DNA of 64,000 bases, from positions 1-64,000 of the forward strand of contig JAMASS010000020.1 of NCBI GenBank assembly GCA_024761205.1. Reading direction: 5' to 3'. The position numbers and the translations under genes were made by a program. Shown here piece by piece: positions 1 through 64,000 of this stretch; position 1 is the first letter of the stretch, and every line of letters begins with the position of its first letter. Under the pieces are notes generated by a model. It saw nothing but the letters and a program-made list of their open reading frames with translations. It was not told the DNA's origin and searched no databases. Source of the DNA: Limisphaerales bacterium (GTDB lineage Bacteria; Verrucomicrobiota; Verrucomicrobiia; Limisphaerales; AAA164-E04).

Positions 1-640
1 GCGAGCTCGAATGAGGGTGATGTGGTGTTCGACCCCTTCTGTGGTTGCGCCACCACCTTGGAGGCGGCGCATAGCTTGAAACGCCGCCGGATCGGAAGCG
101 ACATCGCCATCCACGCCATCAAGCGCGTGGCTACGGCTCGTCTGCATGATCGGCTCGGATTGAAGGAAGGGGTTGACTTCACCATTGATAGCGTGCCAAG
201 CACGCTTGAAGGCGCCATTGATTTATGGAAGCGAGACGCATATCACTTCCAGAAATGGGTGGTAGAGAGGAGGTGGACGGTTTCGTCACGACGAAACGGG
301 GCATTGACGGACGCATCTACTTCGGGCGGTCAAGGAAGAAGTTGCGCTCGATGGTGTTGGAGGTGAAGGGCGGCGAGAATGTCAATATCAGCGTGGTGCG
401 CCAGTTGCGAAGCGTCTTGGAACGTGAAGAGGCCGATATGGCCGGCCTGATCCTATGCGCAATTTGAAGCCGCAGCAGAAAGCCGCCTTCAGCCGAGAGA
501 TGGCAATGGCCGGAGAGATGAAGGGCAAACACTGCCCCCGTCTGCAACTGCTGTGCGTGCCGGACATTTTGGCGGGACGCCGCTTCACATTGCCGGAGGC
601 GCCCGCCGCACGTGGGTCCAAGCAGGGGCAGCTCCCCTTC
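1..640 (+). pseudogene. DNA methylase with C-terminal nuclease-like domain, broken
   Basis: The remnant begins inside the gene at the window edge. The first frame carries the methylase motif DPFCGCATTLEAA (S-adenosylmethionine-binding DPFxG type), followed by a stretch reading AIDLWKRDAYHFQKWVVE. The reading then shifts frame near 255-270 into VDGFVTTKRGIDGRIYF and VLEVKGGENV, which resembles the Mrr/PD-(D/E)xK-like nuclease part fused behind such methylases, and shifts again near 460 into LKPQQKAAFSREMAMAG and the end of the gene. Two frameshifts make a full product impossible. Family knowledge: these proteins combine DNA methylation and cleavage functions of restriction systems. The exact type is not settled by this fragment. 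Confidence 0.7.
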
Positions 641-788
641 CCCACCGAAGTCTCTCTATGCCCAGAATTTATCGTTGCGTTCGATTTTTCGTGTTTTACG
701 TAGATTCTCGTTTTTGATTTCTTTGACGCACTTTTGTTTCACCAGATGATCCTGGACCAATTTTGCGCCTTGTAGTTTCCTATGAAAT

Positions 789-2060
789 CTAAAACCTGAG
801 CACGATCTTTACCGGGGCAAGTCGTAAACCTCGACCAAGCTGCTGTACAAAAACCGTCTTAGACTCTGTGAGTTTAATAAAGAGAAAAACCTGCACAGTT
901 AAAAAATCAACACTCTCATTAAACAAGTCCACCATAAAAGCTACGGCTAGTTCATTATTGCGGAACTTCTCTATCAAATCGTCATGATTAGGCTGTTCCA
1001 AATGAATTACGGCAGCGGGAATTTCGTTGTCCTGAAAAACGATGCTATTCTTTCGGCATGTTTGATCGAGACGAGAGTCCGATTGCTTTATCGCCGCCTC
1101 CTTTCGCAAGATACTTTCTGAGTATTGCCTCATTGCGTTCTGGAACAATCAGATGCCGTTCAAAGTCTTTTACTCTATAGCGATTTCCACGAAATCGGAT
1201 ATTCAAATAGTCAATATCATCCGTTAGACTATAGTAGGTGTAGAAAATCAAAAACACTGGCCTATGATCTTGTGGTCGGGTATTTTTATAGGCCTTATTG
1301 TAGTCAAAAGATTAAAAATATCTCTTTTGCCGAGTCTATTAGGTATTGCCATCTTCCCCAATATGAATTCGGGTTTAAAATATTCCAGAATATTTAGGTA
1401 TGTGGAGCTTTGCCCATGATGCACCTCATTAACGATTATATAACCAAAATGATCCGTAGAAAATTTTGACAAAATCACTTGTTGTTTGAGTGTGTCTTTG
1501 GATACGAATAGCATGTCACAATCCGGCTCGTTTTCTCGGATTTTTCCAGTGAAATAGCTATACTTTATTGTAGGCCATACAGTTTATTAGACTTTCAGTC
1601 CCTGCGAAAGAATATTTAGGAAGTGAACCAGAAAAGGCCTTTCCACCCTCCCGTCGAGGATCAAGGGCTGACATGAAAGTCTTGCCTGTTCCTGTGGGCA
1701 TGACAACAACAGCCTTCTGTCTTAAGGTAGAACTGCAATACATTAAGCGCCTCTGTCTGAATTTTATTCGGATCAACGGAGTATTCCGAAAGCAATTCAG
1801 GAGCTGTATTCGCAACCATTTGACGTACCGAACACATTATGATGTGTCGTCATTTTGAGTTCGCTGTAAGAATAACAGGCAAGTCGATAGTGTGCTCTTA
1901 ATATTTCATTTTGTCGAAATAGATTATCGTCAAATATTTCGTTTAGAATTATGCCTTCGGCATGATAGATTTCGCCACTAATTTCTAATGCCAGCTTGCC
2001 CTTTGTTCCATTGCAAACAAAGTCTATGCGCCGAGATTATCCTTTGCTGTCAATAAAAGA
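789..2060 (-). pseudogene. Superfamily 2 DEAD/DEAH helicase remnant
   Basis: Read on the minus strand from about 2060 downwards, successive pieces in different frames keep the order of an SF2 helicase: an N-terminal nuclease-like part (EISGEIYHAEGIILNEIF, then FDDNLFRQNEILRAHYRL), Walker A (VVMPTGTGKTF, near 1690), the DEAH-like box in YIIVNEVHHGQSSTYLNILE (D replaced by N in DEVHH), then VQQLGRGLRLAP (motif VI, near 830). Short deletions and frameshifts separate the pieces. Such helicases with a nuclease-like N-terminus are often restriction or DNA-repair related; with the neighbouring methylase remnant this may be a lost defence locus, which is inference. Confidence 0.7.
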
Positions 2061-2269
2061 ATATTGGGGTTAAATATGCTCGATGTTACTTCCGAGTATC
2101 GGATTAAAGAAATTTCTCAACAAAGAGTCGTTCAGAATCCTGAGTTGTTTTGTTTTTATGTATCTTACCTAATAGCCATAGGTAAGCGCACCAACAGCCT
2201 TTTCTGTCCGGATATTGCCAGATTGTTCTCGGCATGTGGTACTCCGTGGCCATGCTGAACTACTCCCCT

Positions 2270-2750
2270 GGTGATGCCTGTCGGCGGAACGGTGTTCTTG
2301 CAGCAGCATCTGCTTTAGTGGCGTAGCGGTTACGGTTTCCCGGATCGGGCAGGATCAATCTCCTTGATTGCGTCATCGCAAGCCTTGATTTTCGTGGACG
2401 ATGAGCACAGTAGGGCTTTGCCACCCAGGGAACTCGGTGTTATGAGATAGCTCTTCGACCCCGCACCATGCCAGCCGACGTTGAGAGCTTTTTGAATTGG
2501 GCCTTAAATGTCTGGGTCATTGAACGAGGCTTGCTCCGCATTGGCATAGTTCGGCACCAAACTGGTCAACAGGACATTCATGCTGAAACCGGCAGCGGTC
2601 AAGGTGCCAAGGCTCGCCATGAACGTCCGTTGATTGATGATGCCGTGGACACTAGCTCGAGAGATTCTCGTCATTTGTTTGGCCGTCCGAATATCATGGC
2701 AGTGAGTGCAACGCCCTGCGGTTACTCCCCTGATTACCTCCTTGGCCAAC
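2270..2750 (-). pseudogene. Dienelactone hydrolase family remnant
   Basis: The minus strand encodes RTFMASLGTLTAAGFSMNVL, a hydrophobic N-terminal export-type segment, followed by PNYANAEQASFNDPDI and a stop. Past the stop, pieces such as SYLITPSSLGGKA and, in another frame, PTVLIVHENQGL match the start of the alpha/beta-hydrolase domain of secreted dienelactone hydrolases (carboxymethylenebutenolidase family). The catalytic Cys/Ser region is not recognisable. At least one stop and two frameshifts are present in under 500 bases, so it is non-functional. Confidence 0.6.
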
Positions 2751-2844
2751 GCGGACGCTACGACCTCGTCGTCCGACTCCGGTCGAGGGAGAAAACGTTT
2801 AGAGTGGGATACAGGGGAGCCGTCGCTTGCCGGCGAAGAGGGTT

Positions 2845-3393
2845 TTAGTCGTTGTGCGCATGAGCGCTGCTTGCATCGCTTTTTGGAGTCCTCGATTGTT
2901 GATCTTGCGATCGGTTTAAAGAAAGGTCGCTACGGCTGTTAAAGCAACCGTAGACCGTTTTATCGATGTTTATGAAGGACATGGCGGAGGAGAGGTCGGG
3001 GTCGAATTGGAAACAGCGGAAGGTCCAAGTTTTCGGCTCGAACTTAGTCAGCCTAGGGCAAATTGCTCCAGAATGTCCGCTAACAACTTGTGGTGACGGA
3101 CAACCTACCCATTGGATTCTCGGCAAGACGTTCAAGGGGGGGCAGTGGAGAAGGACGATCAATGGCTTGCCGGTTTCACAACCCTTGGCTAATCCGACCT
3201 TAAAATCATGATCCAGCCGTTCTCCAGGGCCGCCTGTCGGTTCTATTCGGATGGAAAGTTCGCTTGGGAACGGTAGCGGCAGCCCGCCAATCAAAGACAA
3301 ACAGATTCGAACGATCAGTCTGCTATGTCTTTTTGGGGGCGTTATTCTTGAGACAATTTTCCAGGGAGACTTGACGGTGAGAGGGTTGGTCAT
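2845..3393 (-). pseudogene. Thioredoxin-like family protein remnant
   Basis: An open frame of about 180 codons survives, with AKGCETGKPLIVLLHC near its middle and FQFDPDLSSAMSFINIDKTV then YGCFNSRSD towards the end. This pattern (GKPLxVL plus CPxC-like site, then FDxDLS and YGRxGxRS) belongs to thioredoxin-fold proteins common in PVC bacteria. The redox CxxC is not preserved and the segment between the two blocks reads out of frame, so I call it a pseudogene although the frame stays open. It lies just downstream of the EF-hand gene remnant on the same strand and was probably in its operon. Confidence 0.5.
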
Positions 3394-4109
3394 ATTCGCC
3401 GTGGGAAAAATGTTGTCGGCCAGCTTACTTCGCGATTAGCGGATGGATAACGGTGTGTTCTCGGTAGACGGTTGGTTGGGGGGGCAATAGTAGTGTTGCT
3501 AGGCCAGAATTCCTTTGGTTTCGATGTGCTTGCACCCCGTTGACCGAGTTTTTGACCCCGAACTCCGCACTTGAAACGGACTTCAATTCGTCGCTGGAGG
3601 AGATCGCGGGTTTGGCGCACAACATTGATCTTTTCGCTCGTTGGCAGGAGCGCATTGGAGAGGTAGACACAGATTTCGGGATGGTGAGCGCAGTAGAAGG
3701 CAAATATATGGTGCCCATTCGTAAGCCTGACAGGAATCTGCGCCTTGACCCGGAGTTTTTCTATTCCTTCCGCGAGTGCCTGAGAACTTGGCACTGTAGC
3801 CCCCAAGAACTCTGAATCATGAAGTTCGTCGTCGAGCAAAAGGGTGCAGTCCTCAAGTAGTGATCGCGCGTAATCGTCACCTTCTCCTTGGCTGATGACG
3901 CCATTCTTGTCGGTGTCAACCCAACTGAGGAATTCTGGCAGCACGGCGACCCCCGGCGTGACATCGATATCAAGAATAATGGCAGCGGTCATGATGTCGA
4001 TTCGAGATGCGAGAAGGCACTCGTCAAGTCGATGCGCCCAAGCGTTCGGCGCACTGCAACAAAAAGCCAGTGCCAAAACCGTTTTGTTCAGAAAGAGGAA
4101 AGATTTCAT
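3390..4109 (-). pseudogene. Secreted EF-hand protein, 3' half frameshifted
   Basis: The product starts with a signal peptide (residues 1-25, ending NAWA) followed by HRLDECLLASRIDI. A canonical EF-hand loop lies at residues 65-76 (D-T-D-K-N-G-V-I-S-Q-G-E), predicting calcium binding in the periplasm or outside. The sequence is convincing up to about residue 180 (RQTRDLLQRRIEVRF), after which it turns into low-complexity out-of-frame sequence, so the C-terminus is lost. Its ATG overlaps the TGA of the upstream DUF3500 remnant (ATGA, 4106-4109), a sign of former translational coupling. The family, beginning with a HRLDEYL-like motif, has no known function that I can name. Confidence 0.6.
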
Positions 4110-5370
4110 TGCAAAAGTTTGGCGCCGTAGTCGTTGGTTGGATCGCGATAGATTGAATGGAGATGCTCCCTCGGGTCGCCTCCCATGCTTTGGGGGACGA
4201 GTTCAATGTGCAAGGTGGCACTTTGGATGCGGAAATAAGCGGTGCCGCCCCCGGTGATGGGCCCTGCCTAGGCGAACCAGGTTCGTTGAGATTTTCTCGG
4301 ATCTCGTTCATTCATGTTTCCGCGGCATCGCCGTGGACAATCCGCGCCCATTCGCTGATGAGATCGAGCAGCATTTCGTGTTATCTGGTCATAAACGTGA
4401 ATACCTTCACACCCTCCCGGGACGGTTATGCGTCCATCTGCGCTAGCGTCAAGTAACAGGTCACGAAATCGGGATCCGTAGGTGGCCTCCTGTTGTTGGG
4501 TTGCATTGAGCGATTGCATGAGCGCCAAGGCTTTGTTGCCTTCATTAGCCATGGGCGCATGGTCTCGCCATTTGAGGTGCAGGTGGCCGGTTGCACGGCG
4601 ATGAGTGAGGGCGTCAGCGCGCCCTCGTTGTCTTTCATCGTCAGGTTGACCACGAGGTGATGCCTGCCGAACTGGACGATTCCAGGGTTCGGTCACGGAC
4701 GGCGTGCCAAGAAATGAAAGATAGTACTCGTCTTCACTGAACCTCAGACGTTCCCGTCCGCCGTCTTGGGTTCGAAGGAGTTCGTCGCCATCAAAGATTG
4801 CTTTGATTTTCTCGAATCCTCCGAAATTAAGGAGTGCTTGCAAGAGGTTCCACATCACATCAGTTCAGATCGCTCACGTGCAGCTCATTGTGCTGAAAGA
4901 GGCTGGTGGGGAGGTTCGACCATTTTCTCAACTGCCTGGTATCATCAATAGGATAGATGAGGTCTTGCCATTGCGTGTCATCCAGAGTTTCGAGGGTCTC
5001 AGCCGCGGACAGGATATTATCCGTGGTGCTCGCGCCATCGGTCCTTTCAACGGCCCGAAAGAACCTCTGATTGTTTCAGGGACATCATCTGCAATGATGG
5101 TTGGCTCGCTGCCAAGGGTTAGATTGGTCACTGGCGTTCAATCCCGAAGGTTGTCGCTTCTTTTTAGCTGAGCGTCTTGATTGGAGTTACCGCTCAGACT
5201 GCTCTCAGCTCGATCTTGAAGATCAAGCCTAATGGTGATGACAGTGGCTGCGATGCCAACGGCTGGTAGGGTCGGCCAAGCGTCAGGGGGTGCATTAGTG
5301 CGGCAATATCTGGTCGGTGTCTGTGCATAAAACTCTTTCTGCGTTTCTCTGTCGGCCAAGCTAGCCATTG
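4106..5370 (-). pseudogene. DUF3500 protein remnant, minus-strand copy
   Basis: Pieces in all three minus frames rebuild a DUF3500 protein in order: GFEKIKAIFDGDELLRTQDG, FSEDEYYLSFLGTPSVTEPW, VQFGGHHLVVNLTM, LTPSLIAVQPATCTSNGETM, NKALALMQSLNATQQQEA, SRFRDLLL, ending NDYGAKLLQ and TGA at 4106-4108. The N-terminal third (about 4900-5370) is the worst preserved. At least six frameshifts are needed. DUF3500 proteins are secreted proteins of unknown function. The plus-strand copy at 6690-7338 is clearly homologous. The stop overlaps the start of the EF-hand gene. Confidence 0.75.
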
Positions 5371-5548
5371 GGCGCCCGCAATGTCATGTTAAGGAGTGTT
5401 AAGGACAAGCGTCCGTCTGGAGCAGTCGCAGCATTAGTCATCCTTGATTCGCCCACCCTAAGGCCACTGACTCCCCCTTGCACGCAACGAGAAGGGAGAC
5501 ATTGAAGGTGACCGACAAAGCCTTCAACCCTCGCTAGTCCTGGTCAAC

Positions 5549-6016
5549 TTAGATTCTGAAACAGTAGCCCTCGCCCCAAACGGTCTGAATGTGTTTTGGG
5601 ATATTCGGACATTCCTCTAGTTTCTTTCGAAGCCACGCGATGTGCACATCCACCGTGCGGATAGTGATGTGCGTTTGCTTGGGCCAAACTAGTTTGAGTA
5701 ATCTTTCTCGGGACATCACTTGGCCCCGATGATTGACGAGTTGTCGAAGGAACTCCGCCTCCTTGCTGGTCAGCCGAAGCTCCTCGCCGTCACGCTGAAA
5801 ACTGGTCGTGCCGAAGTCAGCCGTAATTCGTCCGAACTTTAGCTGTGTTACCGGCGTCAATCCGGCCTTCTGAGTCCGTCGGAGCAGGGCCTCGACCCGA
5901 GCCAAGAGCTCTTCTGGATCAAAAGGTTTGGCAAGATAGTCGTCCGCCCCCCGTGCGAAGGCCAACCACCCGGTCGGCAACCTGTCCCCGAGCGGCAATA
6001 TCCACTCGGAAAACAC
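5549..6016 (-). pseudogene. OmpR/PhoB-type response regulator, receiver domain deleted
   Basis: The 3' part is well preserved: the end of the receiver domain (ADDYLAKPFDPEELLARVEA, with the conserved lysine of the K-P motif) and a complete winged-helix output domain (LTSKEAEFLRQLVNHRGQVM, RTVDVHIAWLRKKLEE, IQTVWGEGYCFRI). The phosphate-accepting aspartate and the first two thirds of the receiver are gone. Upstream, the reading runs straight into the sensor kinase remnant: ARGQVADRVVGLRTGG belongs to the regulator but sits in the kinase frame, so a deletion fused the two genes near 6015 and a one-base insertion in a G run near 5950 split the regulator. Confidence 0.75.
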
Positions 6017-6690
6017 GCTGACTGTCGCCGACCTCTTCTTGTCTCACGCTGATACCTATCCAACCACCGGACGCTCCGTGTTTCGCCGCATTGATCACAA
6101 GATTGCAGAAGGCTCGGGTCAGTGCCGCCGCATCACCAACGACGAAAATCTCTGAAAGACTCGGGTGCGACATCCATTCTAACGTGCACCCTGCCTGTTC
6201 CACTTCGCGGCCACTTGACTCGACAGCAGCATCAAGCACAGCGTAAAGAGGGAGTCGTTCGCCCTGGCTAGGCGCTGCAGTTGTGCCTCCCCGCCGTGCG
6301 AACGCCAACACATGTTCCACTAACTCCGAGAGTTCCTGAACATGTTTGTCGATGAGTCCCGCATAGCGCCTCACTCGGTCGGGATGTTTGACAATGCCCG
6401 TCTTCAAGTTATGAGCTGCCCCACTGATCACCGCAAGCGGAGTTCTCAACTCGTGGGAGACGGTGGCAACGAATCGCATCTGTTCCGCCGCGAGTTGTCG
6501 GCGACGTCGGGTCACTTGGACGAGGAAGACGCCGGTGGCAAGAATGAGCGCGTTCAGAAATAGGGGAAAGGATAAAATTACGCCAACGAGCATGACCAAC
6601 CATTTCCACAGCCATAAACGGTCGTCTCCATACTTCCAATAACCATAGCGGCTTGCCTTTCTGTCCGCCCCGGCCACTTATATTGGCCAG
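6005..6690 (-). pseudogene. Sensor histidine kinase, both ends lost
   Basis: Visible are one membrane segment (about 24 residues around LVMLVGVILSFPLFLNALIL), a dimerisation domain with the H-box FVATVSHELRTPLAVISGAA, and the N-box LVINAAKHGASGGWIGISV. The G-boxes of the ATP-binding domain are missing because the sequence passes after FRVDIAARG into the response regulator remnant. The N-terminal sensing part is also lost; the 5' end abuts the truncated DUF3500 copy near 6690 on the opposite strand. Order kinase then regulator suggests a former two-component operon. Non-functional. Confidence 0.75.
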
Positions 6691-7338
6691 TGGTTTAGCT
6701 CTCATTTTTGGCCGGGACGAGTACTATATCTCTATTCTAGGCGAGCCATCTCCTATAGATCCCTGGATGTTACAGTTTGGAGGACACCATTTAGCCATTA
6801 ACGTAATGATCAAAGGAAGCGAAGGCATTCTCACGCCCTCGCTCATCGCGGTTCAGCCGGCGCGATTTTCTTGGAATGGGAAAACGGTTGAGCCAATGGC
6901 CGACGAAGTGGACAAGGCACTTGCCCTGATGCAATCGCTAGATGCGGAACAACGCGAGGCCGCAATTCTTAGTTCTCGCTTTCGTGATCTCGTCCTGGGT
7001 GCAGGAGAAGACGGAAGAAAGATCGCCTCGGAGGGAGTGAAAGTATCCACATTTACAACCAAACAGCGTGACATGTTGCTTGATCTCATTGGTGAATGGG
7101 CGAGAATTGTGCACGAAGACGCAGCCAAAAAGAGAATGAATGAGATCCGCGAAAAGCTGGATGAAAGCTGGTTTGCATGGGCAGGCCCGGTGGCTGAGGG
7201 CAGGGCGGCCTACTATCGGATTCAGGGCCCAACGCTGCATATTGAGTCGCTCCTCAAAACATGGGCGGCGACGGGCAACACATTCATTCCATTTACCGAG
7301 ATCCGACCAATGATTACGGGGTCAAACTGATGCGTTGA
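6690..7338 (+). pseudogene. DUF3500 protein, 5'-truncated plus-strand copy
   Basis: The coding sequence is clean from FGRDEYYISILGEPS through MLQFGGHHLAINVMIKG, LTPSLIAVQPARFSWNGKTV and FAWAGPVAEGRAAYYRIQGP. A single-base change near 7250 shifts the frame; in the next frame the normal end NMGGDGQHIHSIYRDPTNDY is found, with the stop at 7336-7338. The N-terminal half of the family is absent: the gene begins abruptly at a junction with the histidine kinase remnant. It is homologous to the copy at 4106-5370 and less decayed. Confidence 0.75.
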
Positions 7339-7559
7339 CATTGATCCGAGCAACGGTTGCCCACGGCTGGGGCCTGTGTGGTTAGCGATCGAGGAAGACC
7401 AGCTGCTCTAGTAGTGGATTGACCATCGCGAAACACCTATTTTAGCAGTAGGTGTCAGCTCAAATTTCATTGCTCCCTGATCGGAATACCGTAAGGGACG
7501 GCGACTCTCGAGCACGCTCGACCAACCGTATCAACGTTGTCTGCGAGTGCGGTTTTCGA

Positions 7560-8342
7560 TGAAGGCGTGGTATTGTTTCTTTGTCGTCGTTTTGGTGGTT
7601 AGGGCCGCTGTCGGCCCAACGGTCAAGGCGGACCGTGAATTGGGTGCAATCCTGTGTTGGGAACTCGCGATTTCGGAATCGCTGGTGACGGGTATCGGTT
7701 TGGAGGCGATCTTCGAATAGGTGATTTGAACGGGGATGGCCGCTGCGATTTTCTTGTCTACCGCTGTGTGCATGGCACTTCCGAGCAACACGCATCGGGG
7801 AGGGTTAATCTTTTTGGGTGCCTTTGATTTGGACGGCAACGTCTTGTGGCAGACAGGGACGGGTAGTCGGCCGGCATCCGTGTCGGTGGGCGATGCTCTC
7901 GGGGACGGGGCAGCGAACATGGGTTGCTTTTGGCATCGGCCCTCTGGCTAGGTGTCTGCCGATTGGAAAAGCCTAGCGGACGTGGTGATACAGATTCGCG
8001 ACGGACAGACCGTGGCGGTAGTGCGGGAATCGACGATTAAGGGAGACCGCGTCGCTTGCGAGAGCCCTAGGGCAGGGACGGGGTTTATCAACGGTTGTCG
8101 ATCGCTAATTTTCGAGGCACGCCTTAACCACTCAATGTGGTGATCAAGTTGGGAGATCAGGCCCGCCCGGATGACGTTGAGTCGTCGGATCATCGTCTTG
8201 GTTCGGCCGTTTCTTTGCTTTTTGTTTCTGAGATTTCCTTTGAGGGCCCTATCCTGGGTGTTTTTGAAGTTATCTCCGTTGGTCCCGAAGGGAATGATGG
8301 TGCAGGGCGTGTCGGTTTGTTTGATCACCATGAATTCATCTA
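7560..8342 (+). pseudogene. FG-GAP-type repeat protein remnant
   Basis: The reading starts with a signal-peptide-like stretch (MKAWYCFFVVVLVVRAAVG), then shifts to a calcium-binding FG-GAP/VCBS-like motif IGDLNGDGRCDFLVYRCVHG near 7720. Later pieces are FDLDGNVLWQTGTGSRPAS, GDALGDGAANM, ADWKSLADVVIQIRDGQT and VIKLGD. These are typical of secreted beta-propeller proteins with repeated DxNxDG loops. Several stops and shifts interrupt it and the C-terminal two thirds expected for the family are missing. Confidence 0.5.
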
Positions 8343-8399
8343 GCCGACACTGAAGCCGTCGTCGAGCATTCCCGTATCACTCGGAATCGCTGACTACGC

Positions 8400-9050
8400 T
8401 CATGCTGTCGCGAGATTTATTGCTGACGATCGGGGCATCATAAAAGCGGCCGTCCGCGTGCAAGCAAAACTGCGTTTGCCGTCGCGCAGGTAAAAATCCC
8501 CCAATTGATTGACCAAGCTCCCCGCGGTTCCATTGTTTCCGGTGAAAATCACCAGTGTGGTTTCGTCGAGTCCGAGTTCTTCGAGTTTGCCTAACAGCCT
8601 ACCGACTATCGCATCCATATAGTGGACCATTTGCCCGGCGATGCGCCTTTTCTTTCCAAGGCCTTTTGGGTATTGCGCTTCAGCCGCTTTCTAATCACCG
8701 GGAGGCATGATCAACGGGCTGTGAATCAGGTCCATGGGCAAAGTAGGCAAAGAACGGACGCTTTCGATTGCGCTCCATGAAATACAATCAGAAAATCGCA
8801 ATAGTAATTCGGACCAAAGATTTCTTCGCTTTGCTTCTTGTATTTCCCAGTTTGAGCCCTTCAGCAGCTACGCGATCCAGGTGCGGCGTCGAGTAGACCG
8901 CATTGCCGTAGCAAGCTAGGTTTTCTGCGCTCAGATCATCGGCCATGATGATGAGGATGTTTGGCTGCTTCCCCGGATCGATCCGGTCAAAGCGAACGAA
9001 CCCGGAAGAATCAACCCGAGAAAGCAAATTGCCGTGCTAGTTTCCTTTTG
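8400..9050 (-). pseudogene. Sulfatase remnant
   Basis: The N-terminal part (KQPNILIIMADDLSAENLAC and YGNAVYSTPHLDRVAAEGLK) is the standard sulfatase opening, including the metal-binding DD pair. A middle piece reads FAYFPMDLIHSPLIMPP after frame changes, and the later piece HYMDAIVGRLLGKLEELGLD, then TTLVIFTGNNGT, is the family motif near the metal site with N in place of D. The CxPSR active-site segment, where cysteine is converted to formylglycine, has been deleted, so no activity is possible. About 210 residues remain of a usual 450 or more. Confidence 0.75.
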
Positions 9051-9368
9051 CTCGGGACAGATGCCTGGCCGCCTATTGTTCCGCCAGCCGCTTCTCTGTT
9101 TCTCGGTAATTTGGTCGAGTGTGAGATTTCCGGTCCTGGGGCTCCTGCTTCTGTTGGGAAGTGTTCAGTTTCCGATTTCTGCCTAGCACTGTCGATCCGA
9201 AGCAATTCTGTTGGCAAACGAAGTTGCTTCGTAGTAGGCACTCTAAAAGCACCATTCCATGGGTGCAAATCGAGTAATCGGTGAGTGCCTGCGGGCGGTT
9301 GATTGGCGCTCTCGTTCCGACGTGAGAGACCTTGGCCATTGGTAGTTGTGTGCCAAAGTGAAGCTGAA

Positions 9369-10030
9369 TCAGCGGCTTTGGGATAAATCGAGAGAGGTCG
9401 CTCCGGGCCATTGTGGGAGGTCAAATCTCGGCAGATGGGACATAAAGCGTTCGACCGGGTGCCTCAGGTCTCTAGTCGGCCTACGGACGTTGGAGGCGTT
9501 CTCGGCGGTCGGTACGCTCACGGCTGCTGGGTTGGGCACCAATTCGGACCACCATAACTTCTGTCGCGACCCGGGAGGAATCCCTGAAAACCGCTGGGCT
9601 ATTGCTTCAGCTTCCTTCTTGTCGATGGCATCATCTTGGTTGGTGTCGGCTCGGTCTAAGATTCGCCGCATGAACTGAGGGGAGATCGTCTTGGATCACC
9701 TTGCCGTCTTCGTTGGCATATTGCCCATGATGCGCAACTAGATTGAATCCACCACCCGTACTCATTGCCGGCAATCTCCTGCTTGAGCATCGCTTGGATT
9801 TCGGCCTTATGGCGACCCATTGTTGCCGGCATCCGCTCGCTTCGTCAAACTCATGAATTGCCCCGGCAACTCGCGGGTCGTCGGATGCTGACCTTGATTT
9901 CTGTCCAGGCTAGGCCTCGAGAAAACGCTGTTTGTGAGCGGTGTTATTCGATGCTCCCTCTTTGGCTAGCGACGGGACGGTCGTGAGGGCAATCGCCACG
10001 GCAGCAACGACGAGTTGTTTCGGGTTCATA
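9369..10030 (-). pseudogene. Secreted EF-hand repeat protein remnant
   Basis: A signal peptide is seen at the 5' end (MNPKQLVVAAVAIALTTVPS, then LAKEG) at about 10030. The 3' part has an EF-hand, RADTNQDDAIDKKEAEAIAQ, near 9640. The region between reads in mixed frames. Such short secreted EF-hand proteins sit near sulfatases and DUF1501 genes in PVC genomes. Sequence from 9050 to 9369 on either strand gives no recognisable product. Confidence 0.5.
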
Positions 10031-10074
10031 AGCTTTCTCTCTCGCTTCTTATCATTCAATTTCCTGCCTAGTGT

Positions 10075-10774
10075 CGATTGTCAAAGCCACTCATCTGGAG
10101 TTTCGCAATCCTGCCTTGGATCGTGCCGTTCTTCAATTCTTCGGCAGTTCTTCCGAGAACGGCGTCGAATTTGGCGTTGAGGACATCAATCTTTGATCCG
10201 AGGATCGATTCCCAAGCTAACAGGTTACTCACCTACCAACAGAGGCCATCGCAAAGATTATCCTTGTGGCCGTTAATGAGCATTTGGGTGGTGAAAATTC
10301 ATTGGCCGTTTTTGCTTACCGCAAAATGAATGTGAGGCGTCCGCAATACTCCGAGAATGGGTTTAATCGTGCGGAAGTAATAGTGACTCTGCGAATCGGT
10401 CAGGAAACGGTCATAGCCTTGGAAATTGGTGTTGTGTCCCTCGGGATTGCATCCGTTGGCGTGCAGTAGGAGGCGGTGCCGTCCACTTGCCAGATTTCGA
10501 CGAACGCATTGCGGATGAGAGCATCGCTGGTGCTAAACACGTGGCTATGGAGATAGGTCACTTCGTCAACAGCAGGCATAATGGAGTCGTTGACGATCAG
10601 CAGGTCGTTGTCGGTGTTGAGCAGCATTTTGTCTGGAGAGAGCGGCCCTTCAGCGGTGTCCGGCGTTTGCACGAGATGCTCTGCAAAGAGACCTAGTGTG
10701 GTGAACAGGGTAAAGCCAAGTGCGCTTTGCCCCAGGAAGTTCCGTCGATCACAGATCGGACTGAGCTGGTTCAT
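10075..10774 (-). pseudogene. Intradiol ring-cleavage dioxygenase-like remnant
   Basis: The N-terminal 90 residues are well kept: a twin-arginine signal (DRRNFLGQSALGFTLFTTLG), then TPDTAEGPLSPDKM and SDALIRNAFVEIWQVDG, the opening of protocatechuate 3,4-dioxygenase-like proteins, where a tyrosine ligand usually follows. After a frameshift the pieces SHYYFRTIKPI and RTPHIHFAVSK keep the HIHF histidine motif that binds iron in this family. Several further frame changes run to about 10075. Former exported dioxygenase; substrate unknown. Confidence 0.7.
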
Positions 10775-10829
10775 GGTATCTTTTGAATCGTTTTAGTTGG
10801 GCTTGTGAAACAGTTTAAGGGATCACTTG

Positions 10830-11400
10830 CATCAAGGCTTTCAAATCAGCCGCTTCTGATTCCGCTTACTTAAATGTCTCAAGGGTCGCTTCCGCTAGTT
10901 GCTTTCTGACCGCTTCTGATTTCGCTATAAGATTATCGCTGACCCGAAGGTTATTCGTCGATTGGAACAGCATTACTTTTCTCCAAATCCCTGGGCTTGA
11001 GGTTGACGCATTCTTTCTTCTAGTTAATTCCGTTCTTCGTCGGTCATTTCCTGTGCCAGTTGCTCAATCGACCTTTGTATTAGAGTCTGTGAATGCGTTT
11101 CTACTCTTGCCAACCCTATCTCATCCAATGAATCCAAATAGCTATTGACGTTATCCTCTATTTATTCATAAACAATGCGAACGTCATCAAGCATTCAGAC
11201 CAGTGCGGCCGCTTTAGCAGTTTCCCAGTCAAACAAAGCTCGATGCTGTAGATTTGTTGACCTTTGCTTAGGCAAAGCAGCTGGCTTTTGGGCTTCCGTT
11301 GGCTTAGCTAGCGGGAAATTATGCCCACGTCCCATCAAGCCTCTGCTTGGCTATTTGATCCACTTTTTCACCGTTTACTGTGCTTTCCGGTCGATTGTTC
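10830..11400 (-). pseudogene. Unrecognised coiled-coil-like protein remnant
   Basis: The minus strand contains a run reading YLDSLDEIGLARVETHSQTL, IQRSIEQLAQEMTDEERN and a stop, then after a gap SDNLIAKSEAVRKQLAEATL. Composition and heptad-like spacing suggest alpha-helical coiled coil. Upstream, FDWETAKAAALV and MLDDVRIVYE are separated by stops. I do not recognise the family. It may once have been a single hydrophilic protein of about 170 residues. Confidence 0.3.
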
Positions 11401-11419
11401 TTTTTCTTTCCAAACTGTA

Positions 11420-14400
11420 AAATCCCGAGAACCGACCCCTATGTGAATAATGACATAAGATCCGATTTATAATTTATTTATTGAAGCATCCCGTCACCGA
11501 GCCAAATCACTGACGAATTGATTTCTATTTATATAGCACATTCTTCTCTTTTCCTCGTTAATCACCCAACGCCATTCTTCAAAACCTGAACGTAAAACGT
11601 CCAATACGCCGTTTGTTCTGCCAATGCGACTGCAAAGCATAACGGAGGGGTTTTAGATGCTATTACTAGCCTAAGAGCCGAAAGAGGGAGAACAAGCACC
11701 GACCAAGACAGTATGCCACCAATCCTTCGGGAATCATGGCTGATAGTGAGGGCCAAGGAGATTGTATTGTTTTGGGATAGAGTCGAGTGGATGAGCCCGG
11801 CGGATATTCTGCGGCGTCGGATTTTTGCCGGGCCGGGGGTCTTGGGGCTGTTCGGGCTGGGGAGGGGATGCCTCGGAGGGGGGAGCGGAGCGCGGTTGAA
11901 CCGCGGCACCCTTGCGGCCCGCGCGCGGGGCATTATCACAGCCCCAGAGCCGATCCAGAATCGGCGAGAGAGAGACGGTGCCGGGAGCGAAACCCGGCGA
12001 TGAGACAGATATAGAAGGGGCAATCAGCGGCCCTTGAGGATGAAGGCGCGCTATTGGAGTGGAGGAAGTTGTGATTCAATCAGCAAAAGGGGCCATGGGC
12101 GAAGGCAGCTGACTTCACGGAGGGAAGACTCGAATGTGGGGCCTATGCAGCAGGCGCGGCTAGCTCGAATGATGCCTTGCGCAGGCGAAGGGGTCGCAGT
12201 ATCGGTTTTTGACGTCGCTTCGAGTGGCTCCGTAACCGAACGAAGTCGAGCAGGCAGCGCGCGTGTGCAGGGTCATCAAGCGTCGGTCCGGCTACTCGAA
12301 AGTTTGCTATCGGGGCTTGAGGGAGAATGTGCATTGACCGTGAGTGGCGCGCGCTCCGGCTAACCTTGTGATGGCGGAAAAGGCGCTCTTGTCGGCGTTA
12401 TGCGGGGAGAGCGGCGGGTCGTAGTGCGTTTGAAACGCGCAAATTATCCCCAACCGACCCCTTCGCCCACCCCTCCCAAGCGTCGCAAACCGACAAGTTC
12501 GACGCTTTTCCCCTGACAATGCGTCTTGGGCTCCAGAGTCTGACCACAGACAATGATCGACCGGGCTATCCCTAATGTACAAAAGTCTATCGACTTTCTC
12601 GACCGTGATTGTTTCCGTGGTTTCAGTGCAATACAAGGATTGTCAGAGCTGCTTGCGGACGGGATCATCAGATTGTTTTCGCCGTGGTTGCTTCGCCAAA
12701 AATGCACGCCACTTGGCATTGATGCCCTCAAGTGTTTCCACATAAGGTCCACCACATCGGCCATCGACTCCATGGACTTCCCTGCGAAGGTTTCCATCAA
12801 TAGGGAATTTGAGAAAGGGTCATCGCGAAATCCCTAGATCACCGCATTCGCGGCGAGTCATTCCTGAGACAACGCCCCCCCAATTGTTGCCACAGACCGA
12901 AAACCAGATCATTCCTGAATCTCGACTTCAAATATTCGCGCTACCGCCGAACACCGCCTGAGCCATAGGCCAGAGATCTCGTGAATCAGCTCTCGCCTCG
13001 TCCGCAATTCCGGTTGACTTTGAGTGCGATGCTCCGGTGTGGTCAAGCCATCAACACCTAGGCGGCTACCAGCGGAGCCGTCAGCAGACTTCGAGACTTT
13101 TGATCATCAGACTGAAACATCGCTGAGCAGTTGAAATACTCACTCCGCCATGTCGTAGAATCAAACCCCGAGCAAACTTGCATTCGATAAGTGAGGCGAG
13201 ACTTTGTGTCGAGCCCTTCTCTCCTAGATCAGAACAATGGAATGAGCGGGTGAATATCGCCGGGGATGCGGCGCACGGAATTCCGGCCCCAGAGACTCTC
13301 CCATCTTGCAACAGCGACTCACCAGAACAAATCGGCACCACCAAACCACAGGCACTTGTGAACCAAGTCTCCAATCGTCGATCGATCGACGACCGCAACT
13401 AAAGGGTAACTTCATTCCCTTATTCCAAAAGCTGCCGAGTCTTCGGTAGCTCTTTGAAATATTTGAACTACTAAATACACGGAACGAAGATACGGCTTCC
13501 TCTCTTTCTGCACATTCAGCGTATTCAGTAGTCCACCTCCTCGCCACTCTTGCCTGGTTTACCGGTATCCGGTGTAGATTACTGTCAACAGCAATCAAGT
13601 TATTACGGAATCGTGCAACTCTTGACATCAATGCAGGCTACAATTCCAAAGAATCTCGACGGCTCTACCTAGCAACTAACATGACAAAGCGCGAATCAAA
13701 CTAGCACATCTTCATGCGGCGGACTCATTGAGCGATCTAACAACACTCAAGGGAAGTCGCCTCGATGCCCTGAAGGAGAACAGAAAAGATCAGTTTAGTA
13801 TCCGTATCAATGATCAGTGTAATATATGTTTCGAATAGCGTGAAAATGCGGCCCGTGAAGTTGACATTCTCGACTATCATTAGCCAAAGACTATTATCTA
13901 TGTCTCACACCAGTCCCTTACATCTAGGTTGTATCGTTCAAGATGAAATCGCCGAGTTGAATATCACTCAAGCCTCCCTCGTCCGGTATATTTACCGAAA
14001 ATAATCAACAACGAGATATGTCGAGGGAATCGGGGACTAAGATATACGTCAAACTCCCCCGCGTGCTGGACGCTTCGACGGAATTCTGGATGAGTCTTCA
14101 AAAGAACTGTGAACTCGGGCAAATGGGCCCGCGGCGACTCAGGAAAATCTCGCCAATCGTCGCGTAGCCCCCCTACTAGCAACCCCTCCGCGTCTTCCGC
14201 AGTTCACCATCTCTCCGACCTCATTACCCATTCCGGGAACCCGCCATCCCGCATCCGAGCTCAATCGCTCCGAAAGCGCCCCTCACCACCTCGGAACCCA
14301 CCCAAAACCAACAGGTTGCGATCGACATCCGAAACCGGTAGCTAATCTGGATCAAGCTGTGCAAAATCCGCCCCGCAGATGTCTAAGGTCAATCGTTCTC

Positions 14401-15020
14401 CACCAGCATCATCCAACCTTATGGCGAGGTGTCTGCAAGCCAGCCCAACACACCAGGGAATTTTGGTCACCTACGCCCCCATCCAACCGAAGCTACGGTT
14501 GCCCGACGGACTGAAAATGCTCAACGCCGAGATCGTCTCCGAAAATTGCTTTGCCTTGCTAGGGAGGGGAGCCCTCTCGTCTTAGTCACGGACTTCAACG
14601 TCACCAATCTCCCACTAGCATGTTCGTTGCAGCGCCGAAAAGAGATGGCGACCCCTCTCGCCGTAAGCGCCATCCACGGCCGCCTCGTCCAGCAAACTCA
14701 TGGTTGAAAGTCTCCTGTTGGCGGAGCCGGTTCCGCCTGCGGTTTGCTGATCATGCAGTGGGGAGACAGCGCGTTCCGTTACCCGTTTTCCCGACCGACC
14801 CTTCGCTCAAGACGAGCACAGAGCACATCTGCGTGAATTGAAGCGTGCGGTTGCGAAACGTTCGGCGAAGGAGAGGCGCTGCATGTGCCAGACTTTTGAG
14901 GCACCACCAGCGTTGCCGGCAAATTTTGCGCCTTGAGCCTGCACGCCGGATACTGGTTCAGAGGTTCTCTAGAAGCGCGAGCTCCAACAGCCCTTCGAAG
15001 AAAGCTTTTTTGGGCTCAAG
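11420..15020. other. Long stretch with no supportable gene
   Basis: No frame in these 3.6 kb shows a family motif, a credible start with ribosome binding site, or protein-like composition over more than about 60 codons. Short open frames exist on both strands (for example 12034-12363, 12444-12800 and 13224-13631) but look random. A G+C-rich patch lies at 11800-11960. The stretch is best explained as erased genes and intergenic sequence; its length is itself unusual. Confidence 0.6.
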
Positions 15021-15022
15021 CC

Positions 15023-16207
15023 TCAATTCAATGCCATTGGTGCCTGATTCTCCGCACTGGCTGTGCGCAGCAGCTCAGCACCTGCAGCATCGGCGAAGCG
15101 GAAGCCTTCGGCAGTCAGCCGAAAAAAGTTCTCGTGACGTTCAGCCCACCCTCTAACCACCAAAGCCTCCTGCTCCTTAGCCCAATTCTGTTCAAAGTCA
15201 AACCCGGTGCGGCGTCGAAAGGCATCCAGATCGACCCCTCGATTCATCCGCAACCAGAATGCCGCCGTCTCCGACGCCTTTGCCAGCGGACTCAACCGCT
15301 CCCCGGGGTCACGAGGCAACTTCCCCTCTTCTACCGCATCACAATAAAGATCCACATTGGACCAATTCTGATAGCGCTGACCATCAATATGGCCTGCCGC
15401 CGCCGGCCCCAGCGCAAGATACTCCCCACCCACCCAATAATTGATGTTATGATGACAAGCGTACTGCGGCAATCCATCAGCAGGAACGCTCGATGAGCGG
15501 ACAAAATTGGCAATTTCGTACTGCTTGAAACCTGCTGCGTTCAGCCTCTCAACCAGCAACCGATACATTTCATCCGCCAAATCCTCATCAATCACAAATT
15601 CTCCCGCCTTCAGGCGCTCAAAGAGTAGTGTATCCTCCTCGTAAATCACTTCGTAACACGAAAGATGTTCGCTTCCCATCTCCAGAATCTCGGTCAAGGT
15701 CGAGTCCCAAACCGCCAAGGTTTGGCCGGGAAGCGCGAACATGAGATCCAGATTAATGTTGTTAAAACCCGCGTCTCGAAGAATCTGAAAGGAACGAAAC
15801 ACCATCGCTCGGGAATGCACTCGTCCCAGTTGATCGAGAAGGTGCTCGTCCATGGACTGCACGCCCATCGAAATTCGGTTCACACCGCAATCTCGAAGAA
15901 GCCTTGCTTTTTCGGCGGACACGGTCGCCGGATTACACTCGACCGTGAACTCCTCAATCGAGCCCCAGCCCACGGCCGCAAAGCTCTTGAAGATGCGCCG
16001 CCACTGGGACAAGGTTAAAAGAGACGGAGTTCCCCCTCCGAAGAAGACGGTCTTTGGTGCCACCAACTGGGCCTGTGATTCGATTTCCTGAATCAACGCC
16101 AAGACATACCGATCCATCTGCCCGCCTTTGACCGGTTCGGAGTAAAAAGCACAATACTCGCACCTTTTGGCACAAAACGGAACGTGTATGTAGAGCGAAG
16201 TGATCAT
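15023..16207 (-). CDS. hemW: HemW-like radical SAM protein
   Basis: Cytoplasmic radical S-adenosylmethionine protein of the HemW family (formerly called oxygen-independent coproporphyrinogen oxidase-like), thought to deliver heme to target proteins. The 4Fe-4S motif is C12-x3-C16-x2-C19 in FCAKRCEYCAFY; the SAM-binding FFGGGTPS follows near residue 75. The product is 394 residues, the usual length, ending with a HemW C-terminal domain (FWLRMNRGVDLDAFRRRTGF). I chose ATG 16207 because the family starts a few residues before the first cysteine motif and GGAG lies about 13 bases upstream; an upstream GTG at 16267 is possible. It lies downstream of cspA (99-base gap) on the same strand, and shares a heme theme with hemQ. 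Intact. Confidence 0.9.
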   Translation of the reverse strand: MITSLYIHVPFCAKRCEYCAFYSEPVKGGQMDRYVLALIQEIESQAQLVAPKTVFFGGGTPSLLTLSQWRRIFKSFAAVGWGSIEEFTVECNPATVSAEKARLLRDCGVNRISMGVQSMDEHLLDQLGRVHSRAMVFRSFQILRDAGFNNINLDLMFALPGQTLAVWDSTLTEILEMGSEHLSCYEVIYEEDTLLFERLKAGEFVIDEDLADEMYRLLVERLNAAGFKQYEIANFVRSSSVPADGLPQYACHHNINYWVGGEYLALGPAAAGHIDGQRYQNWSNVDLYCDAVEEGKLPRDPGERLSPLAKASETAAFWLRMNRGVDLDAFRRRTGFDFEQNWAKEQEALVVRGWAERHENFFRLTAEGFRFADAAGAELLRTASAENQAPMALN

Positions 16208-16279
16208 TCGGTCGGGAAACTCCAGCGAATAACCCGCTTCCAATGTTGCCTGTTTGCCACTAATCACTCAGCCTGTTCA

Positions 16280-16297
16280 TTGAGAATCTGCTCTCAA
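16280..16297. other. Small hairpin between cspA and hemW
   Basis: TTGAGA and TCTCAA form a perfect 6-bp stem with a 6-base loop, just downstream of the cspA stop on the minus strand. It has no T tract, so it is not a convincing intrinsic terminator; it could stabilise or attenuate the transcript. Confidence 0.3.
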
Positions 16298-16305
16298 CAC
16301 GCGAC

Positions 16306-16518
16306 CTATTGAACGAAACCGCGTTGAACATTTTGCGCCTTCAATCCCTTGTCGCTTTGAATGATCTCGAAATTCACTACCTCACCCTCGTTGAGAGTCT
16401 TAAAGCCATCACCGTTAATTGCAGAGTGATGCACAAAAATATCCGCTCTGGATTCCTCCTGAATGATAAATCCAAATCCCTTCTTATTGTCGAACCATTT
16501 TACTTTTCCGCTGGACAT
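16306..16518 (-). CDS. cspA: Cold shock protein, CspA family
   Basis: A 70-residue single-domain RNA/DNA-binding protein with the five-strand OB fold. RNP1 is KGFGFI (residues 13-18) and RNP2 is DIFVHH (26-31), both complete. It melts RNA structure in the cytoplasm. A ribosome binding site GGAG lies about 9 bases before the ATG (minus strand TAGGAGACATGTGTTATG). The gene has 228 bases upstream before the hemQ stop, enough for its own promoter and cold-responsive leader, though I cannot identify either. Intact; the paralogue name cspA is by family, not by orthology. Confidence 0.93.
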
Positions 16519-16745
16519 AACACATGTCTCCTAAACGGCACTACTGAAGCCCTACGCTCGATTCGGCGAGAAATTTTACAACTCTGAAAATTGGCCGATG
16601 TCCCTAAACCACATAGATAACTTGGGCAAAAATCTTGTGAATTCATGTGCGAGCGTAACCATTTCCCAATGTTAACGCCAAGCCCCTGTTAGTGCTCAAT
16701 GCCAAACTTGCTCGACATTAAGCACTTCACTGCCCCAAAAATTTT

Positions 16746-17561
16746 TCATAGCTTCAAATGCTCCCAAGCACCGCCGAGATCCATCCTCAGATTCACATAA
16801 AACGGACCAAACTCTCCATACCGAGCACTCACTTCATCAAAGCGCATCTCATAGACAATCTCCTTCAAGGCATCCACTTGATGCGCCATCAAGGTCACCC
16901 CCCATTCCCAGTCATCAAGCCCCGTCGATCCCGTGATCAGCTGCGAAATGCGCCCTGCATATTGACGGCCTACCTTGGCGTGGCCCGTCATTAATTTCTT
17001 GCGCGTATCAAAATCCAACGCATACCAATTATCGACACCGCTTCGCCGCTTGGACATGGGATAAAATCCCATTACCTCCCAATCAGGAAGCTCCGGATAC
17101 AGCCGATAATGCTGATATTCCTTCTGCTTTTTCTTGTAACCGTCGAATCGCGCGGCAAATTCGTCCGTCCCTTCCTCCAGGTTCTCCTCGCCGATGATCA
17201 TCCGCTTCAAATCATCCTCGGTCGTCACGTACTCCGGAAGCTCCGTCACGCTGAGATAGCTATACACCAAATCAATGGCGTCCGGAGGAAAACAACCCTC
17301 CAATTCACGGTGCAGCTCGCTGAGTTTAGCAAGCTCCTCAGCGTAAATCATGAACACCAGATCCGCCTTGCCTCCGACGTTCACAAAGGAAACAATTCGC
17401 GGCTGACACGGATTAGCATTGGCTGCCACCAAAGCCTCCAATTTCTCTCGGACATTGGCCGAAACACCTTCCATTTGATCGGCCCAAACCGTCCGATCCA
17501 TCCGATAAAACAGATGCATCACGTGAATGCCCTGATCTAACCTGACTACCGGTACTGCCAT
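16746..17561 (-). CDS. hemQ: HemQ/chlorite dismutase family heme protein
   Basis: 271 residues. The family includes coproheme decarboxylase (HemQ), which makes heme b from iron-coproporphyrin III using peroxide in the cytoplasm. Key positions are visible: Y167 and K171 in FYPMSKRR (catalytic tyrosine motif of HemQ), H194 in LMTGHAKVGRQYAG (proximal heme ligand), then TGSTGLDDWEWGVTLMA and the closing YGEFGPFYVNLRMD. A chlorite dismutase would have a distal arginine in place of the HemQ context, so HemQ is favoured. The ATG follows a weak site ATAGGGC. The gene starts 20 bases after the receiver-like gene and probably shares its transcript. Intact. Confidence 0.88.
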   Translation of the reverse strand: MAVPVVRLDQGIHVMHLFYRMDRTVWADQMEGVSANVREKLEALVAANANPCQPRIVSFVNVGGKADLVFMIYAEELAKLSELHRELEGCFPPDAIDLVYSYLSVTELPEYVTTEDDLKRMIIGEENLEEGTDEFAARFDGYKKKQKEYQHYRLYPELPDWEVMGFYPMSKRRSGVDNWYALDFDTRKKLMTGHAKVGRQYAGRISQLITGSTGLDDWEWGVTLMAHQVDALKEIVYEMRFDEVSARYGEFGPFYVNLRMDLGGAWEHLKL

Positions 17562-17580
17562 GCCCTATCGGCCACTTTCT

Positions 17581-17958
17581 TCACTCTTTTAACTCCAAAA
17601 CATGCCCTAAAAGCGACGGAAGCTGATCAAGAATCGCCTCTTCCACAGCTACCAAATCCGCTCCTGCCGAGCGAGCCGCCGCTTGCGCTTCCTCATCCTC
17701 ATTGGCCGCAAACGCAAGCACCGGAATATGCGATGTCTCGTCCGTCTCCCGCAGCACCCTGATAGAGGACGCCACATCGCCCGACTCCGAGACCATATCA
17801 ACCAAAACCACAATCGGCCTCACCCTTTGCGCTACACTCAGAAGCTGCTTGGCGTCATTCAAAACCTCAACGCGATACGCCAAATCCTCAAGGCGAGCGA
17901 CCATCTGACTACCGGGGAGAAGCTTTTCATAACACAAAACCGCAAGGGGCGATGTCAT
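17581..17958 (-). CDS. Stand-alone receiver-like protein
   Basis: About 125 residues with the alternating strand/helix pattern of a response regulator receiver: a strand ending VVLVDMVSES carries the candidate phosphorylation aspartate, and IPVLAFAANED follows with alanine where Thr/Ser is usual. The conserved lysine is missing (AGADLVAVEEA in place of the K-P motif), and the N-terminal acidic pair is not clear, so phosphotransfer is doubtful; it may be a pseudo-receiver used for protein contact. There is no output domain. ATG 17958 is preferred over an upstream TTG. It lies between tilS (49-base gap) and hemQ (20-base gap), an odd position that suggests co-transcription. Function unknown. 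Confidence 0.75.
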   Translation of the reverse strand: MTSPLAVLCYEKLLPGSQMVARLEDLAYRVEVLNDAKQLLSVAQRVRPIVVLVDMVSESGDVASSIRVLRETDETSHIPVLAFAANEDEEAQAAARSAGADLVAVEEAILDQLPSLLGHVLELKE

Positions 17959-18006
17959 GGCCCAATCATTGAAACAGCCCCCGGGAAAAAGCAAAAGAAA
18001 ACCACA

Positions 18007-19386
18007 TCAAAATTGTTCCCGACGCACCCATTCCATCTGTACGATACCTTCGGCACCAGATGTGACTTTGAAACGCTCTCCAATCCGCATCCCTTCCACC
18101 CAAAACAAACCTCTCTCCTGACTCTCGCCAACCACTCGACGGCGGCGTTCCTCCACTGGCACCTTCTCATTAACGAACCAGTCCTGCAGCTTGATGCTTC
18201 CGCTCATACCGATCGGTTGGAAACGATCCCCGGGATGCCAATGACGCAAGCGAATCGCCGCACCCAAGGCGCCTGCATCAAAAGACTCCAGCGCCGCTCC
18301 CGAATCCTTTCTAAGCGAGCCATCACCCGCCGCCCGAAGAGCAAACCAAAGCTCTAAACCGCTAAACGATACTGCCCGATCACCAATCGAAAGATCAACC
18401 AATGTCTCTGCATCTGAGAATGAAAAATCTTCATCAACCACATCAACCAACACGCCTTTGGCATCCCGGCACAAGCGCCTGCCTCCCGGAGCCATGACGG
18501 ATAGGTTTACATCGGCCACCCGAAGGTCTTCGATTAGTCGAAAACTCGGCTTGATGCCGAGTCTGAGCAATTCCAGACGCAACACTTCTCGTTGAAGAGC
18601 TAACGGCAATTCCGGGAAACCACCAGCCATCTCTCCCTCCAGCCACGCGCGACTTCGATCCTCCACGAACTGATGATCATCCGCAAGGACCTGCATCGAC
18701 CGCAATATATTCTCCAACACCATAGGCGAATAATCCTTCGCAAGCTGAGGCAACAACTGATGCCGAACCCGATTCCGCAAAACATCCGTGCTTTGATTCG
18801 TCTCATCCTCACGAAAATTCAAACCCCGCTCTTCGGCATACGCCAACAACACCCCCTTACTCTGCTCCAAGAGCGGCCGAATCAAAGCAACCGATGGCAC
18901 AAACGGCGACCGACCAATTCCCTTCATTCCCCCAAGGCCGGCGGAACCCGCTCCCCGAAGAATTCGAAGAAAAAACAACTCCGCCTGATCATCGGAATGA
19001 TGCGCCAACGCCACCTTGCCAATTCCCCGCTCCTCGGCAGCTCGGCCAAGAAACCGATGCCGCACATCCCGCGCAGCCATCTCAACAGAGATTCCCTTCT
19101 CACGCCCCCCGGCCTGGACATCAACCCGCTCGCAAACAAAATCCCGCTGCATTCGCTCTGCCGCCTCCTGAACAAACCTCTCGTCCCCCTCACTCGCCTT
19201 CCCCCGAAGCTGATGATTGCAATGCCCGACCGTAAGCTTCCATCCATGCTTTGAAGCCAACCTCCCCAGCAAATCAAGCAGCACCACTGAGTCTACTCCA
19301 CCCGACACCGCCACCAAAACGGCATCGCCATCCGACAAAAGCTGCTGCCGACAAATAGTCGCTTCGACTGACTCAATCAAGCCCAT
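18007..19386 (-). CDS. tilS: tRNA(Ile)-lysidine synthase
   Basis: Converts cytidine 34 of the CAU-anticodon isoleucine tRNA to lysidine with ATP, so that it reads AUA. The N-type ATP pyrophosphatase P-loop SGGVDS lies at residues 28-33, followed by VGHCNHQLRGK and VALAHHSDDQAELFFLRILR, the diagnostic TilS motifs. The C-terminal substrate-binding domain is present (IRLRHWHPGDRFQPIGM, LQDWFVNEKVP). Length 459 residues is normal. The start is ATG 19386, with AAGGTGA about 9 bases upstream; a TTG nine bases earlier is less likely. First gene of the minus-strand group running down to hemW. Intact. Confidence 0.93.
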   Translation of the reverse strand: MGLIESVEATICRQQLLSDGDAVLVAVSGGVDSVVLLDLLGRLASKHGWKLTVGHCNHQLRGKASEGDERFVQEAAERMQRDFVCERVDVQAGGREKGISVEMAARDVRHRFLGRAAEERGIGKVALAHHSDDQAELFFLRILRGAGSAGLGGMKGIGRSPFVPSVALIRPLLEQSKGVLLAYAEERGLNFREDETNQSTDVLRNRVRHQLLPQLAKDYSPMVLENILRSMQVLADDHQFVEDRSRAWLEGEMAGGFPELPLALQREVLRLELLRLGIKPSFRLIEDLRVADVNLSVMAPGGRRLCRDAKGVLVDVVDEDFSFSDAETLVDLSIGDRAVSFSGLELWFALRAAGDGSLRKDSGAALESFDAGALGAAIRLRHWHPGDRFQPIGMSGSIKLQDWFVNEKVPVEERRRRVVGESQERGLFWVEGMRIGERFKVTSGAEGIVQMEWVRREQF

Positions 19387-19475
19387 GAAAACCAATCACC
19401 TTAAACGCATAACCTTTGACGCTGCCACCAATTTGTCAATCGCGCGAATATCCCCGAATCACCCGAGAAATCGTT

Positions 19476-19538
19476 GAGGCAGGATTTACAGGATCGCCAG
19501 GATAAGAGAAATCATGTTGATTCTGTGAATCCTGTCCA
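19476..19538. repeat. Dispersed palindromic CAGGAT/ATCCTG repeat, copy 1
   Basis: The left arm has GCAGGATTTACAGGAT and the right arm GATTCTGTGAATCCTGTC, which are approximately inverted to each other. A related element with the same GTTGATTCTGT core lies at 32636-32704 and a partial one at 24304-24325. All are between genes, two of them beside a tRNA gene. It could fold into a cruciform or RNA hairpin. Confidence 0.6.
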
Positions 19539-19616
19539 CTCATCCACTCGCATACCAAAAAATGTTGAAAAACCATCAACGCCGTCTAATATGTGCACCG
19601 TGGTTCCCACATGGTT

Positions 19617-19694
19617 CGGGGCGTAGCGTAGCCTGGCTAGCGCGTCTGAATGGGGTTCAGAAGGTCGCCGGTTCGAGTCCGGCCGCCCCGACCA
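19617..19694 (+). tRNA. tRNA-Pro(GGG)
   Basis: Full cloverleaf: acceptor CGGGGCG pairs with CGCCCCG (19684-19690), anticodon stem TCTGA/TCAGA with loop ATGGGGT, giving anticodon GGG, and a T arm around GGTTCGAGTCC. The 3' CCA is encoded (19692-19694). Proline identity is supported by the GGG anticodon and the C1-G72 pair. It lies upstream of and divergent from tilS. Confidence 0.96.
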
Positions 19695-19985
19695 TTTTCC
19701 TTCTTCATGGCAAATGCCAAACCCCACTGGCAAACACCCTCTGCGTTCGACAGGAAAACCGAGAGCCGGTCACGAGCGAGTATAGCAACGTTCATCATTC
19801 AAGTGCTCAAGCACAGATTCACATTGACTATTTGACCAACTGTAACAACCTGCATTATACCTAAGCGGTATACCATCGAAGCTAAAAAGAAATCCTGAGA
19901 ACACAACCTTCACGGTATCAATGAACACACGAAGAACGAAGAGAGATTTCTCGGCTAAAATACTTTATACCTCGACTCCTCTCCA
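19695..19985. other. Intergenic stretch, no gene seen
   Basis: Between the tRNA-Pro gene and the remnant below. No frame shows protein-like sequence, and I see no clear terminator. Confidence 0.5.
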
Positions 19986-19988
19986 ACT

Positions 19989-20395
19989 CTAAAAAGAGGA
20001 GCCACAAATCAACGTCCGACACGCACTGACTTTCAGCGCCTCAACAAAAAGATAATAGGCTTCAACAGCGATGATCTTTTTATTACGATATAGCAGTTGG
20101 AATTGACGATCCCGCTCAACCACCGTTCGCAGTAGGTAATTCGGGCCAACATCTCCTTCGCCAACCAAACGGAACATATATATACCACATTCCTTTCCAA
20201 AACAATTTAACGCTCATCTTCACTGTTCTTTTTACCGACCCAATTCCAAAATCGACCAAATTTCGTAAAGCCTTCTGTAGGAGTATCCGTAAGATCTAGG
20301 GCGATCTTTTGAGGCGGGGGAGACTTTTGGGATTTTTTGCGGGATACGGGAATGATTTTCCCTAGCCGAGCCTTCCTAAACCTAAAGGTTTATTT
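19989..20395 (-). pseudogene. Unrecognised protein remnant with a conserved-looking tail
   Basis: Minus strand 20390-20207 reads KARLGKIIPVSRKKSQKSPP, PQKIALDLTDTPTEGFTKFG and RFWNWVGKKNSEDER to a TAA, a basic protein-like tail with no start codon in frame (a TAA precedes it). A second short frame, 20177-19989, follows on the same strand and starts MFRLVGEGDVGPNYLLRTVV. Neither matches a family I know. The first piece is probably the 3' end of a gene whose 5' part is erased. Confidence 0.35.
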
Positions 20396-20399
20396 ATGA

Positions 20400-21900
20400 A
20401 CAATGTGGGACACAGCTGCGTTTGATCACGCACAGGGCTCCGTCGCTATTGGGTTAGTAATGCCTCTTTTCCAATCTAGGGCATCCTCGCCTTTTGATTA
20501 CTAGCGCAAACATGCGTTGCTCTGTTCTCCCTGCGGATTATCTTTCGGCTAGGCCATAATCTTCGAGCTAGGTCCCAAAACCAAGCACTAATGGCAATAC
20601 TGCATTTGCAAATACTAACCCCGAAATACCGCAAACTTCACTCTTCCTTTTTGCAGAAGTGGAGGAGCATTTTGGCTCGGTAATTCCTCAATATTTTGGC
20701 CATTCTCTCAAGTTTGCTTGGTCAATAAACCTGTTTATAGAGCAAAAGCTCTACAGACAGTAAACATAACGAAGGCATAACTGCGTTAGCAATACTGCTG
20801 TCGCTGGTTATAATAACGTTTATCGTAGCTCACATGGTTACAGGGGCACCCGGCATGGTCGGAGATATTAAACAAAAGGTACGGAGAGGAAGATCTCCAG
20901 TCTCCCCTCCGAATGATCAATCCTTCTTATCACCGGATGTGGGAAAACTAGGAAAATGAAAAATGGATAAGGAAATACTCGTTAGAGAAGGCCGTAAGGG
21001 GCCTGGGGTCTGGTTCACCGTTACAAACTAGACCCAAAAAAGTCATTCTCAGCACTGCCGTGCTAGGACTGAGGCTCGCCGAGAATGATCTGAACGTTTT
21101 CCATTGGCTCATGGAGAACTGTAGCCAAAATAGAGGCTAGAAGCCGGTTACTATTTGACAAGCCTCGATTAGCGTTTTGCTTTGGCCCAGGAGTGGCGCA
21201 GTTTAATTTTTGGAAAGCGATGATTTGGAGCGAGGCGGGAAAAGAGGGGATACCGGCGGCTGACCTCGCTCACCCTCTAGGATCAAGTCTGAGGGGTCAC
21301 GGGCCGGCCACACGGAACGTGTGATTGAAGCTTCCCGGCGTCCCAAGAGATTCTCCACTAGAGCCATCGAACCCTACTTTAGCGGCCTCCCGCTTGGCTC
21401 TTCCCGCGGGGAGGACAGACACCGGCTGAGACCTTGGCGACCTCGCGATGCTCCCGGAATCAATCGCATAGACCTTCCACGTATCGCATCGATTGCCCAA
21501 CCGCGCGCTACCTTCCTCTTTTTCAACCGCGGAAGATCGTCACCAAGGAAAAAAATCCATCATCTGAGCTGCGGTTCCACCATTCGCATAGGGGCTGCTA
21601 AATATACACCTCAACTGAAGGTTTTATGAAGGGCGATGTTAGCAGATATGCGCGGAGAATTAGGAACTACGGAATACCTCAAAATACCGTGAAAGAGGCT
21701 GTGATTGAAAAAGGTAAGGATAAGGAGCATTGGAAGTCGCGAGCGTGGGGAAAGCAGTGGATGATCATTACTTTGGCATGTCCGTTGTGAGGGAACCGTG
21801 CTGAGCGGACACCCTTCGCTAGCCTCATCCCACGGAAGGCATCACCAACCGCCTCCCTGCCCTCGTTGGGAACTTAAACAATTTTTGTAATCAATCAGTC
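20400..21900. other. Long stretch with no supportable gene
   Basis: Neither strand gives a recognisable motif or a long frame with protein-like composition. An 8-bp inverted repeat, TCATTCTC and GAGAATGA, brackets 21042-21089. The stretch is probably eroded sequence like 11420-15020. Confidence 0.5.
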
Positions 21901-21906
21901 ATACAG

Positions 21907-23240
21907 ATGACTAGTCTCCTAATTAAATACGACCCGAAGCAACGGCACCTGCTCGTGATCTTCACGCCGGATGCCAAAAACAATATGCTAAACCAATTTA
22001 TCGACAGCCTCCGGAGGCTGGAACGGAAGAAGTCATTATCGGTATTGCTGCTCTCGTTTGGGGGTCTATTGATGGTTGGCGCAATCGCCATGTTGAGCAG
22101 GAGGTGGGCAGCGGAGATCAGAATCTCATTTAGCATACTGTCCGAAAAGGAGATCTTCCGATCAAAGTCACCGAACGCGGCAATCGGAAGAGTCAAGAGA
22201 ATGTGGATGTACTCTGCATAGTGGATGGCGTTTTCGGGGATGGGATCCACGGAACGCCCATCGTCTGGATCATCCCAAATGGCTCAGCGGTCAAGAAAGA
22301 CGACCTTCTCGTCGAGATCGATTCAGCTTCACAGGCCGAACGCCTTGATCGTCAGATATTGGAGACCAATCGAGTGCTCGCGGCGGAAATCAAGGCAAAT
22401 ATCCATAGACAACCGGATCACTCAGAACGAAACTTTCTACTAGGAAGGCCATCTGCAAGATGTTGAGTTTCTCATTCAGGAAGCAGAAGCGAGCCGCCTA
22501 ATCAAGGAAACAAATCTGGAGGGCATGAAACAACTCTACAATCTCGGCTACCGAAGTCATGGAGAATTGGCCGAGGCCAGACTTCAATCCATGCGATCGA
22601 ATCGCCAACTGGCATCGGCAATTATCAAACGCCGCGAGTTGTTGGAATACGAATACAAGAAGCAAAAGATGAAACTCGAAGGCAAACTCGCCTCTGCAAA
22701 ACGTACTCTGAAACAAATCGAACTCGACAACAAAACCCTCCTCAAACAAGCCCAGACTGAATTGGGCGAAGCTAACGAAGATTTCACGAGAGAAAGCGAA
22801 CACTGGAGCGTTGCAAGACTATGATCGAGAACTGCAAGATCGACACTTCGCAAGACGGCTTGGTCGATTATGCCAATCGTGGCCGCTATACCTACACCGA
22901 GATCCGTCCGGGTTCCAACCTGTGCTACCGGCAAAAGATATTTACTCTGCCCAGCCTCTCCAAAATGCGGATCAAGACCGCTATTCATGAATCCGTGCTC
23001 GATCAGATCCAACCCGATCAAAGCGTTACCATCCGCATCGATACCCTGCCCAACACCGTCTAACATCATCCGGTCGTTCGCCATGCTGCCGGATCAACGT
23101 AATTTTGAGCCGTATCCCGTCCAACCTGTAAATCCATGTTTCATTTTCTCACAACCTCACTCACTTCCACGGCAACACCAGGCAACGGCCCCTTCATCAT
23201 CTGCCTCAGCATCTTTGAAACCTTGAGAAACGGTGGAATA
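21907..23240 (+). pseudogene. HlyD-family membrane fusion protein remnant
   Basis: Pieces in successive frames give, in order, a membrane anchor (SVLLLSFGGLLMVGAIAML), a biotinyl-lipoyl-like half (VDGVFGDGIHGTPIVWIIPN, GSAVKKDDLLVEIDSASQAE), a long coiled coil (MKQLYNLGYRSHGELAEARL, YEYKKQKMKLEGKLASAKRT), the second lipoyl half (ENCKIDTSQDGLVDYANRG) and a beta-barrel part (MRIKTAIHESVLDQIQPDQS). This is the adaptor of ABC or RND efflux or secretion systems, bridging inner membrane and TolC. At least four frameshifts inactivate it. A TolC remnant lies at 46.7 kb, not adjacent. Confidence 0.75.
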
Positions 23241-23289
23241 TCTCCGTAACTCGCTCCGGCAGAGATAGATCAAGTTTCGTGCATGTTTA

Positions 23290-24240
23290 ACTCAGGATCA
23301 TTGATGTGCGGCCAAAATCCAACTTCATCCAATTCCCTGGATTCCAAAACCACCGCAAATCGAGCATCAGCCACAATACAGCGAATCCTGAAGGGCATCC
23401 AATAAATCCGTGCCACGAACTCCCGGGACACCCAGAGTCAATTGGAGACAGATACTCGTACCTACTTGATTGCCAATGCAGCGCGAGTCACACCAATCAG
23501 ATATTGGAGCCGCGTTTCCGCCATGTTCCTCATTCGGTTCCGAATATTGAGCTTGATATTGATCCTTAAACGCCATCAGTCCGCGTCGGCTCGCCTAGTA
23601 GTTGAATCAAACTATTCCGAAAATTGTTCCGCTGTTGTAACCGATTCAAGGAAGGCCAACCGCCCGCCTCAGCCGCGGATCTGACTCTCATCCACCGTGA
23701 AATCGAACGGCTGATTATCCTTCGTACGAATGTATTGATGGGGTCTCGGTGGGGATTCCCAAAGCGATTTTTGGCCCATTGAGGTTCTGTTCCAAATTAT
23801 TCCACATCGAGATGAGACTCGAACGCCCGGAAAACATGCTTTGCTCCAACTGATCCACCGCGGTCTGATTGAGCGCATTCTTGACAGCAGATCACACCTC
23901 AGCTCGCGTTTGTCCAAATGTCCGTACCAGGGAAAAAAGTTTGGGGACTCGATCTCAATATAGTACTACGAAGCTCGAAGAACTACTTCCTAAAACGTGC
24001 GTAATCTCTCGCCGCATAAACGATGGTCTCGTTTCGGTCTGAATGAGCGGGTTGAGCCCGAACGTTGCGCTAGAGGAGAGACTGATTGAGGCCAAAAAGA
24101 AAATCCGAATCCAAAGCACAGCAGATTGAACCACACAGCAGCCTCGCGCAAAGACTCGAATGACGAAGACACGACACGCCGATACCCCGCAGAGGCATGA
24201 ACTCGACATAGATGGGCACCATGATCCCCGCCTCTCTTGG
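23290..24240 (-). pseudogene. Unrecognised remnant on the minus strand
   Basis: Several minus-strand pieces look protein-like (MAFKDQYQAQYSEPNEEHGG, NAAPISDWCDSRCIGNQVGT, and upstream SSLISMWNNLEQNLNGPKIA), but they are separated by stops. No family could be named. An alternative is that some of this is the 3' continuation of the HlyD gene on the plus strand. Confidence 0.3.
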
Positions 24241-24334
24241 ACAGGTTAATCTCCCCTCTTAATTACGAAACAAGGAAAACGCGAGCCAGACATGGAATAG
24301 ACTGAGACAGGATGAACAAAAGGATTGACTCACG

Positions 24335-25771
24335 CTAGAGCACCCAGCTCACGCGTGAGTGAGCCAAGTCACTCAAGGGAACAGGGGCATGTCCGCCGGC
24401 ATCGTCTCCGGCGATATGGTAATAGGCTTGGCCATCGAAGTCGGTTTCCGCCTCTTCCATAAAGGTAAACCCGGCGTTATCACCCAGACGTCGGCAACAA
24501 GATCGGCCGCTGATCGCCCAATGCCCACTCTCCTCATGCCGACGCACCTCCCACTGATTCAAGCTCTCAACGAATCGATCACCTTGCCCGAGATCCTGTA
24601 AGTAACGCACAAAAATATTGTAGCACTCCAAATTTTCATAAACCTCCGGCGAAATCCGTTCTCCGGCCATCGCGGTCAGTTCTGCGATGGTATCGATTCT
24701 CAAGCTCCGAAAGACCGTCGCTCGCGCGATCAATCCGGCTAGCCAGTCGAGTTTTGTCGGCAGATGGCCTCTGATAAAATCCTCGCCCGTGGCGATCAAT
24801 AGCTCATCTTTCTTGGTCTGTGAATAGGACTCCCAATCCTCGATTTTAACCGACAGATAGCCTTTCAACACATGCCAAAATTCGGCGAACAAGAGTTCCC
24901 GGTCACGAAGCTGGGTCATCACCAAAGGCAGAATGTCCTGAAGATGGGGATACGCCTTCCAAACATCCTTGATCTGCGAGTCCCGAAACAAGTAAATCTC
25001 AGCTTCATCCAGAATCGCATCAGCCGTTTCCGGAGCGATCGACAGTCTCGACTCGCGGGTTACCATCTCAAAGAGAGCCACACCGGCGGCAAAAATATCC
25101 GTAGCCTCAGTCAAAGCCACACCACTCTCCACATTCGATGAGTCAATTAACAACTCAGCATAGTCCGGAGTCGCGGAATACACGTATTCTTTGGTCTTAC
25201 CAACGTGACGCGGGGTAAAGAACGCTCCTAGATCCACGAAACGCACACTGCCATCCGAAAGCCTCAAGACGTTCTCCGGCTTAAAGTCAATCACAACGAT
25301 GTTGTTGTCATGAAATCGTTCCAGTATCCCCAGCGTTTCAAAAACAACCCGACGAAACTCATGCACCCATTCATCCGTATACCCTCCTTTCATCGCAGCG
25401 TCACACCATTCCTGAAGGTCCTGACCTTCCAGGAATTCCATACCGACATAAGCAAACTTGCGTTCGAAATCAAGACTGGCGCCATAGTACTTCGGCACGG
25501 ATTCACGCAAGGCTCGATAAGGGGCAATCTCCTCGAAATTGGCCACCTCCAACTCGTACGCCACGTACGGGCCGTAACTCACCTCCTCAGGATTCCCACA
25601 CCCAAGATCAAAGATCTTAACCACGATTTCCGGATGGTCCGTTCGGTAAACCGCCGTTTCCGAGCCAGCCCGCAATGCAGTGCTTAACGTCACAGAACCC
25701 ACCTCAGCAAACCGAAGTTCAATGCCTGAATACTTGATCCCTAACGCCCCGGCCTGTTCCGTTACCGACAT
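24335..25771 (-). CDS. Serine/threonine kinase-like protein with altered catalytic motifs
   Basis: About 478 residues. The N-terminal half has a protein kinase fold: VVKIF with K52 (ATP-binding lysine), VGMEFLEGQDL (hinge), VVIDFKPENVL at 160-169 where the usual H-R-D is V-I-D but D162, K164 and N167 are kept, and VDLGAFF with D180 (D-L-G in place of D-F-G). The C-terminal half (from about residue 300) has no recognised domain. Kinase activity is plausible since K, catalytic D, N and metal D remain. ATG 25771 is preferred because an extension to 25933 has no kinase features; no Shine-Dalgarno sequence is seen at either. No phosphatase or partner is adjacent. Intact inside a decayed area. Confidence 0.8.
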   Translation of the reverse strand: MSVTEQAGALGIKYSGIELRFAEVGSVTLSTALRAGSETAVYRTDHPEIVVKIFDLGCGNPEEVSYGPYVAYELEVANFEEIAPYRALRESVPKYYGASLDFERKFAYVGMEFLEGQDLQEWCDAAMKGGYTDEWVHEFRRVVFETLGILERFHDNNIVVIDFKPENVLRLSDGSVRFVDLGAFFTPRHVGKTKEYVYSATPDYAELLIDSSNVESGVALTEATDIFAAGVALFEMVTRESRLSIAPETADAILDEAEIYLFRDSQIKDVWKAYPHLQDILPLVMTQLRDRELLFAEFWHVLKGYLSVKIEDWESYSQTKKDELLIATGEDFIRGHLPTKLDWLAGLIARATVFRSLRIDTIAELTAMAGERISPEVYENLECYNIFVRYLQDLGQGDRFVESLNQWEVRRHEESGHWAISGRSCCRRLGDNAGFTFMEEAETDFDGQAYYHIAGDDAGGHAPVPLSDLAHSRVSWVL

Positions 25772-25933
25772 AACTTGGGGAAGGTTAAGAAACACTAGAG
25801 ACGTTTTACTGGAAAATAAAGCGCAAAAGAAATCGGCAGCAAAGAGGTGGGGCGAGAGTCTCTCGAGCCGTCCTCCTTCGCTGGACTCCAAAGGATGGAA
25901 AGCCCTTGCCATGGCGTGATTGGCGAAAGGCAC

Positions 25934-26319
25934 CCCTTAATACCAGGGCTTTGATCTAGGCGGTAACGGCTCGCCGAGTCTCGCCACACCTCAACAGCAA
26001 TCACATCCAGCAACAAAACGCACCTCAATAACAACGCGACATGAGTCACCAAAGGCGACTCCCATCGACCTCTTCAGGCTCTGATCTGGATATATAGCCG
26101 TTCTCTCTACCGCTCGGCATACAATCCCTTATGAATCTCAGCAATCCGTTCGTCAGCACAAACACCGCACGCCCTTCCTGTGCCACAGGATCCTTGTACA
26201 CCTTGATCATGGCAACTGGGCTTCTTGCTTGAACCCATGGCCAAGCAAGTGCCAACGCCTCGTTGAAGTCATCTAAGAACAAACCTATCTATCTAAACGT
26301 TCCTTGGCCAGCGATCCCG
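25934..26319. other. Mostly empty stretch with one unrecognised short frame
   Basis: Minus-strand 26282-26046 reads MFLDDFNEALALAWPWVQAR, SPVAMIKVYKDPVAQEGRAV and more for 78 codons. It is protein-like but matches nothing I know and lacks a clear ribosome binding site. It may be a small gene or the tail of a decayed one. Confidence 0.3.
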
Positions 26320-26815
26320 GATCGGTCGTTTTGCGGCGTCTCACGAGTGCCGAGTACAACTACCTGACCTAAAACCTTACTGGTCTCAACCTCAATCTAG
26401 ATCGATTGATTGTGAGTGATGCAATTAGCGGAGAGGGATATTCAAACGTAGGCGAAGTCCAATTCGTACAAGATGCAACAGTCGAACACTATCTTGAAGC
26501 CGCCAAAACCGTGGCGTCCCACACCCCATCCGGGCAAAACCGACCAAGAACTCGCCGCTATCGTCGCATCCAAGATATCTATCGAATCAATGGTTTTCGC
26601 AAAGGTGTGAAAGCCTTTGGGCTGGAACAATATCCCAAGGCTTCTACAAGGGGCCTGGCGGCACCGACATCTCAAAGCCCTTGAGGAAGATCATCTCAGT
26701 CCCGAAACGCTAGCGGACCAAGAATATCTCGAGCCCCTTTTCCTCCAACATGTCCGGTCCGTTTTGAACGCCCCTGCATTGCCGTTTCCGATTACCGAAA
26801 TCGTCATCCCAGGCG
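26320..26815 (+). pseudogene. DUF1587/DUF1592 planctomycete cytochrome-family remnant
   Basis: Reading EYNYLT, stop, NLTGLNLNLDRL, then SDAISGEGYSNVGEVQFVQD and ATVEHYLEAAKTVASH gives the DUF1587 and linker region. After frameshifts come RRIQDIYRINGFRKGVKAFG, LEQYPKA and VRSVLNAPALPFPITEIV, typical of DUF1592-type proteins. The downstream catalytic-domain order is cut off by a junction near 26815, after which a DUF1552 gene end follows. Family proteins are large secreted multidomain proteins, often with a heme-binding domain; function unknown. Confidence 0.65.
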
Positions 26816-26819
26816 GATC

Positions 26820-27070
26820 ACATGCCCGTTCTCATCGCTGAAGGCAGCGAGAGTGCCTTACAGCCCGGTCGGATTCTCAACTACCACGACCAGAGTGACA
26901 AAAACCGCTACGCTTGCAGTCTCTACCTCTCCCTCCTCAATAAGATGGGCGTTACTCTTCTCAGCTTCGGCGATATCGACCACCGTCTGCAGTGGATCCA
27001 GTGCTCGGAAATCAGTCCCCCCCGAATTCAGCGCGACGTCGAACTCCGAGTCTTGGGGCTCCGCTAGACC
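26820..27070 (+). pseudogene. DUF1552 protein, 3' remnant
   Basis: The piece MPVLIAEGSESALQPGRILN, YHDQSDKNRYACSLYLSLLN, KMGVTLLSFGD is the C-terminal end of DUF1552 proteins, where LPVLIAG, a GR-bearing loop, SLYLSLLNKMGV and SFGD are standard. Everything N-terminal is missing. DUF1552 genes normally follow DUF1592 genes directly, so a deletion between the two explains the arrangement. Confidence 0.65.
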
Positions 27071-27173
27071 CGTGGGCAACGCCTTGGGGGGAACCGCCAC
27101 ACTCTCCAAGACACGCTACCGCACCACTTAAGATTTCCGATAATCCATCAGTTCCCTCAACCCCACAATCGGT

Positions 27174-27938
27174 TTAAAACGAGCCATATGACTCCATGTC
27201 CATCACTCGCTTCAGATACGAGCGATCTCCCAGGGTGCTGACAAAATAGGACCGTTCGGCTTCGCTCCAGGTGAAAGTCGCCCAGCGGTCTACTTGTTCA
27301 AATTTCGGAATCACCGACGTCGGAGCATCCTCCGCATCCATCGGACCCAGAATAAAAAGGTGCACCACTTCTTGCTCGATATCGAAACAAATGAGCGCCA
27401 CCTCCTGATCGTGCCAATCAATCATCTGGCATCCAATTCCCGGATGCTTCGCTAGGGCAGCAGGAATCTTAAAGTTTGCAAACCCATGTTTGCTCTTCAG
27501 GTATTCGCGAATTTCATCGGGATCTTCACTCTGCATTTCGAGAACAAAAAACCGAGAAAGGTAGTTCCCCATATCAAGCTTGAGTGCTGCATAGGTTTTC
27601 GGTCCGGCCGGTTCAAAACGGTTGAGGTAAAAAGCGATGGGCGTGAGCAACAGCAGGACAGCCACAGCGATGGCTAGAGTATGCTTGAAGGCCCAACGGT
27701 GTTGAACTTGGTGTTCGAGTTTTCCCATCAGGATCCGAGCTTTCAGATCTTTGGGAACGGGTATTTCCTGAAATTTCTCGCTCAAGGCTTTGGAACCTTC
27801 TTGCTGGCGGAAGAACCATGATTGAAGCTCAGGATCAATTCTGGCTAAAGACAATGCCTCCGCAAAGTGCGGGTCCTCTGCATCCCTTCCGCTCGGCCGA
27901 TAGGATTGCAGCAAATATTTTGCTTCTTCTTTGTCCAT
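27174..27938 (-). CDS. Putative anti-sigma factor (single-pass membrane protein)
   Basis: 254 residues: an N-terminal cytoplasmic part of about 80 residues, one membrane segment at 86-105 (HTLAIAVAVLLLLTPIAFYL), and an external part of about 145 residues. It has no cysteine-histidine zinc motif of the ZAS type. The role is inferred from position: its ATG lies one base after the stop of the ECF sigma gene (TAG-T-ATG), so the two are almost certainly translated together, and a one-pass topology is the rule for partners that hold ECF sigma factors at the membrane. Intact. The signal sensed is unknown. Confidence 0.75.
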   Translation of the reverse strand: MDKEEAKYLLQSYRPSGRDAEDPHFAEALSLARIDPELQSWFFRQQEGSKALSEKFQEIPVPKDLKARILMGKLEHQVQHRWAFKHTLAIAVAVLLLLTPIAFYLNRFEPAGPKTYAALKLDMGNYLSRFFVLEMQSEDPDEIREYLKSKHGFANFKIPAALAKHPGIGCQMIDWHDQEVALICFDIEQEVVHLFILGPMDAEDAPTSVIPKFEQVDRWATFTWSEAERSYFVSTLGDRSYLKRVMDMESYGSF

Positions 27939-27939
27939 A

Positions 27940-28488
27940 CTACAGGCCTTGATTCTTTTGTTGCGGGGAGAGCGGAACGATCTTGGCTTTGCTCTCGCCT
28001 TCGCATTCGGTCAACAACTTCAACAATTGGTTGCGACCCCGGGATATTCGGGACATCACCGTCCCAATGGGGATCTCAAGGATTTCGGCGATTTCTTTAT
28101 AGGAGTAATCTTCGAGATGAAATAAGACTAATGGTACCCGGAAAAGTTCGTCGATTCTTTCCAAGGCGGCGACCGCCACACTGGCGTCAATTCGGTTCAC
28201 TACGTCCGCCGTCACGGTCGGGATCTCGGACTCCGCAATATCGACTCCGTAGTGAGGATGACTCTTCTCAAACCGCCTCGTGCTGAGAAACTCCCGATGA
28301 AGCGTCGTGAAGAGCCAGGCTTTTAGTTTCTTCGGATCACGGAGTTGGTGCCCCTTGATGGCCCACTTGTAAAATGTTTGTTGCGTCAGATCAGAGGCGT
28401 TCGCCACGTTGTGAGTCAGCGTGAGGGCAAAGCGGTACAGCATGGTGTAGTGCTTATCGACGATCTCTTCGAAGTCCAGCTCTGCCAT
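27940..28488 (-). CDS. ECF-type RNA polymerase sigma factor
   Basis: 182 residues with region 2 (FEEIVDKHYTMLYRFALTLT, DLTQQTFYKWAIKG, LKAWLFTTLHREFLSTRR) and region 4 (VPLVLFHLEDYSYKEIAEIL, EIPIGTVMSRISRGRNQLLK, a helix-turn-helix that reads the -35 element). There is no region 3, as in ECF factors. It recruits RNA polymerase to a small regulon in response to an envelope signal, under control of the anti-sigma gene immediately downstream. The spondin repeat gene lies 75 bases upstream on the same strand and may be in the same transcript or a target, which is inference. Intact. Confidence 0.92.
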   Translation of the reverse strand: MAELDFEEIVDKHYTMLYRFALTLTHNVANASDLTQQTFYKWAIKGHQLRDPKKLKAWLFTTLHREFLSTRRFEKSHPHYGVDIAESEIPTVTADVVNRIDASVAVAALERIDELFRVPLVLFHLEDYSYKEIAEILEIPIGTVMSRISRGRNQLLKLLTECEGESKAKIVPLSPQQKNQGL

Positions 28489-28562
28489 GCGTTGTTTTCT
28501 TTTCCTGTGGTGTATTCAGTATCGCGTGCCGCTCACCACTGATTCAAATGCCGAATGCTTGC

Positions 28563-31500
28563 CTACTCGATTCGTGTGAATACGAACTGTCCCAACGGCG
28601 GAAGCCCCAGCGACCCATCAAGCGGCGGGTTCTCGAGACGCGTGATCACTCCCTGAGGCAGTGTATCCTGATCCTCTGACGTATAAGTCACCCCACTGTC
28701 GGTACCTGCATCATAGGCAAACAAATCCACACTGAGTTCATTCACCCAATCACCGTTGACAAGGAGACTCAGTCCGTGAACACCAACAAACCAATCAGGG
28801 CTCGGGGCCACCATGGACACCAAACTCACCAGCGGATGACTCTGGGTAGCCTCAAACTCCAGAGACACACTACCAGGTGACTGCCCGATCCCACCACCCG
28901 AAAGCAAGTTCTGAGCAGTCCCCATAGCCGTATAGGTTTGAATCTCTGAGTCGAGTAGGGATTTGCCGCCGGTTTCCGCCATGTTCTCGATGCCAGGCGT
29001 GGCCGTTCCGCCGGGTTCCCAGAAGACCAAATCCTCATTGTGAGTCGCTCCGATCAACCCGGAAAAGTGAGGGTTACTCGGAAAATCCGTCGGATGCAGA
29101 GAGGGACTCCACATCGCGTTGAAGACGACGGAAAACCGCGCCGTTTCAGATGGGAATGCGGAGCCTTCAATGATTCTCAGAAACTGCTGATCGCCCGAGC
29201 TCTCAAACGTGGCCGTTCGATCGCTGGTGCTCAAAAGACTTTCCCATGTATCTCCGGCCACCTCCGAGCGACCCTGCACCGTAAACGGTGCTCGCCCTCC
29301 GGACCACGTCAGCGTGATATTATTACCGTCTATGGAAATGCTTTCAATCCGGATGCCCTCGCCTAGCGATAGCTGCAAGGGTTGGTTTCCCGGGGCGTTG
29401 ATACTGGCATCGGCAAACCCCTCCTGATCGACAACGCCCCCAGTCCCGGACTCATTGAAGCCGGGATGAACAGACACCGTGCCGTTTTCGGTGGTCCCTG
29501 TATTGGGTGCGCTCTGAGCAAGAAACGCCGTGTTCTCCGGAACCTCGTCGTTAACCTCGGTGCCCGCGTCGTAGACTCGAAGATTGGCAATGATGATCCG
29601 CTCTCGGAGAAGATTCCCTCGATTGTCGAAGATAGGATAAGCCTTTGGATCGCTGTTCCCAACAAAGGCATCGTTACTTGGAATCACCATGGAGGCGAAG
29701 CTGAGATAGCGATCCTTGGAATCATTCGCATCCAGCATCAACGTGATGGAAGCGGATTCTCCCGGTGCGAATGGCGGAATCATGCCCCCACTGATTACCG
29801 TCGTTTCGGTAGATCCGGCGCCACTTTCTTGGAAAAGTCGGCTAATCGGTGCGGTATCTCCGTCTTCCGCCAATCGTTCGAGTTCCGGAGAGGCAGCTTC
29901 CCCGATGTCAAACAAATCAAAGGAACCATTGTGAACACCAATCCAAACCGGCGTTTGAAAAGTGCCACTTTCCGAAGAGCCGTTCCGAAAAGTGATCGAC
30001 ACCAAAGTCGGTCTTGGCTCGACCTTGCGCACGGTGATACGTGCAATGTTATACCCCGCCACCGTGAAGTCTGCGCCGCTGAACTGATCATCCGCAAGAA
30101 TGCCACCCTCAGACACGGGCTTGAATCCCGGGTGGTCAGTGTTGACTCCGTTCTCATCGTCACCGGTGTTCGGAGCCGCTTGACCAAAGAAGGCGGTGTT
30201 CGCCGACAATTCGTCATTGATCTCAGTGCCTGCGTCATTGACCTCACTGCCTGTGACCGTAATTTCAGCACCCACAAACTCGCCATTTTCATCAAACAAC
30301 GGATGCGCCATCGGATTGCCGTTGGCCACATAGGCATCGTTACTCGGAATGACCATGGCGGCGTAGCTGAAGTGCTGATTCAAAGAAGTATTGGCATCAA
30401 GGGTGAATCGCTTACTCGTGCTAGCGCCTGGAGCGATGGGGCCAATGGCAGCGAGTGTGCCCTCAATGGCACCACTGCCTGAAGCAAAGAATTCTTCAGC
30501 TAAGACGGTCGGATCCCCGTCTTCTGCGATGCGTTCAATTCCTGGTGATGAAGGCGACCCACTGTCGTAGGAATCAAAACCGCCATTGTGAAAACCCACC
30601 CAGAGCGGAGTCAGATAGGTGCCATTTTCCGGGGCCAGGTTTTCGACAATCACTTCGACATTGATGGGTTCGGGCGCAACGCGTCCGACCTTGATGCGGG
30701 CGACTCCATATCCCTCGGCCGTGAAATCGGCATTGGTAAATCGAGCATCGGCGAGAATGCCGCCTTCGCTGGCTGGTTTGAAGCCCTGGTGATCTTGATT
30801 GACACCATTCTCAGCGGTTCCGGTATTGGGCGCGATTTGACCGAAAAAGGCGGTGTTCTCAGGGAGCTCGTCGTTCACCTCGGTCCCTGCATCGTTGATC
30901 GCACTACCAAGAATCTCGAACTCCGCGCCCAAGAAATTGCCCTGACTATCAAATACGGCGTGCGCCATGGGATTGCCATTAGCAATATAGGCGTCGTTGC
31001 TCGGAATCACCATTGAGGCATACGAAAAGTAGCGACTCGACAAAGAATTTGCATCGACGATAAACCGTTTTGACGTGCTGGCCCCCGGAGCGATTGGGCC
31101 GATGGCGTTCAAGATCCCTTCGACCGTACCAGCGGCACTGGACAGAAACTCCTGTGCCAGCACTGCCGGATTCCCGTCCTCGGCGAGGCGTTCGATGCCT
31201 TCAGAGGATGCCGAGCCTCTATCGTAGGAATCAAAGCCACCGTCGTGAAAACCTACCCACAGTGGGGTGAGAAAGGTGCCAGTCTCAGGCGCGAGGCTCT
31301 CGATGGTGACTTCAACCTCAACCGGCCGTGGAATCACCTGTTCAACCCGAATTCGTGCGATCTGGTAACCGCTTGCAGTAAAATCTGCGTTTGCGAACAT
31401 TGGATCGGCAAGAATCCCACCCTCACTCGCGGGCTTGAAGCCGGGATGGTTTCGAGTGACACCGTTTTCAGGCGTTCCCGTATTAGGTGCGGCTTGACCG

Positions 31501-32468
31501 AGGAAAGCCGTGTTCGCCAGTGTTTCATCATTGACCTCCGTACCAGCATCGTTCACTGCCGTTCCCAAGATCACGAAATCTTGCTCAATGAAATTGCCGT
31601 TCTCGTCAAACAATGGATGAGCCACGGGATTCCCATTGGCCACATAAGCGTCATTGCTCGGGATCACCATTGAGGCATAGCTAAAATAACGATGACCGGC
31701 GGACGTCGAATCCAGATGAACCCGAGCCGAAGCGACTGCTCCAGGGGCAATCGGGCCCAACTCGTTCAGCACAGACTCAATCGATCCTCCCGCCACTTGA
31801 AACTCTTCTGCCAGCACTCCCGGATTCCCATCCTCGGCAATCCGTTCAATTCCAGGCGAGGACGGGCTCCCGCTGTCATAGGAATCGAAACTTCCGTCAT
31901 GAATGCCTACCCACAGAGGGGTTAGAAAATGACCATTTTCAGGGGCAAGATTCTCGATCGTGATTCGCACCTCCAACGATGGCGCCGAGGCCGCTCCGAA
32001 GCTGCCGAAGACAGGAGTCTGCGCCATCCCGGCAACGCTAGTCGCCAGATTCGGCCAAATGCCGGCATTCGCGGCAATCCTACCCGCACCGCCCCGGGTC
32101 GCCGCACCATAGCGCAGTCCGCTGATGATCGAATCGGTGTTGGTGAATCTGAAATTCCGATAAAGAAAAAGATCGGAATCATCAGCATTTAAGTCTGCCA
32201 AAGTAGACGCCCTTGATCTCCCGGGCGCGAACGTTGTACCGACAGGAATGCGATTGCTATAATTAAACCGGTGGCAGAACGGGAATTCGTTGGGCAGCGT
32301 GATAGCTTCATCCCCGACGTTTGTCACCTCGACCTCTCCGGTTGATGGCAGAACCTCGGTGATCCAAAGCTGATTGATGCCAGCGCGAACGTGATAGCCG
32401 AGAGTCAGGCATAATAGGAGCAGCAGCGATGTCGCTCGATAGTATAATGAGGAGTGATAATGGTTCAT
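28563..32468 (-). CDS. Large secreted protein with tandem Spondin_N domains
   Basis: 1301 residues from ATG 32468 (a TTG nine bases earlier is the other option; no clear Shine-Dalgarno). Signal peptide at about 1-30 (LLLLLCLTLGYHVRA), an N-terminal beta-rich domain (about 30-160), then four near-identical spondin-like repeats of about 219 residues starting near 162, 382, 602 and 822. Each carries LAPENGxFLTPLWVGxHDG, SFDSYDSGSPSSPGIER, MVIPSNDAYxANGNP and VNDAGTEVNDE. A short beta-sandwich linker (about 1036-1108, with ITLTWSGGRAPFTVQGR) precedes a divergent fifth spondin domain (about 1109-1301, MVAPSPDWFVGVHGL). Spondin_N is best known from F-spondin and reelin-type matrix proteins, as a C2-like, possibly calcium-binding fold. 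The repeats align with about 657 bases per unit, pointing to recent tandem duplication. Likely surface or extracellular; no anchoring signal seen. Confidence 0.88.
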   Translation of the reverse strand: MNHYHSSLYYRATSLLLLLCLTLGYHVRAGINQLWITEVLPSTGEVEVTNVGDEAITLPNEFPFCHRFNYSNRIPVGTTFAPGRSRASTLADLNADDSDLFLYRNFRFTNTDSIISGLRYGAATRGGAGRIAANAGIWPNLATSVAGMAQTPVFGSFGAASAPSLEVRITIENLAPENGHFLTPLWVGIHDGSFDSYDSGSPSSPGIERIAEDGNPGVLAEEFQVAGGSIESVLNELGPIAPGAVASARVHLDSTSAGHRYFSYASMVIPSNDAYVANGNPVAHPLFDENGNFIEQDFVILGTAVNDAGTEVNDETLANTAFLGQAAPNTGTPENGVTRNHPGFKPASEGGILADPMFANADFTASGYQIARIRVEQVIPRPVEVEVTIESLAPETGTFLTPLWVGFHDGGFDSYDRGSASSEGIERLAEDGNPAVLAQEFLSSAAGTVEGILNAIGPIAPGASTSKRFIVDANSLSSRYFSYASMVIPSNDAYIANGNPMAHAVFDSQGNFLGAEFEILGSAINDAGTEVNDELPENTAFFGQIAPNTGTAENGVNQDHQGFKPASEGGILADARFTNADFTAEGYGVARIKVGRVAPEPINVEVIVENLAPENGTYLTPLWVGFHNGGFDSYDSGSPSSPGIERIAEDGDPTVLAEEFFASGSGAIEGTLAAIGPIAPGASTSKRFTLDANTSLNQHFSYAAMVIPSNDAYVANGNPMAHPLFDENGEFVGAEITVTGSEVNDAGTEINDELSANTAFFGQAAPNTGDDENGVNTDHPGFKPVSEGGILADDQFSGADFTVAGYNIARITVRKVEPRPTLVSITFRNGSSESGTFQTPVWIGVHNGSFDLFDIGEAASPELERLAEDGDTAPISRLFQESGAGSTETTVISGGMIPPFAPGESASITLMLDANDSKDRYLSFASMVIPSNDAFVGNSDPKAYPIFDNRGNLLRERIIIANLRVYDAGTEVNDEVPENTAFLAQSAPNTGTTENGTVSVHPGFNESGTGGVVDQEGFADASINAPGNQPLQLSLGEGIRIESISIDGNNITLTWSGGRAPFTVQGRSEVAGDTWESLLSTSDRTATFESSGDQQFLRIIEGSAFPSETARFSVVFNAMWSPSLHPTDFPSNPHFSGLIGATHNEDLVFWEPGGTATPGIENMAETGGKSLLDSEIQTYTAMGTAQNLLSGGGIGQSPGSVSLEFEATQSHPLVSLVSMVAPSPDWFVGVHGLSLLVNGDWVNELSVDLFAYDAGTDSGVTYTSEDQDTLPQGVITRLENPPLDGSLGLPPLGQFVFTRIE

Positions 32469-32635
32469 TGGGTTCAAATTTGATTTCTACTAGGTTGCAT
32501 TAAAATCTATATCCGAGTGCGGTCAACTAGACTTGGCCCGTATGACGACCGCTCATAGGCTTTATTCCCCGCAGATGAAAAATTTCTTGCCCCGCTCCCG
32601 ATGCTGTTCGCATCCGCTCTAGGCAAAGACGTGAT

Positions 32636-32704
32636 GAGGACAGGAAGAGGCTGACAGGATGAACAGATAACTGAGCTCATGTTGATTCTGTAAAATTCCT
32701 GTCA
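32636..32704. repeat. Dispersed palindromic CAGGAT/ATCCTG repeat, copy 2
   Basis: Left arm AGGACAGGAAGAGGCTGACAG, right arm GTTGATTCTGTAAAATTCCTG followed by TC. It shares the core with the copy at 19476-19538 and, like that copy, lies shortly upstream of a tRNA gene. Confidence 0.55.
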
Positions 32705-32777
32705 ACGCCCTCAGAATCACATCCTTATGGCAGAAGCTTGACGCTCTCTTATCTCCTGCCTAACGTCACGCTTGGCT

Positions 32778-32854
32778 GGTGGCCGTAGCTCAGTTGGTAG
32801 AGCCCCAGATTGTGGTTCTGGTTGTCGCGGGTTCGAGTCCCGTCGGTCACCCCA
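32778..32854 (+). tRNA. tRNA-His(GTG)
   Basis: Acceptor GTGGCCG pairs with CGGTCAC (one G-U pair), D arm GCTCAGTTGGTAGAGC, anticodon loop ATTGTGGT with anticodon GTG, T arm GGGTTCGAGTCCC, encoded CCA at 32852-32854. An extra G at 32778, opposite C73, is the G-1 base that marks histidine tRNAs. Confidence 0.96.
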
Positions 32855-33239
32855 TCCTTCGCCCTTGTTCCGAGCTACGGATGACAGGCCATCCAATAGT
32901 GAGAGAATCTCCACCAAAGACCGGGCCAAGGATGCCCTTCGTAGCTTTAGCGTAGAAGGATTCAAGGGAGACGGCCGTCTCACAGCTCTTTGTCCTGCTC
33001 ATAAATATGTAGCACAATTGGATGACCTTAATTGAAGGGACGGCCTGCGGCATCCCCATAGAGACAAGGCGACATACTCGGACTGACAATCTTTAAGGCA
33101 GGCAGGGAATCTATGGGCAAATGAGGGAATCCGGCAGATTCTATCGACCAGCCAAACACCGGCCTATCAACACGAGGGACACCAGTTAGGCCAAACGGCT
33201 TGGCAGTGCGCTAGCTCAGGCTGGAGTGACTTCCAATTC
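32855..33239. other. Intergenic stretch, no gene seen
   Basis: Between tRNA-His and the phosphatidyltransferase remnant. No motif or long frame is convincing on either strand. Confidence 0.5.
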
Positions 33240-33720
33240 GATTTCAATGGCAGGATGATTGCAAGAACCCGCGCCGGCGGCGCCTTCGCGCTGACCTCCA
33301 TTTAATCCGATAACGCCAGGCATTGGTGAGCCGCAGGTGCCATTTTAATCCAAGTCCCGCCTGATGGCTAACATGCTTGATGGCATGGTAGCCCTCGAGA
33401 CCCAATCGGCATCTGCGGCGGCTGAACTCTATAACAAGATTCCGGATCGCATCGCCGACGTTAGCACTCTGATCGGCCTCAGATACGAACCGGAGGTCAA
33501 GTCGCATTCGAGTGGGGCGGACTGCCTTGCGGTCTTTGTGGCATACGTTCGCGCAATGGGGAAGGTCACCGGTGTACACCAGGAGTTCTGTGGACCACTC
33601 GCAAAACCACAGCGGATAGTTCCTAGCCAATTAGCCTATATCACCTCCCAGGGTAATGCTCAGTTACTCCAGCGCTCTTCAAGAATTAACTGAATGTTGC
33701 TTTGCTACGCTGAGCCACGC
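33240..33720 (+). pseudogene. CDP-alcohol phosphatidyltransferase family remnant
   Basis: The clear part is MANMLDGMVALETQSASAAA, ELYNKIPDRIADVSTLIGL, which carries the family's DG...D...D metal and CDP-binding pattern (DGMVA, then PDRIAD), followed by CLAVFVAYVRAMGKVTGVHQ and EFCGPLAKPQR. These enzymes make phospholipid precursors in the membrane. The N-terminal part (33240-33360) and the C-terminus are unreadable, and one short frameshift lies near 33500. Non-functional. Confidence 0.65.
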
Positions 33721-33798
33721 CAGCGGCGTGCCCTTCTAAACGAGTGCTTACTACGTAAAAGGACTTGGTAATATCCCAAAACAGGTTATTTTGTGCGT

Positions 33799-34899
33799 AT
33801 GGAAACAATTAACACAGCAAACACCGCCAAGGCTTTAAAAAACAAAGCAATACCGACTAGCACTGTCGGGCGTGGTCGTGCAGTAAAGGAAGAATTCACA
33901 CCTGACTCTGCTGTCTGGAGCGATGACCTGCTACACATTTCTTTGGGCAATAGTCTCGATCTATATGATTCATGGGATACACCAACCGCCATCATTTCTG
34001 ATGGAGGCTACGGTATATTGGGATTTGACGGCGACACTTCAGATCATCTTGGTTTGCCAGAATGGTACGAACCACATGTTGCCGCATGGTCAAGACATGC
34101 GACGCCCCGCACCGTTCTTTGGTTCTGGAACTCTGAAATCGGATGGACTGCCGTCCACCCGATTCTTGAGAAGCACGGCTGGCGGTACGTCAATGCGAAT
34201 ATTTGGAACAAGGGAAGAGGGCACATTGCAGGGAACGTAAACACAAAGAAGATTCGCCGTTTTCCTGTCGTAACAGAGGTCTGCGTTCAGTACGTATTTG
34301 AGGCGCGAGTCGGTGGTGTCGTGCTCAAGGAGTGGCTGTACGATGAATGGAAGCGCACCGGCTTACCCATGAAGCGAGCCAACGATGCGTGTGGCGTGAA
34401 GGATGTAGCTGTTCGTAAGTATCTCGATCAGGGTCATTTGTGGTACTGCCCCCCACCTGAAATGTTTGAGAAGATGCAACGCTATGCTAACGAACACGGC
34501 ATCCCGGGTGGAAAACCCTACTTTTCCCTTGATGGAGGAAAGACGGGCGGCACGGCGGCACAATGGGCAAGCTACAGAAGTAAATTTGAATGCCCTCACG
34601 GCGTTACCAATGTTTGGGAGAGACCAGCTCTGCGCGGGTCCGAGCGATACAAAACCAATGGTTTCAATGGCAAGGCACTACACTTGAATCAAAAGCCGCT
34701 AGATTTAGTGTCAAGGACAATCGAAGCGACAAGTGATGTTGGCGATGTTGTTTGGGAACCTTTCGGAGGTCTATTCACCGCATGTATTGCGGCGCGTGAC
34801 TTGGGCCGTCGTGCATTTGGCGGTGAGATTGATCCAACGTATTACTATTTCGGGCAGAAACGAGTTACCGAACAACGCCCTCAGACCCGACTTCTGTGA
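33799..34899 (+). CDS. Site-specific DNA methyltransferase
   Basis: 366 residues of the N4/N6-type DNA methylase superfamily. The catalytic motif IV is present in altered form, SDGGYG at residues 67-72 (usual form D/S-PP-Y). The S-adenosylmethionine-binding FxG motif lies in GDVVWEPFGGLFTACIAARD near 316-335, after motif IV as in beta-group enzymes, followed by GRRAFGGEIDPTYY. Recognisable family blocks such as WFWNSEIGWTAVHPILEKHG and IRRFPVVTEVCVQY are intact. ATG 33799 is preferred over GTG 33793. It converges with and overlaps by 35 bases the gene at 34865-35308, which may be its restriction partner. Flanked on both sides by decayed genes; a transferred restriction island is likely but inferred. 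Confidence 0.85.
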   Translation: METINTANTAKALKNKAIPTSTVGRGRAVKEEFTPDSAVWSDDLLHISLGNSLDLYDSWDTPTAIISDGGYGILGFDGDTSDHLGLPEWYEPHVAAWSRHATPRTVLWFWNSEIGWTAVHPILEKHGWRYVNANIWNKGRGHIAGNVNTKKIRRFPVVTEVCVQYVFEARVGGVVLKEWLYDEWKRTGLPMKRANDACGVKDVAVRKYLDQGHLWYCPPPEMFEKMQRYANEHGIPGGKPYFSLDGGKTGGTAAQWASYRSKFECPHGVTNVWERPALRGSERYKTNGFNGKALHLNQKPLDLVSRTIEATSDVGDVVWEPFGGLFTACIAARDLGRRAFGGEIDPTYYYFGQKRVTEQRPQTRLL

Positions 34900-35308
34900 T
34901 CTCAAGGTTTTCTTCGAGTGCCTTTTGAAGGTTGGCTTCATTCCCTTTCCCGAATAGTCTTGTCCACTGCCTGATCGTTTTGCCGTGGTGTTCTATGCTC
35001 AGTACTCTATCCTTAAATCGGCTAATTCCATCATGACCAATGCGATTCATTTTGGCAAAGTTCGTATCCAGCCGATACGGGTATTCTGCGATTAGTTCTC
35101 TTAGTTTTGCTTGATATTCAGGTGTTGGCTGATATTTCCTGGCATTGTCACCCCATTCATTTACTAAGGAGGTTGCCTCAAAGAACTCTTCGTGAGTTCC
35201 CTGCCATTTGTAACCGTTGGTATTAGTTTGCTGGAGATTTCGAGTTCTCGCTGTTGTGTCCTCTGGCTCGATAACCAAATAATCCGGTGGATTGTGGGAG
35301 TGTTGCAT
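34865..35308 (-). CDS. Unknown protein convergent with the methyltransferase, possibly truncated restriction partner
   Basis: 147 residues, hydrophilic, with EWGDNARKYQPTPEYQAKLR, PYRLDTNFAKMNRIGHDGIS and GNEANLQKALEENLEI. I recognise no nuclease motif (no clear PD-ExK or HNH). Position opposite a DNA methylase, overlapping its 3' end, suggests a restriction endonuclease or accessory protein. The first residues (MQHSH...) coincide with out-of-frame sulfatase sequence (read as SMTCNTPT in the sulfatase frame), so the apparent ATG may come from a junction near 35295 and the true N-terminus may be lost. Confidence 0.5.
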   Translation of the reverse strand: MQHSHNPPDYLVIEPEDTTARTRNLQQTNTNGYKWQGTHEEFFEATSLVNEWGDNARKYQPTPEYQAKLRELIAEYPYRLDTNFAKMNRIGHDGISRFKDRVLSIEHHGKTIRQWTRLFGKGNEANLQKALEENLEITEVGSEGVVR

Positions 35309-35480
35309 GTCATCGACCAGCTAGCGGGTCCGAGACACTGGTAGGTCGCTCCGGATCATGGCGAAGCATTGGGATCATGGTATCATCGCGGACCATGATT
35401 TCGGCGCTGGCACTGTTATCTGAAAGGAAGAAAATCAACGTGTTTTCGAACTCTCCCATCATAGGAAAACGATACCTCGC
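35285..35480 (-). pseudogene. Sulfatase fragment
   Basis: The minus strand reads GEFENTLIFFLSDNSASAEI and MVRDD, the sulfatase block that normally reads LIFFLSDNGASAE, followed in the next frame by WSMTCNTPT. About 60 codons remain between two junctions: with the methylase island (near 35295) and with the truncated PSD1 remnant (near 35490). This is a different sulfatase from the one at 8.4-9.0 kb. Confidence 0.65.
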
Positions 35481-35499
35481 CTCCTTTAGACGGATACGG

Positions 35500-37790
35500 C
35501 AGTAATTTTGCCCAAACGGATCACTTGCCACCGCCACTTCGGACTCCAGGAATCTTGTCCCGCCGACACGTGAGGAAATCGACTCCTTTGTCAGCGTCCC
35601 TCGTTCGGAAGCCTACGAAGCCTGTGCCGATCAACTCCTCGAGACCCCGAGCTTCGGTGTGAACGCTGAGCGCGATTCTGGCTGGACTTGGCGCGCTGCG
35701 CCGGGACATGAAGGCGATCCGGATCTCCCATACGCCTGGCAATATCGTGACTACATGATTGATTCCTCCAACCAGGACAAGCCTTACGACTTATTCATCA
35801 AGGAGCAGATCGCCGGAGATGAGTTTGAAGAGATCATGGGTGCCGGGGATCATCCCAAAACTCCAGCGTAACGAACGGTCGCCATGACCTTCCTTCGGCT
35901 CGCGCCGTTCACCAAACCGTGCGGTGACGAAACCCGACACAAGATGCTGAGTGAGATGACGTCAACAGTGAGTTCCACTTCTCTTGCTCTAACGATCGGC
36001 TGTGCGCAATGTCAAAGTCCCAATGAAATCCAGTCACTCAGCGACCACAACAAGGGGCATTGGTTTAGCTCCTTGACCAACCCCGATGCGATCAACATCG
36101 GACAATGCCGGCGGTGACGCACCCGAGGGCAACGCGCATCAAGCCCAGATCGCAGAGGTTCTGATTTAGGATCACCCGCTCCCTCCGTCCGAATGACTTC
36201 TCGTCGATGCCTATGTGAAATCCAAGTATCGAATCGGCTCCAGCGCGACCTTGAATCCCCCCCCGACCGACAGACTTTCGTTTTGGCTCGATGCCACAGA
36301 TCCTGCCGCCGATCCGAAAATCCCGTGCCGAGCGAGCCTCGGCCATTAGCAAAATGGGGCGATAAAATCAACGGCATTACCTTGGTTACACCGATTCCTG
36401 ACCAACAGCCCAAGCTAGTGCGTACGGAAATTCCGGTAGCGCCAACCATTCGATTCAACAACGACTCCCTCGTTGGTCCGGCCGCTGAGACGCTATTCCT
36501 GACTGACTCCGAGAGGGCTTCAGTGAACATCTATTCGATTGATCACACGGACGAAGGTTACGGATTCAATGTCAGCGGCAATGGGTTATTCTTGAGCACC
36601 GTCAGCTATCCCAGCAGGAGGAAGGCGGTGATCTTCAGCAGACATTGGCGGATGAAACCAACACTCTGTTTTCCGCCGAAGAACAGGAACGTTACGACTA
36701 TCTCTCCAATCGGAAACGGTTTCTCAAGCAATATCTGAAACGGCTCGAACCTATGGCAATGTCGCTCAGACATTCTCACCGCCCGTCTTTTGGACCTAGC
36801 CTTCCCGTTTCGCGGGTCATGACCTGCGGCAAATATGACAATCTAGGCGAGAGTGGTAGAGGCTGACTTCCCCAACTGCGTCACCGGCCATCAAGACCCA
36901 TCGACCATTCGGCTCGCCCCTTTCAAGTGATGGCCGATCCGCAGCCGTCGCATGACTCTCGCGAGTTGGATCGCGAGCCCGGAAAACCCTCTCACCGCCC
37001 GTGTCATCGTCAATCGCCTGTGGCAATGATAACTTCGGCCAAGGAATCCTGAACACACCTAACGACTTCGGCAAACTGAGCGGCGGTCCGTCTCACCCGG
37101 AGTTGCTCGATTGGCTGACCGAGCAACTGATAGAAGAAAAATGGCGATTGAAAGCCATTCACCGATTAATCCTCACCTCACGCACCTACCGCCAAGCCTC
37201 CCAAGTTACCGATCCAAAAGCGGAACAGACGGATCCCAACAATCATCCTCTCTGGTGATTCAGTCCCAAACGTCTGGAAGTAGAAGCCATTCGCCACGCC
37301 ATGCTGTCCCTCAGCGGAAGGCTGAACCCCGAACAGCATAGACCGCCGATCTTTCCGAAACTTCCTGACGGCATCGAGGGACAAGTCAAATACAGCGAAG
37401 GCAAATGAGACACCGATCTTGGCGATGAGGCGAGGAAGCGACGTATCTACATCTATCAACAGGGAACCTTAAGCCATGCCATTCCTCCAGAACTTCGACT
37501 CTCTGGTGTGCGAAGACACTCGGCTGATTCGCCGTAATTCCACCACTCCAGTCCTTGGCCGCTACAACGGAGATTTGGTCAATGAGGAATCCGTGTGCTT
37601 CGCGAAACGCATTCAGCAGCGGGCGGGGAACGATCCAGAAACTCGGGTTCGCTGAGCGTTCCAAACTGCCCTTGGCCAACGCCCACGGCAGATGAGATTT
37701 CCCAACTAGCCACTTTGGCCGATGAAGCGAAGCTCTCCCGGCTGGGACGCATCCTTCTCAACACCAACAAATTCGTCTATATTAATCAAT
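35500..37790 (+). pseudogene. PSD1-type (DUF1549...DUF1553) protein remnant
   Basis: The remnant begins inside DUF1549 (PPTREEIDSFV, then PYAWQYRDYMIDSSNQDKPY, DLFIKEQIAGDEF and STSLALTIGCAQCQ, with C-x2-Q where CxxCH is expected). A middle part resembles a LamG/concanavalin-like insert (SFWLDATDPAADPKIP, ASVNIYSIDHTDEG). The DUF1553 end is well readable: [53 protein letters not shown] and KLSRLGRILLNTNKFVYIN. The N-terminal cytochrome-like domain is gone and more than ten frameshifts or stops occur. It runs straight into the DUF1501 remnant. Confidence 0.75.
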
Positions 37791-37798
37791 GTCTGCTC

Positions 37799-38994
37799 AT
37801 GCCAAACCATCCGAAATTAAACGAGCGCTATTTCACGCGCCGTGATTTTCTTGGTCGCGCCTGGAACAGGATTGGTGCGCTGGGCCTCGCCGGACTTCTG
37901 GGAGATGATCTTTTGCCCCATGTCCGGGATCAGCCAACCCCTCTCACCGAAGCAACCGCATCCCCCCCCCCCGCAAGGTCAAACACTGCATCTTCCTTTT
38001 TACGTAAGACAGGGTGAGCCAAAATGGATTCCTTCGAATATCGGTCTCGACTTCGAACCCCACAGCAGCCCATCCCGAAACCACCAACCATCCACGGAGA
38101 ATTGCAAGGCCGCCTTTCCTTTCCGCATGTTTGCATCGGCAGCCGATTTGAATTCCAACGGCACGGACAAACTAGACGCTACCTTTGACTTGTTCACCCA
38201 CCTAGCCCCTTGTGTGGACGATTTGGCCGTTATCCACGGAATCAAAACGGACAACCAAAACCACGGACCTTCGACATATCACGTCGACACCGGCAGCCAA
38301 TTCCCCAATAGTCCCTCAATAGTCTCCTGGATCCAACACAGCCTCGGCAGCCTCAACCGGAATATATCGGGTTACGTCGTGATCCAATATCCACGGGGCG
38401 CTCCCTTAAACGGTGCCGCCGTCTGGGCGCCAATGATTTCTTCCGGCGGCTCACCAAAGGCCCCCTTGTTGCGCCCCCAAGTCGTTCCCATACTTAATCT
38501 CCAAACAGCCAAAGATATTTCAAGCCGCAGAGCAAAGAGCGGAATTCGATATTCTCAATGGTCTCAATCAACATTATCAATCCGATCCGCGCATCGGATT
38601 CCGAGCTGGAAGCATGGAGTACCGCCTACGAATTAGCTTTCCGTATGCAGACGGCCGCATCGGAGATCGTTGATATCGCCGACGAGCCCGAACCCGTCCG
38701 CCCGCCTAAGGTTTGGATGATAAGCAGACCGCGGGTTTCGGTGGACAGTGCCTTCTGGCAAGACGCCTCGTCGAACTCAGTGTGTGCTACAGTCCCCTCA
38801 TCCACGGAGCCCAAATCGGCAAACACAGTTAGAATGACCACGGTGACGTCGGCGGCGGGATGATCAAGCCCTGCAGAGAAGTGGATCGCCCAATTGTCGG
38901 ACTCCTTGAATATCTGAAGCAGAACGGCTTGCTGGACACATCCGAAAAATTGACGGATATCGGGAGCGAAGCTCTTCGTAAGCTGATCACCTAG
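37799..38994 (+). pseudogene. DUF1501 protein remnant
   Basis: Starts with a twin-arginine signal (YFTRRDFLGRAWNRIGALGL, AGLLGDDLLPH). Then, through frame changes: HCIFLFM, GELQGRLSFP, LFDLFTHLAPCVDDLAVIHG, NHGPSTYHVDTGSQFPNSPS and ISGYVVIQYP, all DUF1501 blocks. The final readable part is GLLEYLKQNGLLDTSEKL; the GGEFGRTP end found in intact members is missing, so the 3' end is truncated where it meets the opposing intact gene. Confidence 0.75.
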
Positions 38995-39050
38995 TCAAGA
39001 CCACGAAGGCGAAAGCGGTGATGCATCACTGCTTTCGCCAGCCCATTCCT

Positions 39051-40487
39051 CTACACCAAGATCCGCTTCGCTACATTCCCATGGACATCCGTCAACCGAA
39101 AATCCCGTCCCTGAAACCGATAGGTCAACTGCTTATGATCGACTCCAAACAAATGCAGCATCGTCGCGTGGAGATCGTGGACATGGAACGGGTCAACCAC
39201 CGCTTTGTAGCCGAGCTCATCGGTTTCCCCATACCTAATCCCTCCCTTGACGCCGCCGCCGGCCATCCACAACGAAAAACCACGGATGTGATGATCACGG
39301 CCTGTTCCTTGGGCCATGGGTGTGCGGCCAAACTCACCGCCCCAGATCACCAAGGTATCCTCAAGCATCCCTCGCTGCTTCAAGTCGGTGATAAGCGCGG
39401 CCGAAGCCTGATCGACCTCGCTTGCGGTGATTCTCATATTCTTCTTAATATCCCCGTGGTGATCCCAAGAGCGATGATAGAGATGGATAAACCGAACACC
39501 GCGCTCGGCCAAGCGTCGCGCTAGCAGGCAATTGGAAGCGAAGGACCCATCACCGCCCTCCGTACCATAGAGATCCAGCACATGCTGCGGCTCGTTGCTG
39601 ATATCCATCAGCTCCGGCACACTGGCTTGCATCCGGAAGGCCATTTCGTTTTGACTGATCCGCGTGGCAACCTCCGGATCAGCCATCACGCTGTCTAACT
39701 GCTGGTTCAACGCGTTGACGGCTGACACCAAACGCCGTTGATCGGACTCAGAAACTCCGGGCGGCCGTTTGACATAATGAACGGGATCACCGGACGCATG
39801 AAACTGAACTCCCTGAAAGTTGCTCGGCAAGAATCCACTGTGCCATTGGCGAGAAGAGATTGGTTGGCCCTGCCCTCCCTTTCCTAGCGATGTCAATACG
39901 ACAAAACCAGGCAAATTCTCGCTGTCGCTCCCCAAGCCATACCACAACCACGAGCCCATGCTTGGCCGCCCCGAAATCGAGGTCCCGGTATTGATGAACG
40001 TATGGGCGGGATCATGGTTGATTTGTTCCGTGTGAAATGAACGAACAATACAGATTTCATCAGAGATCCCACCGATCTTCGGAAACAACGCACAGATGTG
40101 TTGGCCGGATTGTCCAAAGTTTTGAAACTCATGCTGCGGGGCCAAACACTTCAATTCCCGCCCCTGCAGCTGGGCAATCGGTTGCCCCTTGGTGTAGGAT
40201 TCCGGCATGGGCTGACCATCCATCGCCGCTAGTTTGGGTTTGTGATCCAGCGTCTCCAGATGCGAGGGACCACCGGCCATACAGAGGTAGATGACGCGCT
40301 TGGCCTTCTGCACCTGTGGCATCGGCTGAATCACGCCCGGCCACTTCGCGCTCACCGGCGCAGCGGCACCCCGAGATCTCCAAGGCTCCAGCACGGAAGC
40401 CAGTACCAACGAACCAATACCAACCGTGCTTCGATTTAGAAAGGACCGGCGATTCTGCCGTTGAGCAAAAATATCGTAAGGACTCAT
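39051..40487 (-). CDS. DUF1501 secreted protein, intact
   Basis: 478 residues. A twin-arginine signal lies at R13-R14 (QNRRSFLNRSTVG), directing folded export. Family blocks: VIYLCMAGGPSHLETLDHKP, CIVRSFHTEQINHDPAHTFI, GSWLWYGLG, RRLAERGVRFIHLYHRSWDH, VIWGGEFGRTPMAQGTGRDH. DUF1501 proteins have an alkaline-phosphatase/sulfatase-like fold with unknown substrate. ATG 40487 has AAGGAAAACG directly upstream. It starts 17 bases after the PSD1 stop, and in PVC bacteria these two families are almost always paired, so they act together. Intact. Confidence 0.9.
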   Translation of the reverse strand: MSPYDIFAQRQNRRSFLNRSTVGIGSLVLASVLEPWRSRGAAAPVSAKWPGVIQPMPQVQKAKRVIYLCMAGGPSHLETLDHKPKLAAMDGQPMPESYTKGQPIAQLQGRELKCLAPQHEFQNFGQSGQHICALFPKIGGISDEICIVRSFHTEQINHDPAHTFINTGTSISGRPSMGSWLWYGLGSDSENLPGFVVLTSLGKGGQGQPISSRQWHSGFLPSNFQGVQFHASGDPVHYVKRPPGVSESDQRRLVSAVNALNQQLDSVMADPEVATRISQNEMAFRMQASVPELMDISNEPQHVLDLYGTEGGDGSFASNCLLARRLAERGVRFIHLYHRSWDHHGDIKKNMRITASEVDQASAALITDLKQRGMLEDTLVIWGGEFGRTPMAQGTGRDHHIRGFSLWMAGGGVKGGIRYGETDELGYKAVVDPFHVHDLHATMLHLFGVDHKQLTYRFQGRDFRLTDVHGNVAKRILV

Positions 40488-40503
40488 TCGTTTTCCTTCT
40501 TCT

Positions 40504-43500
40504 TTAGTAACGGGTAATCAATTCATGTAGATTCAAGATCGCCCGACTCACCATGGTCCAGGCGGCAAGTTCACCCGGATGGCAATCGGGACTCACCGGC
40601 GCCTCTCCGACGGCGGTTAACTTTTGAGCAGCCTCTTCGTCTTCAGCAAATCGGTCCAGGCTCTCGGTGAAGAGGTCCGTCAGGATTTTAACTTCTGCAG
40701 AACGAGGCTTCCGGCACACCGCTTCCTTGAAGGCCCAACGCACTCTGGCCTCAATATCATAGTTGTCACAACTCATGATGCGCTCTGCGAACACTCTCGC
40801 CGCCTCTACGTAGCTAGGGTCGTTCAACAGGGCCAGGGACTGGAGCGGCGTATTGGAACGCGTCCGCTCGGATGTACATTCCTCACGGCTCGGCGCATCA
40901 AACGCCTTCAAACTCGGGTGGAGAAACGTTCGCTGCCAATGCGTGTACACACCGCGCCGATATTGGTTAGCGCCTGAATCCGCTTCATATTTTCGTTTCG
41001 GGAAATTAAGCTGCGCATAGTATCCCTCCGGCTGATACGGTTTCACACTCGGGCCGCCAATCTGATCGATCCGCAGCCCACTGACGCTCAACGCCACATC
41101 TCTCACAACTTCGGCATCCAGGCGGAAGGGCGATTGACGAGCATAGAGCCGATTGAACGGATCCCGTTCCTTTAAATAATCACTGGCCACGGAGCTTTGC
41201 TGATAAGTCTGCGACGTCACCAAGAGCCTCACCAGGTGCTTCACATCCCAACCACTCTCCATGAACTCGACCGCCAACCAATCCAACAATTCTGGATGCG
41301 TCGGCCACTCGCCCTGAGATCCTATGTCATCAAGCACTTTGGATAGCCCGTTTCCAAAATAGAGTTTCCACAACCGATTGACAAAGGTCCGAGCGGTCAA
41401 CGGATTGTTTTCCGAAGTCATCCATTCGGCGAGATCCAAGCGAGACAAGGGTTTCTCGAGGGCAATATCTCCGGTCAAAAAGGCCGGGAGACTAGCTTGC
41501 ACCACCTCTCCCGAATCATCCATCCAGTTTCCGCGAGGAAGCACGCGCATTTGACGCGGCTTGACACTCTGAGACACCAGCATGGTGGGAATCTCTTTGT
41601 TGAGACGGTCTCGGGCCGACTTCATGGAAGCCAACCAAGATCGCGTGTTATCCAACAGAGGTGTGCGTTCCCGATAGTAATTCGTTAACCGCTGTTGCTC
41701 CATTTGTCCGCGATCAGCCCACGGCGCTAAAACCACGCGATAAATATCCGTGGGCAACCCAATTTCTTGGATCCCCGGATGTTCGATCGAAATCACAGAC
41801 AATCGGAAGCGGCCGATATTGTGTTGTTTGTGCTTCGACCGCTGAGCCAGTGTGATTTTCAGCGTGTCGCCTTCACCTAATGAAACAGGCGGGGAAAACG
41901 TGAACACGGCTGTCCGATTCTCTTTCTTCTTGCTACCGTCTACAGCCCAGCCGGATTCCTCATCCGAATCAATCGCTTTGGCCACCTCAAAGCCGCCTTG
42001 GGAGAAATCAGCCTCGGCTCTCGAAATCATCACCTCCTCACTTACCTGACCGTCCTTGGTCAACTTCTCGATCTGAAAATCCGTGAGCACAAAATTGCCC
42101 CCACCTCGTGACAAACTTTCTTCATCCAAAGAAGGGTGGGTAAGCGCCTCCAACCGAATTCCAGTGACGCGATTCCGGTCCACAGATAAGGTTACCTCGT
42201 AGCTATCAGATTCCGGATTTTTCCCGGAAACCAGCACCGAACGATCCGCGAGCACTCGCAGCGAAGCACCCTCGATAGATTTCACTTCCCTCGGCACCAC
42301 CGGTTCCCAAATCAGTCGTCCGGCCTGCTCTTCCTCTCGAATATGAGCTTCCCAATCGAGTTGCCCATTGACCAACGATTCTGTCGAGGTCGTCAGGGTG
42401 GTCTCCAATCTCGCAATCTCCGCCGTCAGTGACGCCATCTCACGCTCCTGCGACTCGGACGGAAGGGGGAGTTGGGGCTCCCATTGATTTCCCCCATAGA
42501 AACCCTTTTCTTTCAGGTCCGAAAAGAACGCAGCAAAACTGTAAAAGTCCTTGGTGGTGAAGGGATCAAATTTATGATCATGACATTCCGCACAGCCCAT
42601 GGTGGATCCCAACCAGACACTGGAAGTCGTCCGAACCCGATCCGCAGCATACTTTGCCAGATACTCCTTAGCTTGAGCGCCGCCCTCAGCCGTGATCATA
42701 TGCAGTCGATTGTAACCCGACGCCACCGTTTGCTCCCGAGTCGCATTGTCCAACAAATCCCCAGCCAACTGCTCGCGCGTGAATTGATCGAAAGGCATGT
42801 TTCGGTTAAAAGCATCGATGCTATAATCTCGGTACGGCCACACACTGTAAGGTTGATCTCCATGATAACCGACGGTGTCAGCGTAGCGAACGAGATCCAA
42901 CCAGTAGACTGCCATTCGTTCCCCGAATCGCGGTGACGCCAACAACTGGTCGACTACATGCTCAAACGCAAACCGATCCCGATCCTGAACAAACCGTTCC
43001 ACTACGTCCGCCGATGGTGGCAGCCCCGTCAGATCCAGATACGCTCGGCGGATCAAAGTGCGTCGATCCGCAGGTGCTGAGGGCTCCAGCTCTTCCCGTT
43101 CCAAACGCGCGCCGATAAATCGATCGATCGGGCTCCGCCACCAATTGGGATTCTTGACCTCCGGCACCGGCGCCTTTACCGGCGGCAGATACGCCCAGTG
43201 ACCTTCCCATTCGGCGCCGGATCCAATCCATTGGATCAACAGTTGGATTTCTTCCCCACTCAACGATTTTCCTGATGCCCCAGGAGGCATCCGGTCATTT
43301 GGATCAGTCGCCGTAATTCGCGCCAAAAGTTCACTCTTCGCAGGATGATCCGAATCAATCACCCGGTAGCCACCCCGATCTGCTTTCGCCTCGGATTCGA
43401 TGTCCAATCGGAGTTTCGCTTTGCGGGCGTTTTTGTCCGGGCCATGACAGCGATAACACTTATCCGAGAGAATTGCCCGAATATCGCGGTTGAAGCGAAT

Positions 43501-43593
43501 TTCCGTCTCTGCGTATGCGGAAAATGCAGCAACAAATACGAGTGCGAGGAATGGGAAGCTAACCCAAAAAGAAAAACGAAAACGATTACTCAT
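40504..43593 (-). CDS. PSCyt1-DUF1549-DUF1553 (PSD1) secreted protein, intact
   Basis: 1029 residues from ATG 43593 (a GTG at 43599 is alternative). Signal peptide at about 1-29 (ending AYAET). A PSCyt1 domain has one heme c site CYRCH at 46-50. DUF1549 follows (IRRAYLDLTGLPPSADVVER, GERMAVYWLDLVRYADTVGY, MPFDQFTREQLAGDLL), with a second CAECH near residue 350. A middle beta-rich insert holds a discoidin/PA14-like stretch (about 450-640). DUF1553 ends the protein ([54 protein letters not shown]). Periplasmic or surface; biochemical function unknown, proposed electron transfer is inference from the heme motif. First gene of an operon with DUF1501. Confidence 0.9.
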   Translation of the reverse strand: MSNRFRFSFWVSFPFLALVFVAAFSAYAETEIRFNRDIRAILSDKCYRCHGPDKNARKAKLRLDIESEAKADRGGYRVIDSDHPAKSELLARITATDPNDRMPPGASGKSLSGEEIQLLIQWIGSGAEWEGHWAYLPPVKAPVPEVKNPNWWRSPIDRFIGARLEREELEPSAPADRRTLIRRAYLDLTGLPPSADVVERFVQDRDRFAFEHVVDQLLASPRFGERMAVYWLDLVRYADTVGYHGDQPYSVWPYRDYSIDAFNRNMPFDQFTREQLAGDLLDNATREQTVASGYNRLHMITAEGGAQAKEYLAKYAADRVRTTSSVWLGSTMGCAECHDHKFDPFTTKDFYSFAAFFSDLKEKGFYGGNQWEPQLPLPSESQEREMASLTAEIARLETTLTTSTESLVNGQLDWEAHIREEEQAGRLIWEPVVPREVKSIEGASLRVLADRSVLVSGKNPESDSYEVTLSVDRNRVTGIRLEALTHPSLDEESLSRGGGNFVLTDFQIEKLTKDGQVSEEVMISRAEADFSQGGFEVAKAIDSDEESGWAVDGSKKKENRTAVFTFSPPVSLGEGDTLKITLAQRSKHKQHNIGRFRLSVISIEHPGIQEIGLPTDIYRVVLAPWADRGQMEQQRLTNYYRERTPLLDNTRSWLASMKSARDRLNKEIPTMLVSQSVKPRQMRVLPRGNWMDDSGEVVQASLPAFLTGDIALEKPLSRLDLAEWMTSENNPLTARTFVNRLWKLYFGNGLSKVLDDIGSQGEWPTHPELLDWLAVEFMESGWDVKHLVRLLVTSQTYQQSSVASDYLKERDPFNRLYARQSPFRLDAEVVRDVALSVSGLRIDQIGGPSVKPYQPEGYYAQLNFPKRKYEADSGANQYRRGVYTHWQRTFLHPSLKAFDAPSREECTSERTRSNTPLQSLALLNDPSYVEAARVFAERIMSCDNYDIEARVRWAFKEAVCRKPRSAEVKILTDLFTESLDRFAEDEEAAQKLTAVGEAPVSPDCHPGELAAWTMVSRAILNLHELITRY

Positions 43594-43938
43594 AGGCACG
43601 AAACTGAGTTCAGTGAAAATCTTCCCTCAACGGTGCCTTGAACCCTGTACAAGATTCAAGAAAGAAACGGAAATCTGGTTTAGCGTTGGAGCAAGACGTC
43701 GTCGAGCCGGCTTCTCTCAATCCCCAACCCAAGGATTCAGTCCAGTCCAGACTGACAGCGTCGCCTATCCCAGCCGAATCGCCCTTCTCAAATGAGTAAA
43801 GCATGCGAGGGAGACTGCGCCCCGCGCCACAAGCACTAGCTTTCGACACTAGTTAAGGACACCTCTTGCGCAGGGACAATCGTAAAATCTTCACTAACAG
43901 GTATGCGGGCCGAAGAGGCCGCAACATTAGCTCCTGAT
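43594..43938. other. Intergenic stretch between PSD1 and sugar-binding gene
   Basis: 345 bases upstream of the PSD1 gene; the promoter of the PSD1-DUF1501 operon must lie here but I cannot assign -35/-10 boxes. A GC-rich imperfect hairpin (GCGGGCCGAAGAGGCCGC, 43905-43922) lies just after the stop of the sugar-binding gene, without a clear T tract. Confidence 0.4.
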
Positions 43939-44913
43939 CTAGTTCAATTCCGGATCGGCTAGGCTGTCGCTCTGGCGGTAAAGCTCCGTAGGGATCAGGA
44001 TCTCGGACTCCACTTTCTCACCGTTCAGATACGCGATGATGGCCTGCATGGTCATCTTCCCAATCCGGTCTGGAAACTGAATCGGATCTGCGTAGATCTT
44101 CCCCTCTTTGATCGCCTGCTTCCCTTCGGGTTGGCCGTCAAATCCGATGATCTTCACCTGATCTTCTTTGCCAGCCTTTTCTAGGGCCGCCCGAGCACCC
44201 AGCGCCGAAGGATCGTTAATCGCAAAAATGCCTGCAAGATCGGGATGCGCTTGAATGGCATCTTCGGCTGCTTTGTAGCCCCGATCCTTCATCCCCTCTC
44301 CGGGAAGTTCCATGACAATCGATATCTTCTGATCCGGGTTCTCCTTGTTGTGCGCTTCAATCACTTCTTTAAAACCTTGAACCCGCATCAAGCACGACTC
44401 GACTGATTTATAATCAAGAATGACCACCTTACCGCCCGACTCTCCCAACGCCTCAATCATGCCTTTGCCAGCCTCACGTCCGCCGCCCAAATTATCGGTC
44501 CCCACATGCGTAACCACCTTGGCCTCGGGAGATTGGCAAGCAATGTCCGCAGTGAAAACGGGAATTCCCGCCTCGTTGGCTTCCACGATCGCCGGGCCGA
44601 TGGATTGGGAATTGCAAGGGCACAACACAATGGCCGTCACCCTCTTCACGATGAAATCCTTGACCTGATTCTGTTGACGCGCCACATCGAACTCACCACT
44701 CGTTGCCAAGACCTCATAGCCGTGCTTGGCGGCCTCCTCCCTCAGGCTATCAATGATCACATTAAAGAAGGGATTGCCGGTCGTTAGCACGGAAATAGCA
44801 ACTGTCCCCTTGGAAGTGCTTTCAACTTCACTGACGCTCTCACCTTCGGAGCAGCCTACAAATAACAGGCCGCCCAAACTCAGGGAAATCAACACATTGC
44901 CAAACTTTTTCAT
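43939..44913 (-). CDS. Ribose-type sugar ABC transporter substrate-binding lipoprotein
   Basis: 324 residues of the periplasmic-binding protein type 1 family (RbsB-like). A lipobox LLFVGC places the lipidated cysteine at 21. The domain follows: VAISVLTTGNPFFNVIIDSL, IVLCPCNSQSIGPAIVEANE, GIPVFTADIAC, GIFAINDPSALGARAALEKA, KIIGFDGQPEGKQAIKEGKI. It binds a sugar or related polyol in the periplasm. ATG follows AAGGATTCGAT. No ABC permease or ATPase gene is near on either side; on the upstream side lies only decayed sequence, so its partners are elsewhere or lost. Intact. Confidence 0.9.
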   Translation of the reverse strand: MKKFGNVLISLSLGGLLFVGCSEGESVSEVESTSKGTVAISVLTTGNPFFNVIIDSLREEAAKHGYEVLATSGEFDVARQQNQVKDFIVKRVTAIVLCPCNSQSIGPAIVEANEAGIPVFTADIACQSPEAKVVTHVGTDNLGGGREAGKGMIEALGESGGKVVILDYKSVESCLMRVQGFKEVIEAHNKENPDQKISIVMELPGEGMKDRGYKAAEDAIQAHPDLAGIFAINDPSALGARAALEKAGKEDQVKIIGFDGQPEGKQAIKEGKIYADPIQFPDRIGKMTMQAIIAYLNGEKVESEILIPTELYRQSDSLADPELN

Positions 44914-45361
44914 ATCGAATCCTTATCCACCTGACATCAGACGCAGCACAAGCACCAAGCATGGGATAACACGACAATTAACTCTGGATTCCGCCGTCCG
45001 TCAAGCCATTCACACCGAGACTCGGTTATCCGCAGGCAGTGCAAGGCACGGGTGAAGGTCGCTAATGATAAGCATGTTTGGTGACAAGAGAAATCGGAGG
45101 ACACATGGGAAAGCAGCGAAAGAGCCACACAAACACCCAAACTTCCAATCACCCCTTCTCAATTCCGCCCGATTCGGAAGAGGCGCCTAATAGCAACCGC
45201 CCATCAATAGCCTCCCGCCATCTCGCCAGCTCCGGCACACGTCGACGATCAACCCTAGCTGGCAATCTCACTCTCAGCAAATTGGCGCACAGATGCCAAC
45301 GTAGCCGGCCTCAAGTCCTTCTGGTTGATGAAGCTCGTCAGAACTCAGGTTTTGTCACCGC
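44914..45361. other. Intergenic/eroded stretch
   Basis: Upstream of the sugar-binding gene. No frame on either strand shows a known motif; the promoter of that gene presumably lies at the low-coordinate end. Confidence 0.4.
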
Positions 45362-46160
45362 CTACATGGATCGAACGAACCTTATCAAAACCGCCAAATG
45401 CAGCGCCTCATCATCCGGACATTGCTTGATAGAGCAGAGCAAGACACTCGATTTATCCCCATCAAAAAAAATCTCCACGGCGACGCTCAAGGCCTTTCGA
45501 AAGACTTCATCCGATAGGTTGGCACGCTGGAACAACTCGACCAGCACACGCTTTCGATCTCCAGATAAGTGGATGGTTTGCATGGCGCCAAGATAGGCGC
45601 CACAAACCGCATCAGCCGTCGAAAGAAGACGACCAGCCCGCACCAAAACGGAGGTCTTATCGCCATCGGAGGGAATGCGCGAGAAACCATCGCCAAGTAA
45701 CCCATCTGAACGCTACAGTCCATTCTGCGATCTTTCAGCAAAGCACTCAACGCCCCGGTGGGGGTCGCCGCTAGACGCCGTTGTATCAATGACTTCAAAG
45801 AGAGCAACCGCGAAAGCGCTGCTCTCCGGGTCAACTGTTCCCGATCCAGCCCGCCACTCTCGAAAAATTCTTGGAAGCGGATGCGCTTCGGGCTATTGCT
45901 TCGTATCAACGAAATTTCGCTGAGGACGCCCTCAACGCCACCTTCACGTCGAATCCGCTGGCCTCGATAGCCGTCTCCCGAATGACGGTCAGAAAAATCT
46001 CCCGCTGCCAAGTGATGGCCGCTTCATACACTTCCCCTCTTTCCTTGGCCCAAACCAAAAGCGGATTATACACTTGATTTAGCGGCAAAAGTCTTTGTGG
46101 AATAGCGGGCATTGTCCACTCGGTCTCTCGCCATCGCTTCGGGGGTGGGGTAATCATCCA
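45362..46160 (-). pseudogene. Unrecognised protein, frameshifted
   Basis: Minus-strand pieces are protein-like: MPAIPQRLLPLNQVYNPLLV, WAKERGEVYEAAITWQREIF, then after frame changes VRAGRLLSTADAVCGAYLGA and QTIHLSGDRKRVLVELFQRA, FFDGDKSSVLLCSIKQCPDD. The order and spacing suggest one gene of about 260 residues with two or three frameshifts. No family recognised. Confidence 0.4.
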
Positions 46161-46339
46161 ACGGCAAGCGGGATCGTTCCATAGAGCTTCGGCAAGACCC
46201 GATCAAGCTGGCGCCGGAAAGAAAGGATCCCAATCAGATGGCTGCTCGCATCAATGACTTCGGGCGTCGCGCCCTTGAAGCGTGGACTCCGCTCATGCCC
46301 CCGCTTCCCGAGGCAGTCCGTTATCAGAAATGACGAATC

Positions 46340-46640
46340 CTTGAAGCCCTGCCGAGGTGAAGCCTCCCCCGCCTTCGCCCCAAATCTGATGCGTCGCCCG
46401 GTCTTTCCCGCCGCCCTCTTGCCCACGGCGCCCGCCCTTGGCGGTTCCGGGTTCCTAACCGAGCGCAAAACTTTCATGCCGCCCCCCTCCCGCTTTTGCC
46501 CACGGTGCCCGCATCCGGCGTCTTTAAGCGGCCTTCGGCGAGCGTTGCTCATGTTGGCCCGTTTCCCCCGCTGAAGTAAGTTTCATCCGCCTCAGCCCGG
46601 GCCGGAGAACGGGGCGTCCTTGCCTTCGCGCAGCCCAAGC
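46340..46640. other. G+C-rich noncoding patch
   Basis: Clearly richer in C and G than its surroundings, with repeated motifs such as GCCCACGG(C/T)GCCCGC (twice, near 46418 and 46497) and TTCATGCC. No credible gene. It could be a transferred or repeat-derived segment. Confidence 0.4.
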
Positions 46641-46746
46641 CTGAAGCAGGCGATGGAGCATGAAGCAGGCGGTCTTTTGGCCTATACTTGCGCTTCAAAC
46701 ACACTTGGCGGCCGCTGCTTCAAGTGGGGACATATTCATCAGCTCG

Positions 46747-47540
46747 ATGACTGTGACACTGTCGGCGGCATCCCTTTTCCCGGTGCTTTACGCCGGTGGA
46801 CTCGCCTCATTCCGTGTCCAAAGTAGCAGCAAATCCAAGACGGCGCGCCAAGTATCAACATAATTTCCCACAAAAGGCGGACAAGGAGATCTATCAAATC
46901 ATCGAAGAAGTGGAGGGACGGGTATTCGGTCAAAGTAGCCCCTTTACGATCAACACCCCGTATTTGGATCACGCCGCCGAGGAGATCAAACCCGAAGAAA
47001 TTATCAGCCAGTGCCAAGAGACGCTAGAGAAGACCTTGAGCATCGAGGAGGCATTTGACTAGCGGTCCAGAACAGTCGGCAAACCAGAGAGAAAAGAACG
47101 ACTTTATCTCACTGTGTTAACGCTCACGGGTGAACGATTCGAATTCAGTCCCCAGTTCCTCGTGCGATCGGTCATCGCGAGAAATCGCATTTGCCAACGG
47201 CGATTAAACAGGCGGTATTAACAGTCTCGCCTCACGGTGGGCCAAGTCCTGACGCCCCGCGCCACTCTCGCTAATGAGGTCCTCCGCTTTTACACCGGTA
47301 ATCCGCGTCACTCGGCAGTCAGTTCCCTTTCTGTCAACATCGTTCACCCCTCTACTCCGCAAGTGCCGGACGTACGATTGCGGCGAAAAATCTCAAACAA
47401 GCCGAACGCAATGTCATTTACGCCGTCCGCAGCCTCAGCGAATTTCAAAAGAGTTTTCCGTGAGCATCGTTTCTGGGCTCTTCAACCTCCTGCAACAAAA
47501 GGACATCATCCGCAACCGCTTCGCAGACTTCCCTCGAACA
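46747..47540 (+). pseudogene. TolC-family outer membrane efflux protein remnant
   Basis: An N-terminal export-like segment (MTVTLSAASLFPVLYAGGLA) is followed in another frame by the TolC-type blocks NFPQKADKEIYQIIEEVEGR, VFGQSSPFTINTPY, PEEIISQCQETLEKTLSIEE, AFD, then TGERFEFSPQF, NEVLRFYTGNPRHSAVSSLS and NLKQAERNVIYAVRSLSEFQ, SIVSGLFNLLQQKDIIRNRF. This order matches outer membrane efflux proteins that form a periplasm-spanning channel. It is truncated near 47540 in the helical barrel and has several frameshifts. Confidence 0.6.
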
Positions 47541-47544
47541 AAGG

Positions 47545-47686
47545 CGCCATCTCGCTAAACGTCACAAACGCATCCGCGCCAGCCTGAGGACGCCCCCATC
47601 CTAAAATCCGTAATACCCCCTCCAAGAGCAACACCCCCAGAACACCGGCAGTGACTGCGCCCAGCCAAAAAAGAAATCCTTTCATG
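47545..47686 (-). pseudogene. 5' end of an SGNH-hydrolase-like membrane-anchored protein
   Basis: Minus strand from 47686 reads MKGFLFWLGAVTAGVLGVLL, LEGVLRILGWGRPQ, DAFVTFSEMAPLFEG. This is the signal-anchor start of SGNH/GDSL hydrolase or TPR proteins, whose next block reads DPFVGF...PLFE. It ends after about 48 codons against the TolC remnant on the other strand. Confidence 0.45.
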
Positions 47687-47927
47687 CAGACCCTCGAACG
47701 CGGAAAACTGTTTCAACTGCTGAGTCATCGCCAGTTGCGCCCTAGCGTCGATTCATTCCCATCAGCAAGGGTTACCAACGAAAGAAAGCAGCAGCGAAGG
47801 GCATTTTGCTGAGATCAGGACATACGCCCCCGACAAAGTCATGGCCGATTCACCGGACCGCGTGATTACTCATCTCTTGATGAAACTGCCATTTACAATC
47901 AGACCAACAGCTACGCTACGATCTGCA

Positions 47928-48195
47928 CTACCGGCAGGCATCCTTTCTATGTGCGATGCGGATCACAACGACGAGAAGCATTCGGTCAACAATTTCATAG
48001 ACAACATGATAGCCGTCGATCCTGATTCGGTAGGGTTGGTCGGCGCCTTCCAATTTCTTAACACCCTTTGGACGAGGACTATCGGTGAGGAATTCCAGCG
48101 TGGCGAAAATTTCAAGCAACCGAAACCGACCTGGATACCGAAGATATTTCTCCTCAGAACAGGCGAGCTCAACTCGGTAGGAGCCATCAGCAATC
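47928..48195 (-). pseudogene. RelE/ParE-family toxin remnant
   Basis: Minus-strand pieces SYRVELACSEEKYLRYP and, after a small indel, TLEFLTDSPRPKGVKKLEGA, DQPYRIRIDGYHVVYEIVDR, MLLVVVIRIAHRKDACR cover a whole RelE-type toxin of about 85 residues (PRPKGVKKL, YRIRxGxYRVVYEI, HRK near the end). Frame changes around 48080-48130 break it. RelE toxins cut mRNA on the ribosome. The cognate antitoxin remnant is directly upstream. Confidence 0.7.
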
Positions 48196-48356
48196 AGCCA
48201 TTCCTTGACCTCTTCCAAAGGCACTCGCAGCTCGTGACCCTCTCGGCAATGGCCGGCAAGTCCACAACATCCCCCATCAGAGATTCATATCCCTCGACAG
48301 GTAGTCACCTCGGCAACCTTATCGCCGTCTTCATTGGTAAGAAACTGACGACTCAT
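48190..48356 (-). pseudogene. Phd/YefM-type antitoxin remnant
   Basis: From ATG 48356: MSRQFLTNEDGDKVAEV, then one frame on, LPVEGYESLMGDVVDLPAIA, ERV, then another shift to VPLEEVKEWL. These are the standard blocks of the small antitoxins that pair with RelE (TNEKGExVxVVLPxxEYExL, then ExLEDLxAI). Two frameshifts in 165 bases. The pair decayed together. Confidence 0.6.
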
Positions 48357-48484
48357 TACCGAAGCATGTGTATGGTGGTCTAGGCGATACAATACGTCTC
48401 TCGAAAACGAGTCCGCTTCAAACCATGAAGGAGCAACGCTTCGGGTCGTGGTTTTTACATCTGCCCAGATAAATTTCCAAAAAC

Positions 48485-49034
48485 TTAGGCTGAGCTAAGT
48501 TCTGTTTTTCTGCTTTGGGTCGCCTTTGTAGCAGCGCCACGGCTTCCGCTTGTCACTCGGTGATCTGTAGACGCCACTGTGGTTCGGCGGCGAATGCGGA
48601 GCGCCGAGGGGTATCCCCTCCCCTCTATCGGAGGCACTTTGGCACGCTGAGGATCTCGTCCGACAGCCCTCGGTCGGGAAGGAGGCCACACCCTCATTGC
48701 CGCCGCCGGGCTCCCGGACGGAACGGGCGGCGAGAGGCCGGGCGCCGTATCCGTGTCCAACACCAACAACGACGAATAAGCTGATAAACGCCATGCCCAG
48801 CCAACCCACCAAATCCCTGCAAACACAACCACCGGCACAATGAGAACGGCGACAAATTCCAAGGCAGCAACGCTGAGTAAGTCCGTGAGAAAATGCCGCT
48901 CCCCAAACCATCCACAAGGATCGCCGAAAGCCACCACGAATGGCATTAGACACGATCACCAAATTTGTTGCCCACGAAATTAAAATCAGCAACGTCGCGG
49001 CCACAATGATGACCAAGCAGTCTCCATCAAGCAT
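48485..49034 (-). pseudogene. Small membrane protein remnant
   Basis: The 5' end reads MLDGDCLVIIVAATLLILIS, WATNLVIVSNAIRGGFRRSL, WMVWGAAFSHGLT, then after a shift DLLSVAALEFVAVLIVPVVV, FAGIWWVGWAWRLSAYSSLL. Two or three membrane segments are likely. From 48760 downwards the sequence becomes G+C-rich and not protein-like. I do not recognise the family. Confidence 0.4.
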
Positions 49035-49225
49035 TAACTTATATCGTCACTGCAGGTTGTTTCCAATTTGTACTATCGAGACCGCCGCACACGTTGCGGT
49101 GATACTTGATCCAACCTGACCCGCATAGCAATCACAGCAGGCATCTCTTAATTGATTCCTCCAATCCCTCTTCCTACTAGTCCGTTCCCCGGGTATTGAG
49201 CACGACCCACGCGTGAAACAGCTTG

Positions 49226-49917
49226 TCATGCAGCGCTAAAACGATCCTTGGTAAAAATATTACTCGGCTTGATATCCCCGTGAACGATGTCACGCCGCAA
49301 CATATACTGAAGTGCTCCTGCAATCCAAAGCCCGACCCGCACGACATCACTGAAGAGAAGCTGCCCGTCTCCCAAAAGCTCTTTGAGCCTTGGCCCATTG
49401 ATGAGTTCCATGGCGAAAAAGGACATGCCCTGTGATTTGTCGGCAAAGTAAATGCGAATGACATTCGGATGATCCACCCGGGCCCGGGCTTCTTGAAAAA
49501 GTTGCTGCACTCCGGTGAACCGTCGATGGCGGCACCCTAGATCACTTTCAAGGCCATATAGCTTTGCAGAGACTCGTCTAACGCGCGACACCCCTTTGTC
49601 CATGCCCCGCTCCTCAGCCATTCAAAAATGCGAAAATGCCCCCATTTCTGACCTAACAGAGAATCCTCCTCACCGGGAATAGCCACCATCCTGGTACGCC
49701 GTTCACAGAGTGTCGCCAATGTGGTTTTTTCACCCTCTTGATCAGCTAGCAACAACGCACTGTAGTTTTGTCTGCATTCCAAGCATTCGACACCCTCTGT
49801 CGGATCGATCTTCAGCAGCATTCCGCAGGCGCACCGATAGACCGAATCCGAAAAGGAGAGGCCTGGAGGAGAAGTGAGATTTTCAGGATCTTCAGACGGG
49901 GCCATCGTTCTGAGCAA
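49226..49917 (-). pseudogene. Zinc-ribbon serine/threonine kinase remnant
   Basis: N-terminal zinc ribbon (YRCACGMLLKIDPTEGVECL, ECRQNY, four cysteines in C-x-C...C-x2-C), then LLGQKWGHFRIFEWLRSGAW (glycine loop region, degenerate) and YMALKVI (ATP lysine). After a shift near 49550 it continues DHPNVIRIYFADKSQGMSFF, AMELINGPRLKELLGDGQLL and DIVHGDIKPSN (catalytic loop HGDIKPSN intact). The reading stops before the D-F-G motif, so the C-terminal kinase lobe is missing. Regulatory kinase, now inactive. Confidence 0.7.
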
Positions 49918-50079
49918 AAGGGGTCCCGTAGTCGCTGAGCATCTTGGGTTGTAGCCTTTTCAACCTCAATTCCAAAGTCCCAGCAAAATCCAACTCTCCA
50001 GCTGACAAGCGTGCGCCAGAGCAAAGTACGCGATCGTGCGAAAGGCCCATACACCAAAAACCACCCTACCCAAGAAGCT

Positions 50080-50290
50080 AAAAAATCACTCTCACCGTTG
50101 CATTCAACGCGAAAGCGTCCTGTAGCATTATCCCATCCAGAAACCCTTGCGATGGAAAACACCAAGGACTTCTCGGCAGTGGTGACAAAAGTAAATGAAG
50201 CAGACTCCAAGCATACTTTTGATCTTCCGGGCCAAGACCTAAGAAATCCCGTTCTCGCAATGGGGGCAGACATAACTCTGATTAGTATTG
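50080..50290 (-). pseudogene. Zinc-ribbon protein remnant
   Basis: One minus frame reads SYVCPHCENGIS, stop, then FIYFCHHCREVLGVFHRKGF, WMG. Two CxxC knuckles about 24 residues apart and HRKGFWMG resemble a short zinc-ribbon protein. A stop and a frame change break it. It could be part of the kinase gene downstream. The family is not certain. Confidence 0.35.
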
Positions 50291-50417
50291 TCAATGATCT
50301 TTATCACCGTCCCTCGGCGAGCTGCTCATCCTTTTCCTTGTGTTCATGCAACTTGATTTGAGACTTTGCTCTGAATTACAGAGTTCTCTGCATCTCAACC
50401 GGATTTCGAGAGTTGAT

Positions 50418-51225
50418 ATGAAGACAATCATTTTTGTCGCATTCTTGGTGGTGGGCTTCAGGCCTGTGCACAACTCCTGAATCAAAACCCAATCCCGGGA
50501 TCCAAAAGCTCTAGCCTCCCTCATCAGCAACTGGAAAAGCACTGAATGGATCGAGCGGCCAGGGAAAACCTAGAAGCTCATTCTCCGCAGCAAGAGAGTC
50601 GTCTTCAAAGCAGGAAAGAACGCAATATCGGTCGGAGGTCTCCACAAGGTCAAGATCCCGTCTCAGAGTCGAGAGGTAAAAGTCCACAATGCCTCTGCGG
50701 TCGTCTCCTGATATAATCGTTGAGGCAAGGCAATTAGCGGTTAATCCCCGCAAGGAGACGTAGCACAAGGCAAAGACGCAACAGCTAGAACTGGGCCGCT
50801 CTTAGGGCTAAGGGCGGCCCCGGCATGCAAAAATGACAACAACAAATCTTGAGCCGCGCATTCGAACGGTCCTGGATGATGCCCTATTCATTTCCAACAG
50901 CCATAGCTGGAGCCGAAGTTGAGAGGGCAGAAACAGCCGTAGCTGCGGATGGACACGTAGCTGGAGCATATTGGTAACAACAGGGTTAAACAGTAAATAT
51001 ATCGATTCCAATTTTGGCTGACCTCCTGCTATAGCTGCAATTACGAGATCATACTGAAAGATGGCGCCTTCACCTGGGGTTAAGAGAATCCACGGCAGGG
51101 TCAAGTTCGGTATACAATCCGAGCGAACTCGAAACGGTGCTTGGCATGAAATCGGCGAATCATGAATCATCTAAGGACGGTAAAATATAGACACAGTTCT
51201 TTGAAATGACTCTGAGAAAGGCATT
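50418..51225. other. Eroded stretch, one possible lipoprotein start
   Basis: At 50418 on the plus strand MKTIIFVAFLVVG, then after one base shift LQACAQLLNQNPIPGS, looks like a lipoprotein signal with a lipobox. Downstream pieces (STEWIERPGKT, SKRVVFKAGKNAISVGGLHK) are protein-like but interrupted. From 50780 to 51225 I see nothing. Confidence 0.3.
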
Positions 51226-51830
51226 ATGAAACCGACTCCGGAAGAGGCAAAGGCTGCATTGTCTGAGATATCGAACGTTATTCAAGTCATGCGGCGATCC
51301 ATCAGTCATAGGGCTACCTGCTCCCTTGTTGATTCTTGGGGCTGCGTGTGGATCAGGGGCTATAGTTTTAGCCATTTCCGTCCTGAAGCCGCCGGTTTCA
51401 TCTAGCCGGCACTTTATGTCGGGGCACAGGGGTCGCCTTATGGATATTGAGCGCCGTGATCAAAATTCCGATTCGGGATCACTCGGATGCGAAATTCGAT
51501 TTGGTAGTCCTTTTTGCCTTTGCCGGACTCTGGTTGACTTTCCTTTTCCTTGCCGGGATTCCTAAGGAGTGATAGAAGCGAGTTGGGGGTGCTTTCCACC
51601 CGAAAGGTGGGTGCTTCTTTCGCCACGGTCCCAATGTTTTCCTACATCATCAACGGCCTTTGGCTCGTCTGTTTTTTGACGTGGATCGGGATCTAATTAT
51701 CACTGTGGTGCTCGCACTCGGTTACTTTCTTTTGCCAGCATGGTCACTTTTGACCACTGGATTTATTGACGGAGGGATCATGCTCGTTTCCGGAGTGTTT
51801 ATTCGCTAAATCTGGAAATAGAATTGGAAA
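51226..51830 (+). pseudogene. Membrane protein remnant, partner of winged-helix regulator
   Basis: Starts MKPTPEEAKAALSEISNVIQ, VMRRSISH, then in changing frames hydrophobic pieces (LLILWGAVW, YSFSHFRPEAAGF, VPMFSYIINGLWLVCFLTWI). It resembles a small multi-pass membrane protein of about 200 residues that in some bacteria sits directly before a winged-helix regulator, as here. At least five frame changes. Confidence 0.45.
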
Positions 51831-52110
51831 TGGATCGCATCAGAATCATGGCGTCACTAACGACACGGCTGAGATGGAGGTAGACTTTCCCTCGCTAGCA
51901 AAGGTCCTGAAGCTCACAGACGGAACCCTCGGGGCGCACCCAGCCAAACTTGAGCAGGCAGGCTACATCGATATCAAGAAAACCTTCGTCAACCGAAAAC
52001 CCAAAACTTATGTTCAAGCCACCATGCGTGGTCATACGGCCTTTGATGATCACGTCGTCGCCCTTCGCCAGATATTGGATGGGGAGAGGTTTAGTGGCCC
52101 CTCGACAGCA
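51825..52110 (+). pseudogene. Winged-helix transcriptional regulator remnant
   Basis: After MDRIRIMASL and a shift near 51860, the sequence reads EMEVDFPSLAKVLKLTDGTL, GAHPAKLEQAGYIDIKKTFV, NRKPKTYVQATMRGHTAFDD, HVVALRQILDG: a complete winged-helix domain (recognition helix TDGTLGAHxxKLE, wing around KPKTYVQAT). One frameshift near the N-terminus and possibly one near the end. DNA-binding regulator of the neighbouring membrane protein gene, by position. Confidence 0.65.
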
Positions 52111-52224
52111 AGAAACGGCATCATGACAAACGGCTCCCTTTCGGAACACCGCACTATTTCTAGATTGAATTCATCACCGGTTGAGACAATTGGCGGATTC
52201 ACAAAATGCTGATAGCTTCCCTCC

Positions 52225-52637
52225 GTGAAGACATTCAGCGGCGTCATTGAACGTTCGACGCAAGGAAATTGCCAATTACTCGATATCACTAAAGATGTCC
52301 AATCTCTGGTCTCGGAAAGCGGGGTCAAAACCGGTCAGATGACTGCCATGGTGGTGGGCTCAACGGCATCGCTATCCACTGTTGAATTTGAATCAGGATT
52401 GGTGAACACGGACATTGCGGCAGCTTTAGAGCGCCTCGCTCCAGCAAATGATCAGTATGAACATGAGGCCATCTGGCACGATGACAACGGCCACAGCCAC
52501 ATCCGAGCAACGCTCGTCGGCTTCCTATCGTCAACGGCCAAGTCCCGCTTGGCACATGGCAACAAGTCGTGCTTATCGACTTTGACACCCGTCCTCGATC
52601 CCGTGAAATTATCGCCACCATAGTAGGGACCGAATGA
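52225..52637 (+). pseudogene. YjbQ family protein (UPF0047), one frameshift
   Basis: From GTG 52225 the sequence MKTFSGVIERSTQGNCQLLD to ALERLAPANDQYEHEAIWHD and [13 protein letters not shown] is a clean YjbQ fold, with the active-site histidines of HEA and DNGHSH. Near 52525 a small deletion shifts the frame; the correct end ([31 protein letters not shown]) continues in the next frame to TGA 52635-52637. YjbQ has thiamine phosphate synthase activity reported for the E. coli protein. Very recent inactivation. Confidence 0.8.
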
Positions 52638-52702
52638 GACCAAGAGCACATGCTGAATGAAGGCACCATCTCAAGTCATAACCTTCCAAGTATTCCAACG
52701 CC

Positions 52703-53305
52703 ATGGAACCGATTATTGAAACCCTGCAAAAGGGGCTTGAGCAGTTGGTGAACATTGTGATCAACACAGGCGCTGACACGGAAACGATTCTCATTATGGC
52801 GGCTGGCGGTGTCCTGCTGCTCTTTGGCCGTAAGCTCTACTGGTTTATCATTGCCGCCGCGGGCTTTGTGGCAGGCACAGTGATCGGCCACGAAGTTTTT
52901 CCTCCAGATCCTCAATGGCTCGTGGTCGTCGCTTCGTTGCTTGTAGGCGTCGTGGCGGCGATTCTCAGTATCTTCCTTCAGCGCTTGGCTCTTCGGTTGG
53001 CCGGCATGATGGCAGGTGGGTTCCTCGGTTATACGGTGTTTGCTGCCTTTTTTGCCAAGCCGTGGCCATTGGTGGGACTCGCCCTCGGATGCCTTCTCGG
53101 ATTTTGGCTGATGATGCGGCTCTTCGACTGGGCCCTCATTATTCTCTCATCCCTTTCTGGCATGGCACTCATCGTCGAGCGGCTTCCTCTCGAGCGAGAA
53201 CCGCTTTTGATCCTCGGGCTCGTCCTGGCGGTCCTCGGGATTGCCATCCAATCCAGCATGCAGAACAAAAGCGCAGCCGGAAAACGAGAGCCGAAACCTG
53301 CTTGA
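52703..53305 (+). CDS. DUF4203-like multi-pass membrane protein
   Basis: 200 residues: a short amphipathic start, then about six or seven membrane segments rich in Gly and Ala (VLLLFGRKLYWFIIAAAGFV, VVASLLVGVVAAILSIFLQR, MMAGGFLGYTVFAAFF, LGCLLGFWLMMRLFDWALII, LILGLVLAVLGIAIQSS). Resembles the TMEM198/DUF4203 family; function unknown. It is followed 32 bases later by a YggT gene on the same strand, suggesting an operon of small inner membrane proteins. Intact. Confidence 0.75.
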   Translation: MEPIIETLQKGLEQLVNIVINTGADTETILIMAAGGVLLLFGRKLYWFIIAAAGFVAGTVIGHEVFPPDPQWLVVVASLLVGVVAAILSIFLQRLALRLAGMMAGGFLGYTVFAAFFAKPWPLVGLALGCLLGFWLMMRLFDWALIILSSLSGMALIVERLPLEREPLLILGLVLAVLGIAIQSSMQNKSAAGKREPKPA

Positions 53306-53337
53306 CGCGGACTCGCCCCACCTCTCACACTTGCTGT

Positions 53338-53619
53338 ATGTATGTCCTTCGGGAAATCGTAGATCTGGCATTACGAGTTTTCGCCCTCGGACTCTTTGTA
53401 TCGGTCATCCTCAATTGGATCGCTTCAAAGCCACCGAATGGGTTCCGAAAACAGCTAAACGGATTCTATGATATATTTTTGAATCCTCTTCGTCGTTACC
53501 TAAAACCCGTCAAACTCTCCCCTTCTGCGCCAGCGGGGCTCGATCTCAGTCCTCTGGTGCTTTTACTCATTGTCTGGTGGGCCATTTATCCCTTCCTCAT
53601 GTGGGTTTTCGGACGGTAA
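53338..53619 (+). CDS. YggT family membrane protein
   Basis: 93 residues with two membrane segments (VDLALRVFALGLFVSVILNW and LSPLVLLLIVWWAIYPFLMW) joined by the family loop GFYDIFLNPLRRYLKPVKLS (the usual form is ...PLRRxxP). YggT proteins are linked to cell division, membrane homeostasis or osmotic resistance; their activity is not known. ATG 53338 fits the family N-terminus; the longer frame upstream overlaps the DUF4203 gene and is not protein-like. Intact. Confidence 0.8.
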   Translation: MYVLREIVDLALRVFALGLFVSVILNWIASKPPNGFRKQLNGFYDIFLNPLRRYLKPVKLSPSAPAGLDLSPLVLLLIVWWAIYPFLMWVFGR

Positions 53620-53881
53620 TCGACTAAAAACACCGCTTTGGAAATCACCTGGTGCCAACGGGGCGATCATTAGCTTTTGAATGCCTCAAAGAAATGAAAT
53701 GGTTTCATCGCCCCAACACTCTCCATTGGTCAGCCTAGGGAGAACTAACGGAAGAATCCGGAGCATATAATTCTGCTCATGGATTCAAAAGGGACCATGC
53801 TCGCTTGTTGAATCATTATCGCTGACTTAACGTCTAACAACTGCTACTCTCGTTATAGACGCGGATGATCCACACACGAAT
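53620..53881. other. Intergenic stretch, no gene seen
   Basis: 262 bases with no frame of note. The promoter for the short gene at 53882 may be here. Confidence 0.4.
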
Positions 53882-54073
53882 ATGTCTGAAGAAGGTTCAC
53901 CAGATGGAAAACGCCGCAAAAAGCGTCGGCGTTCATCGAAAAGCTACAAACCCATGAGAGAGAGCGTGATTATCTTTACGATGTTTATCACGCTTACCGG
54001 TGTGATTGTCGTTTGCCTGTGGGTGATTATTCCCAACGCTCTTCGTTACCTGCGCCATAGCTTAGGGTGGTAA
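53882..54073 (+). CDS. Small basic single-pass membrane protein
   Basis: 63 residues: a basic N-terminus (GKRRKKRRRSSKSYKP), one membrane segment (SVIIFTMFITLTGVIVVCLW), and a short tail. Positive-inside topology puts the N-terminus in the cytoplasm. I do not recognise a family. It converges with the hydrolase gene; the stops are 7 bases apart. Composition is protein-like but no strong ribosome binding site is visible. Confidence 0.55.
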   Translation: MSEEGSPDGKRRKKRRRSSKSYKPMRESVIIFTMFITLTGVIVVCLWVIIPNALRYLRHSLGW

Positions 54074-54080
54074 TGCGGGA

Positions 54081-55406
54081 CTAAAGATAATCCGCGAAGA
54101 ACTGCCCCGCCGCCTGCTGCATCTCAGCACTCAGGACGTGCCCTGCTTCAAATTCGCGAAGAATCAAACGGTCGGAGTGATTGGCTTTCTCGTACGATTT
54201 CTTAAGCTTTTGATAGCCCTCGAAGACGCCCTCGGCATTGAAAATTCCATCTTGCTTCCCCATCATAATCAAGAGTGGGTTCGGAGCATTCATCGCCGCG
54301 ACATCGGGATAGTCAAGATAACGATGCAATCCAGGTACCAACATCGAATAGCCAATCGAAAATTTGATATCCGACCGCAGCTGGTACGGAATGGAGCTCA
54401 TCCAGCCCGCCACCACAGCAGCTTTGACGCGCTGATCCAGGGCGCCCAAATAGCACGCACGAATGCCCCCCAAAGAAAAACCAATCGCCCCGATCCGATT
54501 GCGGTCCACCTCTGAGCGGGTGAGCAAATAATCCACTGTTCGGATATCATCCCAGAAGATTAACCCTGGCCAAGTCACTCCAGCGGCCATCAGCGTGCGG
54601 CTCACAAGGGGTTCATACTGTGAACTCCGAACGTTGAAAGCGCTGACGCGGTCGACCTCTATATTCGCCGGCCGCGTCCGCCAATCGTCGGGGTCATCAT
54701 CCAACACCATCCGGCGTTCGCCCCAATACATCAAATCAATCACGATGACCAGGTATCCTTGCCGAACCAAACCTGTCGCCAAACTCCGACCGGCATAGTA
54801 GCGCTGTTTGAACTCTCGCAGCACCGGACTCTCATCCTCATCCTCCACGAGCTTCTCCTTACCCCACAGATAAAAGCCCGAGTGATCATGGAGAGCGATG
54901 ACAGCTGGAGTTTGGCGTCGGGCGGCATCCTTCGGCACCAAGACGTACGCTGGCACCCGAAAATAGGGCGATGTGTTGAACTGCACCTTTTCCAGAACAT
55001 AGTCGCCTCTATCGGTCGTTTTGATTGTCTGCCCTTGAGTCGACCACTTCGGCGGTGTGTACTGCAACAAATCCAGCACTTTCATCCGCGCCACCTGCTT
55101 CCAATGTTTCAAGGTGCGAAACTGCGGCTGGGTAAAAGCCAGAGGAAAGTACGATCGAGCGGCCAATTTCTCAATGAATGGCCATAACGTGCCCACATCT
55201 GACCCCGTCTCCAATTTCGGCAATGGCGCCGTAGACGGCACCACAAAAGGAGCACCGGCCCCCTGGGCCAACAATGTTTCCGAAGCCATCGCACTAGCAC
55301 CGGTTCCGGCCAACAACATCTTCAAGAAATCCCGCCTCGGTCTCGCGAGCGGATCGGTCAAGCCCGATGTTCCAGCTTCTGCTGGCTTGTCGTCATTCAT
55401 TCCCAT
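54081..55406 (-). CDS. Tat-exported alpha/beta hydrolase (acetylxylan esterase/DLH-like)
   Basis: 441 residues. A twin-arginine signal is at R24-R25 (RPRRDFLKMLL) with a hydrophobic run ending near residue 49 (ETLLAQG). The hydrolase core has an HDHSG oxyanion region (PAVIALHDHSGFYLWGKEK), the nucleophile Ser in GAIGFSLGGIRACYLGAL, an acid in MMGKQDGIFN and histidine in EFEAGHVLS. Substrate unknown, probably an acyl or sugar ester in the periplasm. ATG 55406 has AGGGGAGG 12 bases upstream and overlaps the TGA of the preceding gene (TGATG), so the two are translationally coupled. Intact. Confidence 0.85.
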   Translation of the reverse strand: MGMNDDKPAEAGTSGLTDPLARPRRDFLKMLLAGTGASAMASETLLAQGAGAPFVVPSTAPLPKLETGSDVGTLWPFIEKLAARSYFPLAFTQPQFRTLKHWKQVARMKVLDLLQYTPPKWSTQGQTIKTTDRGDYVLEKVQFNTSPYFRVPAYVLVPKDAARRQTPAVIALHDHSGFYLWGKEKLVEDEDESPVLREFKQRYYAGRSLATGLVRQGYLVIVIDLMYWGERRMVLDDDPDDWRTRPANIEVDRVSAFNVRSSQYEPLVSRTLMAAGVTWPGLIFWDDIRTVDYLLTRSEVDRNRIGAIGFSLGGIRACYLGALDQRVKAAVVAGWMSSIPYQLRSDIKFSIGYSMLVPGLHRYLDYPDVAAMNAPNPLLIMMGKQDGIFNAEGVFEGYQKLKKSYEKANHSDRLILREFEAGHVLSAEMQQAAGQFFADYL

Positions 55407-56248
55407 CACAGAAAAAACCTCCCCTCTTGCCGTTCGCCAAGTGGGCGGGCGGTATGCTTGATCCTATCGCTCACCGCCGGCACCGGCGATCTGGTCGGTG
55501 CCTTTGATTCGAGAACACGCTTGACTTCCTTCATCTGTTCCGGCGATAGCAATCTGACGAGATTGGCCATTAAACTCACGGTCTGCTTGCTCGCTAGCTT
55601 CCCGTATCGGCACATCTTCCAACCCTCGTTTTCCGCATCCAATTTGATACCGAGGGCGGCGGCAGATTCTTCGAGGAAGGCGATCTGGTCAGCGTGCCAT
55701 GGTTGGGCGGTCAGTCCGATGTTGCCTTGCCCACGGGTTTCAACCGATTTGCTCCGTTCCTCGCTCAAGTAGGCGGCTACTCGCCGGAAGTGCTCGAGCT
55801 CGGCCAGTCTTGGATAACGAAGTTTCCCTAAGGCATCCCTCGTGCGTTTCTCCCGCACCATTTCGTAGCGGTCGGATCTAGCCGACTTCTGCCGGACGCT
55901 CAGGTCGTACAAGTCCTCAATCGCCTTCTCCCTCGGCAGCATCGTGTCGTAGGCGGTGAGTCTGGACTCATCGACCACTTTATCAGCCGCCCTCCAATTT
56001 CCTTCGGAGTATTCCATAACGTCTCCTACACTGTCGGTATTCTCAATACTTAGCAGGATGCTCTCCCGTCCGGCTCCCTTGGGGTTGTCACGTAGGCTTG
56101 CCATCGCTCTTGTTTTTAAGATGGCTTCCTTCTCCGTCTGTCCTTCGGTTTTCCATTTTGCCTTCAGTTCGGCGTAGGCGGACTCCAACTCCTTCCGAGT
56201 CGGCGTCTTCGTCGTTTCGCTCGTCTCGGTGGCTCGGACGGTCTTCAA
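55406..56248 (-). CDS. Unknown hydrophilic protein, coupled to the hydrolase
   Basis: 280 residues, charged and without membrane segment or signal peptide. It has blocks of predicted helix (MLPREKAIEDLYDLSVRQKS, YPRLAELEHFRRVAAYLSEE, LSPEQMKEVKRVLESKAP). I do not recognise the family. The start is uncertain: the frame opens with TTG 56248 and no ATG exists in frame upstream; an out-of-frame ATG pair at 56336-56341 with a plausible N-terminus suggests that a frameshift may have removed the original start. Its stop overlaps the next gene. Possibly coupled function, but nothing links a cytoplasmic protein to a Tat substrate. Confidence 0.55.
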   Translation of the reverse strand: MKTVRATETSETTKTPTRKELESAYAELKAKWKTEGQTEKEAILKTRAMASLRDNPKGAGRESILLSIENTDSVGDVMEYSEGNWRAADKVVDESRLTAYDTMLPREKAIEDLYDLSVRQKSARSDRYEMVREKRTRDALGKLRYPRLAELEHFRRVAAYLSEERSKSVETRGQGNIGLTAQPWHADQIAFLEESAAALGIKLDAENEGWKMCRYGKLASKQTVSLMANLVRLLSPEQMKEVKRVLESKAPTRSPVPAVSDRIKHTARPLGERQEGRFFL

Positions 56249-56249
56249 G

Positions 56250-56880
56250 TCCGGTTTCGCCGTCGTCTCCTCTTCTGGCGTTGCATCGCGGTGGCCGAGC
56301 GGGTGCCGATTCCCAGTCGTTTCATTTCTGCTGTCATCATCGTTCCTTTTTAGCTTATCGGTTATTCAGTCAGGCATCCAAGATCAACTTGCCCCCGAAC
56401 GATATCCTAATGTTTCAAAAGGTTTTTGAGGGTGCCCAGGTCTCGCATTCGATCGTTCACTCGGTCGTCGTCGTCGTAGAGAGCGTCGATCTTGTCGTTC
56501 AAATCTTCGATTGCATCCTTGTGGTTCTCAATCGTAACGTACAAGTCTTTGATGACCGTGCCCTAAGGGAAAGTGATGTAGTTCCACACATCAAGCGGGT
56601 TGTCACTAGGGGGTGTAATTGTTGTTCTTGCTCAGCTTCCCCTTATTTATTGGCTCGCTGCCTTTCAATCCAATGATCTACCTGCCATGTTGAATGACCT
56701 AATTCTACAATCAAATAATTGCAGTTGCAGCTACATTTTTTTTCAGGAAAAAATCGTTTCTTGCCTTCGCAAACGATTGGACTCCCTGCTCGCCATGCCT
56801 TGGCCGCCTGCCGCCAAGACCCAAGATCGAAAATAAGGCTTGTCACCCGCAGCCAAGTCCCATTTACTTGAATCTCTTTC
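56250..56880. other. Mostly empty stretch with a short coiled-coil remnant
   Basis: On the minus strand 56550-56407 reads YVTIENHKDAIEDLNDKIDA, LYDDDDRVNDRMRDLGTLKN, LLKH, stop: a clear coiled-coil segment of about 45 codons, with a stop (TAG) in frame just upstream and only a TTG to start at. It could be a tiny gene or a 3' remnant. The rest shows nothing. Confidence 0.4.
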
Positions 56881-56881
56881 T

Positions 56882-57817
56882 ATGAAAAAATCTCTGAGCC
56901 GTCGCCAATTTGTTAACTTTTCCGGCAGCCTTGCTGCAGCGGCGACCCTCACTCCGTCCATTCTTCACGCGATGAGCCCCTTCTCACGACCGGGCAAACC
57001 TCGGCTCTCGACCAGCATCGCAGCCTACTCTTTTCGGGAGTATTTCGTCGATTCCACCCGCCGTCGCCAAGAGATTATCTCGGAGCAGCACATCTCCCTC
57101 TTCGATTTTATCGATTACTGCGCGGACCAGGGATGCGCCGGAACCGAGCTTACGGGTTACTATTTTCCCAAGGGTATCGATGGCAACTTTCTTCTCAGGA
57201 TCAAACGGCACGCCTTCCTCCGAGGTGTTGCGATCAGCGGCACTGCCGTTGGAAACACATTTACCCATGCCCCCGGCGAGAAAAGGGCTGAACAGTTGGC
57301 TTATGTCAATCGATGGATTGATCACGCCAGTATCATGGGAGCTCCGCACCTTCGCGTCTTCGCCGGCAATCAAGGAAACCAGCCATTCGAAACTGCCAAG
57401 AAACACTGCATTGAAGGGCTCCAAGAATGCGGTAAGTACGCAGCGAAGAAGGGCGTCTTCCTAGGCATCGAGAACCACGGCGGCATTGTCGCCGAGGCGG
57501 ATCCACTCATTAGCATCGTCCAAGCGGTCGACAATCCCTGGGTCGGCATCAACTTGGATACGGGCAACTTCCACACTGACGACGTTTACGGAGACATCGC
57601 GAAATGTGCACCGTACGCGGTTAACGTCCAATTGAAAGTAGAGGTCCGCCCGCGAGGTCAGAAGAGAAAGTCCAAGGCCGATCTCGGACGCCTGATTCGA
57701 ATCCTAAAAAACGCCAATTACCAAGGCTACGTCGCGCTTGAACATGAAGCGGCGGAAGATCCGTGGAAAACCATCCCCGTCTATCTCGCGGAACTAGACC
57801 GGCTTATCCAAGGCTAG
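56882..57817 (+). CDS. Sugar phosphate isomerase/epimerase-like TIM-barrel protein
   Basis: 311 residues. A twin-arginine signal (SLSRRQFVNFSGSLAAAATL, Arg 7-8) then a xylose-isomerase-like TIM barrel: AAYSFREYF, FIDYCADQGCAGTELTGYYF, MGAPHLRVFAGNQ, GVFLGIENHGG (metal-binding Glu), VGINLDTGNFH (Asp/His), and GYVALEHEAAEDPW (Glu). In PVC bacteria these exported proteins accompany sugar catabolism, but the substrate is unknown. ATG 56882 is favoured because the signal starts there; an upstream ATG at 56840 adds residues without features. Intact. Confidence 0.85.
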   Translation: MKKSLSRRQFVNFSGSLAAAATLTPSILHAMSPFSRPGKPRLSTSIAAYSFREYFVDSTRRRQEIISEQHISLFDFIDYCADQGCAGTELTGYYFPKGIDGNFLLRIKRHAFLRGVAISGTAVGNTFTHAPGEKRAEQLAYVNRWIDHASIMGAPHLRVFAGNQGNQPFETAKKHCIEGLQECGKYAAKKGVFLGIENHGGIVAEADPLISIVQAVDNPWVGINLDTGNFHTDDVYGDIAKCAPYAVNVQLKVEVRPRGQKRKSKADLGRLIRILKNANYQGYVALEHEAAEDPWKTIPVYLAELDRLIQG

Positions 57818-57855
57818 TTTATCCCACCTCTCCTGTCAGGTGGCAGAGATGAATA

Positions 57856-58287
57856 ATGGCTGGAAGGAAGAAGACATTCCCCTGCGGACACGTTGGCAAA
57901 GGCAAGTTTTGCCATCGGTGCGTGCAGGAAGAAGAGCGCCGACGGAACGAGGAAAAGCGAAAACAAGAGCAGGCGCGGGCAAAGAGCGAGTGGAATGACA
58001 GGCTGACAGCCCCCTCCGTTCGCCACCTGCGTCTGAATCAACTGCCAACGGAAGCAGCGAGGCGGATGCTTGACGTGATCGGTGAATTGAAGAATGGCAA
58101 GAATTATCAAGCTTTCAAAGGCAAGCGACTGAAGCTGATGAGGAAGCGGGATATTATTTCCATCCCCATAGGGCGGGACCATCGCTTGATCTGCCGTGTG
58201 CGGCGCGGCCAGCCGCTGGAATTCATCGCAGCCCTGACGCATGAGGCATATAGTCAACGCTTGTCTTCTGGCGGATGGGAGGCTTGA
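57856..58287 (+). CDS. Zinc-ribbon protein with RelE-like domain
   Basis: 143 residues. N-terminal zinc knuckle FPCGHVGKGKFCHRC (Cys/His ligands C-H...C-C), a highly charged helix (EEERRRNEEKRKQEQARAK), then a domain resembling RelE/ParE-type fold: MLDVIGELKNGKNYQAFKGK, RLKLMRKRDIISIPIGRDHR, LICRVRRGQPLEF. I infer an RNA- or ribosome-associated protein; a toxin role is possible but no antitoxin is adjacent. It lies just upstream of prfC on the same strand (83-base gap), so translation-related co-expression is plausible. Intact. Confidence 0.65.
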   Translation: MAGRKKTFPCGHVGKGKFCHRCVQEEERRRNEEKRKQEQARAKSEWNDRLTAPSVRHLRLNQLPTEAARRMLDVIGELKNGKNYQAFKGKRLKLMRKRDIISIPIGRDHRLICRVRRGQPLEFIAALTHEAYSQRLSSGGWEA

Positions 58288-58370
58288 GTCTAGCTGCCCC
58301 GTTCACGGCGGCTGACTCGGCGCATTCCGGCTTGTCCAAATCCTTCTCGCTGATAAGTTCGCCTGCCTTG

Positions 58371-59981
58371 GTGAGTTTAACCGAAGAAATCAACAAGCGG
58401 CGAACCTTCGCCATCATCTCCCATCCGGACGCAGGGAAGACCACGTTGACGGAAAAACTGCTCCTCTACGGCGGCGGCGTGCAACTCGCCGGGTCGGTCA
58501 CTGCCCGCAAGAACCAACGTGCGTCAACTTCGGACTGGATGGAGCTGGAACGGAAGCGCGGCATTTCCGTCAGCTCCACCGTGCTTCAGTTTCAATACGA
58601 AGGCTTCTCGATCAATCTCCTCGACACGCCCGGTCACAAAGATTTCTCCGAGGACACCTATCGGGTCCTCACTGCGGTCGACGCAGCCGTCATGGTGATC
58701 GACGCGGGCAAAGGGATCGAGAGCCAGACAAAGAAACTGTTCGAGGTCTGTCGCCAACGCAGCATTCCCATTTTTACCTTTATGAATAAGTGTGATCGGC
58801 CAGTTCGCGATCCTCTCAGCCTCCTGGACGAACTCGAGAGTGTGCTTGGCATTCAGTCATACCCCGTGAACTGGCCAATTGGTAACGGCATAGACTTCAA
58901 AGGGGTGTACGATCGTCTCACCTCCACCGTGAATCTCTTCGAGCGTACCGCCGGAGGGGTCTATCGGGCGCCCGTTTCGCTCGGCAACTTTTCCGACCCC
59001 TTCATTCGCGAGCGGCTGGATGATGCCCTTTACGAGACGGTTAGCGAGGAACTGGAAATGCTGGAAATGGCTGGCGCTGAATTCTCGGAACAAGCCGTTC
59101 TGGCAGGCGAGACAACGCCGGTGTTTTATGGTAGCGCGATGAACAATTTCGGCGTGAAATTACTTCTCGATGGCTTCCTTAATTACTCTCCCCCGCCGCA
59201 AGCGAGAAACAGTGAAAGTCAAGCAGTGGCTCCAGACAGTCCAAATTTTTCTGCCTTCATTTTCAAGATTCAAGCCAACATGGATCCACGACACCGAGAT
59301 CGTATCGCCTTTATTCGCATCTGTTCCGGTAAGTTTGAACGCGACATGACCGTCACTCATCCTCGCAGCGGCAAAAAGGTCCGCCTCTCGAGTTCCCACA
59401 AACTTTTTGGAAATGATCGCGAGACCGTCAATGAAGCCTATGCCGGGGATATTGTAGGGCTCGTGGGTCTCAATGACTTTGGTATCGGTGATACCTTAAC
59501 CAATGATCCCTCCGTCCAGTATTCCGAGATCCCGCGATTTACTCCGGAAACTTTCGCTTACTTACACAACGCCAATACTGGCAAATTCAAGCAATTCCGC
59601 CAGGGTCTCGATCAGCTACTTCAAGAAGGCGTGATTCAAGTGCTCCACCTCAATGACACCGCGGTCCGCGTCCCCCTCTTAGCAGCGGTGGGACAGCTGC
59701 AGTTTGAAGTAGTGCAGTATCGATTAGAAACGGAATACAACGCCGAATCCCGCCTAGAGACAACACCCTGGGAAGCCGTTCGTTGGCTGCCTTCGGAATT
59801 CAAAGAAAAAGACGTCGAGTCTCTTCAATTACCGACTGGAAGCCGCATCGCCTGGGACGTTGACGACCAAGCGGTCGTGTTATTTCCTACCGAATGGACC
59901 ATCAACTACTTCACGGAAACCAATAAAGGCATTCGGCTCTCGCAGCTCCCCCACGCCAGCGAAGCCATTCTCGATCGCTAA
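58371..59981 (+). CDS. prfC: Peptide chain release factor 3
   Basis: GTPase that ejects RF1/RF2 from the ribosome after termination. P-loop SHPDAGKTT at residues 17-25, switch II LLDTPGHKDFSEDTYRVLTA, G4 FMNKCD, followed by domains II and III (FIFKIQANMDPRHRDRIAFI, QFRQGLDQLLQEGVIQVLHL, AVGQLQFEVVQYRLETEYNA). A GTG start at 58371 gives 536 residues, close to the usual 529, and matches the family start MSLTEEINKRRTFAI; the longer frame from 58275 overlaps the upstream gene. No strong Shine-Dalgarno. Intact. Confidence 0.95.
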   Translation: MSLTEEINKRRTFAIISHPDAGKTTLTEKLLLYGGGVQLAGSVTARKNQRASTSDWMELERKRGISVSSTVLQFQYEGFSINLLDTPGHKDFSEDTYRVLTAVDAAVMVIDAGKGIESQTKKLFEVCRQRSIPIFTFMNKCDRPVRDPLSLLDELESVLGIQSYPVNWPIGNGIDFKGVYDRLTSTVNLFERTAGGVYRAPVSLGNFSDPFIRERLDDALYETVSEELEMLEMAGAEFSEQAVLAGETTPVFYGSAMNNFGVKLLLDGFLNYSPPPQARNSESQAVAPDSPNFSAFIFKIQANMDPRHRDRIAFIRICSGKFERDMTVTHPRSGKKVRLSSSHKLFGNDRETVNEAYAGDIVGLVGLNDFGIGDTLTNDPSVQYSEIPRFTPETFAYLHNANTGKFKQFRQGLDQLLQEGVIQVLHLNDTAVRVPLLAAVGQLQFEVVQYRLETEYNAESRLETTPWEAVRWLPSEFKEKDVESLQLPTGSRIAWDVDDQAVVLFPTEWTINYFTETNKGIRLSQLPHASEAILDR

Positions 59982-60021
59982 TTGAGTACACGCCCCCCAT
60001 AAGAGGGTCACGGGGAAGCAA

Positions 60022-60518
60022 ATCTAGATGAAATCCTACGCGCCGTCTTCGCCGATGGCTTCGACGGGACAACCTTCCATGGCCTCCTGACACAATGCCT
60101 CTTGCGTTTCGTTCTCGGGCTGGGCTTTCACATAGGAATAACCGCCTTCCTCAGAACGCGTAAAATTGTCCGGGGCGGTTTCCCGACACAGATCACAATC
60201 GATGCATTGATCGTCTACGTAAAACTTGCCAGCAGCGTTTTCAGGATATTTGTTTTCGACTTCAGCCATAATTGGCCTATTGGACGCAGGCTCGATTAAT
60301 TTTTCAAGCCAATTTTTGCCAGCTTCCAAAGTGTGAATTCGGGGAGGCGCGGAAAATGTCCGATTGGCTGCTTTCAAGGCGTCAGTCGCCTCTAGGCAAG
60401 GGCGGTGTTGCCGCTTGATCAACCGTCAAGAAAAAGGGTGAGACCCCAAAGAGATCGGTCTGCAAGGATGTGGAATAGCGCGGAAGGTCATTCGTCAAAC
60501 TCGGCGTCCATCTCCGCA
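60022..60518. repeat. Tandem duplication, unit A (carries ferredoxin A)
   Basis: Direct repeat of about 497 bases, nearly identical (about 97%, a dozen differences) to 60521-61017. It contains a whole ferredoxin gene and ends in a copied fragment of the last ten codons of the unknown secreted gene upstream, so the duplication arose in tandem with break points in that gene and just past the ferredoxin. Confidence 0.9.
60036..60269 (-). CDS. Ferredoxin, copy A
   Basis: 77 residues from MAEVENKYPENAAGKFYVDD (ATG 60269). The cluster motif is C-x2-C-x2-C in CIDCDLCRETAP with a distant CP in MEGCPVEAIGEDGA, fitting one [4Fe-4S] cluster of the small acidic ferredoxin type used for electron transfer in the cytoplasm. 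A longer in-frame extension to 60422 exists in both copies but has no family support. Convergent with prfC. Copy B is 499 bases away. Intact. Confidence 0.85.
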   Translation of the reverse strand: MAEVENKYPENAAGKFYVDDQCIDCDLCRETAPDNFTRSEEGGYSYVKAQPENETQEALCQEAMEGCPVEAIGEDGA

Positions 60519-60520
60519 TC

Positions 60521-61017
60521 TAGATGAAATCCTACTACGCACCGTCGTCGCCGATGGCTTCGACGGGACAACCTTCCATGGCATCCCGACACAATGCCTC
60601 TTGCGTTTCGTTCTCGGGCTGGGCTTTCACATAGGAATAACCGCCTTCCTCAGAACGCGTAAAATTGTCCGGGGCGGTTTCCCGACACAGATCACAATCC
60701 ATGCATTGACCGTCTACGTAAAACTTGCCAGCAGCGTTTTCAGGGTATTTGTCTTCGACTTCAGCCATAATTGGCCTATTGGACTCAGGCTCGATTAATT
60801 TTTCAAGCCAATTTTTGCCAGCTTCCAAAGTGTGAATTCGGGGAGGCGCGGAAAATGTCCGATTGGCTGCTTTCAAGGCGTCAGGCGCCTCTAGGCAAGG
60901 GCGGTGTTGCCGCTTGATCAACCGTCAAGAAAAAGGCCGAGCCCCCAAAGAGATCGGTCCGCAAGGATGTGGAATAGCGCGGAAGGTCATTCGTCAAACT
61001 CGGCGTCCATCTCCGCA
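60521..61017. repeat. Tandem duplication, unit B (carries ferredoxin B)
   Basis: Second copy of the repeat at 60022-60518. Here the right end continues naturally into the secreted-protein remnant (60987-62260), so unit B is probably the original and unit A the copy. Confidence 0.9.
60535..60768 (-). CDS. Ferredoxin, copy B
   Basis: 77 residues, differing from copy A at about four positions (for example EDKYPENAAGKFYVDGQCMD versus the A sequence, and CRDAMEGCPVEAIGDDGA). All cluster cysteines are kept, so both copies look functional. Upstream it directly adjoins the end of the unknown secreted protein remnant. Confidence 0.85.
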   Translation of the reverse strand: MAEVEDKYPENAAGKFYVDGQCMDCDLCRETAPDNFTRSEEGGYSYVKAQPENETQEALCRDAMEGCPVEAIGDDGA

Positions 61018-62260
61018 ATTTGAACTGCGATGACGCGCTTCTTGGCGGCTTCGACTTCCTCAGTCGTAGCCTGGCCCATGGCGCGCAGCTGCCCCAATCG
61101 GTAGACCTCGTATTCCGCTTCCGCCAGTTCCTGCTGGTCCTTGCCGAAGAAGTAGCTCATCTGCCGAGCTTCGGACATCGGCGGGGTATCTTTCAAAATC
61201 TCCATGTGCTCGTCGTGCCACAGCAGAATTTCGGGGTCGTCCAGGGCTTCATTGCTGGGAGGTCGCCGTTGAAATGGCGGTCGAGGAAGTCGTTGATGCC
61301 TTCCTGTCTGGCGAACAGGGACAGGAATTCACCCTCGGTCGGTTGAAACCATTCCGGTTCTTTTCGCAAAGTGCGGCCTAGAAAGGAATGTTCCATGCAA
61401 TATTTCCGCAATTCGTAGGGCGAAAAGATAGGCGATCATCCGCGCCCATTGCTCTCGCTCCAAATCACGAATGGCTTTCTCAGCCAATCCCAACTTCTTG
61501 TGGTATGATTCCAGGGTCTCAATGTAAGGCTGATTCGCGGCCTTCCATTTTCTCGCCATTCACCTCCTGCGAAACGTTTGGATCCTTCCACCCAAGATGC
61601 ACTTGCGGGCCGACTTCAAGAATCGCTTCCCGCTGGCGTTCCAAGGCGGCAATCTCCGGGGCGTATTCCCCTGCGATTTTGGCGCCGCCGCCGGTGTGCT
61701 GGGCGGTGAGCAACATGGCGGTGTGCCAAGTGTGAACGACTTTTCTAGGATGCCACGACCCAGAGTAAGTGATTTCTTCACCCACAATGTGTTCCTTTGC
61801 ATTCAAGTTGATCACGCCATAATCCTGATGCAGATAATCAACCTTTCCTCCCAACTGCTCAGGACGATTGGTGAAATATGAGATGTTCTTGAATGAATGA
61901 TCGTGCCCTTCCACATATCAACCGGTTTTTCGGCAGTAAGTCGCTCCTCCGCTGGTTTCTTGCCACCAGCTTTGTTCCCAGGCTTTGCCCTTTCGTGTGC
62001 TACCGGGCCGATAATGTGTATGGCGCTTAATCGATTTGCGGTCCCAAGTGTGACTGAACAGGCAGTTACGGGCGTCCTTTTCTTGGCATTCATAGTTCAG
62101 TTCGGTATCCGTGCCGTAGAGTCCGTAGCTGGGCGGGATGGCTAGGGGCGCCCGCCTGTGCTTTGGGTGTTGGCAAGGTGGTGAGTAATGCCAACCCTGC
62201 GAAGAAGGCCGGCAAGGGTTTGGTGAATATTGAAGTCACGATGATGAATTCGTTCTGCAT
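60987..62260 (-). pseudogene. Unknown secreted protein, frameshifted
   Basis: A clear signal peptide starts at ATG 62260 (MQNEFIIVTSIFTKPLPAFF, AGLALLTTLPTPKAQA). After shifts near 62150, 61915, 61560, 61420 and 61240 the pieces read LAIPPSYGLYGTDTELNYEC, EGHDHSFKNISYFTNRPEQL, WHPRKVVHTWHTAMLLTAQH, KWKAANQPYIETLESYHKKL, KYCMEHSFLGRTLRKEPEWF and ending AAKKRVIAVQIAEMDAEFDE at 60987. I interpret them as one protein of about 420 residues. No family recognised. The last codons are duplicated within the ferredoxin repeat. Confidence 0.55.
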
Positions 62261-62695
62261 TGTGTTGTGTCAGCGAATCTCGGCCCGCAATGGCGCCGGG
62301 CCGTTGCTAACGATACGCAGGCTTAAGTGCGGAAAGCTCCCGCCGTTTCGCCTGAGCATCGGGAGGAGCTTGCAATTCTCCCCCGACACCTTGATTCAGG
62401 CTATTGTATGGGACGGGCGACACCCGACATTGGAACCGCCTTGTATCGTAATCAGAGGGGGATCTTGCGCTTAAGGGGAACAGGGATGTCAACGGGAAAA
62501 TCGCACTTTTTTATTCGCTGGCGGGTGGGAGGACATGCCCTTGCTTGGCGGCATCGGGAAGTGGTCGGAAACTGCCGTTAACTGGCTCGGCATCGGTTCA
62601 GTTGCCTATATTGTTCCGGTTCCGTATTGAGGGTGGTTACGGATGGCTGGGACGCATGCTTGCGTTCAAGCACGGCTCGGTTAGCTTTCGGTGAG
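62261..62695. other. Intergenic/eroded stretch upstream of metF
   Basis: No convincing gene on either strand. It separates the divergent secreted-protein remnant and metF, so promoters for both may be here. Confidence 0.45.
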
Positions 62696-63592
62696 ATGGA
62701 CTACATCAGGGATATTCACCATCAGGCAGCGGAAGCAGGGCGGCCGGTCTTCTCCATCGAATTCTTCCCTCCTAAGACGGAGAAAGGAGAAGTCTCCCTC
62801 CTAAATAAAACCATTCCCAGGCTAATGAACCTTAAGCCAGACTATTGTTCGGTGACTTACGGAGCGGGTGGCAGCACGCGAGATAAAACCCTGCTCATCG
62901 TTAAGGAGATTCAAGAGAAGCACGGGTTGACTGCCATGTCACATCTCACCTGCGTCACCGCCACTGAAGCGGATCTTCGTCATTACTTGGATGAAGCCCG
63001 CGATGCTGGAATCAAAAACATCCTAGCTCTGCGCGGCGATCCTCCGGCGGGAACGGATGAATTTCGTCCTACCGAGGGCGGATTCGAATATTCTTACCAA
63101 CTGGTGGAGTTGATCCGCTCCTGCGAGTGTTTTTCGATTGGCGTCGCCGGGTTTCCTGAAGGGCACATCGCCTGCCAAGCCGGAAAGCACACCGACTGGA
63201 AACACCTTAAGTCCAAGGCAGACGCTGGCGCTGAATTCGTCCTGACACAGCTTTTTTTCAATAACCAAGACTACTTCGATTTTTGCGACTATGTGCGCAA
63301 TCAAGTCGGCGTTGACATTCCGATCTGTCCTGGGATTCTCCCCATTCTATCCGGCCAGCAGATCAAACGACTTACCCAACTCTGCGGCGCCTCCATCCCT
63401 GATCCCATGTCCGCTAAGCTCGACGCGCTTGGAGACGATGATGCGGCAGTCACTGAGTACGGTATCGATTACGCCACCCAGCAGTGCCTGGAACTCCTCG
63501 ATGCTCACGTCCCGGGGCTTCACTTTTACTGCCTGAACAAGGCCTACTCGACCACGCGAGTGGTTGAGAATCTCGGTTTAAATCGGTCGTAA
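62696..63592 (+). CDS. metF: Methylenetetrahydrofolate reductase
   Basis: Reduces 5,10-methylene-THF to 5-methyl-THF using FAD and NAD(P)H, supplying methionine synthase. 298 residues as usual. Motifs: FSIEFFPPKTEKGE (catalytic Glu), YCSVTYGAGGSTRDKTLLIV, AMSHLTCV, NILALRGDPPAGTDEF, GVAGFPEGHIAC, GAEFVLTQLFFNNQDYFDFC, PICPGILPILSGQQIKRLTQ, and the C-terminal YCLNKAYSTTRVVENLGL. ATG 62696 is chosen from the GGTGAG just upstream; an ATG or GTG further upstream is not conserved. Cytoplasmic. Intact. Confidence 0.95.
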   Translation: MDYIRDIHHQAAEAGRPVFSIEFFPPKTEKGEVSLLNKTIPRLMNLKPDYCSVTYGAGGSTRDKTLLIVKEIQEKHGLTAMSHLTCVTATEADLRHYLDEARDAGIKNILALRGDPPAGTDEFRPTEGGFEYSYQLVELIRSCECFSIGVAGFPEGHIACQAGKHTDWKHLKSKADAGAEFVLTQLFFNNQDYFDFCDYVRNQVGVDIPICPGILPILSGQQIKRLTQLCGASIPDPMSAKLDALGDDDAAVTEYGIDYATQQCLELLDAHVPGLHFYCLNKAYSTTRVVENLGLNRS

Positions 63593-63624
63593 CTCTCCCG
63601 TAAACGGCTAAAGTGATGCCTTGG

Positions 63625-64000
63625 CATGAAAGTCCTCATTAGTGGCACCAGCGGCCTCCTCGGCAGAAGACTCACCGATCACTTCGCTTCACAACAGGCA
63701 GACGCAATCCCCATAGTCCGGGTTCTCTCCGACAAGGCCTCTCAATCCGGTGCGGCCTGGAATCCCCAAAGCGGCTGGTTCGACCTCGAAGCCATGGAAG
63801 GAAGCGACGTCTTTATCCACCTAGCGGGTGAAAACATCGGAGCCGGGCGTTGGACGGCGGCCCGGAAGGAACGCATCCGCATGAGTCGAGTTAAGAAAAC
63901 CACGCAGCTCACGACCGCCCTTGCGCAATTACAATCACCGCCCAAACACTTCCTCTGTGCATCAGGCACAGGATTCTACGGCGACTCTGGATCACAACCC
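63625..64000 (+). CDS. TIGR01777-type NAD-dependent epimerase, cut by window end
   Basis: The first 125 residues of a short-chain dehydrogenase/epimerase of the YfcH (TIGR01777) type: the nucleotide-binding GTSGLLG (residues 7-13), FIHLAGENIGAGRWTAARKE, RIRMSRVKKTTQLT, and LCASGTGFYGDSG containing the active-site YG. ATG 63625 is clear. It follows metF by 32 bases on the same strand and may be co-transcribed. The rest lies outside the window. Confidence 0.85.

Follow-up and report, generated by a model that had tools for sequence, protein, structure and literature searches.

SigK and RskA of Mycobacterium are an ECF sigma factor and its membrane anti-sigma factor, with the fasciclin-domain antigens MPT70 and MPT83 as extracellular cargo. 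In F-spondin, calcium was found to be bound by D325 of the PSPDW motif and by D354 and D358 of the DAGTD motif, of which D358 binds by its main chain only; membranes or sulphated polysaccharide are the proposed contacts of C2-type FS domains (PMC3117680). A study of 2018 pointed out Spondin_N genes in Pseudoalteromonas and, in Pseudoalteromonas luteoviolacea, placed a pair of them in a putative operon with a response regulator, a histidine kinase and an amino acid oxidase (PMC6316408). A curated bacterial model, NF038123 ('spondin domain-containing protein'), is part of NCBIfam, and plasmid records carry annotated members of this name. The statement of an earlier note on the DNA studied here, that Spondin_N proteins are mostly known from animal matrix proteins, is therefore out of date. 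A literature search found no published function or regulator for the bacterial spondin-domain proteins and no published link between spondin and an ECF sigma factor.

The window, a stretch of 64,000 nucleotides from a Limisphaerales bacterium, was found to contain a gene for a protein with five spondin domains, followed on the same strand by the genes of an ECF sigma factor and an anti-sigma-like protein. The product is probably an exported, multi-domain, calcium-binding surface or matrix protein with five F-spondin (C2-variant) domains, encoded by the first gene of an autoregulated ECF-sigma operon. The features of the locus are as follows.

32541..32570, minus strand, predicted ECF-sigma promoter GGGGAATAAA-13-CGTCATA, some 73-102 nt upstream of the ATG (motif match)
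28563..32468, minus strand, five-spondin gene, product exported, 1301 aa (start codon ATG at 32468, stop codon at 28563-28565)
32382..32468, minus strand, hydrophobic leader, probable signal peptide (from reading of the sequence)
31977..32381, minus strand, N-terminal domain, probably beta-rich, without a Pfam match
31323..31976, minus strand, spondin unit 1, NF038123 type (profile and unit comparison)
30666..31322, minus strand, spondin unit 2, NF038123 type (profile and unit comparison)
30009..30665, minus strand, spondin unit 3, NF038123 type, modelled with an F-spondin domain fold (structure model)
29370..30008, minus strand, spondin unit 4, NF038123 type, divergent (profile, unit comparison and tree)
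29145..29369, minus strand, linker module; other loci of the order have a similar stretch ahead of their canonical spondin domain
28566..29144, minus strand, spondin unit 5, of the canonical Spond_N type, calcium-site motifs PSPDW and DAGTD (Pfam, 163 bits)
27940..28488, minus strand, ECF sigma factor, 75 bp downstream of the spondin gene (Sigma70_r2 and Sigma70_r4_2)
27174..27938, minus strand, anti-sigma-like protein with one predicted membrane segment (weak DUF3379 match)

The proposed arrangement resembles SigK-RskA in that a protein with an extracellular-matrix-type domain would stand under an ECF sigma factor with its anti-sigma, whereas the domain here is spondin and not fasciclin, and the sigma and anti-sigma are of another, DUF3379-like subgroup. 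The pair of P. luteoviolacea is likewise placed with signalling genes, but its proteins are single-domain and its neighbours are a response regulator and a histidine kinase rather than a sigma factor. All five stretches of the window protein match NF038123; one such domain is the usual number in the sampled NF038123 proteins, some of which add RTX-like or CHRD domains, whereas the window protein contains four in tandem followed by the linker and a canonical Spond_N domain, an architecture seen, within this sample, only in six genomes of the order of the window. Unit 5 is a canonical member of the F-spondin/mindin FS domain (Spond_N, PF06468) with the calcium motifs kept. Unlike F-spondin and mindin, the window protein contains neither reelin_N nor thrombospondin type 1 repeats, its export is bacterial, and its units lack cysteines at the FS disulphide positions.

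The minus-strand frame extends over 28563-32477 from the first TTG and over 28563-32468 from the ATG, and was found to be uninterrupted across 1304 codons. The five spondin domains and the signal peptide of the earlier note were both retained, the latter since a hydrophobic N-terminal leader fits it, and the HMM search for Spond_N which that note had asked for gave matches above the curated cut-offs. The whole protein matched NF038123 in five stretches (E 2.5e-198, 654.9 bits, cut-off 40 bits) and Pfam Spond_N also in five (E 7.6e-75, 251.7 bits, cut-off 24), with four units of the NF038123 type, each above 140 bits against that model, and one canonical Spond_N unit. Unit 2 or 3 taken singly can drop under the Pfam Spond_N cut-off (21.4 bits for 30327-30620). 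Unit 5 matched the sequences of the spondin-2 structure 3d34 (E 2e-29) and the spondin-1 structure 3q13 (E 6e-27). The unit starts were found to be spaced by 657, 657 and about 660 bases, in agreement with the period of about 657 bases given before.

The N-terminal domain was without a match in a Pfam search up to E 10, and its single-sequence model was uninformative (pLDDT 45). One homologue, 50% identical and of different architecture, was found in the genome G048, where the copy lies at 665-1015 of locus L129 (G048:C121) within a spondin-free protein, as an unnamed exported module. The linker module was also without a match in a Pfam search; linker-like sequence was found in the loci L028, L029, L030, L032 and L033, and the BLAST alignments of L032 and L033 reach into the linker.

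An AlphaFold model of unit 3, built from nine window or fetched domains, was obtained with a mean pLDDT of 83.8. The best matching structures were mindin 3d34 (Z 16.4 over 183 residues, 3.4 A) and F-spondin 3q13 (Z 14.8), followed by the next structure entry at Z 7.5; the two alignments extended over 183-187 residues and Foldseek concurred with the ranking. The structure prediction of one repeat, also asked for by the earlier note, thus gave a predicted F-spondin domain fold, with the C2-variant beta-sandwich seen in the model. Unit 5 was found to contain intact PSPDW and DAGTD motifs, and units 1-4 contained PSND and DAGTE. The ligand positions D, D and, at the third position, E were invariant in all nine aligned domains. 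The calcium-site loops, and with them the calcium-binding residues of the earlier note, are borne out at the level of sequence by residue conservation in all units, from which calcium binding in all five domains may fairly be expected.

The first three units were found to share 68-69% of their amino acids with one another, 44-48% with unit 4 and 27-30% with unit 5, and the DNA identity of units 1-3 was 62-66% with third codon positions agreeing at 0.34-0.40, which is saturation. The description of four units as near-identical in blocks therefore did not hold. The silent sites were saturated between the units and between the orthologues, so that no numerical dS can be computed. Tandem Repeats Finder reported no large array, its longest period being 500 and thus blind to the 657-base unit. 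The assembly of G002, a second species of the same genus, was found to contain the same five units in the same order, and in a maximum-likelihood tree every unit was the sister of the same-position unit in G002 (supports 100/98 for unit 1, 93/92 for unit 2, 100/97 for unit 3, 100/100 for unit 4 and 96/94 for the C-terminal unit). Since silent-site divergence between the units is as great as that between orthologues of different species, and the units pair by position with those of G002, the expansion is older than the species split. The five-unit array was already present before the two species parted, with no homogenisation since, and a recent expansion is ruled out. Units 1-3 formed a single clade against all other sampled domains (100/99) and hence arose by duplication within the lineage, an expansion that is real but old. 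A repeat number produced by misassembly is unlikely because units this dissimilar would not be mistaken for one another, and the assembly of G002 shows the same array.

The five-spondin protein and its G002 orthologue were 74% identical in protein while their four-fold sites agreed at only 30%, which indicates purifying selection and upholds the earlier view that the gene is intact and may be under selection. The remark that the genome is decaying was found to be plausible, as stop-free frames of at least 200 aa cover 44.5% of the 64-kb window against 64-98% in nine related loci; the region of the window, and perhaps the whole genome, looks eroded. An intact N6/N4 DNA methylase gene was present at 33793-34899, about 1 kb beyond the tRNA-His at 32779-32854, and is possibly the remnant of an integrated element. 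Genes of DUF1501 and DUF1549/DUF1553 were present at 39051-43599 of the window, and these, with the overall gene complement, suggest Verrucomicrobiota as the probable host group.

The earlier note was silent on regulation. Its exported multi-spondin protein stands and its recent expansion does not, and the gene was found to be followed on the same strand by the sigma and anti-sigma-like genes. The sigma gene matched Sigma70_r2 (9.9e-11) and Sigma70_r4_2 (1.1e-12), with TIGR02937 above its cut-off; Sigma70 regions 2 and 4 were present without region 3 in about 180 aa, as in an ECF sigma factor. The genome of the window contained only 14 matches to the sigma region-4 family. In the 27174..27938 protein no curated anti-sigma domain was found above its cut-off, DUF3379 giving 17.5 bits against a cut-off of 33.2 and the other anti-sigma models being likewise sub-threshold; a literature search for DUF3379 found nothing. 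In the window, as in at least 20 loci of the order, the gene comes directly after that of the sigma factor, and this position, the one membrane segment and the sub-threshold matches point to a product that would act as the anti-sigma of this sigma factor.

The order spondin, sigma, anti-sigma was found to be kept in G002 (sigma 81% and anti-sigma-like protein 64% identical) and in G036, a genome from another family (52% and 38%), and was present in L067 and L080 as well. In the loci L028, L063 and L064 (G004, G355 and G362) a different ECF sigma gene was found directly upstream of the spondin gene; in L028 and L063 the two are separated by a gene for a small protein that contains cysteine. All proteins of the NF038123-linker-canonical architecture (6/6) had an ECF neighbour. 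In the sampled phylum an ECF gene lay within 1.5 kb of 11/23 NF038123-type loci against 0/13 canonical-only loci (Fisher p 0.002), these loci, like those of the promoter counts, being related by descent and not independent; the ECF density in ten of these genomes gives an expectation of about 0.02 per locus. That every NF038123-type gene should have a sigma neighbour was predicted and then failed, since none of the six loci retrieved once the hypothesis stood (L130-L135) had one (0/6), and L136 had none either; the adjacency is hence a feature of part of the family. Related sigma/anti-sigma pairs were found in 31/58 relatives, mostly adjoining other genes, so that a pair dedicated to spondin was rejected.

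Several further loci were observed in this connection. G000:C56:40702-40902 contained a second, degraded anti-sigma gene of this family, interrupted by two TGA stops, consistent with the loss of a paralogous signalling pair. The single-contig genome G001, of the same genus, was without spondin and without anti-sigma, and in G003, also of the genus, the anti-sigma was present and the contig ends within the sigma region; the two suggest that the operon comes and goes as a unit. Locus L037 was found to contain, at 3729-7323, a cyanobacterial spondin-RTX-like protein with an ECF sigma 1.5 kb upstream and, adjoining that sigma, an anti-sigma with the RskA_C domain, as in the SigK-RskA case, apparently an independent spondin-ECF association in another phylum. 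Locus L136 contained spondin domains within a 2466-aa protein at 3731-11131, in G818 of a different class of the phylum.

A bipartite motif, GGGAAYAAA followed after about 15 nt by TCYTA, was found to be shared by 19 sigma/anti-sigma pairs with no spondin gene beside them, in the DNA upstream of each pair. It was seeded from sites picked by eye in this training set, and a matrix built on twelve of the sites was used to scan loci that had not contributed to it. The site at 32541-32570 (minus strand) ranked 1 with the first matrix and 3 with the final matrix on both strands of the 64 kb, and its final-matrix score of 16.4 was below the mean best score of 17.0 of Markov-generated 64-kb sequences; its weight comes from its position and from the group statistic. 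The pattern GGGAAYAAAN{14,16}TCNNA was found once in the window, at this site (0.08 expected), and five times in its genome, where the other four precede no long exported frame. Sites of at least 13.5 were present upstream of 9/21 NF038123-type spondin genes against 5/214 other genes of the same loci (p 9e-8), and a block-rank test of the motif before the NF038123-type genes gave p 5e-8; the canonical-only spondin genes followed a weaker trend, with 2/11 top-ranked (p 0.015). The motif was also found upstream of spondin genes without an adjacent sigma (L066, L068, L132 and L135), as expected of a regulon. In L079, L080 and L029 it lay ahead of the sigma gene itself, L029 having both placements. 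The matrix found no site between the spondin and sigma genes of the window, and near the spondin start no sigma-70 promoter was found above chance. A sigma-type promoter ahead of the first gene of the operon is thus predicted computationally.

The proposal of the earlier note, a recently tandem-duplicated protein for host or surface contact, draws on the duplication of units 1-3 within the lineage (clade support 100/99) and on a repeat number that varies among relatives from one to four NF038123-type units; the saturated silent sites and the complete positional orthology with G002 refute its "recent", and it is given very little credence. It is unlikely, to a lesser degree, that the gene encodes an ordinary exported bacterial spondin protein whose sigma neighbourhood is due to chance or to inherited synteny without regulation. 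Many bacterial spondin genes have no ECF gene near them, as in Nostoc, Leisingera, Persicobacter and Pseudoalteromonas plasmids and in L130-L136, but the neighbourhood is kept across two families, the sigma gene occurs in several arrangements, and the promoter motif, learned from other loci, separates the spondin genes from the neighbouring genes.

The spondin protein might also be the signal input, sensing calcium or a surface outside and reporting to the anti-sigma. The spondin gene shares its operon with the sigma/anti-sigma pair, and related spondin-free pairs exist in the order with other neighbours, which implies that cargo and signalling part are exchangeable. Since spondin genes remote from any sigma gene (L066, L068 and L135) have the motif upstream as well, however, output fits better than input, and a sensing role is considered improbable.

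In the favoured reading of an autoregulated operon running from the spondin protein to the ECF sigma and the membrane anti-sigma, a signal from the envelope or from outside would free the sigma from the anti-sigma. The freed sigma would transcribe from the GGGAATAAA-N15-TCATA promoter at 32541-32570, and more sigma and more spondin protein would be made. The spondin protein would be exported, its tandem domains would take up calcium through their PS(P/N)D and DAGT(D/E) loops, and they may bind anionic lipid, polysaccharide or neighbouring cells with an avidity set by the domain number. A surface or biofilm-matrix role, perhaps adhesive, is the most economical guess and host contact is possible; the locus fits a surface or matrix protein that is produced when needed better than a recently duplicated host-contact gene. 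For the phylum, the chances are about even that a group of ECF sigmas with DUF3379-like membrane anti-sigmas acts through a GGGAATAAA-N14/15-TCNNA promoter on the genes of F-spondin-domain surface proteins, whether linked to them or not, which would be an undescribed envelope-signal regulon with an animal-matrix-like calcium-binding output.

A canonical F-spondin domain, close to the animal one, was found beside a divergent bacterial form of the same fold in one exported protein, and this may bear on the origin of the animal domain. The conserved sigma/anti-sigma operon and the predicted promoter give a first handle on when bacterial spondins are made, and their function becomes a testable question, the signal first and then the binding partner.
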